Position numbers and translations under genes: made by a program. The notes under the pieces were generated by a model, which saw only the letters and a program-made list of their open reading frames with translations, did not search any database and had not been told where the DNA came from. From a bacterium (GTDB taxonomy: Bacteria > Pseudomonadota > Gammaproteobacteria > Nevskiales > OUC007), in assembly GCA_018222345.1 (NCBI GenBank), contig JAAFAL010000020.1, positions 1 through 32,402 of the forward strand: 32,402 nucleotides of DNA, given 5' to 3'. Of the stretch, positions 1 through 32,402 are shown piece after piece. Numbering within the stretch: the first letter of the stretch is position 1; every line of letters begins with the position of its first letter.

Positions 1-2278
<2,278 letters not shown>

Positions 2279-2303
2279 TGCAGGCGCTCCACTTCAACAA
2301 CAC

Positions 2304-2527
2304 TGTCATTGCGAGCACCGAAGGTGCGCGGCAACCCTCGCCGGCAAGCGGCTCGGGGCTTTGCTGCGCAAAGCCTTACCAGTCCCTCTTCCAAATCCCC
2401 GCTCGCTACGCTCGCCGCCCCTTTACTAAAGGGGCTGTCATTGCGAGGCCCGAAGGGCCGCGGCAATCTCGTTGGGTAGCGCCTTCGGTGGGGAGATTGC
2501 CGCGCACCTTTAGTGCTCGCAATGACA
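2304..2527. repeat. REP-like palindromic repeat cluster (three GTCATTGCGAG units)
   Basis: TGTCATTGCGAG occurs at 2304-2315 and 2436-2447, and its inverse CTCGCAATGACA at 2516-2527. Each unit runs on to GCGGCAA(T/C) and encloses a small hairpin whose arms differ but still pair or nearly pair: GCACCGAAGGTGC, GGCCCGAAGGGCC and GCACTAAAGGTGC. The last two units face each other and form an inverted repeat over 2436-2527. A separate hairpin, GCCCCTTT-ACT-AAAGGGGC, lies at 2417-2435. No convincing gene is seen in this 271-bp gap between hisZ and the yjeT-like gene. It resembles a widespread intergenic repeat class; a role in mRNA stability or termination is only inferred. Confidence 0.8.
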
Positions 2528-2549
2528 GGAGTTGTGATGCCGAAAACCG

Positions 2550-2738
2550 TCACTTCGCCACCTGCAACACCAGCAACCCAGCACCGATGCTCACCAAACC
2601 AATGATGCGCAAACTGCGGTCATCTTGCGTGGCCATGCGCTGCATCACCTCGCGCCAGCGTTGCGGCATCAGGAATGGCATCAAGCCTTCGATCACCAGC
2701 ACCAAGGCGAGCGCACGCAACAAGTCGGCCCAAGCCAT
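2550..2738 (-). CDS. YjeT-like small inner-membrane protein (DUF2065)
   Basis: This is a 62-residue protein with two hydrophobic segments, roughly residues 5-24 (LLRALALVLVIEGLMPFLMP) and 43-60 (LRIIGLVSIGAGLLVLQV), joined by a basic loop containing QRWREVMQRM. The pattern and length match the DUF2065/YjeT family, which sits between hflC and purA in many gammaproteobacteria. It starts 15 nt after the hflC stop, so it is very likely in the same transcript. The biochemical role is not established. Because of its neighbours, a link to HflKC at the inner membrane is a reasonable guess. Confidence 0.88.
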   Translation of the reverse strand: MAWADLLRALALVLVIEGLMPFLMPQRWREVMQRMATQDDRSLRIIGLVSIGAGLLVLQVAK

Positions 2739-2753
2739 AACGAATCGCCTGTC

Positions 2754-3623
2754 TTACTTGCCGGTTGAATTGCCGAAATATTGGAAGACTTCGTTGTCCG
2801 GCTCGATGACCAGCAAGTCGTTGCCGTCACCAAAGCTCGAGGTATAGACCTCCAGGCTGCGGTAGAAGCGATAGAACTCGCGGTCTTGCTCGTAGGCTTG
2901 TGCGTAAACCTCGGTGGCCACGGCGTCGCCTCTGCCTCGAATCTCCTCGGCTTCGCGGTAGGCATTGGCCAGGATGACTTCGCGCTCACGCTCGGAGGTT
3001 GCCTTGATCTTTTCGGCTTCCTCGGCGCCACGGGCGCGGAAGTCGGCAGCCACACGCTGACGCTCGGAGCGCATGCGGTCGTACACCGAGTTGCTCACCG
3101 AGGTCGGCAGGTCGATACGCTTGACACGCACATCGATCAGGTCGATACCGAACTCCGACACCTTTTCGGCAGCATTGGTCTCCAACGACTGCATGATTTC
3201 GTTGCGCTCGCCCGACACCGCCTGTTGAATGGTGCGGTTACCGAACTCGTCACGCAGGCCCTTGTTGATGATCGACGACAGCCGCGCCAGTGCGGTGGCT
3301 TCCTGGCCGCCGGTGGCGCGGTAGAACTTGCGCACATCGACAATCCGCCACTTGACGAAGAAATCCACCTGCACCTGTTTCTTTTCCAGGGTCAGGAACT
3401 CTTCCGCCGAGGTGTCCAGGGTCAGGATGCGCGAGTCGAACAGGCGCACATTCTGGGCAAAAGGCGCCTTGAAGTGGATGCCTGGCTCGATGTCGGCCTT
3501 CGTGACCTCACCTAACTGGAACAGCAGCGCTGTCTGGCGTTGATCGACGATGTAGAACGCGTCAAACGCCGCGGCCACGCCAACAAACGCCAGCGCGATG
3601 AGAATAATTTGCTTGCCGGACAT
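2754..3623 (-). CDS. hflC: HflC, SPFH/band-7 subunit of the FtsH-modulating HflKC complex
   Basis: HflC and HflK assemble into a large periplasm-facing cage around the FtsH protease in the inner membrane and modulate its activity. The 289-residue protein has an N-terminal membrane anchor (about residues 5-24, IILIALAFVGVAAAF). The SPFH domain follows (FYIVDQRQTALLFQLGEV, GIHFKAPF, QVDFFVKWRI), then a long charged coiled-coil stretch (about 190-250, RQRVAADFRARGAEEAEKI). The C-terminal part (DREFYRFYRSLEVY) is typical. Its ATG overlaps the hflK stop by one nucleotide (TAATG), so translation is probably coupled for equal amounts of both subunits. Confidence 0.95.
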   Translation of the reverse strand: MSGKQIILIALAFVGVAAAFDAFYIVDQRQTALLFQLGEVTKADIEPGIHFKAPFAQNVRLFDSRILTLDTSAEEFLTLEKKQVQVDFFVKWRIVDVRKFYRATGGQEATALARLSSIINKGLRDEFGNRTIQQAVSGERNEIMQSLETNAAEKVSEFGIDLIDVRVKRIDLPTSVSNSVYDRMRSERQRVAADFRARGAEEAEKIKATSEREREVILANAYREAEEIRGRGDAVATEVYAQAYEQDREFYRFYRSLEVYTSSFGDGNDLLVIEPDNEVFQYFGNSTGK

Positions 3624-4783
3624 TAGCGGCGCCCCCGCTGACGTGCGCCGTCAGCATTGGATGGATAACTGCTGCCTTGTTGGCTCGCCGAGCCTGACGT
3701 AGCACTGCGACTGTTGCTGTTACGCGGTTGCACGCGCTCACCCAGCTTGTCCAGCGGCAGATACAGCAGCGGGCTGGACTCATCGACGTCAACCAGCACT
3801 TTGCCCGTACTGCTCAGCACCGTGTTCATGGCATCCAGATACAGACGGTCACGGGTGACCTCAGGCGCACGCTGATACTCGGTCAGTACCGCAGAGAAAC
3901 GGGCGGCCTCACCCTTGGCACGCTCGGTGACACGGGTCTCGTAAGCACTGGCCTGCTCCAGTTGGCGCGCGGCCTCGCCGCGGGCGCGCGGCAGAATCTC
4001 ATTGGCGAAGGCTTCGGCTTCGTTGATCAAACGCTGCTGATCTTCGCGGGCCTTAATGGCGTCGGCAAACGCAGCCTGCACGGGCCCAGGCGGGTCGGCT
4101 TGCTCGAGGTTGACCTCGGTTACAAACAGGCCGGACTCGTAGCGGTCCAGCGTGTCCTGCAGCAATTCCTTGGCGCGGGTGGCCACTGCTTCACGGCCGG
4201 CGGTGATGACGAAGTCCATGTCGGACTTGCCCACCACTTCGCGGATGGCGCTCTTGGTGGCTTCGCGCAGGGTCGAATCGGGATCACGCAGCGAGAACAA
4301 ATAGCGCTGTGCATCACTGACGCGGTACTGCACCTGCAAGGTGATGGCGACAATATTCTCGTCCTGCGTGAGCATGGACGAGCTTTCCTGCGTCTGCGAC
4401 ACGCGGGTGACATTGACCCGTTCCACCGACTGGATCGGCGATGGCAAATGCCAGCGCAAGCCCGGCGGCGTGGTCGTGTGGTACTTGCCAAACTGCAGCA
4501 CCACACCGTTTTCCTGTTCGTCAACGATGTAAATGCCACTGGCCAGCCATAGCAGGCCGGCGACGATGGCCAATAGCGTGACAAAGCCCTTGGACGGCAA
4601 ACCGCTGCCGCCACCGCCTTTGTTACCGCCGCCACCGCTCTTGCCACCGCCAAAGCGGTCGCGCAGTTTCTTCAGCAACTCATCCAGGTCGGGTGGTTGC
4701 TGCTGGCCCTGTTTGCGGCCCCAGGGGTCTTTAGGGCCCTGGTTGCCAGGACCGCCGTTGTTTCCAGGCTCATTCCAAGCCAT
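3623..4783 (-). CDS. hflK: HflK, SPFH/band-7 subunit of the FtsH-modulating HflKC complex
   Basis: This is the partner of HflC in the membrane complex that controls FtsH proteolysis. The start at 4783 is preferred over an upstream in-frame ATG at 4846. It is preceded by AGGAG five nucleotides upstream, and the protein then begins MAWNEPGNNGGPGNQGPKDP, the Gly/Pro/Asn-rich cytoplasmic head usual for HflK. Of 386 residues, about 1-65 are low-complexity glycine-rich (GGGKSGGGGNKGGGGSG). A membrane segment follows (FVTLLAIVAGLLWLASGIYIV), then the SPFH domain (VVLQFGKYHTTTPPGLRWHLP) and a coiled-coil region (about 230-300). The tail is rich in Ser, Arg and Gln. It lies 99 nt downstream of hflX and overlaps hflC. 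Confidence 0.95.
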   Translation of the reverse strand: MAWNEPGNNGGPGNQGPKDPWGRKQGQQQPPDLDELLKKLRDRFGGGKSGGGGNKGGGGSGLPSKGFVTLLAIVAGLLWLASGIYIVDEQENGVVLQFGKYHTTTPPGLRWHLPSPIQSVERVNVTRVSQTQESSSMLTQDENIVAITLQVQYRVSDAQRYLFSLRDPDSTLREATKSAIREVVGKSDMDFVITAGREAVATRAKELLQDTLDRYESGLFVTEVNLEQADPPGPVQAAFADAIKAREDQQRLINEAEAFANEILPRARGEAARQLEQASAYETRVTERAKGEAARFSAVLTEYQRAPEVTRDRLYLDAMNTVLSSTGKVLVDVDESSPLLYLPLDKLGERVQPRNSNSRSATSGSASQQGSSYPSNADGARQRGRR

Positions 4784-4882
4784 GTGTGCTCCTGCATTCG
4801 GATTCGTCACGCAGGGGGGCTGCGTGCGGGTCGAGGATTTTATCATCGCGACGAGAGATTTATTGGGCTGGTCGCGCAGTTT

Positions 4883-6199
4883 TCAATGTGGCGGCGTTGC
4901 GGCGCGCACCAGAGCCACCGGATCAAGCCCCGCCTGCTGGCACAAACGGTCGAACTGGCCGCGCGGAATACGTAGGTCGATGATCTGCGTGCCGTCATCG
5001 TCGGCGCGCTCGGCGTGAACCGCGCCGCGTTCGAACAGGGCGGCGCGCAAGCGGCCCGCCTCGGGCGGCAAGTGCACGGTCAGTTCGGCAAGGTCAGGTT
5101 GCAGGCGGCGGGCGATAGCCTCGCGCAACAAATCGAGCCCGGCGCCCTGCTGCGCCGACAAATACACCCGCGCCGGCAATCCGTTGGAGCCATCGACTAC
5201 GCGCGGTGTGGTGTCCTGTGCGCCGTCATCGTCCAGTAGGTCGATCTTGTTGAACACCTCAAGCTGCGGGACTGCGTCGGCACCAAGCTCCAACAACACC
5301 TCGCGCACGTCGCGCATACGATCGCCACGCTCTTCGTCGGCGGCATCGACCACGTGCAGCAACAGATTCGCCTGCTCAGTTTCTTCCAGAGTGGCGCGGA
5401 AAGCTGCGATCAGTTCGTGCGGCAGGTCACGAATGAAACCCACCGTATCGGCCAGCACGACGTTATCGCCGGTGGGTAATTTGAGCTGGCGCAGCGTTGG
5501 GTCGAGCGTCGCAAACAGTTGATCCGCCGCATATACACCGCCCTCAGTGAGCGCATTGAACAGCGTCGATTTACCGGCGTTGGTGTAACCCACCAGCGAC
5601 ACCGTAGGCGCGTCCGCCCGGCGCCGCGCCTGGCGGCCCAGTTCGCGCCGGGCACGCACCGTGTTCAGGCGTTTCTTCAGGCTCTTGATACGGATGGCTA
5701 GCAGGCGGCGATCCGTTTCAAGCTGGGTTTCGCCCGGGCCGCGCAGGCCGATGCCGCCCTTCTGGCGCTCCAAGTGGCTCCAGCCGCGCACCAGGCGCGT
5801 CGATAAATGTTCAAGCTGGGCTAGTTCGACTTGCAGCTGGCCTTCGTGCGAGCGCGCGCGCTCGGCGAAAATGTCGAGGATCAAACCAGCGCGGTCGAGC
5901 ACGCGGGCTTGCAGCAGCCGCTCGAGGTTGCGCTCCTGGCTGGGCGACAGGTCGTGGTTGACGATGACCACCTCAGCGCAATGCTCTACCACCAACTCGC
6001 GCACGGATTCGGCCTTGCCACTGCCGAGGTAGTAGCGCGGGTCGGGCGTATCGCGTTTACCACCAACCACGCACAGCACATCGGCACCCGCCGAGCGCGC
6101 AAGCTCGACGAATTCGGTGTGGGCTTCGGTATAGTCCCAGCGATTGAAGTCCAAATGGACCAAAACCGCCTTTTGACCGGATTTTGGGCGTTCAAACAT
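4883..6199 (-). CDS. hflX: Ribosome-associated GTPase HflX
   Basis: HflX is an Obg/HflX-class GTPase that binds the 50S subunit and can split stalled or stress-inactivated ribosomes. The 438-residue protein shows the N-terminal HflX domain (LGSGKAESVRELV about 58-70; DLSPSQERNLERLLQARVLDR about 83-103). The family signature GGIGLRGPGETQLETDRR spans about 148-165. G-motifs follow: GYTNAGKS (204-211), DTVGF (251-255) and NKID. The start codon lies 4 nt after the 3' arm of a 20-bp inverted repeat, and no strong Shine-Dalgarno sequence is visible. The only weak candidate, GAG, lies inside the stem. The hfq-hflX-hflK-hflC order is conserved in gammaproteobacteria. Confidence 0.95.
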   Translation of the reverse strand: MFERPKSGQKAVLVHLDFNRWDYTEAHTEFVELARSAGADVLCVVGGKRDTPDPRYYLGSGKAESVRELVVEHCAEVVIVNHDLSPSQERNLERLLQARVLDRAGLILDIFAERARSHEGQLQVELAQLEHLSTRLVRGWSHLERQKGGIGLRGPGETQLETDRRLLAIRIKSLKKRLNTVRARRELGRQARRRADAPTVSLVGYTNAGKSTLFNALTEGGVYAADQLFATLDPTLRQLKLPTGDNVVLADTVGFIRDLPHELIAAFRATLEETEQANLLLHVVDAADEERGDRMRDVREVLLELGADAVPQLEVFNKIDLLDDDGAQDTTPRVVDGSNGLPARVYLSAQQGAGLDLLREAIARRLQPDLAELTVHLPPEAGRLRAALFERGAVHAERADDDGTQIIDLRIPRGQFDRLCQQAGLDPVALVRAATPPH

Positions 6200-6203
6200 A
6201 GTG

Positions 6204-6290
6204 AACTCGACTATTGCACGTGGCCGCTATTGGCGACAGCCCTAGGTGCTGCACAAACAAGCAGCGCGCGCCACGTGCAACAGTCGAGTT
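6204..6290 (-). promoter_or_regulatory. Long hairpin in the hfq-hflX spacer, sequestering the hflX start region
   Basis: Arms of 20 nt at 6204-6223 and 6271-6290 are inverted repeats with a single difference. In RNA of the minus (gene) strand that difference becomes a G-U pair, giving an unbroken 20-bp stem; in plus-strand RNA it is an A-C mismatch. The loop is 47 nt and contains a smaller hairpin, GCTGC-TTGTTTGT-GCAGC. The stem begins 34 nt after the hfq stop and ends 4 nt before the hflX ATG. It has no U-run in the gene direction, so it is not an intrinsic terminator for hfq. A role in hflX translation control or in double-strand RNA processing is inferred. Confidence 0.6.
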
Positions 6291-6323
6291 TTTCTCCTGG
6301 CGCGCTCGGCGCCGACCGGTCCG

Positions 6324-6569
6324 CTAGTCGTCGGACTCGGCCTGGTCACTATCATCAACAACACGCACCGCACGTGACGGCACGATTGTGGAGATCGCGT
6401 GTTTGTAAACCATCTGGCTGACTTGGTTTTTCAGCAGCACGACGAACTGGTCGAAGGACTCTATCTGGCCCTGCAGCTTGATGCCATTAACCAGGTAGAT
6501 GGCGACGGGGATGCGTTCTTTGCGCAGGGCGTTGAGGAACGGCTCCTGCAAAATCTGACCCTTGGACAT
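6324..6569 (-). CDS. hfq: RNA chaperone Hfq
   Basis: Hfq is a hexameric Sm-like protein that pairs small RNAs with mRNAs. The start at 6569 ([10 protein letters not shown]) is chosen over an ATG 21 nt upstream because it matches the family and has GGAGT at a good distance. The 81 residues include Sm1 and Sm2 ([20 protein letters not shown] about 25-44; [11 protein letters not shown] 55-65). The key Gln8, Tyr25, Lys56 and His57 are present. The rim patch reads R16-K17-E18-R19, with Lys where E. coli has Arg17. The C-terminal tail is short and acidic ([10 protein letters not shown]), like the autoregulatory acidic tip of E. coli Hfq but on a shorter tail. A 145-nt gap separates it from miaA. 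Confidence 0.97.
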
Positions 6570-6714
6570 TTTTGTTGTACTCCAATGCAAACACGGCTGC
6601 CCGTTAGGCTCGATAACGGCAGCAGTGCGGTCTTGAATTTAATAATCTGCAGTCGTCAGGCTACGGATGGCCCCAGCGGCTGCGGCAATGCGCGAAGCGT
6701 AGCATAGCCGCACA

Positions 6715-7650
6715 TCAGAATTGCGCACTGCACCATTTGATCGCCGCTTGCAGCGCGGCGCCTTGGCCAGAAGTGACATCGTGCCAATCAACATCGGCCT
6801 CTTTGCGCAACCACGTGCGCTGGCGCTTGGCAAATTGTCGCGTTGCGATGACGCCCCGCTCGGCCGCTTCGGCGAGGCTGTAGTGGCCGTCGAGATGGGC
6901 CCACAACTGGCGGTAACCGACAGCTCGCATCGACGGATGGTCGGCTGTCAACGCTGGCCGGGCTTTCAAGTGCGCGACCTCGTCAACAAACCCGGCCGCG
7001 AGCATGGCCTCAAAGCGTTGCGCAATACGCGTGTTGAGCGTCTCCACGGGCAAGTTCAGCCCCAGCTTTTGCACCGCCCAAGGCACGCTATTGCCCTGTT
7101 GACGCGCGAGGTGCGCGCTATGCGGCTCGCCACTGACCAGCGCGACCTCCAACGCCCGTTGGATGCGCTGGCCATCGTTGGGGTGCAGGCGCGCGGCGGT
7201 CTCGGGATCGCGCTCGGCGAGCCGCGCATGGAGTGCCGGCCAGCCCAATTGCTGCGCTTGCGCCGATAGCTCGTCGCGGAGTGCGGCATTGGCTTGCGGC
7301 AGTTCGCTCAGGCCCTCGAGCAAGGCCCGGAAGTACAGGTTGGTGCCGCCGACCAGCACCGGCAGGCGGTTGCTGGCATGAGCAACATCAATCTCGCGCC
7401 GCGCATCGTCGGCAAATTGCGCGGCGGAATAGGGCTGCTCCGGGTCACGGATGTCGATGAGCGCATGCGGCGCTGCCGCCAGTTCTTCAGCGCTGGGTTT
7501 GGCAGTGCCGATATCCATGCCGCGATAAACCAGCGCCGAATCGACGCTGATCAAATGGCAATCGAACTGCGCCGCTAGCGCCATCGCAACCGCGGTCTTG
7601 CCGGTCGCCGTCGTGCCCATAATGCACAGCAGTGGCGGTTTGCTAGGCAT
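6715..7650 (-). CDS. miaA: tRNA dimethylallyltransferase MiaA
   Basis: MiaA adds a dimethylallyl group to N6 of A37 in tRNAs that read codons starting with U. The 311-residue protein starts at 7650, its ATG overlapping the mutL stop by one nucleotide (TAATG); a longer upstream reading would extend into mutL. Visible motifs are the P-loop GTTATGKT (12-19), DSALVYRGMDIGTAKPS with the substrate-binding Asp, DPEQPYSAAQFADDAR, PVLVGGTNLYFRALLEG, and the late TRQFAKRQRTWLR motif for tRNA contact. The usual DSxQVYR reads DSALVYR here, a small deviation in an otherwise standard enzyme. It is followed by hfq as in E. coli. Confidence 0.95.
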   Translation of the reverse strand: MPSKPPLLCIMGTTATGKTAVAMALAAQFDCHLISVDSALVYRGMDIGTAKPSAEELAAAPHALIDIRDPEQPYSAAQFADDARREIDVAHASNRLPVLVGGTNLYFRALLEGLSELPQANAALRDELSAQAQQLGWPALHARLAERDPETAARLHPNDGQRIQRALEVALVSGEPHSAHLARQQGNSVPWAVQKLGLNLPVETLNTRIAQRFEAMLAAGFVDEVAHLKARPALTADHPSMRAVGYRQLWAHLDGHYSLAEAAERGVIATRQFAKRQRTWLRKEADVDWHDVTSGQGAALQAAIKWCSAQF

Positions 7651-9336
7651 TACTGCCCGCGCATGAACAGCCGATCCAGCTCCTTGATGCTGAGTTGCAC
7701 CCAGGTGGGCCGGCCATGGTTGCACTGGCTGCTGCGCTCTGTGCGTTCCATGTCGCGCAACAACGCATTCATTTCGTCCAGCGTCAGCCGCCGATTAGCG
7801 CGCACCGAAGCGCGGCAGGCCATGTCGCCCAGGCGCTCGTCATCCAGTGCTTCGATGTCCTGCGCGCTGCCGGCCTCGGCCATGCGCGCCAACAAGCCGC
7901 GCAGCAATTCTTCGATATCGACGTCCGCCAGGCGCGTCGGCACGCAGCGCACCGTGAGTGTGTGCGGCCCGCTGCGGGTCACCTCGAAGCCATACTGCGT
8001 CAGGGTGTCAGCCTGCGCCTCGGCCAAATCCGCTTGCGGCTCCGACACCGCAACATCCACCGGCACCAGCAAGGGCTGCGCGGCGATGCGGCCGCGGGCC
8101 CGGTCGGCCTTGAGCTGTTCATAAACAATGCGCTCGTGTGCGGCGTGCATATCCACCAGCACCAGGCCGGCAGCATTTTCAGCCAGGATATAAATACCGT
8201 GTAGCTGCGCCTTGGCGTAGCCCATGGGCGGAATCTCGGAATCTGCCACTGAGTTGACGGCTGACATTGCTGCCGCAGCTTGCGGCGCCGGCTCGGCGAG
8301 GCGCGCATAGTGCCCCGCCGCCTCGCGCACTTGCAGCCCCAAACTGGGCTGGCTGTAGCTGTGCGAGGCTGTGTGAACGGGGCGCAACTGCGCTGCGCCT
8401 TGGGCATTGCCGGCTGCGGTCACCCGGTGTTGCGCCGCGTCCTGCCCGGCCAATGCTTCGCGAATCGTGTGCGACAAGAATCCATGCACTTTGCCCGAAT
8501 CGCGGAACCGCACCTCGTGTTTGGTGGGGTGTGCATTCACATCAACAGTGGCGGGGTCCATCGTCAGATACAGCACATAGGCCGGCTGGCGCGCGTGGTG
8601 CAGCACGTCGCCGTAGCCCTGCTTGACCGCGTGGGTCACGACTCGGTCGCGAATCGGCCGGCCGTTGACAAACATGAACTGCATATCGGCCGTGCCACGC
8701 GTGAATGCCGGCAGGCCCAACCAGCCGCACAGGTGCAGGCCGGCGCGGCTGAGTTCCACCCAGCGGCAATGCTCGGCAAAGCCGTCGCCCAGCACCGCCG
8801 CCACCCGTGCCAAACGTGCTTGCTCGTTGTCGGCGCGGGCAAAGTCGCGCACCACCTTACCGTCGTGGCTGAGCCGGAAGGCCACGTCAAAGCGCCCCAG
8901 CGCCGCGCGGCGCAACATTCGGTCGATGTGCTTGAACTCGGTATTAGCCGTTTTCAGGAACTTGCGCCGCGCCGGCACGTTGAAGAACAGGTCACGCAAT
9001 TCAACAGTCGTGCCTTGCGGATGCGCTGCGGGCTTGGGCACCAAGTCGGCGCTGTAACGCCCAGCCACTTGCCAGCCGCTGTCGCCGTCGCTACTAGATG
9101 TGACAGACATTGCAGAAACCGAGGCCATTGAAGCCATGGCCGTTGTCACGCACGCGCAAGCGGCGCACGCCGCCCGCCTCGGCTTCCACTTCAATACGCG
9201 TGGCGCCAGCATCCAGGCTGTTTTCAAGCAGTTCCTTGAGCGCAGATGCCGGCCGCTCGATGACCTCGCCAGCGGCGATTTGATCGACCAACTGCGGGGC
9301 CAAAGTCTGGATTGGGCGGGGTGCTGGCTGAGTCAC
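7650..9336 (-). pseudogene. mutL: DNA mismatch repair protein MutL, disrupted by an internal out-of-frame deletion
   Basis: MutL couples MutS mismatch recognition to strand incision. The N-terminal part ([47 protein letters not shown]) is read in one frame from a probable GTG at 9336. After the DNGHG motif that frame runs into a stop at 9094-9096. The rest of MutL continues in another frame from [16 protein letters not shown] near 9130 to the 7650 stop: PAAHPQGTTVELRDLFFNVP, FVNGRPIRDR, DVNAHPTKHEVRF, DMHAAHERIVYE, NHGRPT. The family segment of about 36 residues between DNGxG and ALASxxSVS, including the ATP-lid motif GFRGEAL, is absent. The junction is at 9133-9140 (GCCATGGC). Either a real deletion or an assembly error explains this. 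The downstream frame is otherwise undamaged. Confidence 0.85.
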
Positions 9337-9496
9337 GTGCGGGATGCTAGCACTTGGTGACTCATCACTTGTCGGCCATCCATGGCCTCCAAGCCCCGGT
9401 GTGCCCTCCAGCCGGGCTTCCTGCCCGGCGTTCACTGCTGGCGCAGTTCACCCACCCTACGGGCACCTTTCCCCGCAAGCGCGAGAAGGGAAATTC

Positions 9497-9546
9497 ACCT
9501 CTCCCTTGGGGAGAGGTCGCCAACGCGTAGCGATGGCGGGTGAGGG
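9497..9546. repeat. REP-like hairpin repeat, CTCTCCC family (copy A)
   Basis: ACCTCTCCC (9497-9505) and GGGAGAGGT (9509-9517) form a 9-bp stem with a TTG loop. They are followed by CGCCAACGCGTAGCGATGG and CGGGTGAGGG. The same parts, in inverse order, occur at 30829-30878. Similar sequence (CCCCGCAAGCGCGAGAAGGG) lies just upstream from about 9471. It occupies the 252-bp gap between mutL and the amidase gene, in which I see no gene. This composition matches a common class of extragenic palindromes in GC-rich proteobacteria. Confidence 0.7.
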
Positions 9547-9588
9547 AATATTCGGCGCAACTCTGGCACCGACCTCAGTGCTGCGTGC

Positions 9589-10929
9589 TCAGGTCGGAGG
9601 AATCTGAATGACGTCACCAACCCGAATGCTGTCGGACGCCAAGCCATTGAAGTCACGAATCGTGCGCATCGACGTGCGATAGCGCTGCGCAATTTGCGAC
9701 AGCGTGTCGCCACGCGACACCGTGTGTTGACGCGGCGCGGCGCCGGCCACTGTCGTCCGTGGCCGGTAGTCCTCGAAGTAGCCTTCGATACCGCGCATCA
9801 ATTGCTGCGCCATGCGCTGCTGATAGCCGGGGTCTTTCAGGCGGCGTTCTTCGTCGCGGTTGGAGATGAACGCCGTTTCGACCAGTACCGACGGAATATC
9901 CGGTGCCTTGAGCACAGCAAAACCGGCCTGTTGCACGGCCTTTTTGTGCAGTTTGTTGATGCTGCCCATTTGCGACAGCATGCGCGCGCCAACGTCAAAG
10001 CTGGCTTCCAGCGCCGCGGTTTGCGAGATGTCGATCAGCACCGAGGCAAGGATGTCGTCCTTGTCGTCCAGGCGCACACCGCCGATCAGGTCGGACTCGT
10101 TTTCGCGCTTGGCCAAAGTGCGGGCATGCTCGCTGGAGGCGCCGCGCTCGCTGAGCACGTAGATCGACGAACCATGTACACGACGATCAGTAAAGGCATC
10201 GGCATGGATGGAGATGAACAAGTCAGCTTGGGCTTCGCGCGCTTTGGCAATGCGGGTGCGCAGGCCCACGTAGTAGTCGCCATCGCGAACCAACACGGCC
10301 TTCATGCCGGGCTTGTTGTCCACCAGTTTTGCCAATCGACGGGCGATTTGCAGCGCCACGTGTTTTTCCAGCACGCCGCTTGGGCCGCGTGCGCCGGAAT
10401 CTTCGCCGCCGTGGCCAGCATCAATGGCGATGACGATGGGCTTGTAACCCAACGCAACGGGCTCGGACGGGGTGCTGAGTGTGGCCGCAGCCGTCGTCGT
10501 CCTGGCTGCTGCCAACGGCTCCACGTCAACCACCAAGCGGTGGCCATACTTGCCCTGTGGTTTCAAGATGAAAGATTTGGCCCGCGACTCGCCGGCCAGA
10601 TCGAGCACCAGCCGTAAATCATGGTCGCCACGGTTGCCGCTGCGCACACGCTTGACCGCACCGCGGCCGTCCTGGCTGGCAGGCACGGATTGCTTGCGCT
10701 GAGTTTGCTCCACATCGATCACGACGCGTGCCGGGTTTTCCAGCATGAACAGGTTGTGTTTGGCGGCGGAATCCAGGTCAAACACCACGCGCGTGGCGTC
10801 GGGGCCGGCCCACACGCGGACGTCTTCCAGCGTCGCGGCCTGCACGGCCAGCGGCAACGCAAAGCTTGCCGCTGCGAGCATTGCAGCCCACTTGCGGAGC
10901 GGGTTTGTCGTGTTGCTCGTCTGCGTCAC
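9589..10929 (-). CDS. N-acetylmuramoyl-L-alanine amidase (AmiB/AmiC type) with AMIN and LysM domains
   Basis: This is a periplasmic enzyme that cuts the stem peptide from N-acetylmuramic acid during daughter-cell separation. I favour the GTG at 10929, which has AGGGGA about 7 nt upstream; in-frame ATGs at 10953 and 10989 lack such a site. The 446-residue product has a signal peptide (about 1-31, cut near LAVQA). An AMIN domain follows (about 32-130, VRVWAGPDATRVVFDLDS). The zinc Amidase_3 domain (AIDAGHGGEDSGARGP, the Glu of LEKHVAL, LFISIHADAF, VLVETAFISN) comes next, then a C-terminal LysM (HTVSRGDTLSQIAQRY). The LysM and the place before mutL resemble E. coli AmiB. A 100-nt AT-rich stretch upstream may hold a promoter. 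Confidence 0.93.
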   Translation of the reverse strand: MTQTSNTTNPLRKWAAMLAAASFALPLAVQAATLEDVRVWAGPDATRVVFDLDSAAKHNLFMLENPARVVIDVEQTQRKQSVPASQDGRGAVKRVRSGNRGDHDLRLVLDLAGESRAKSFILKPQGKYGHRLVVDVEPLAAARTTTAAATLSTPSEPVALGYKPIVIAIDAGHGGEDSGARGPSGVLEKHVALQIARRLAKLVDNKPGMKAVLVRDGDYYVGLRTRIAKAREAQADLFISIHADAFTDRRVHGSSIYVLSERGASSEHARTLAKRENESDLIGGVRLDDKDDILASVLIDISQTAALEASFDVGARMLSQMGSINKLHKKAVQQAGFAVLKAPDIPSVLVETAFISNRDEERRLKDPGYQQRMAQQLMRGIEGYFEDYRPRTTVAGAAPRQHTVSRGDTLSQIAQRYRTSMRTIRDFNGLASDSIRVGDVIQIPPT

Positions 10930-11028
10930 TGTGATTCCCCTGCGCAGTTCCATAGCTGGAAGATACTGCACAGGGATCAGTAAAGGCAAGGGTTTTTTCT
11001 ATGTTTTTATGACTTTACTATCTCTTTG

Positions 11029-11514
11029 TCAGGCAACACTTTCCAAATAGCTGCTAAGGCATTGAATAATTCTTTCGCCGCGAGGCGTGAGCCCGTTGAT
11101 GACAACCGAGCGTGCCTCGTCTGCGTAATCCAACACAACGCTGGCATCGACGGTGGGCAAAAACTCGCCAGCACGGGCCGGCCATTCCACCAACCAAACA
11201 CCACTACTCTCCTCTACACCCAGTTCGACAAAGGCCTCTGGCGCCTCCAACCGGTATAGGTCCATATGCAGCACCGGCGGCGCGGTGTCGTACGGTTCCA
11301 CCAGCGTGTAAGTCGGGCTTTTGACCGTGCCAGCGTGCCCCAGCGCCTGAACGAAACCACGTGCCAGCGTCGTTTTGCCTGCGCCAAGTGGGCCTTGCAG
11401 GGTGATTACGACACGCATCTGAGCAGTGGCTGATGCCTGCTCTACGCTGGCTGCGAGCGCTGCGCCAAGCGCCAATGTCGCGGGCTCATCGGCTAGCTTG
11501 CAGGTTTGTTTCAT
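11029..11514 (-). CDS. tsaE: tRNA threonylcarbamoyladenosine biosynthesis ATPase TsaE
   Basis: TsaE is the small P-loop ATPase that works with TsaB and TsaD to transfer the threonylcarbamoyl group to A37 of ANN-decoding tRNAs. The 161-residue protein has the P-loop GPLGAGKT at 41-48. It is followed by the family motifs VKSPTYTLVEPYD, LHMDLYRL, and GVWLVEWPARAGEFLP. Its ATG overlaps the nnr stop by 4 nt (ATGA). Length and motifs are standard for the family, and the nnr-tsaE-amidase order is the same as in E. coli (yjeF-yjeE-amiB). Confidence 0.95.
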   Translation of the reverse strand: MKQTCKLADEPATLALGAALAASVEQASATAQMRVVITLQGPLGAGKTTLARGFVQALGHAGTVKSPTYTLVEPYDTAPPVLHMDLYRLEAPEAFVELGVEESSGVWLVEWPARAGEFLPTVDASVVLDYADEARSVVINGLTPRGERIIQCLSSYLESVA

Positions 11515-12998
11515 GAATTGAGCACGGCGCGCAACTGCGCAATCACATCGCTGGGCAACAGGCCACGCTGGCCCGTTTCCGCGGCGCGGTCGCCGGCCAC
11601 AGCATGTGCCAACACAGCCAGCCGCGCAGCCTCGGGCAAGTCAAACCCCTGCGCAATGAGCGCGGCAATAACACCTGTGAGCACATCGCCCATGCCGCCC
11701 ACGGCCATGCCGGGGTTGCCCGCCGCGCACATGGCCGGTGGCGCATCTGCGGTGGCAATCAAACTCCCCTGGCCTTTGAGCACCGCCACGGCGCCCGTCA
11801 GCGCGGCCAACTCGCGCGCAGCAGCGAAGCGATCTTGCTGGATTTTGTCCGTGTCACACGCCAGCAAGCGCGCGGCTTCGCCGGGGTGCGGCGTGATGAC
11901 GGCATTGTTCAGCGGCCACGAGCGATTTTGCGCCAACAAATTCAGCGCATCGGCGTCAAACACTGTCGGCAGACCAACCGCCAGCACGCGATCCAGTAAA
12001 GCCTTAGCCCAAGCGTCCTGCCCCAGCCCGGGCCCGATGGCGACAACAGTCGCTGCGCTTAGAGCCTGATCCACGTCGCCGATATTTTCTACCGCGCAAA
12101 CCATGGCCTCGGCCTGCGCCGAGACAATGGCCGAAACATGATCCGGCCGCGTGGCCACAGTGACCAGCCCAGCACCGGCACGCAGCGCCGCCTGCGTGGC
12201 CAATACCGCTGCGCCCGGCATGCCGTAATTGCCGCCAACAATCAGCACGTGGCCATGCTGGCCTTTGTGCGCAGCGGCCGACCGCGCCGGCAGCGCATTC
12301 AACATATCGTTTGACATGCAGTAGGCAATCGGCTGCTGGGTGGCGCGCGCAGGCTCGGGCAAGTCCAGCGGCGCGTGAACAACGTCGCCAGCCAGGGTTG
12401 CGCCCTGGCCCATGAACAATCCTGGCGTCTGACCAATAAAGCTGGCCGTCACATCGGCCCGCACGGCAGCGCCAAGCACTGCGCCCGTATCGCCATGCAG
12501 GCCGCTGGGGATATCCAGCGCCAAGACGGGTGCTTTGCTGTTGTTGAGTTGCGCGATCGCCTCAGCCTGGGCGCTACGCACCTGGCCATCCAGGCCACTG
12601 CCCAGCATCGCATCGATCACCACATCGGCATTACGTAGCCACGACGGATCGAACGGATGAATGGGTTCGCCTGTGGCTTGCCAGGCCGCCAAGGCCTGCG
12701 CCGCCTCGCCGCCCTTGTCGGCAATACGCTGCGCATCGCCAAGCAAGCAGACCACGGGGTCCAGCCCGGCGGCCAAGGCCTGCCGCGCCAGATCAATGCC
12801 ATCGCCGCCGTTATTGCCCGTACCAGCCACCACAACAATGCGCCGCGCTCGGGGCCAGCGCTGTTGCAACAGGTGCAGGGCCGCCGCGGCCGCCTGCTGC
12901 ATGAGGCCATAGCCATCGACTCCGTAATCGTCGATGGCGGCGCGATCCAGCGCCCGGACTTGCTCGCTTCGATACAATGCTGTGCCTAGCCCGAACAT
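11511..12998 (-). CDS. nnr: Bifunctional NAD(P)HX epimerase / ADP-dependent NAD(P)HX dehydratase
   Basis: This fused repair enzyme restores hydrated NADH and NADPH. The epimerase half (about 1-215) shows DYGVDGYGLMQQAAAAAL, VVAGTGNNGGDGIDLAR and VIDAMLGSGLDG. The dehydratase half (about 230-495, ribokinase-like) shows GKGQHGHVLIVGG-type sequence (HKGQHGHVLIVGG), ATVVAIGPGLGQD, FDADALNLLA, VITPHPGEAARLL, AVLKGQGSLIA and GNPGMAVGGMGDVLTGVIAALIAQG. The 495 residues fit the fused family. It is the first gene of the minus-strand superoperon and diverges from queG. A possible promoter lies just upstream in an AT-rich patch. Confidence 0.95.
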   Translation of the reverse strand: MFGLGTALYRSEQVRALDRAAIDDYGVDGYGLMQQAAAAALHLLQQRWPRARRIVVVAGTGNNGGDGIDLARQALAAGLDPVVCLLGDAQRIADKGGEAAQALAAWQATGEPIHPFDPSWLRNADVVIDAMLGSGLDGQVRSAQAEAIAQLNNSKAPVLALDIPSGLHGDTGAVLGAAVRADVTASFIGQTPGLFMGQGATLAGDVVHAPLDLPEPARATQQPIAYCMSNDMLNALPARSAAAHKGQHGHVLIVGGNYGMPGAAVLATQAALRAGAGLVTVATRPDHVSAIVSAQAEAMVCAVENIGDVDQALSAATVVAIGPGLGQDAWAKALLDRVLAVGLPTVFDADALNLLAQNRSWPLNNAVITPHPGEAARLLACDTDKIQQDRFAAARELAALTGAVAVLKGQGSLIATADAPPAMCAAGNPGMAVGGMGDVLTGVIAALIAQGFDLPEAARLAVLAHAVAGDRAAETGQRGLLPSDVIAQLRAVLNS

Positions 12999-13020
12999 TT
13001 CACGCGACCGCTTGATGAAA

Positions 13021-13049
13021 AATATAACTGCATGAAATATATTGAATAA
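13021..13049 (-). promoter_or_regulatory. Possible promoter for the nnr superoperon
   Basis: Reading the minus strand, TTATTC (13049-13044), a 17-nt spacer, then TATATT (13026-13021) lie in an AT-rich patch that stands out from the GC-rich surroundings, about 22 nt upstream of the nnr start codon. The -10 box matches five of six consensus positions; the -35 is weak. This is a prediction only. Confidence 0.3.
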
Positions 13050-13093
13050 TTCAGGGGCTTATGAAAACTTGTCCCGGCTTGAGCATCGCTTGT

Positions 13094-13210
13094 GTAGAAG
13101 CTGGCTTGTCTCGGCCGCCCTAGACTTGCTCTTCACTCCAAACGTAGCTATTGCTACGTTTCTCGCTCCAGAGCGGCGCCCAGAACAACCGATCCGGCGC
13201 CAGCTTCTAC
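13094..13210. repeat. Dispersed repeat with 12-bp terminal inverted repeats (copy 1)
   Basis: GTAGAAGCTGGC (13094-13105) and GCCAGCTTCTAC (13199-13210) are perfect inverted ends of a 117-bp segment. Inside is the hairpin AAACGTAGC-TATT-GCTACGTTT (13140-13161). Positions 13123-13185 are identical over 63 nt, on the opposite strand, to 30626-30688, and weaker similarity extends on both sides. The segment lies between the divergent nnr and queG genes, where no other gene is visible. It looks like a small non-coding mobile or structured repeat; which family is unknown to me. Confidence 0.75.
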
Positions 13211-13259
13211 GCATCACGTGAATTGTTCAGGCTAGCATCGCCACATTATGGAGGGTCTC

Positions 13260-14375
13260 GTGGCACATGCCGACCCCGCCGCGGCAAATTCCGACGCCGG
13301 CGCATTGCAGCGCATTGCCGACGCGCTGCCCGAATGGGCGGCAGCGCAAGGTTTCAATGGCCTGGGCATTACCCGGATTGCGCTGGATGCCGATGCAGCC
13401 CACCTGCGTAAGTGGTTAGACCGCGCACACCACGGCAGCATGGACTGGATGGCGCGCCATGCCGCGCTGCGTAGCGACCCGGCCGCGCTGCACCCCGGCA
13501 CGATCCGTGTGGTCTCCGTGCGCATGCCCTACTTGCCGGAATCAATCCAACAGGCCGAAGCAGCGTTGGGTGACAGCAGCCGGGCCTACATCAGCCGCTA
13601 CGCCCTGGGGCGCGACTATCACAAGCTGATGCGCAAACGCCTGAAAAAACTTGGCGCGCAGATCGAACAAGCCATCGCCGAAGCCTTGCCCAGCCTACGC
13701 GCCGACCAGCGCCCGTTTGTCGATAGCGGACCGGTGCTGGAAAAAGCCCTGGCACGCGATGCGCGGCTGGGCTGGATCGGCAAACACACGCTGTTGCTGC
13801 AGCGCGACCAGGGCTCGTTCTTTTTCCTTGGCGAATTGCTGACCAACCTACCGCTACCGGAAACCCAGGCCGCGCCAGTCCGCGATCTGTGTGGCAGTTG
13901 CAGCGCCTGCATCGACATTTGCCCGACCGGCGCCATCATCGGCCCGCAGCAATTGGATGCGCGGCGGTGTATTTCCTACCTGACCATCGAGCACGACGGG
14001 CCGATCCCGCTTGAGCTGCGCGCCGACATTGGCAACCGCATTTTCGGCTGCGACGACTGCCAACTGGTGTGCCCGTGGAACCGCCACGCCACGCCCAGCC
14101 GCGAGGCCGACTTTGCCCCGCGCCATGGCCTGGACACCGCGACGCTGCTGGAGTTGTGGGCCTGGGACGAAGCCACCTGGCTGCGCAACACCGAAGGCAT
14201 GGCGCTGCGCCGCGCCGGTTGGCAGGGCTGGCGGCGGAACTTGGCTGTGGCGCTGGGCAATGCGCCGCCTTTACCAGAAGCAGTACAAGCCTTGGAAGCC
14301 GCCAAGCCCGATGCAAGCGATCTAGTTACCGAGCACATCGAATGGGCGATTACCCGACTGACTCAGGCATGCTGA
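13260..14375 (+). CDS. queG: Epoxyqueuosine reductase QueG
   Basis: QueG is a cobalamin-dependent iron-sulfur enzyme that reduces epoxyqueuosine to queuosine in tRNA, the last step of the pathway. I place the start at GTG 13260, preceded by GGAGGG; the ATG at 13248 would swallow that site, but the choice is not certain. The 371-residue product carries PFVDSGPVLEK, whose Asp (about 155) corresponds to the proposed catalytic acid. LGWIGKHTLLLQ follows. Two [4Fe-4S] motifs are present: CGSCSACIDICP (211-222) and CDDCQLVCPW (264-273). HEAT-like repeats make up the C-terminus. It diverges from nnr as in E. coli (yjeS/yjeF), and its 3' end overlaps the convergent next gene by 13 nt. Confidence 0.95.
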   Translation: MAHADPAAANSDAGALQRIADALPEWAAAQGFNGLGITRIALDADAAHLRKWLDRAHHGSMDWMARHAALRSDPAALHPGTIRVVSVRMPYLPESIQQAEAALGDSSRAYISRYALGRDYHKLMRKRLKKLGAQIEQAIAEALPSLRADQRPFVDSGPVLEKALARDARLGWIGKHTLLLQRDQGSFFFLGELLTNLPLPETQAAPVRDLCGSCSACIDICPTGAIIGPQQLDARRCISYLTIEHDGPIPLELRADIGNRIFGCDDCQLVCPWNRHATPSREADFAPRHGLDTATLLELWAWDEATWLRNTEGMALRRAGWQGWRRNLAVALGNAPPLPEAVQALEAAKPDASDLVTEHIEWAITRLTQAC

Positions 14376-14884
14376 TGTGGCTTGCGGCCTAAGCGCCGCG
14401 CCGCGTGCGCACAGCCGCGGCAGCCGCCGGACATCAGCGCCCAAACAAGCAGCCCGCCCAGCACCGCAAACAGTAGGTGGTCGGGCGAAAATCCAAAACC
14501 TGGTTTGAAGCTGTCCCAAGTGGCACGCAGGTCGGCTTTGCGCGCATCAGTGAGCATGTGCTGCGCCGCCGATACTGGCCCAGCGCGCATCTCGCTAACG
14601 GCGCGCGTGTACCAGGCCACTGCATTGGCGATTTGCGTCACCGCATCTGCCGTTTCACGCACGCTGGCATCGTCATTGCGGCGGTACGCGGCCACCAGCG
14701 AAGCCAAACTGCCATTGTGGTGGCGGTCGGCGATGCGCTGAAACGGGGCCAAGTCGGCCTGGGCCTGTACTTGGCGGCCCTCGATGCGTTGCTGGTATTG
14801 CTGCGCAAAACTGGGAACGGCTGCAGCGGCCAACACGCAGGCAATCAGCAGCAAGCGGTCGGCAAACCCGGCCAGCCAGCGCAT
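14363..14884 (-). CDS. DUF2937-like membrane protein of unknown function
   Basis: This is a 173-residue protein. An N-terminal hydrophobic segment (about 7-27, FADRLLLIACVLAAAAVPSF) is followed by FAQQYQQRIEGRQVQAQADLAPFQ and a helical charged middle. A second hydrophobic segment (about 133-151, HLLFAVLGGLLVWALMSGG) comes next, then a basic, His-ended tail. The pattern fits the DUF2937 family, for which I know no biochemical function. The ATG at 14884 sits directly against the end of a MITE. Without the element, the start codon would overlap the pgi stop as TAATG, so this gene was probably translationally coupled to pgi. No Shine-Dalgarno sequence is visible in the element end that now precedes it, so expression may be reduced. 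Confidence 0.75.
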   Translation of the reverse strand: MRWLAGFADRLLLIACVLAAAAVPSFAQQYQQRIEGRQVQAQADLAPFQRIADRHHNGSLASLVAAYRRNDDASVRETADAVTQIANAVAWYTRAVSEMRAGPVSAAQHMLTDARKADLRATWDSFKPGFGFSPDHLLFAVLGGLLVWALMSGGCRGCAHAARRLGRKPHQHA

Positions 14885-14886
14885 TA

Positions 14887-15151
14887 GGGCCTGTTCACAC
14901 TATTTGAATGCGCCTCGCCGAAGGCCGATTTTTTCTCAGACAAGGCGCGCTGAGTGCCGTTTAGCAAGGCTAAACCAGCGATGCGCAACGCTGCATGAGG
15001 AAAAATTGGTCCGGCCCGAAGGGTTGGCCCTGAAATCAGGCCATCCGGCGTTGCTCGTCGTTCATTTGGAATGACCAAACATCTCTCCTCGCGCCTTGCC
15101 TGGCCTGATTTCAGGGTCAACGCGGCGCATTCAAATAGTGTGAACAGGCCC
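14887..15151. mobile_element. 265-bp MITE with 27-bp perfect terminal inverted repeats and TA flanks (copy 1)
   Basis: The ends 14887-14913 and 15125-15151 are perfect 27-bp inverted repeats beginning GGGCCTGTTCACAC. TA is present on both sides (14885-14886 and 15152-15153), consistent with a TA target duplication as made by IS630/Tc1-mariner-type or some IS5-type transposases. Internal structure includes 16-bp perfect inverted arms (15028-15043 and 15101-15116) and a short hairpin, TTCATTTGGAATGA. There is no transposase. A second copy of exactly the same length lies at 24392-24656. The element separates pgi from the DUF2937-like gene. Confidence 0.88.
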
Positions 15152-16788
15152 TAGCTAGCCATCTTGGCGATCAATGCCGTGGTTGAAGCGTCGTGCGCTT
15201 GCGCCTCGCCGCCGCTCAATTCGGCATCAATCACGGTGGCCAATTGCTTGCCCAACTCGACGCCCCATTGGTCGAAGGCGTTGATGTCCCACAGCACGCT
15301 TTGCACGAACACCTTGTGCTCATACAGCGCGATCAGGCTGCCCAATGTGTTGGCATCCACGGTTGGCAACACAATGGTTGTGCTGGGGCGGTTGCCGGTA
15401 AAGACGCGATGCGGGATGGCGGCCTCCAGCGCGTCGCCGGCCAAGCCTTTCGCGGTCAGTTCTTCACGCACCTGCTCCGCCGTTTTGCCACACATCAGCG
15501 CCTCGCTTTGCGCCAGGCAATTGGCCACCAGCATGCGGTGCTGATGATCGACATCGTGGCCGAGCTTTTTCGGCAGGATGAAATCCACCGGCAGCGCTTG
15601 CGGGCCCTGGTGCAGCATTTGGAAGAAGGCATGCTGGCCGTTGGTGCCGATGTCACCCCAAAGGCTGACAATGGTTTGCCGCGGCACGGGCGCGCCACCG
15701 CGGGTAACGCCCTTGCCCGTGGATTCCATCTCAAGCTGTTGCAGGTAGGCCGGCAGCCGCGCAAGCGCCTGCGCATACGGCACAATGACTTGGCTGGGCA
15801 GGCCGAGGGCATTGGTATTCCAGATGCCGATCAGGCCCAGCCAGACCGGCAGGTTTTCACGCAGCGGCGCAGTTTGAAAGTGCTCATCCATCGCATGCGC
15901 GCCAGCGAGTAAATCGCGAAAGCTATCCATGCCCACAGCCAGTGCAATGGACAAACCCACCGCCGACCACAGCGAATAGCGCCCTCCGACCCAATCCCAG
16001 AAACCGAACATATTGTCGGTGTCGATACCGAAGTCGGCCACAGCGGCGTGGTTGGTCGAAACTGCTACAAAGTGTTTGGCGACGTCGGCGTCATCACCCA
16101 ATTTCCCGAGCAACCACGCTTTCGCGGTCGCGGCATTTGCCAGCGTTTCGGCGGTGCCAAAACTTTTGCTTGTGACAATAAACAGCGTCGTCGCGGCATC
16201 CAGGCCGGCGCACACGCGGGTAATTTCGGTGGCATCGACGTTGCTGACGAAGTGCACCTGCAGCGGCTGCTCGCCAGCCACCAGCGCCTCGCAAACCATG
16301 CGCGGGCCCAGGTCGGAGCCGCCTATGCCGATGTTCACGACATCGGTGATGCGCTGGCCCGTGTGGCCCAGCCAATCGCCATCGCGCACGCGCGTGGTGA
16401 ACGCTGCCACGCGGTCGAGCACCTCATGAACATCGCCCATGACCGGCTCGCCCAATGCGGCAAAGTCGGCCTCACGCGGCGCGCGCAATGCGGGGTGCAG
16501 CACGGCGCGGCCTTCAGTGTGGTTGATTGGCTCGCCGGCGAACAGGCGGGCAATCCAACTGGGCAGATCCGCGGCGTCGGCCAGCGCAAACAGGGCGTCT
16601 AGGCTGGCAGCATCGACACGCTGTTTGGAAAAATCCGCATACAGGCCACAGGCTTCGACGCCCATGGCGCCGACACGGCCGGGTTCAGCCGCAAACAACT
16701 CGTTGAGGGTGGTACCGCCGAGCGCGTGTGCGGCGGCATCAATTTGTGCCCAGGCCACCTCGCGGCGGGGCGTGGTGGACTGCGTCAT
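15151..16788 (-). CDS. pgi: Glucose-6-phosphate isomerase
   Basis: The enzyme interconverts glucose 6-phosphate and fructose 6-phosphate in glycolysis and gluconeogenesis. The 545-residue length is normal. Hallmarks are NIGIGGSDLGPRM, FVSNVDATEI, TSKSFGTAETLANA (family norm TSKTFTTxET), the signature DWVGGRYSLWSAVGLSIAL, GTNGQHAFFQMLHQG with its catalytic His, and the C-terminal HKVFVQSVLWDINAFDQWGV. The stop codon is TAG, made of the TA insertion site plus the first G of the adjoining MITE; without the element it would be TAA. It lies 15 nt downstream of panD and is likely co-transcribed with it. Confidence 0.96.
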   Translation of the reverse strand: MTQSTTPRREVAWAQIDAAAHALGGTTLNELFAAEPGRVGAMGVEACGLYADFSKQRVDAASLDALFALADAADLPSWIARLFAGEPINHTEGRAVLHPALRAPREADFAALGEPVMGDVHEVLDRVAAFTTRVRDGDWLGHTGQRITDVVNIGIGGSDLGPRMVCEALVAGEQPLQVHFVSNVDATEITRVCAGLDAATTLFIVTSKSFGTAETLANAATAKAWLLGKLGDDADVAKHFVAVSTNHAAVADFGIDTDNMFGFWDWVGGRYSLWSAVGLSIALAVGMDSFRDLLAGAHAMDEHFQTAPLRENLPVWLGLIGIWNTNALGLPSQVIVPYAQALARLPAYLQQLEMESTGKGVTRGGAPVPRQTIVSLWGDIGTNGQHAFFQMLHQGPQALPVDFILPKKLGHDVDHQHRMLVANCLAQSEALMCGKTAEQVREELTAKGLAGDALEAAIPHRVFTGNRPSTTIVLPTVDANTLGSLIALYEHKVFVQSVLWDINAFDQWGVELGKQLATVIDAELSGGEAQAHDASTTALIAKMAS

Positions 16789-16803
16789 GGGCTGGGTACC
16801 GAG

Positions 16804-17184
16804 TTAAGCCGCTTGGACGGGGATGGTGTTGCGCGTGTGCGTGATGTTGTTGTGCTCGTCGCAGTACACCAGCTTGGGCTTGTGATTGCTGGCTTGCGCC
16901 TCGTCCATGCCGCAATAGGCGGCGATGATCACGCGGTCGCCGGGGCTGGCGCGGTGGGCGGCTGCGCCGTTGACCGAAATAATCTTGGAACCCGCCTCGG
17001 CGCGGATCGCGTAAGTCTCGAACCGCTCACCATTGGTGACGTTGTAGATCTGGATTTGCTCGTACTCGTGAATACCCGAGGCACGCAACAAATCGTCGTC
17101 GATGGCGCAGGAGCCTTCGTAGTCGAGTTCGGCGTGGGTGACACACGCGCGGTGCAATTTGGCTTTGAGCAGTGTGACGTTCAT
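16804..17184 (-). CDS. panD: Aspartate 1-decarboxylase (pyruvoyl enzyme precursor)
   Basis: The product makes beta-alanine from aspartate for pantothenate and coenzyme A synthesis. The 126-residue proenzyme contains the self-cleavage site Gly24-Ser25 within [11 protein letters not shown], so Ser25 becomes the pyruvoyl group. Other conserved parts are [29 protein letters not shown] and [12 protein letters not shown]. Its ATG has GAGG about 6 nt upstream. A 152-nt gap with a plausible promoter separates it from panC, so panD-pgi may be a separate transcription unit from panB-panC. Confidence 0.96.
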
Positions 17185-17212
17185 GGCGAACCTCGCAAGC
17201 GATTACCAACCC

Positions 17213-17240
17213 AATATGGGCGCAAGTCGCTGATTTTCAA
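17213..17240 (-). promoter_or_regulatory. Probable sigma-70 promoter for panD-pgi
   Basis: On the minus strand, TTGAAA (17240-17235) is followed by a 16-nt spacer and CATATT (17218-17213). The matches are five of six and four of six consensus positions, about 29 nt before the panD ATG. It lies in the only sizeable non-coding gap of the pan cluster. Confidence 0.4.
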
Positions 17241-17336
17241 TAACTTGAGTGAATAACAGTCGCGCGAGGGTCGTCCATGGCCAGCCGCCGCTGTCAGCAG
17301 TGATAGCGGTTATTTTACCGGCGTGAATACCTGCGC

Positions 17337-18206
17337 TCAAGCACCATTTGGCAGCACCTGACCAGCGCGCACTTGCACGTTATCAATCAGCCTGGCGCGG
17401 CCGAGCAGCGCGGCCGCGATCAGCGCGAACTCATCGCACCCGGCGTCAGGCTCGGTCAGCGCCGGCGAAAGCACGCGGAAGAACTGCGTTTCGAAGCCGG
17501 CCTCCAGCAGCCGCGCCGTGGCGGCAGCCTCCAATGCAGTGAAGTCGCGCTCGCCATCACACAGCAATTGCGCCGCCTCACACAAGCAGGTGTGCAGCAG
17601 TGGTGCGCGCTTGCGCTCGTCGGCGCTCAGGTATTGATTGCGCGAACTCATCGCCAAACCGTCGGCCTCGCGCACCGTGGCGCCACCGCGGATCTCGGTG
17701 GCAATGTGCAGGTCAGCGGCCATGCGCCGAAAGATCAACAGTTGCTGGTAATCCTTCTGGCCGAAGATGGCGATGTCGGGCGTCGTCAGGTTGAGCAGCA
17801 AATTGACCACTGTGGAAGCACCAACGAAGTGGCCCTTGCGAAACTCGCCACAAAACTGATGCGCCAACTGGCCGACGACGACTTCGGTGGCAATTGGGTG
17901 GCCGTTGGGATACAGCGTGTCGGTTGCAGGCGCGAATACAACATCCGGCGCCAAAGGCTCCAGCAGCGCCAAATCGGCGTCCAGCGTGCGCGGGTACTGG
18001 TCGAAATCCTCACCCGGCGCAAACTGCAAAGGGTTGACGAAGATGCTGACGATCACGCGCTGCGCCGCCGCCTTGGCTTGCTCGACCAGCGACAAATGCC
18101 CAGCGTGTAGATTGCCCATGGTGGGCACCAGCGCTACGGTCTCGCCGGCGCGTGCCCAGCCACTGCGCTGCTGGCGCAAGGCGTCAATGTCGGTCATCAG
18201 CATCAT
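17337..18206 (-). CDS. panC: Pantothenate synthetase (pantoate-beta-alanine ligase)
   Basis: PanC condenses pantoate with beta-alanine using ATP. The 289-residue protein has the nucleotidyltransferase motif PTMGNLHAGH (28-37), then VSIFVNPLQFAPGEDF, FCGEFRKGHFVGASTVVNLL, IAIFGQKDYQQLLIFRRM and the KMSKS-like READGLAMSSRNQYLS. The start overlaps the panB stop by 4 nt (ATGATG). A second ATG three nucleotides later and a third at codon 4 are also possible. The three pan genes of the window supply pantoate precursor, beta-alanine and their condensation; the ketopantoate reductase is not here. Confidence 0.96.
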   Translation of the reverse strand: MMLMTDIDALRQQRSGWARAGETVALVPTMGNLHAGHLSLVEQAKAAAQRVIVSIFVNPLQFAPGEDFDQYPRTLDADLALLEPLAPDVVFAPATDTLYPNGHPIATEVVVGQLAHQFCGEFRKGHFVGASTVVNLLLNLTTPDIAIFGQKDYQQLLIFRRMAADLHIATEIRGGATVREADGLAMSSRNQYLSADERKRAPLLHTCLCEAAQLLCDGERDFTALEAAATARLLEAGFETQFFRVLSPALTEPDAGCDEFALIAAALLGRARLIDNVQVRAGQVLPNGA

Positions 18207-19048
18207 TCGCCGAAGGTTTGTTCCAACGCCGGGTAGTCGCCCGATTTGACGGCCGCCACGTAAGCCGTCACGGCGTTCTGTATCGACGCGCTCTCGGCTA
18301 GAAAGTCTTTGACAAACCGGGGCTTGCGGCCAGCGGTTGCGCCCAGCATGTCGTGCACCACCAAAATCTGCCCATCGACATCAGCGCCCGCGCCAATGCC
18401 GATCACCGGCACGCTGGACGCTTGGGTGATAGCGCGGCCCAAGCCGGTCGGCACGCATTCCAGTAGCAACATGTCGGCGCCTGCGGCCACCAGTTGTTCG
18501 GCCTTGTTGCGCATGGCGTCTGCCATGGCCTCGTCGCGGCCCTGCACCTTGAAGCCACCAAGTTTGTGCACCATTTGTGGCTGCAGGCCCAAGTGGGCAC
18601 ACACCGGGATACCGTGCTCGGCCAGCGCACGGACGATCTCAACCTGGCGGTCATAACCTTCCAGCTTGACCATCTTGGCGCCGCCTTCCTTGAGCAGCCG
18701 GCCGGCGTTGGTAATGGCGTGAGCGGGCGTGGCGTCGCTCAAAAACGGCATGTCGGCCATCAAAAATGTGCGGCTGCCACGCACCTGCGCCTCCAGCCCG
18801 GCCGCCACACAACGCGTGTGATAAACCATCGTGTCCATGGTCACCGGCACGGTCGTGCGCAAGCCCTGGATGACCATGCCCAGCGAATCGCCCACCAGGA
18901 TCAGGTCAACCCCAGCGTCGTCTTCCAGCTTGGCAAAGGTGGCGTCGTAGGCGGTCAGGCAGGCGATCTTGTCGCCCGCTTCGCGCATGGTGTGAAAGTC
19001 CTGAATGGTCAGCGCCTTCACGGGGCTGTCGGCCGGCTGCGTGCTCAT
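18203..19048 (-). CDS. panB: 3-methyl-2-oxobutanoate hydroxymethyltransferase
   Basis: PanB transfers a one-carbon unit from methylene-tetrahydrofolate to ketoisovalerate, giving ketopantoate. The 281-residue protein shows the (beta-alpha)8 family motifs CLTAYDATFAKL, DLILVGDSLGMVIQG, PVTMDTMVYHTRCV, KMVKLEGYDRQV, PVCAHLGLQPQMVHKLGGF, LLLECVP and IGIGAGADVDGQILVVHDMLG. It requires folate, which fits the nearby folK. Overlap with panC implies coupled expression. The dNK stop is about 53 nt upstream. Confidence 0.96.
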   Translation of the reverse strand: MSTQPADSPVKALTIQDFHTMREAGDKIACLTAYDATFAKLEDDAGVDLILVGDSLGMVIQGLRTTVPVTMDTMVYHTRCVAAGLEAQVRGSRTFLMADMPFLSDATPAHAITNAGRLLKEGGAKMVKLEGYDRQVEIVRALAEHGIPVCAHLGLQPQMVHKLGGFKVQGRDEAMADAMRNKAEQLVAAGADMLLLECVPTGLGRAITQASSVPVIGIGAGADVDGQILVVHDMLGATAGRKPRFVKDFLAESASIQNAVTAYVAAVKSGDYPALEQTFGE

Positions 19049-19101
19049 GGCAGGTGGATTCGTGTTCGGGCGGCGACTATAGCAGTGAGGCCATGGCCGA
19101 A

Positions 19102-19725
19102 TCAGGCCAGTTGAATGCGCCGCTGCGGTGTGGCGATGGCTTCCAACACCTTGCGGTAGTCGTCAGGTTGGTTGACTAGGTCCAGCGTGGCGGCATTGAC
19201 CGTAATCAGGTCGGTGTCTTTGTAGTCGGCAAAAAAGTCCAGATAGGCACCGGCCACCTGTGCGAGATAGTCAGCCGTCATGGGTTGCTCGGCGCTGCGG
19301 CCACGCTTGTTGACGCGCTGCACCAGCACATCGACTGGCGCATGCAGGTAGATGACCTTGTCGGGGCGCGGTGCCTCCCAGGCCAGGCGCGTAAACAATT
19401 GCCGGTACAGAGTGAACTCGCTGCCGCTGAGGGTGAGCTGCGCGAACAACGGGTCCTTGTCGAAGAAAAAATCCGCCACCGTGCAGCGCCGGAACAAGTC
19501 GGTCTGGCGCAGGCCATCGACCTGCTCGGCGCGTTGCAACAAAAAGCTGAGCTGCACCTGAAACGCCTTGGCTTCGGGCTCGCGGTAAAAGGCTTCGAGG
19601 AAGGGGTTGTCCTGCGGGCGCTCCAGCAGCAGTTCGGCGCTAAGATCTTTTGCCAGGCGCGTGGCCAGCGTGGTTTTGCCCACGCCAATGGGACCTTCGA
19701 CAGCGATGTAATCCAGCCGGCTCAT
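19102..19725 (-). CDS. Deoxynucleoside kinase (dNK/dGK-dAK family)
   Basis: This is a salvage enzyme that phosphorylates deoxynucleosides in the cytoplasm. The start at 19725 gives MSRLDYIAVEGPIGVGKTT, with the P-loop GPIGVGKT at 11-18; a longer in-frame reading would run into folK. Of 207 residues, further family marks are LLLERPQDNPFLEAFY, RCTVADFFFDKDPLFA, FTLYRQLF, and the lid and base region DKVIYLHAPVDVLVQRVNKRGR. Substrate preference (dA, dG or broader) cannot be read from the sequence. It starts 7 nt after the folK stop. Placement between folK and panB is seen in several gammaproteobacteria. Confidence 0.88.
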   Translation of the reverse strand: MSRLDYIAVEGPIGVGKTTLATRLAKDLSAELLLERPQDNPFLEAFYREPEAKAFQVQLSFLLQRAEQVDGLRQTDLFRRCTVADFFFDKDPLFAQLTLSGSEFTLYRQLFTRLAWEAPRPDKVIYLHAPVDVLVQRVNKRGRSAEQPMTADYLAQVAGAYLDFFADYKDTDLITVNAATLDLVNQPDDYRKVLEAIATPQRRIQLA

Positions 19726-19732
19726 GCTTGGC

Positions 19733-20221
19733 TTAATCCGCCGTCCACAAGCGCAAACCCGCATCGCCCAGGCTATCGGCCATTGCCGCAACGGCACCCT
19801 GGCCCGGAACGTATGCGCCGGGCAGCACATCGGCCAAGGGGCGCATGACAAAGTTGCGTTTGTGCATCTCCGGGTGCGGCACAGTCAGGCCGGTTTGATC
19901 AATCACATGGTCACCGTAAATCAGCAAGTCGATATCCAACACCCGCGGCCCCCAGCGGGTGCCATTGCGTTCGCGGCCAAAGGCGCGCTCGACGCCTTGC
20001 ATGCGCAGCAACAAATCATCGGCGGGTAATTCGGTACTCAGTGCCACTGCGGCGTTGCAGTAGTCCGGTTGGCCTGGTGGGCCTACCGGTGCAGTGCGGT
20101 ACAGCGGGCTGGCGGCGACAATAGACAAATCTGGCAATTGTTCGAGCACCACCAGCGCGCGGCGCAGGGTGTCGTCTGGCTGGCCCAAATTGGCGCCCAG
20201 ACCAATGGCAACAGGCCTCAT
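19733..20221 (-). CDS. folK: 2-amino-4-hydroxy-6-hydroxymethyldihydropteridine pyrophosphokinase
   Basis: FolK activates the pterin by pyrophosphoryl transfer from ATP in folate synthesis. The start at 20221 gives MRPVAIGLGANLGQP; the longer reading to 20302 would overlap pcnB. The 162-residue protein carries SPLYRTAPVGPPGQPDYCNAAV, the active-site segment FGRERNGTRWGPRVLDIDLL with the metal-binding DxD, and LTVPHPEMHKRNFVMRPLADV. It begins 13 nt after the pcnB stop, and the two are neighbours in many gammaproteobacteria. Confidence 0.96.
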   Translation of the reverse strand: MRPVAIGLGANLGQPDDTLRRALVVLEQLPDLSIVAASPLYRTAPVGPPGQPDYCNAAVALSTELPADDLLLRMQGVERAFGRERNGTRWGPRVLDIDLLIYGDHVIDQTGLTVPHPEMHKRNFVMRPLADVLPGAYVPGQGAVAAMADSLGDAGLRLWTAD

Positions 20222-20234
20222 GCTCCTGCCCCGG

Positions 20235-21533
20235 TCAGTCGCTGCGTTTGTTGCGACGGCCTCCGCCGCGGCGCCCACGCCGGCGGCGACCACTCGGCGC
20301 ACTATCGGCCGTAGCCTTGCGCTCTACCGGGTTGGCTTCCTGGAATTCAGTCCACCAATCAGCCAATTCCTGCTCGGCTTCGCCGGCGGCAACGCGCAGC
20401 AGCAAAAAGTCGTAGGCGGCGCGGAACCGCGGATGCTCCAGCAAGCGCAGGGGCCGCTTGCCGCGGCGGCGCTCAAAGCGCGGCTGCAGTTGCCATATCT
20501 CGCGCATCGGCGTCGAGAAGCGCCGCGGAATGGCGACCAACTCAACTTGATCGGAGACAATATCGCCACCGGTCGCGGCCAAGGCCTGCGCAACACTTTC
20601 GCCGTCGGCCAGCCGCGGCGTAATGGTTTGATACACCACCGGCCACAGCAAAGCGGCATACAGGAAAGCCGGCGTCACCGGGCGGTCTTCGCGCACCCGC
20701 AAGGCGGTGCCAGCCAATGCGCCGTGGATCACGGTCTCGGTTTCCGGGTGCGCAGCCAGGGCATCGGCTGTCATGGGGAACATGGCCGCGAACAAGCCAT
20801 GCGCCGACAAGTCGGCATAGTTTTGCTCGGCCTGCGCGCTCAAGAACAGCTTGAGCACTTCGTCGAACAACCGCGCGGCTGGCACATCGGCCAGCAAATC
20901 GGCCATGTCGGCCAGCGGCGCGGCGGCGGTCTCGTCAATCGAAAAGCCCAGCTTGTTGGCAATGCGCACAGCGCGCAGCATGCGCACGGGGTCCTCGCGG
21001 TAACGCGTGACCGGGTCGCCAATCAGCCGCACGCGCTTGGCGTGCATGTCGTCCATGCCGCCGACGTAATCGACCACCGAAAAATCGGTGACGCGGTAAT
21101 ACAGCGCGTTGATCGTGAAGTCGCGGCGGAAGGCGTCGTCTTCCAAGCTGCCATAGACGTTGTCGCGCAGGATGCGACCGCCGTCGTCAGTCAGGTGCAG
21201 CGGATCATCGTCACCGGCGTCGTCATCGCCAAGTTCGCCCGGCTTGGCGCGGAATGTAGCGACCTCGATGATCTCCGGCCCCATGCGCACATGCGCCAGC
21301 CGAAAACGGCGGCCGATCAAACGGCAGCGGCGGAACACCTCGGCGACCTGCTCGGGCTCGGCATCGGTGGCTACATCAAAGTCTTTGGGCTGCACGCCGG
21401 CTAGCAAATCGCGCACGCCGCCACCGACCAGGTAGCCCTGAAAGCCCGCCCGGCCGAGTTCGTACAAGACATCGACAACGCCTTTGGAAAGCGCCTTGCG
21501 CGAGATATTGTGGTCTTCGCGCGGAATAATAAT
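20235..21533 (-). CDS. pcnB: Poly(A) polymerase I, apparent non-canonical start codon
   Basis: PcnB adds poly(A) to RNA 3' ends and so marks them for decay. Conserved parts are IPREDHNISRKALSKGV (21524 downward), YLVGGGVRDLLAG, the catalytic KDFDVATDA, RRFRLAHVRMGPEIIEVATFR, the RRDFTINALYY motif, and the tail RRRRGRRGGGRRNKRSD. The first ATG, GTG or TTG in frame is a TTG at 21467, which lies inside the conserved N-terminus. Upstream, back to the in-frame stop at 21614-21612, only CTG (21551) and three consecutive ATT codons (21533-21525) could serve. E. coli pcnB is known to start at AUU, so I extend the gene to the first ATT; CTG is the alternative. Confidence 0.85.
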   Translation of the reverse strand: MIIPREDHNISRKALSKGVVDVLYELGRAGFQGYLVGGGVRDLLAGVQPKDFDVATDAEPEQVAEVFRRCRLIGRRFRLAHVRMGPEIIEVATFRAKPGELGDDDAGDDDPLHLTDDGGRILRDNVYGSLEDDAFRRDFTINALYYRVTDFSVVDYVGGMDDMHAKRVRLIGDPVTRYREDPVRMLRAVRIANKLGFSIDETAAAPLADMADLLADVPAARLFDEVLKLFLSAQAEQNYADLSAHGLFAAMFPMTADALAAHPETETVIHGALAGTALRVREDRPVTPAFLYAALLWPVVYQTITPRLADGESVAQALAATGGDIVSDQVELVAIPRRFSTPMREIWQLQPRFERRRGKRPLRLLEHPRFRAAYDFLLLRVAAGEAEQELADWWTEFQEANPVERKATADSAPSGRRRRGRRGGGRRNKRSD

Positions 21534-21686
21534 GGGGTCGGTTATGACCAGGCCCGTCCGTGTTGGTGGTTGGATTGACCGCTGGCGGGCTTCGCCGCCG
21601 CGTTCGAGAATCTATGATACCGCGCTCCGCGGCTGTGGCGTTCAAGCCGTTGCCACGGCCCATGCCGGCGCTACACTGCGCAGCTT

Positions 21687-22703
21687 GTGACCGATTCCCC
21701 AGCCGCCAATTCGCCTGCGCATCATTTGCTGCCCGCATTGTTTGCGGCCTTGGCCGGCGCCATGGTGCTGGGTTTGTGCATCGGCCCGGTGCCCGCCACA
21801 TTAAATGACCTGCTGGCTGCCATCGGCATCACCGACGCGCCGGGGCGCGAATACGCGCGCACGGCCTTGTTGGAATTGCGCCTGCCCCGCGTGCTGCTGG
21901 CGGCCATGACCGGGGCCACGCTGGGCGTCTGCGGCGCCGCCATTCAAGGTTTGTTCCGCAATCCGCTGGCCGAGCCTGGCTTGATTGGGGTGTCGGCCGG
22001 TGCAGCGCTGGGCGCCGTGCTGGTATTGGTCATCATGCCGGCTGCAATGCCCGGCCTGCTGGTGCCTATTGCTGCATGTTTTGGCGCCGGCGCAACCGTC
22101 TGGCTGGTGCTGCGCATCGCCCGCCGCGCCGGCCGCACGCATGTGGCTACCGCCTTGCTGGCCGGCGTGGCCATCAACGCCATTGCCGGCGCCAGCATCG
22201 GCGTACTGACTTATATTGCCGACGATTCCGCGCTGCGCAGCCTCACATTCTGGTTGTTTGGCAGTCTGGGGCGCGCCGACTGGCCAATGCTCATGGTTGC
22301 CGCGCCAGCACTGCTGTTGCCGACGCTATTGCTGCCCCGCTACGCACCCGCACTCAATGCCTGGCTGTTGGGCGAGGATGCTGCGCGGCATTTGGGCGTG
22401 CCCACCGAGCGTGTCAAACGCCACGTGCCGCTGCTGGTCACGTTGGGTGTTGGCGCGGCCGTGGCGGCGACTGGCGTGATCGGTTTTGTTGGTCTGGTTG
22501 TGCCGCATTTGGTGCGCACGCTCACCGGCCCGGATCACCGCCATGTACTGCCGGCCAGTGCGGTTGCTGGCGCGGTGCTGCTAGTGCTGGCCGATGCCAC
22601 TGCGCGCGGCGTTGCCACCCCGGCCGAAGTGCCGGTGGGCTTGCTGACCGCCTTGTTGGGCGGGCCGTTCTTTTTGTGGTTGTTGCTGCGGCGGCGCGCG
22701 TGA
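21687..22703 (+). CDS. FecCD-family ABC permease, heme or cobalamin/siderophore type
   Basis: This is an inner-membrane permease of the BtuC/FecCD/HmuU family. The 338 residues form about ten hydrophobic segments. Family motifs are LRLPRVLLAAMTGATLGVCGAAIQGLFRNPLAEPGLIGVSAGAALGA (about 64-110), FWLFGSLGRADWPML, LGVPTERVKRHVPLLVTLGVGAAVAATGVIGFVGLVVPHLVRTLTGPDHRHVLPAS and the C-terminal GLLTALLGGPFFLWLLL. The start is GTG without an obvious Shine-Dalgarno sequence. It overlaps the ATPase gene (GTGA). The DHRHVLPAS wording recalls HmuU, but substrate cannot be fixed without the binding protein or receptor, which are not in the window. Confidence 0.88.
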   Translation: MTDSPAANSPAHHLLPALFAALAGAMVLGLCIGPVPATLNDLLAAIGITDAPGREYARTALLELRLPRVLLAAMTGATLGVCGAAIQGLFRNPLAEPGLIGVSAGAALGAVLVLVIMPAAMPGLLVPIAACFGAGATVWLVLRIARRAGRTHVATALLAGVAINAIAGASIGVLTYIADDSALRSLTFWLFGSLGRADWPMLMVAAPALLLPTLLLPRYAPALNAWLLGEDAARHLGVPTERVKRHVPLLVTLGVGAAVAATGVIGFVGLVVPHLVRTLTGPDHRHVLPASAVAGAVLLVLADATARGVATPAEVPVGLLTALLGGPFFLWLLLRRRA

Positions 22704-23491
22704 GCCTGCAACTCGAACAGGTCGATTTGTGGCGCGACGGTGTGCAGGTGCTGCGCAGCGTCTCGCTGCAGATTTTGCCCGGCGAAATCCACGCCGTGCT
22801 GGGTGCCAATGGCGCGGGCAAAAGCTCGGTATTGCAGGTGCTTGCCGGCGACCTGGAACCCGCCAACGGCAAAGTCAGCTTGCAAGCGCAGGCGCTCGCC
22901 CAATACGACGCCACACGCCTTGCCCGCCAGCGCGCAGTGCTGGAACAAGCCAGCATGATGGACTTCGATTTCAGCGTCCGTGACCTGCTTGGCCTCGGCC
23001 GGCTGCCGCATGCGCTGGCAGACACGCCCACCGAGCATGCGGCTGCGGTTGCGTGGGCGCTGGCGCAGTGCGACCTGGAGCCGCTGGCGGCGCGGCCAGT
23101 CACGCATTTGTCGGGCGGCCAGCAACAGCGTGCGCACATTGCCCGAGTGCTGGCCCAGCTCTACCCATTGCACGCGGGCACCCCCCGCTACGTCTTGTTG
23201 GACGAGCCCACGGCGGGGTTGGATTTGCGCCACGCGCTGTCGCTGCTGCAGCGGCTGCGCGTGCTCGCGGCACAAGGTTTGGGCGTGTTGTGGATTAGCC
23301 ACGACATCAACTTGGCTGCGCGATTCGCCGACACCGTCACCTTGCTTGCCGATGGCGAAGTCATCGCCCAAGGCGCGCCGGACACCGCACTTAACGCCGA
23401 CAGCCTCGCACGCTGCTACGGCTTGCCACTCACCCCAATCGACAACGGCAAACAACGCTTGTGGGTGCCCGAAGCCATCGACTCGGAGTAG
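22700..23491 (+). CDS. ABC transporter ATPase partner of the FecCD permease (HmuV-like)
   Basis: This is the cytoplasmic ATPase energising the preceding permease. The GTG start at 22700 overlaps the permease stop (GTGA), giving 263 residues. Walker A is GANGAGKS (35-42); the signature LSGGQQQRAHIARVLAQL, Walker B YVLLDEPTAGLD and the switch His in WISHD follow. The segment between the signature and Walker B (YPLHAGTPRYVLL) has the short insert seen in HmuV-type heme importers, where the phrase usually reads similarly. This supports heme import, with cobalamin or siderophore import as alternatives. Confidence 0.88.
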   Translation: MSLQLEQVDLWRDGVQVLRSVSLQILPGEIHAVLGANGAGKSSVLQVLAGDLEPANGKVSLQAQALAQYDATRLARQRAVLEQASMMDFDFSVRDLLGLGRLPHALADTPTEHAAAVAWALAQCDLEPLAARPVTHLSGGQQQRAHIARVLAQLYPLHAGTPRYVLLDEPTAGLDLRHALSLLQRLRVLAAQGLGVLWISHDINLAARFADTVTLLADGEVIAQGAPDTALNADSLARCYGLPLTPIDNGKQRLWVPEAIDSE

Positions 23492-23512
23492 GCCCCACGG
23501 CAGAATCACTGC

Positions 23513-24385
23513 ATGAAGTTGCTATTCAAATTCTTGTCGTATTGGCCGCTGGGGGCCTTGCAATCCCTTGGCGCGCTAGTCGGGTGGATGATGTGGCTGG
23601 CTGGTAGCAAGCGCCGCCGCGTGGCCGTGCGCAATGTGTCGGCCTGCTTTCCGGAATTGACGCCCGCGCAAGTGCGAAGACGCGCAAGGCGCGCACTGGT
23701 CGCCGAGATGCAGACGCTCACCGAAATGCCGCTGATCTGGCTAGGCAGCACGCCGCGCGTGCGCAAACTTTGGGTGGATTCCATTGGCATGCAGCACCTG
23801 GACGCCGCTATCGCCCAAGGCCGTGGTGTGATCATGCTGACCATGCACTATGGCTCGTTCGAAGGCACTGCAATTCCCTACTCCGAGCATCAGGCGATCA
23901 CCGGCGTTTACAAGCCGCAAAAAGGCGCGCTCGAGGACTTGTCAGTCGCCGGCCGCACGCGTTTCAAGGGCCGTTTGGTGCCGGCGATTGGTGGGCAAGT
24001 GCGCCAGCAAATGATTGAGCAACTCCGCCAGGGCGAGCTGGTCTATTTTCTGCCCGATCAGGACCCACCCGAAGGCCGCGGCGTATTTGCGCCGTTTTTC
24101 GGCGTTCAGGCGCACACACCAAGCCTGGCGGCGAAGCTCATCCGCGAATATGACGCGCCCATCGTGTTCATGTTCGGTGAGCGGCTGGCGTTAGGCAGGG
24201 GCTTCCGCATGCACGTGCGACCACCGATTGACGACGCCATTTACAGCCACGACATCGACACCGCCGTGACTGCACTCAACGCCAATGTCGAGGCCTGCGT
24301 GCAGCAGTTCCCCGACCAATATTGGTGGGGCTACCGGCGCTTTCGCCGCCGGCCGCCGGGCGAGCCGCCGTTTTATACAGATTGA
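23513..24385 (+). CDS. LpxL/HtrB-family lipid A biosynthesis acyltransferase
   Basis: This is a predicted inner-membrane enzyme transferring a secondary acyl chain to the lipid A precursor. The 290-residue protein has an N-terminal hydrophobic stretch (about 5-30, FKFLSYWPLGALQSLGALVGW). NVSACFPELTPAQVRRRARRAL follows, then the catalytic HX4E box MHYGSFEG and YKPQKGALEDL. YFLPDQDPPEGRGVFAPFFG and the late DQYWWGYRRFRRRPPGE complete the set. It begins 21 nt after the ATPase gene and may be co-transcribed with it. Chain length and position (LpxL, LpxM or LpxP role) cannot be told from sequence alone. Confidence 0.9.
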   Translation: MKLLFKFLSYWPLGALQSLGALVGWMMWLAGSKRRRVAVRNVSACFPELTPAQVRRRARRALVAEMQTLTEMPLIWLGSTPRVRKLWVDSIGMQHLDAAIAQGRGVIMLTMHYGSFEGTAIPYSEHQAITGVYKPQKGALEDLSVAGRTRFKGRLVPAIGGQVRQQMIEQLRQGELVYFLPDQDPPEGRGVFAPFFGVQAHTPSLAAKLIREYDAPIVFMFGERLALGRGFRMHVRPPIDDAIYSHDIDTAVTALNANVEACVQQFPDQYWWGYRRFRRRPPGEPPFYTD

Positions 24386-24391
24386 CGGCTA

Positions 24392-24656
24392 GGGCCTGTT
24401 CACACTATTTGGATACGCCTCGCCGAAGGCAGATTTTTTGCCAGGCAAGGCGTGTTGAGCGCCGTTTAGCACGGCTAAATCAGCGAAACACAACGCAGTA
24501 TGGCCAAAAATCTGTCCGGCCCGAAGGGTTGGCCCTGAAATCAGGCCATCCGGCGTTGCTCGTCGTTCATTTGGAATGACCAAATGTCTCTCCTCGCGCC
24601 TTGACTGACCTGATTTCAGGGCCAACGCGGCGCATTCAAATAGTGTAAACAGGCCC
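24392..24656. mobile_element. 265-bp MITE, second copy, TA-flanked
   Basis: This element has the same length and organisation as the copy at 14887-15151, with TA at 24390-24391 and 24657-24658. The terminal repeats begin GGGCCTGTT but have drifted at three positions relative to each other, whereas copy 1 is perfect, so this copy looks older. The shared internal arms with CCTGAAATCAGGCC and its inverse are kept with small changes. It sits between two convergent genes, just after the acyltransferase stop, and its last G completes the TAG stop of the lipocalin gene. It has no coding capacity of its own. Confidence 0.87.
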
Positions 24657-25228
24657 TAATCGAACGCGCCGGCAGGCAGTGGCCGGTCGTTGCGCTTGGC
24701 AAGTGGCTGCTGCGGCACGTAGCGCAGCTTGCTGATGTCGTAGCCCAAGTCGGCCACGCGCTGTTCCAGGGCGTCGGCAGTGTCGTCGTCAATCTGCGGC
24801 GTGCGCGCCATCACCCAAACCCAGTCGCGCTTTGAGCGCGCGACGATGGTGGTTTGGTAATCGGGCGATACATAGCTGATGGTGTATTCCATCTTGATCG
24901 GCCAAAAGAATTGCATGGCCCATACGGCGCCGTCGGACTCCTCGATGACCTTCGCCACCGGCTGCATCGACTTGGCTTCACCGGCAAAGCTGCCCTCGCG
25001 ATAGGTGTAAACGGTCTGGATGGTGTCGTCATCAACCAGCTTGTAGCTCTCGATGTTGTTGTAAGAGTCGGCGACGACGTCGGGCGGAATGTGCGCGATC
25101 ACATACCAGTCGCCCATGTAGCGGCTCACATCGACCGACGCTTCACGCGGGAAGTCGGCAGGCGGCATCACGCTACATGCAGTTAGCAAGACCAAAGGCA
25201 ACAGGCAGGACAGGCGGGGCAAGCTCAT
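24656..25228 (-). CDS. Lipocalin-family outer-membrane lipoprotein (Blc-like)
   Basis: This is a 190-residue lipoprotein with a signal peptide ending in the lipobox LTAC (Cys18). The lipocalin fold is shown by VDVSRYMGDWYVIAHIPP (the GxW motif), YKLVDDDTIQTVYTYREGSF, and WAMQFFWPIKMEYTISYVSPDYQTTIVARSKRDWVWVMARTP. The following DLGYDISKLRYVPQQ is also usual in bacterial lipocalins such as Blc, which bind lysophospholipids or fatty acids in the envelope. Residue 2 of the mature part is Ser, which predicts sorting to the outer membrane. It diverges from degP with a 191-bp gap between the genes. Confidence 0.88.
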   Translation of the reverse strand: MSLPRLSCLLPLVLLTACSVMPPADFPREASVDVSRYMGDWYVIAHIPPDVVADSYNNIESYKLVDDDTIQTVYTYREGSFAGEAKSMQPVAKVIEESDGAVWAMQFFWPIKMEYTISYVSPDYQTTIVARSKRDWVWVMARTPQIDDDTADALEQRVADLGYDISKLRYVPQQPLAKRNDRPLPAGAFD

Positions 25229-25419
25229 GGGCGGGGCTCGAAAGGCAAAACTTGATGTATTTTTGCATGCTCGGCAGGCTCAGCGGGATCAAATCGCCAT
25301 GCCCGTGGTCTCAGCCATAGCCGTGGGGCGGCGCAGCACCTCAGCCAGCGGGCTTGAAGCGCCCAGCGTCACCCCCACGTATTACCGCATACCAGACACA
25401 CAACCACAGGACACGCGTT

Positions 25420-26856
25420 ATGCGCACCGCACCGCATTTGCCAACCACACGCGCCGTATTTGCGGCGCTGGCCAGCTTGCTGCTGCTCGGCTTTTCTGCC
25501 GGCGCTCAAGCCCAGTTGCCCGACTTCGTCAGCCTGGTCAAGCAAAACAAGAACGCGGTGGTCAACATCACCACCGAGGCTTCCATCGACCGCGAGCAAA
25601 GCCAGTTCGACATCCCGGAAGACCATCCCTTCTACGACTTTTTCCGCCGTTTTGGCCCGCCAGGTGGCGCCCCACGCGGCATGCCACGCCCGGATGAGCG
25701 CCGCGCCCAAGGCCAAGGCTCGGGCTTCATCATTTCGCAAGATGGCATCGTGCTGACCAACGCCCACGTGGTGGATGGCGCCGACGAAATCACCGTGCGC
25801 CTGTCCGACCAACGCGAGTACAGCGCCGAGCTGATCGGCCAGGACGACCGCTCCGACGTTGCCGTGCTGAAGATCGAAGCCGACAGCCTGCCCACGCTCA
25901 CGTTGGGTGATTCCAGCAGTCTGGAAGTCGGCGAATGGGTGCTCGCCATCGGCTCACCGTTTGGCTTGGACTACACCGCCACGCAAGGCATCGTCTCGGC
26001 ACTCGGCCGCAGCTTGCCCAGCGACAGCTACGTGCCGTTCATCCAAACCGACGTTGCCGTCAACCCTGGCAACTCTGGCGGCCCGCTGCTTAATACGCGC
26101 GGCCAGGTCATCGGCATCAACTCGCAAATCTACTCGCGCTCGGGCGGCTACCAGGGCGTGAGCTTTGCGATTCCCATCGAAACCGCCGTGCAGGTCGCCG
26201 ACCAATTGCGCGACAAGGGCTACGTGAGCCGCGGCTGGTTGGGCGTGACCATCCAAAACGTCACCCAAGACCTGGCCAAGAGCTTCGGCATGGAGGTTCC
26301 CAAGGGCGCCTTGGTGGCCAACGTGCTGGCAGACAGCCCCGCCGACAAAGCCAAGATCGAAACCGGCGACATCATCCTCAAGTTCGACGGTAAATCGGTG
26401 CTCAACTCGGCATCCCTGCCGCCGATCGTGGGCGCAACACCGGTGGGCAAAAAGGTCAAGGTCGAGATTCTCCGCGACGGCAAGCGCAAGACGCTCACCG
26501 CCAAGCTGGACGAACTCACTGACGACGTCATCGCCGCATCACGCAACCAACCCGGCCCTGGCGAAGCCGGCACCGGCAAGCTGGGCGTCAACGTCATGGA
26601 ACTCGACGACGAGCAGCGCGAACGGCTGGGCATTGAAGAAGGTGGAGTCGTGGTCACCCGCGTCGAGCCCGGCAGCCCGGCTGCACGCAGCGAGATCCGC
26701 CGTGGCGATGTCATCCTGCGCTTGGGCCGCACCAACATCAGCGCGCCGAGTGACTTGCGCGAAGCGGTCGAAGCCGCACCGCGCGACCGGCCGATCTCGA
26801 TGTTGATTCAACGAGAACAGCAATCGTCGTTTGTGGCAGTGACGATTCCGGAGTAA
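25420..26856 (+). CDS. Periplasmic serine protease of the DegP/MucD (HtrA) family
   Basis: This is a periplasmic protease-chaperone that removes misfolded envelope proteins. I start at ATG 25420, which has AGGA upstream and yields a clean signal peptide (about 1-31, ending AGAQAQ). Of 478 residues, the trypsin-like domain has the triad His116 (TNAHVVDG), Asp146 (RSDVAVLKIEA) and Ser219 (NPGNSGGP). Two PDZ domains follow: about 255-350 (RGWLGVTIQNVTQDLAKSFG) and about 375-478 (LGVNVMELDDEQRERLG, VVVTRVEPGSPAARSEI). The FYDFFRRFGPPGG loop is typical. A strong terminator follows, so it ends its transcript. I could not identify a convincing sigma-E promoter. Confidence 0.94.
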   Translation: MRTAPHLPTTRAVFAALASLLLLGFSAGAQAQLPDFVSLVKQNKNAVVNITTEASIDREQSQFDIPEDHPFYDFFRRFGPPGGAPRGMPRPDERRAQGQGSGFIISQDGIVLTNAHVVDGADEITVRLSDQREYSAELIGQDDRSDVAVLKIEADSLPTLTLGDSSSLEVGEWVLAIGSPFGLDYTATQGIVSALGRSLPSDSYVPFIQTDVAVNPGNSGGPLLNTRGQVIGINSQIYSRSGGYQGVSFAIPIETAVQVADQLRDKGYVSRGWLGVTIQNVTQDLAKSFGMEVPKGALVANVLADSPADKAKIETGDIILKFDGKSVLNSASLPPIVGATPVGKKVKVEILRDGKRKTLTAKLDELTDDVIAASRNQPGPGEAGTGKLGVNVMELDDEQRERLGIEEGGVVVTRVEPGSPAARSEIRRGDVILRLGRTNISAPSDLREAVEAAPRDRPISMLIQREQQSSFVAVTIPE

Positions 26857-26871
26857 ACCTGCGGATATAGG

Positions 26872-26907
26872 AAAAGCCCGGCGTTGGGAGACCAGCGCCG
26901 GGCTTTT
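26872..26907. terminator. Bidirectional intrinsic terminator between degP and dedA
   Basis: A 16-bp stem (AAAAGCCCGGCGTTGG pairing with CCAGCGCCGGGCTTTT, one G-T pair) closes on a GAGA tetraloop. It is flanked by an A-run on the left and TTTTT on the right, so it can act on both the plus-strand degP and the minus-strand dedA transcripts. It starts 15 nt after the degP stop. Confidence 0.93.
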
Positions 26908-26973
26908 TCGTGATTATCGATTGCGTGTTCGATGCGTCCCAGGGCGTCACCTGTGCTGCGCACGGACAGCGGC

Positions 26974-27600
26974 TCAATCAGCCTTTTCGACAACCCGCTC
27001 CCGAACCTTGGGATCGATCAACTCCGGATGCTCGGCGGCAAACCGCCGGCCTTTACGCCAATCCGACCACCAATGCCACGCCCAGATCAGCCCGGCAACA
27101 CCAATCAATGACGCCAGCACCACGTTCTCGTAGGACTTGATGGCGGCCAGCCCGCGGGCAGCAACATCACCAAAGCTGATGGCGATCCACCCCACCAGCC
27201 CCGCCCAGATGGCGCAACCGACGATATTGAGCAGCGCGAACTTGATGCGGCTGGAGCGCATCGCGCCGAGCATGTAGGGCGTTACTGAGCGCAGGCCGTA
27301 GGCGAAGCGCAGGCCGACCATCACGCCGGCTTCGTTGCGTTTGATCCAGCGCCGCACCAGCACCGATTTCCGCCGAATTGCCGGGTGTTTGCGCAGCCAC
27401 GCAATGCCAAGCCAGCGGCCCAAGTAAAACCAACCCTGGTCACCCGTCCAGGCGCCCGCGAAACCGGCAACGATGACCCATTGCGGATCGAGATAGCCCT
27501 GAAACGCCAGGAACCCGCCGATAAGCATGGCGGTCTCGCCCTCGAAGCAGGTGCCGAGGAAGATGGCCACGTAGCCATACTGGCTGATGAAGTCGTTCAC
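26974..27600 (-). CDS. DedA-family membrane protein
   Basis: This is an inner-membrane protein of the DedA family, whose members are linked to undecaprenyl-phosphate or phospholipid flipping. The 208 residues include GYVAIFLGTCFEGETAMLIGGFLA (the family Glu near residue 21) and GAWTGDQGWFYLGRWLG. VGLRFAYGLRSVTPYMLGAMR, with the conserved Arg residues, follows. Two late membrane segments (about 128-146 and 160-177) precede a charged C-terminal tail. The ATG overlaps the stop of the metallo-beta-lactamase-fold gene by 4 nt. Which lipid it moves cannot be told. Confidence 0.88.
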   Translation of the reverse strand: MNDFISQYGYVAIFLGTCFEGETAMLIGGFLAFQGYLDPQWVIVAGFAGAWTGDQGWFYLGRWLGIAWLRKHPAIRRKSVLVRRWIKRNEAGVMVGLRFAYGLRSVTPYMLGAMRSSRIKFALLNIVGCAIWAGLVGWIAISFGDVAARGLAAIKSYENVVLASLIGVAGLIWAWHWWSDWRKGRRFAAEHPELIDPKVRERVVEKAD

Positions 27601-28463
27601 GCCGGCTGCCAGTGTTTGTCGTCGGTGGCCACCGCCTCACCATCGGCCACCAACTTGTGCAGATGCGCTGTCACCGACCGCGCGGCCAGCGGATACAGCA
27701 GGCTGGGCACGTCGGTATAGACCACCTTGACCAACTGCAAAGCAGTCTGCGCTTCACCGGTGTCGCGCAGCGCTTGCAAAATCGCTGCCTCGCGCTCCAG
27801 GCGGTGGTCGATAATGGCTTGCAGCACAGCATTTGCAGGCGATAACAAATCGCCGTGTGCCGGCGCCAACGTGTCGATGCCCAAGGTCTGCAGGCGGCGT
27901 AGCGATTCAAGATAGGCCGCCATATCCCCGTCGGGCGGCGCAATGACCACCGTGGCGCCGTCCATAACCTGATCGCCGGCAATTAGCGTGTTCTCTTGCT
28001 CAAGCAGATAGCACAGGTGATCGGCGGCATGCCCCGGCGTGTGCAGCGCTCGCAGGGTAAATTCGTCGCAGGCAACCGTATCGCCATCATCCAGATACGC
28101 ATCGGGGGCAAAGTTCTTGTCGCGCTTGCCTTGCAGGCGGATGTGATGCCCCAGCACTTGGGCGCCGGTCTCCCGCGCCAGCGTGGCGGCGCCTGGGGAG
28201 TGGTCGGGATGGGTGTGGGTGACCAGCACCCAGCGGATCTTGCCGGGCGCAGCCTGCATCACCGCATCCAGATGTTTGGTCTTGTCCACGCCGGGGTCTA
28301 TGACCGCAACCTCGTTGTTGCCAACCAGATACGTGTTGGTGCCTGGCCCGGTGAGCATGCCGTTATTTGGCGCCGTAACGCGCTGCAATAGCGGCGACAG
28401 GCGTACGGCCTGCCCGTGCGGGAAGCGCTGCGCGATGTCGCGTTTACGGGGTAACTTCAGCAT
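27597..28463 (-). CDS. Metallo-beta-lactamase-fold hydrolase, LACTB2-like
   Basis: This is a 288-residue metallohydrolase. The metal site is clear: HTHPDHSPGA (HxHxDH), the His of LHTPGHAADHLCY, AGDQVM and PAHGDLL. A C-terminal winged-helix-like part (about 215-288, REAAILQALRDTGEAQTALQLVKVVYTDVPSLLYPLAARSVTAHLHKLVADG) is typical of LACTB2-like proteins, some of which act as endoribonucleases. I start at the ATG 28463, 10 nt after the Nudix stop; an in-frame GTG (28490) and TTG (28481) upstream are alternatives that would overlap it. The substrate is not known. It overlaps dedA by 4 nt. Confidence 0.85.
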   Translation of the reverse strand: MLKLPRKRDIAQRFPHGQAVRLSPLLQRVTAPNNGMLTGPGTNTYLVGNNEVAVIDPGVDKTKHLDAVMQAAPGKIRWVLVTHTHPDHSPGAATLARETGAQVLGHHIRLQGKRDKNFAPDAYLDDGDTVACDEFTLRALHTPGHAADHLCYLLEQENTLIAGDQVMDGATVVIAPPDGDMAAYLESLRRLQTLGIDTLAPAHGDLLSPANAVLQAIIDHRLEREAAILQALRDTGEAQTALQLVKVVYTDVPSLLYPLAARSVTAHLHKLVADGEAVATDDKHWQPA

Positions 28464-28473
28464 CCGCAGCGGG

Positions 28474-29187
28474 TCAGACAAACTCGTCACCCGGCGCGGC
28501 CGGCAGGCCTGCGCCGCTGCTGGCCCAGTCCAGCAATGCGGTGGCATTGGTGAATTCGGCATAACGGCGTAGCTGCATCAGTTGCGGGAAGATGATGGGA
28601 AACTCCCCGTCAGCGTAGGCCGTCAACGCATCGTCGGGGCTTATCCAGCGCGCAGCAATGATTTCGTCGCCATCGACCTGCGGCTCGCCGTCGCAGGCAG
28701 CCATGAAAAAACGCGTGGCGTAGCGCCGCGGGCTTTGCGGCGGCGTGACCAGGTAACCGCAGAACGCCATGTCGGCCAGCGCGCCCTGAATGCCGGCGGC
28801 GCCGAGCAGGTCGGCAAAATTCTGGTCGTCGCCCAGCTCGGCAAAAATCTCACGCGCAGTTTGCGCGTCCAGCCCTGGCGCCAATCGCACCTCTTCAAGC
28901 GCTTCACGCGCCGCTGCCCACCAATAGGCATGTGGCTCGGTCTGGCAAACCAGTTGCTGGCAGGCGGTGCTGGCATCCAGGCCGGGGATGGCCGGCGCGT
29001 TGCGATCTTGCGGCTCGACAATGCCGCCGGGGAATACCCAGGCGCCGGGCGCAAAACTGGCCTTTTTGCGCCGCTGCGCCATCAGCACCTCCAGCGCACT
29101 GTCGCCGCCGCGCACCAACACAACTGCGGCCGCATCGACAGGCGTCGCGGCTTGCTCACCGCCGGCTGAGTGCTTGCGATCGAGCAT
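28474..29187 (-). CDS. Nudix hydrolase, NUDT19-like
   Basis: This is a 237-residue hydrolase of nucleotide-diphosphate-type substrates. The fold begins with AAAVVLVRGGDSALEVLMAQRR, then APGAWVFPGG. The Nudix box is stretched: the Gly of FPGG is separated by an insert of about 45 residues from AAAREALEEVRLA, which carries the metal-binding REALEE. This layout and the YLVTPPQSPRRYATRFFMA segment resemble NUDT19/RP2-like Nudix proteins, some of which act on coenzyme A or acyl-CoA. CoA as substrate is only a suggestion. Its ATG directly follows the TAG stop of the upstream lipoprotein gene. Confidence 0.85.
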   Translation of the reverse strand: MLDRKHSAGGEQAATPVDAAAVVLVRGGDSALEVLMAQRRKKASFAPGAWVFPGGIVEPQDRNAPAIPGLDASTACQQLVCQTEPHAYWWAAAREALEEVRLAPGLDAQTAREIFAELGDDQNFADLLGAAGIQGALADMAFCGYLVTPPQSPRRYATRFFMAACDGEPQVDGDEIIAARWISPDDALTAYADGEFPIIFPQLMQLRRYAEFTNATALLDWASSGAGLPAAPGDEFV

Positions 29188-29610
29188 CTAACGCGGCGCG
29201 GCAGTCCAGCCGTCGTCTTTTTTTGTAAAGCGGATGGTGGTTGTTTCGTCGTAGGTGGCGCCCGCCTTGGCATTGCGGAATTGCTTGTAGGCCGCGAAGC
29301 CCTGCTCGCCCAGGCCGCCGACGCCGTCCGACTTGACCCACTCCGACACGTCTTTGACAAGCTGCAATTGCACCTTGGCCTGCACGTCCAGCACGCCGTC
29401 GCGCACTTGGTTTTTATTCAACGTCTCGACATCGACGATTTCATATAATCCAGGGTACGCGCGCAGGCCGGGGTACCGGTTGTGCGTGGCCAGCGCGTCG
29501 CGCACACCAACGTCGATTGACGGCTGGCGCCCGGCACACGCGGCGAGCATGATGATCAGCACGGCTAGCGGCCCTGCTGCGGCTTTTTTGATCAAGGTTT
29601 GAAAACGCAT
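29188..29610 (-). CDS. Predicted lipoprotein of unknown function
   Basis: This is a protein of about 140 residues with a lipoprotein signal (FQTLIKKAAAGPLAVLIIMLAAC-AG; lipobox LAAC, Cys25). The mature part is mixed alpha/beta: VRDALATHNRYPGLRAYPGLYEI, VQAKVQLQLVKDVSEWVKSDGVGGLGEQGFAAYKQFRNAK and TTTIRFTKKDDGW. I do not recognise the family. The start at 29610 or an in-frame ATG 9 nt upstream (29619) are both possible. At 29610 the start codon overlaps that of the divergent RDD gene in the palindrome CATG. It is the first gene of a unit with the Nudix, metallo-hydrolase and DedA genes. As mature residue 2 is Ala, outer-membrane sorting is likely. Confidence 0.75.
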   Translation of the reverse strand: MRFQTLIKKAAAGPLAVLIIMLAACAGRQPSIDVGVRDALATHNRYPGLRAYPGLYEIVDVETLNKNQVRDGVLDVQAKVQLQLVKDVSEWVKSDGVGGLGEQGFAAYKQFRNAKAGATYDETTTIRFTKKDDGWTAAPR

Positions 29611-30031
29611 GGCTACCATTGTGACGCCTGCCAGCCTTTGGGTGCGGTTGGCGGCCCTATTTTACGACAGCCTGCTGGTGTTCGGGCTGTGGGTGGGCGG
29701 CACCTTTGCGCTGCTGCCATTCACCGGCGGCAAGGCCATCGCCGCAAATGAAGACTGGTATTTCATTTATCTGTTCGGGCTGGTGGCCGCGTTCTACCTG
29801 TGGTTCTGGCGCAAAAGCGGCGCCACCCTGGGCATGCAGGCGTGGCGGCTGCAATTGCGCTGCGACGACGAACAACGCATTGATTGGTCGCAAGCCATGC
29901 TGCGCCTAGTCGTCGCCTGGCTGCTGCTGGGCACCGGTTTCGTGTGGTGCTTGTTTGATGCACGGCGGCGCGCAGTCCACGACCTTGTTGCGCGCACCGA
30001 AGTTGTACGACTGCCCAAAGCCAAGCACTAG
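29609..30031 (+). CDS. RDD-family membrane protein
   Basis: This is a 140-residue inner-membrane protein with three hydrophobic segments (about 9-35, 50-67 and 95-113). The RDD family pattern is visible: RLAALFYDSLLVFGLWV (the Arg and Asp positions), WRKSGATLGMQAWRLQL and FDARRRAVHDLVARTEVV. The function of the family is poorly known; some members affect ion or sodium tolerance. The ATG at 29609 shares CATG with the divergent lipoprotein gene, and a GTG at 29621 is an alternative start. If the first start is used, each gene's promoter must lie inside the other gene. Confidence 0.82.
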   Translation: MATIVTPASLWVRLAALFYDSLLVFGLWVGGTFALLPFTGGKAIAANEDWYFIYLFGLVAAFYLWFWRKSGATLGMQAWRLQLRCDDEQRIDWSQAMLRLVVAWLLLGTGFVWCLFDARRRAVHDLVARTEVVRLPKAKH

Positions 30032-30093
30032 CCTGCTTGCAGCCGCGTGGCGGCTGATCAATCATGCCTGCAAGACGACACCCAAGTATTGCC

Positions 30094-30579
30094 ATGCGCC
30101 TCACACCACTGCTGCTTTGCCTCGCCCTGCTCGCCCCCGGCGCTGCCGCGGCCGGATCACCGAGCGATTTCGACTTCTGGTTGGGCACCTGGAACCTGAC
30201 TTGGGGCACCGATGGCAAGGGCACCAACACGGTCACCCGCGAACTCGGCGGCAAGGTCATCCAGGAACGCTTCGATGGCCGCCCATCCAGCCCGCTGGTG
30301 GGGCTGAGCGTCAGCACCTATGACGCCGAAACCGACCAGTGGAAACAAACCTGGGTCGATAACAGCGGCAGCTACCTGGACTTTACCGGCGGCCTGAATC
30401 CCGACGGCAGCATGGAATTGTGGCGCGGCGCAACCGACAAGGCTGGTGAGCCGATCCTGCAGCGGATGCTGTTCTACAACATCCGCGCCGATTCACTGGA
30501 TTGGAACTGGGAGCGCTCGGACGACGGCGGCAAGACCTGGAAGACGCTGTGGAAGATTCACTACGAGCGCGGCAATTAG
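30094..30579 (+). CDS. Secreted protein, DUF1579-like beta-barrel fold suspected
   Basis: This is a protein of about 161 residues with a signal peptide from the ATG at 30094 (MRLTPLLLCLALLAPGAAAAG). An ATG 30 nt upstream would spoil the signal. The mature part repeats short Trp- and Gly-rich strands: FDFWLGTWNLTWGTDGKG, VIQERFDGRPSSPLVGLSVSTYDAETDQWKQTWVD, YLDFTGGLNPDGSMELW and LDWNWERSDDGGKTWKTLW. This resembles the DUF1579-type calycin-like proteins, which have no settled function. No Shine-Dalgarno sequence is evident. It follows the RDD gene by 62 nt and may share its transcript. Confidence 0.75.
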   Translation: MRLTPLLLCLALLAPGAAAAGSPSDFDFWLGTWNLTWGTDGKGTNTVTRELGGKVIQERFDGRPSSPLVGLSVSTYDAETDQWKQTWVDNSGSYLDFTGGLNPDGSMELWRGATDKAGEPILQRMLFYNIRADSLDWNWERSDDGGKTWKTLWKIHYERGN

Positions 30580-30591
30580 CCCGGATGTTTT

Positions 30592-30710
30592 ACGTGATGC
30601 GCGGCGGCTGGCGCGGGATCGTTGGTTCTGGGCGCCGCTCTGGAGCGAGAAACGTAGCAATAGCTACGTTTGGAGTGAAGAGCAAGTCCAGGACGAGCGA
30701 GACAAGTCAG
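30592..30710. repeat. Dispersed repeat, inverted copy 2 of the 13094-13210 element
   Basis: Positions 30626-30688 are identical over 63 nt to the reverse complement of 13123-13185, including the hairpin AAACGTAGC-AATA-GCTACGTTT. Similarity weakens but continues to about 30592 (ACGTGATGCG) and 30710. The 12-bp terminal inverted repeats seen in copy 1 are not preserved here. It lies in a 365-bp gap with no convincing gene; short open frames through it on the plus strand are read across the repeat and are not believable. Confidence 0.72.
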
Positions 30711-30828
30711 ATGTTGTGCAAGCGATTCTTCGGTACAACTGGTTTTTTACAAAACCCTCGATTGTTGATCGTAATCATGGGCTTATAAGTTCTAACAAGC
30801 GGTCACGTGAAATATCCGGGCTACTAGC

Positions 30829-30931
30829 CCCTCACCCGCCATCGCTCCGCGCTGGAGACCTCTCCCCCGGGGAGAGGTGAATATTCCTTCTCCCTTGGGG
30901 AGAAGGTGGCGTGAAGCGCCGGATGAGGCGC
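30829..30931. repeat. REP-like hairpin repeat, CTCTCCC family (copy B, two or three hairpins)
   Basis: CCCTCACCCGCCATCGCT at 30829 leads into the hairpin ACCTCTCCC...GGGGAGAGGT (30858-30878). A second hairpin follows, CCTTCTCCCTTGGGGAGAAGG (30886-30906), then a small GGCG-TGAAG-CGCC stem. The first part is the inverse of the copy at 9497-9546. It lies just past the stop of the probable beta-barrel gene and downstream of the secreted-protein gene, in the rest of the 30580-30944 gap. Confidence 0.72.
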
Positions 30932-30944
30932 TACAGGATGGCCG

Positions 30945-31649
30945 TTAGTCGCCGAAAGTCAGCCCGAAGCCAATGCGGATGTCGCTGATTTCGAGTTCGT
31001 CGAAGGTCTCATATTCCACTAGCAAGTTGAGCCGCTCTAGCGCTGCCCAGCGCACACCGACACGAGCCAGCGTTTCGGTGTCTTCCTCGCCCTCATCGAC
31101 ATCAAACTTGATGGTTTTATAGCGTGCGAACAGTTCCACGCCTTCGATGACTTCGGCGCCCACGCCAAGCTGCAATCCCACACCGTCGCTGCTGTCGGTG
31201 TTCACAAACGGCCCGACTGTGTTGGCAGGCGCCATCTGCTCGTCGTCTTCCAACCGCACCCTAAAATCGTCGTAGCTAACTGCTAGCAGCACGTTGAAGC
31301 GATCGAGTAGCACGGTGCCCGCTCCGATGCCGACACTGGCTGACTGCACGTCCAACTCTGCGCGGCCCGGGTCTTCGGTGGCGCTGGAATCGCCATCGTA
31401 TTTGCGGACATCCACCTCGCCGATCAGCCGGCCGTAATCCCAAAAGCTGTTGGTGATCTGAAAACCGGCAGCAATATCACTGTCGGCGCTGCCATTGGCG
31501 AAGGCGCCGGAATCAATCTCCGAAACGATGTAGTGGAAATTGACGAAGCGCTCGAACACGCTGTCGGCCAACGCGGGCGGTGCTGCCAACATGAGCGCCG
31601 CGGCGCTGCATAGCCCTAAGCGGCGTGTCGAATCAAAGATGCGTGTCAT
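30945..31649 (-). CDS. Probable small outer-membrane beta-barrel protein
   Basis: This is a 234-residue protein starting at 31649, with GGAGA 6 nt upstream. The signal peptide is about 1-28 (LGLCSAAALMLAAPPALA). The mature part alternates short amphipathic strands with charged turns: FVNFHYIVSEIDSGAF, DIAAGFQITNSFWDYGRLIGEVDVRKYDGD, ASVGIGAGTVLLDRFNVLLAVSYDDFRVRLED, VELFARYKTIKFDVDEGEEDTETLARVGVRWAALERLNLLVEYETF and ISDIRIGFGLTFG. This is the look of an eight-to-ten-stranded barrel. It lacks a C-terminal aromatic residue, ending FGD. I do not know the family or ligand. A divergent 142-bp gap separates it from the hydrolase gene. Confidence 0.72.
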   Translation of the reverse strand: MTRIFDSTRRLGLCSAAALMLAAPPALADSVFERFVNFHYIVSEIDSGAFANGSADSDIAAGFQITNSFWDYGRLIGEVDVRKYDGDSSATEDPGRAELDVQSASVGIGAGTVLLDRFNVLLAVSYDDFRVRLEDDEQMAPANTVGPFVNTDSSDGVGLQLGVGAEVIEGVELFARYKTIKFDVDEGEEDTETLARVGVRWAALERLNLLVEYETFDELEISDIRIGFGLTFGD

Positions 31650-31791
31650 GGCGGGTCTCCGGCCGGTCAATCGTTGGGGGCAGCGCCTCTGCGAGCGCAT
31701 TACTTGCCGCAGTGTAATAAATCCTGCGCCCGTGTGACTGTAAGGCTGAAACCGTTATCAATCCCCCGATCACCAAAAAGGATCGAATCGC

Positions 31792-32402
31792 ATGAGTTTG
31801 TTCTTGGCAGCCAGCATGGCGGCCACCGTGTCGTTGAGCCCTTGCCACGTTTCCGGTGCTGCGCAAGCGGTGGAATGCGGCACGCTGGCTGTGCCCGCAC
31901 AACGCCCCGCAACCGCCGACGGCCGCACCTTGAAGTTGCACTTCATTCGCATTCCGGCGGCAGAGTCCGGCAACGCGCCGATCCTGTTCCTGCCCGGCGG
32001 GCCGGGCCAGGCTGGCAGCGATATTGTCGCCGTCGCCCGCGCCATCCTCGGCCCTAGCAGCCGCGCGCATGATTTGCTGATCCCGGACTTTCGCGGCACC
32101 GGCAAATCCGGCGCGCTGACCTGCAGCTTCGCCACCGACCTTGTGCAAACCGACATCGACGCCTCTGTGCGCGAAACCGCCAAGTGCCGTGACGCACTCG
32201 AAGCCGAAGGCATCGTGCTGGCCGACTACAACAGCAGCGCCATTGCCGACGACATGGCGCAATTGGTGCGCGCGCTGGGCTACGAGCAAGTGAATTTGTA
32301 TGGCGGCAGCTACGGAACCCGCGCCGCGCAGGTGATCATGCGCCGCCATCCTGAATTGGTGCGTAGCGCGGTCATGGACGGTGGGGCACCACTGGGCTTG
32401 AC
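31792..32402 (+). CDS. Alpha/beta-hydrolase, proline-iminopeptidase/TAP-like, cut by window edge
   Basis: These are the first 203 residues of a probable secreted exopeptidase. The ATG has AAGGA 8 nt upstream. A short N-terminal signal-like stretch (MSLFLAASMAATVSLSPC) leads to VECGTLAVP. Then come ILFLPGGPGQAG (oxyanion loop), LLIPDFRGTGKSGAL with Cys in TCSF, and DMAQLVRALGYEQVNLYGGSYGTRAAQ, where GGSYG is the nucleophile elbow (Ser of the triad). This set is usual for tripeptidyl-aminopeptidase-like and prolyl aminopeptidase-like hydrolases. The Asp and His of the triad lie beyond the window. The exact substrate is unknown. Confidence 0.85.
   Translation, partial: MSLFLAASMAATVSLSPCHVSGAAQAVECGTLAVPAQRPATADGRTLKLHFIRIPAAESGNAPILFLPGGPGQAGSDIVAVARAILGPSSRAHDLLIPDFRGTGKSGALTCSFATDLVQTDIDASVRETAKCRDALEAEGIVLADYNSSAIADDMAQLVRALGYEQVNLYGGSYGTRAAQVIMRRHPELVRSAVMDGGAPLGL

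Follow-up and report, generated by a model that had tools for sequence, protein, structure and literature searches.

The window, a stretch of 32,402 nucleotides analysed at its full length, carries on its minus strand a mutL gene that is split over two reading frames, the two parts being collinear as judged by open reading frame inspection and profile search. Profile and translation place the 5' part at 9094..9336, with a likely GTG start at 9336 in an open frame that extends up to 9435. This part follows the family reading from the N-terminus up to RVRDNGHG at the junction, after which 12 foreign, out-of-frame residues precede a stop at 9094. The 3' part (7650..9140, minus strand) lies in the other frame, begins with AMASMASVS at 9140 and runs for 496 codons without a stop. 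The TIGR00585 model matches the first frame at 9312-9127 with its positions 1-62 and the second frame at 9140-8421 with its positions 96-332, positions 408-554 also falling in the second frame, while positions 63-95 were absent from the window mutL in this search. The score of 270.7 bits for one stretch, or 368.2 bits with its neighbour in frame, exceeds the cut-off of 180 and places the gene in the MutL family; the window mutL has no single open frame in which the GHKL ATPase motifs, GFRGEA among them, are all complete. In agreement with this, the Pfam HATPase_c_3 match in the 5' part stops at profile position 46 of 137, and the 3' part contains the DNA_mis_repair and MutL_C domains, the C-terminal dimerisation domain (PF08676) scoring 148.7 bits. 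The two frames, their coordinates, the sequence GCCATGGC at 9133-9140 and the absence of the GFRGE segment had all been reported in a first-pass annotation of this DNA and are borne out by the sequence and its translation.

The C-terminal part of the window mutL carries DMHAAHERIVYE, which we take to fit the endonuclease motif DQHA(X)2E(X)4E with M in place of Q, so that repair would be of the MutL-nuclease type. The partner gene mutS is intact in the same genome (profile search, 1093.5 bits). A search for mutH gave no TIGR02248 match in this genome, the control matching E. coli, and a MutH-dependent MutHLS system was not found on that test.

Downstream of mutL on the same strand lie miaA (IPP transferase; 6715..7725, minus strand), whose open frame overlaps the end of mutL, and a gene at 6327..6569 (minus strand) that is 79% identical to an open frame of G003 and that we assume to be hfq from the usual gene order. 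Relatives match each of these genes in one frame. The break in mutL may exert polarity on both, and a search of 6100-9700 for promoter-like sites, as a possible relief of polarity on miaA, gave one site, on the plus strand, against 0.8 expected. The gene upstream of mutL is presumably amidase-like. From the start of the window to approximately 17 kb the gene order is common to three other genomes of the family (G001, G002 and G003), and within this region mutL is the only gene matched in two frames, apart from one open frame of L116 (position 16446, plus strand) that is antisense to matched genes and was left uncounted. The gene order round mutL (window 1-17000) also helps to place the contig. 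Elsewhere in the window, at 21687-23491, a FecCD-type permease and, next after it in an overlapping open frame, an ABC ATPase form an ordinary transporter pair.

The size of the loss was determined from the spacing of motifs in the family. With a pattern allowing 30 to 50 residues between DxGxG and GFRGEA, the D of the former and the first G of the latter were 35 residues apart in 110 of 113 MutL loci, a set in which at least two genes are present twice (L030/L115 and L035/L117); the other three loci gave no pattern match. Because this spacing is constant the loss amounts to 113 nt (37 codons and 2 nt), and comparison of the G001 orthologue with the window by tblastn likewise gave a net indel of exactly -113. 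The segment lost in this register comprises 35 family residues, beginning after DNGHG and ending with the E of GFRGEA. The first-pass annotation had correctly recognised an out-of-frame loss of 3n+2 nt that removes GFRGE, but its figure of 110 nt is short by one codon.

The junction itself (9133..9141, minus strand) reads GGCCATGGC on the coding strand; the upstream frame translates it as GHG, and the downstream frame as AM with A as the next residue. With its surroundings the coding strand reads GACAACGGCCATGGCTTCAATG, in which DNGHG belongs to the upstream frame and AMAS to the downstream frame. The fifth position of DxGxG is G in 106 of 107 relatives; the residue after the A of GFRGEA is Leu in 106 of 107 and Met in one, and the next is Ala in 72 and Pro in 34. 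These counts leave out six of the 113 loci in which no sufficiently long protein with the motifs could be read, and the A and E of GFRGEA were themselves required by the pattern. It had been proposed that slippage took place between two copies of GCCATGGC. The junction does look repeat-like, but the existence of two perfect copies in the ancestor is doubtful since the second would require Met where 106 of 107 relatives have Leu. An imperfect 9-nt repeat, GGCCATGGC and GGCCCTGGC, appears to fit better. If the ancestor had Leu (CTG makes up half of the Leu codons in seven genes of the window), slippage may have paired GGCCATGGC with GGCCCTGGC and placed the break within TGGC, on the right-hand side of the mismatch; the A of the first copy would then have survived, which would explain the junction Met. 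Across the junction the family agrees with both frames over 8-9 nt if Met is ancestral, or over approximately 4 perfect nt within the 9-nt imperfect repeat if Leu is.

A mutL gene with this geometry is found in Pseudomonas oryzihabitans NBRC 102199 (L110), in which GGCCATGGC and GGCCCTGGC lie 113 nt apart and agree at 8 of 9 bases, the best agreement among 110 loci. This is the arrangement proposed for the ancestor of the window; unlike the window, however, this distant relative has its motif in one frame. Agreement between the two repeat sites is lower in the three family members G001-G003, at 4 to 6 of 9 bases. The second copy in the ancestor is therefore best described as presumed, and slippage as probable but not proven. 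The L110 gene may itself hold a deletion hotspot, its ATPase motif being spanned by two direct 9-nt copies that differ at one base and lie 113 nt from each other. A further observation concerns 9105-9140 of the window, where three Met codons are clustered at family Leu/Ile positions at and just past the junction. The two beyond the junction replace an Ile and a Leu that are each found in 99 of 107 relatives, and both are left unexplained by the repeat model.

Outside the missing segment the gene is well preserved. At columns conserved to at least 98%, 108 of 109 residues are kept (23/23 in one part and 85/86 in the other), the single departure being the Met at the junction. Departures at lower thresholds number 3 of 134 at 95% and 10 of 160 at 90%, the latter including the two Met codons after the junction; when intact relatives were left out one at a time they showed from 0 (the median) to 5 departures. 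Retention of the near-invariant residues, together with the position of mutL as the sole true frame break, indicates that the loss either happened recently or does not exist in the organism, rather than being part of a general decay. The earlier view that the rest of the gene is undamaged, and the event hence recent or an assembly error, accords with these 496 open codons and 108 of 109 near-invariant residues.

That mutL is the sole true frame break comes from a survey in which open frames of G001 (1,575,001 bases in 79 stretches, of approximately 3.7 Mb) were set against 516,635 bases of the genome to which the window belongs (41 stretches of a draft of 3.0 Mb in 220 contigs, the window being included on purpose). 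The survey was restricted to open frames of 120 codons or more, required coverage of half the query or more and 35% identity, and detects frame-changing indels only, being blind to stops that arise by substitution. Two of 148 testable loci were flagged, and one of these (L167:5242-6436) proved to be a false positive without a frameshift, its upstream piece being an antisense read-through ahead of the start of an intact gene, which we take to resemble cysQ. In the reverse direction 0 of 141 were flagged. One true frame break among 148 loci indicates that indel errors are not common in the sampled part, and within these 148 loci and this class of change there was no sign of a long mutator life.

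Among relatives, G001, G002 and G003 each have the whole of mutL in one frame, as had been anticipated. The window MutL is 60% identical to that of L035, labelled 'uncultured Salinisphaerales bacterium isolate ERR599162_bin.92'. In a comparison set of 61 genomes, the 60 relatives of which all lie outside its own genus, 59 pass the TIGR00585 cut-off and only the genome under study has mutL in two frames inside a contig. In G007, G016 and G021 mutL lies at contig ends or over two contigs (G016 and G021 being judged from coordinates), and G060 gave no mutL match in the profile search of the 61 genomes. The shortened mutL of G007, at first sight a second such case in the order, was dismissed, since the match runs to the end of a 39,512-base contig and is cut by the assembly. 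In a wider sample of the class, 169 of 184 genomes match mutL at E 1e-18 or better and 15 do not; among the matches listed, the mutL at G133:C70:20292-21329 is interrupted by a TAA stop, and the mutL open frames of G135 and G140 are short, at 407 and 368 codons. Absent or damaged mutL in this sample suggests that loss of the gene is not unheard of in such sets.

We consider it likely that the window mutL has undergone a real and recent internal deletion of 113 nt that inactivates MutL, most probably by slipped mispairing between short repeats. Slipped mispairing between two short and probably imperfect direct repeats (GGCC-A/C-TGGC) would delete 113 nt and with them 35 residues, from behind the DxGxG motif to just before the A of GFRGEA, shifting the frame so that translation would halt 12 codons past the junction. 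A complete GHKL ATPase site would be lacking from the upstream fragment and from any restart product alike, and MutL-dependent mismatch repair should therefore be lost. The deletion would on this account be present in a living population, with loss of repair and a mutator phenotype as its expected consequences.

The main rival is a fault of assembly or library preparation, in which mutL is intact in the organism and a short overlap, used to join two contig ends or a chimaeric read, cost the assembly the 113 nt. This appears unlikely, if far from negligible. The genome is a draft of 220 contigs, and the lack of any other true frame break among the 148 loci is what would be expected of a cell with working mismatch repair. 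Against this, the two sides of the junction share only about 4 to 9 nt at most. Assemblers normally need k-mers or overlaps longer than approximately 9 nt, so that an overlap of this size is too short for the usual assembler and counts against an artefact. The gene order is moreover collinear with G001-G003 on both sides, which argues against a chimaeric join, and the missing segment is found on no other contig of its own genome. The last point rests on a 56-residue probe that matched 4 of 4 relatives as a positive control and nothing in the genome under study, by which the idea that the segment lies elsewhere in the genome was rejected; the only other TIGR00585 match in that genome, at 19.2 bits, is below the cut-off.

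It is much less probable that intact and deleted forms of mutL both occur in the population and that the assembler kept the deleted one. Such a mixture would suit the undamaged state of the rest of mutL and the often transient nature of mutator alleles, but the intact form is found on no contig and a consensus usually follows the majority. The split gene might also be functional, if an ATG in or close to the junction starts translation of the downstream frame and so yields a shortened MutL with its nuclease domain. ATG codons are indeed present at the junction, the downstream frame is open for 496 codons and the C-terminal domains are intact. However, the deletion has destroyed the GHKL site, mutL is in one frame throughout in the three family members, the open downstream frame is accounted for by recency and inspection of the sequence by eye revealed no obvious ribosome-binding site, and we regard this possibility as scarcely credible. 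Programmed frameshifting was also rejected, because the 35 missing residues cannot be supplied by a frameshift. A more far-reaching form of the real deletion, in which it has become fixed in the lineage as an irreversible MutL-null mutator with intact MutS that persists in nature, the C-terminal nuclease part possibly being made by restart at the junction ATG, seems improbable.

A real deletion of this kind would have precedents. In one report, 6bp-delta-mutL alleles of Salmonella and E. coli arise by slipped mispairing between repeats, with loss of mutL function and raised mutability (PMC2955026). The route proposed for the window is similar, but whereas the 6bp-delta-mutL change as described there involves one 6-bp tandem unit and is reversible (PMC2955026), that in the window comprises 113 nt between separated copies and shifts the frame, and its reversion by slippage should be impossible. 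Natural inactivation of mutL by short indels (e.g. an 11-nt deletion) has likewise been described for P. aeruginosa DK2 hypermutators, in which transitions and homopolymer indels are in excess (PMC3764201). That mutator spectrum was demonstrated with resequenced clones (PMC3764201), in contrast to the single draft genome on which the window case stands. Literature under the name Salinisphaerales yielded nothing on this gene among the matches listed.

Mutators are well known to lose mutL function by way of short repeats, and the present case therefore changes no general idea. If the deletion is real, it would represent a natural mismatch-repair-null allele in this lineage and would warn against treating this mutL as functional in annotation, and the bacterium should mutate faster than normal through a known kind of event.

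Follow-up and report, generated by a model that had tools for sequence, protein, structure and literature searches.

A TA-target MITE in the stop codon of pgi, most likely within a former TAATG overlap with a DUF2937 gene, and the recurrence of such insertions in stop codons

A non-autonomous, TA-target MITE separates pgi from a DUF2937 gene in the window examined here, the window being the whole 32,402-nucleotide stretch of DNA that was analyzed. We consider it likely, with a probability of roughly 0.78, that the element reached this position by in-place insertion at the TA of the stop of pgi, a stop that most likely overlapped the DUF2937 ATG as TAATG. The first G of the element re-creates the stop as TAG and leaves the pgi protein unchanged, and the effect on the DUF2937 gene is likely to be modulation at most. 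The mover was probably a transposase of the IS630/Tc1-mariner type, which was not found in the assembly. This is an already-known kind of MITE insertion in a well-preserved state, and its added value lies in the recurrence of insertions in stop codons and in a natural comparison provided by hemA and prfA.

The 3' end of pgi, read on the minus strand, is GCC AAG ATG GCT AGC TA, followed by GGGCCTGTTCACAC...GTGTGAACAGGCCC and then by TA ATG CGC of the DUF2937 gene. Including the TA at each end, the MITE occupies 14885..15153 (269 bp, minus strand), with a core of 265 bp between the TAs (14887-15151); the preliminary description had given this junction, with its 265-bp element, exactly to the base. 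The element ends read TAGGGCCTGTT. Terminal inverted repeats of 33 nt, 97% complementary to each other, lie at 14885..14917 on the DUF2937 side and at 15121..15153 on the pgi side, and a 21-nt internal arm at 15023..15043 pairs with a second arm at 15101..15121 (95% complementary). The element is short and non-coding, carries terminal inverted repeats and has no transposase gene, the features by which a MITE is defined; together, the 33-nt repeats, five dispersed copies and TA flanks confirm the earlier identification of the insert as a MITE. An Rfam search of the window gave no match.

The surrounding genes were assigned by Pfam profiles, and the matches of pgi and of the DUF2937 gene lie well above the cut-off. 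The glucose-6-phosphate isomerase gene pgi (15151..16788, minus strand) matches PF00342 over profile positions 1-486 of 486 (E 4.4e-195). Its stop codon, TAG (15151..15153, minus strand), joins the TA of the target to the element's first G; the reconstructed empty site has TAA, in support of the conversion from TAA to TAG proposed earlier. The DUF2937 gene (14363..14884, minus strand; PF11157, E 5.6e-35) has an intact reading frame, with its ATG at 14884 directly following the right-hand TA. Beyond it lie the convergent queG (13248..14375, plus strand; Pfam QueG domains) and nnr (11511..12998, minus strand; NAD(P)HX epimerase/dehydratase with Pfam YjeF_N and Carb_kinase domains), in a conserved pgi-queG-nnr order. 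The 3' ends of the DUF2937 gene and queG overlap by 13 bases (14363-14375).

To define the target site, we used a script to delete the element and one TA from each of 39 sites whose ends were intact, yielding empty sites. The symmetrized consensus of these 39 was YTAR/CTAG, with C before the TA in 72% and G after it in 72%. The left junction was always xTAG and the right CTAx; because the two differ, only TA can be the duplication, and a 4-bp YTAR duplication of the IS5-like kind was ruled out. The TA duplication is also supported by a conserved gene in another genome, where a copy (L106, G036:C28:266524-266795) interrupts an acyltransferase gene. Joining the flanks with a single TA restores the reading frame and lets an Acyl_transf_3 domain span the insertion point without a break, which upholds the TA target with duplication given in the preliminary description.

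Such TA duplication is made by IS630/Tc1-mariner transposases (PMC2170065). The present MITE family shows TA-only target duplication and a preference for CTAG. Judging by its title, the 1991 paper of Tenzen and Ohtsubo reportedly describes a preference of IS630 for the TA in 5'-CTAG-3'. We looked for an autonomous partner with the same ends and found none in the element's own genome, among exact-end matches over the order, or among the matches listed for seven copy-rich genomes. The 30 PF13358 (IS630) loci fetched in the order have ends different from those of the MITE, and the element's own genome gave no PF13358 match. One candidate, L224 (G045:C1, near 441024), was rejected as an IS630-family element with ends TACTAACC that is apparently nested inside a MITE end. 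The partner transposase may be lost or unassembled. An autonomous partner is often missing for accepted MITEs and hence is not strictly required. Judged solely by its target behavior, the element behaves like one mobilized by an IS630/Tc1-mariner transposase; we do not file it as a member, since its ends match no IS630-type transposon found.

Five full copies of the element are present in the genome (269-270 bp, 88-100% identity), every one flanked TA..TA, along with one decayed single end. The second copy in the window (24390..24658, plus strand; 90% identical) sits in the stop of a lipocalin gene (24656-25228, minus strand), and it also lies 4 bases past the stop of a convergent neighbor (23513-24385). 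This 269-bp MITE family occurs across the order: similar DNA was found in 35 of 61 genomes searched, and 27 of 85 genomes from the order contain exact matches to the 17-base ends. Versions of 57 bp, comprising the two terminal repeats only with TA on both sides, were seen at L127, L130, L131, and L132 in G018 and at L123 in G075. The same genome as the pgi insertion, G000, also holds a second MITE family with ends TAGGGAAGCTCTGATTGAATC and a length of mostly ~276 bp (copies L155, L157, L159, L162, L164, L165, L167, L169, L171, and L176); the two families have ~55 bp of internal sequence in common and differ in their ends. Two further copies, L004 and L002, lie ~5 and ~10 bases ahead of a downstream ATG, which in L004 belongs to a rubredoxin-like gene. 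We found no report of this MITE family in the literature.

We then asked what the pgi junction looked like before insertion. Removing the element and one TA gives AGC TAATG and a reconstructed junction of pgi-AGCTAATG-DUF2937. As stated in the preliminary description, this TAATG overlap matches those of hflK/hflC and mutL/miaA, both of which read TAATG. Within a sample of this genome, TAATG junctions with a downstream coding frame made up 5 of 120, or ~4%, of TA-containing stops. No other genome had pgi adjacent to DUF2937, either among the order's genomes searched or in a scan of GTDB 220. That scan returned only two Gallionella MAG relatives for DUF2937, with no pgi in the surrounding DNA fetched, and the same was true of the DNA fetched around the DUF2937 genes of the order. 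In the same-family genomes G001-G003, pgi is 67-68% identical and is followed by a different gene, with no DUF2937; in G007, pgi overlaps nnr as ATGA and a DUF2937 homologue is located elsewhere. DUF2937 is the lineage-specific part of the locus. The genomes compared are too distant to refute an ancestral overlap, and the pgi-DUF2937 TAATG overlap is likely the ancestral state, as a reconstruction from the present junction.

The genome G006 has, without the element at this locus, pgi, then a convergent queG, then nnr, the same order as is found across the element here. The shared order speaks for insertion in place, in agreement with the earlier description, and against a junction formed by recombination between copies. 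Recombination between two element copies, with the rebuilt TAATG being accidental, would leave the same TA..TA flanks and would fit a DUF2937 gene that follows pgi only in this lineage. Against it are the pgi and queG-nnr neighbors in G006 and the rarity of a chance TA directly before an ATG, given the ~4% of TA stops that read TAATG. We regard recombination as very improbable.

Next, we examined how often the family lands in stop codons, classing sites with a statistical codon-usage classifier of ORFs. Across the order, 19 of the 39 intact sites were in the TAA or TAG stop of a coding ORF, 4 were inside genes, and 16 were elsewhere. Among the 35 non-interior sites, these 19 compare with 8.1 expected from matched target context (P = 5e-5), with the caveat that sites within a single genus may be partly dependent on one another. 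Three of the stop ORFs (L136, L151, and L177) resemble low-complexity antisense frames; excluding these doubtful ORFs left 16 stop-codon sites (P = 0.002). In four cases, encoding NadC, a prolyl oligopeptidase, a DUF484 protein, and a Fis-type HTH regulator, the Pfam domain stops only a few residues short of the element, which indicates natural gene ends. In this genome alone, the family occupies stops at 3 of 5 sites (pgi, lipocalin, and a 144-codon ORF), and the second family does so at 6 of 10 (P = 0.0017).

The YTAR preference was insufficient as a sole cause of this excess, given the context-matched expectation. Since the element begins with G, its entry into TAA or TAG always leaves TAG and does not alter the upstream protein; survival is plausibly more frequent for such insertions than for others outside gene interiors. 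We read the excess as target preference plus survivorship. The preliminary description held that the insertion "chose" the TA within the overlap; the rule is instead one of CTAG-like targets and tolerance of stop codons. These counts, rather than one anecdote, show how a G-starting, TA-target element can settle in a gene-dense genome via self-repaired stops.

The remaining question concerned the effect on DUF2937 expression. The preliminary description took the view that the operon was rewired and translational coupling cut; in this reading, the insertion would have broken termination-reinitiation between pgi and DUF2937 and strongly lowered DUF2937 expression. The reconstructed TAATG overlap speaks for this, as does the highly structured 265-nt insert between stop and start (z-score -8.5), and transcripts that contain repeats have been reported to undergo attenuation or cleavage by RNase III or RNase E as a result (PMC3049150). 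However, the ancestral overlap was seen in no relative searched, and the DUF2937 reading frame is intact. The observation that DUF2937 has no visible ribosome binding site was true and yet uninformative, as a strong Shine-Dalgarno is absent from most conserved genes of the window, whose predicted anti-Shine-Dalgarno energies are mostly weak, such as -3.1 kcal/mol for pgi and -0.4 kcal/mol for panB. For DUF2937 itself, the predicted value is -4.7 kcal/mol with the element versus -3.3 kcal/mol without it, and is therefore no worse with the element present.

A natural comparison is available at hemA/prfA of the same genome, where a second-family copy (L171, G000:C118:23800-24076) separates the two genes and the ATG of prfA is flush with the element end. 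After this element, prfA has almost no Shine-Dalgarno pairing (-0.3 kcal/mol). In G001-G003, hemA and prfA overlap as ATGA, versus the element-separated arrangement in G000; the former junction in G000 may be reconstructed as TAATG if one TA is assumed. The terminal bases of the L171 copy are altered (CA and TT), and the HemA reading frame now runs five codons into the element. The gene prfA encodes release factor 1 and is normally needed, which indicates that the flush-start arrangement is tolerated. With weak Shine-Dalgarno pairing usual here, the DUF2937 value no worse, and prfA arranged alike, the claim that translational coupling had been cut was not supported, and we consider the rewiring of the operon unlikely. 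In this genome, as prfA shows, a start codon that abuts a mobile element and lacks a Shine-Dalgarno is no evidence of lost expression.

An element that now drives DUF2937 alone through promoter activity at its ends would be a further possibility, and some insertions of Correia elements have been reported to bring outward promoters (PMC3049150). No sigma-70-like site was found in 14600-15400, and we judge this reading improbable. In the same interval, a terminator search gave a single pattern hit, no better than chance and located on the opposite strand.

RNA prediction places the arms in a stem of ~30 bp, with the pgi stop and the DUF2937 start at the two sides of its base. Pairing probabilities along the terminal repeats are 0.75-1.0 except at one mismatched position. 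A transcript across the element would carry this stem flush with stop and start and could be a substrate for RNase III. We also considered that the stem loops out the element, with stop and start kept next to each other while ribosomes or 30S subunits cross the stem base, much as in pararetroviral shunting. Stop and start do flank the stem base, arm pairing is near 1, nearly the same geometry occurs at the hemA/prfA element, and Caulimoviridae, plant pararetroviruses, are known to shunt ribosomes over a stem base that follows a stop codon (PMC3542737). However, we found no bacterial precedent, the base of the stem would be covered and melted by a ribosome terminating there, and ordinary initiation without a strong Shine-Dalgarno would be enough to explain tolerance; we hold this reading to be highly improbable. 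The wider proposal that MITEs of the order enter stop/start overlaps, rebuild the stop, and by a flush stem keep translation of DUF2937 and prfA following upstream termination is just as doubtful; were it true, bacteria would have their own counterpart of ribosome shunting, and this would make the insertions tolerable. Most likely, the pgi insertion is a tolerated one that at most modulates the downstream gene. At the pgi/DUF2937 and hemA/prfA sites, how such insertions affect translation between neighboring genes can be tested directly.

Finally, the element can be set beside known systems. RUP of Streptococcus pneumoniae is likewise short and non-coding, with terminal inverted repeats, a TA target, and no transposase gene, and its mobilization by IS630-Spn1 has been proposed (PMC2229807). 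RUP differs in having another sequence and a length of 107 bp, and no IS with matching ends was found for the present MITE. IS630 of Shigella sonnei and the IS630/Tc1-mariner family share the duplication of TA (PMC2170065), whereas the MITE is without a transposase gene and its ends match no IS630 element found in the order. MITEPsy1 of Pseudomonas syringae is also short and targets CTAG or YTAA (PMC3189936). Unlike the present MITE, which duplicates TA only, MITEPsy1 duplicates 4 nt and is probably IS5-derived. The Correia/NEMIS elements of Neisseria are similarly small inverted-repeat elements, and they use a TA target. Cleavage of their transcripts by RNase III has been reported (PMC3049150), while their sequence is unrelated to that of this MITE, for which such cleavage is only putative. 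That repeats supply stop codons was known beforehand from the BOX elements of Streptococcus pneumoniae, which provide the stop codon in 36 of 58 overlapped coding sequences (PMC3049150). BOX elements have another structure, whereas in the MITE described here, TA insertion plus the first G restores the stop where it originally stood.
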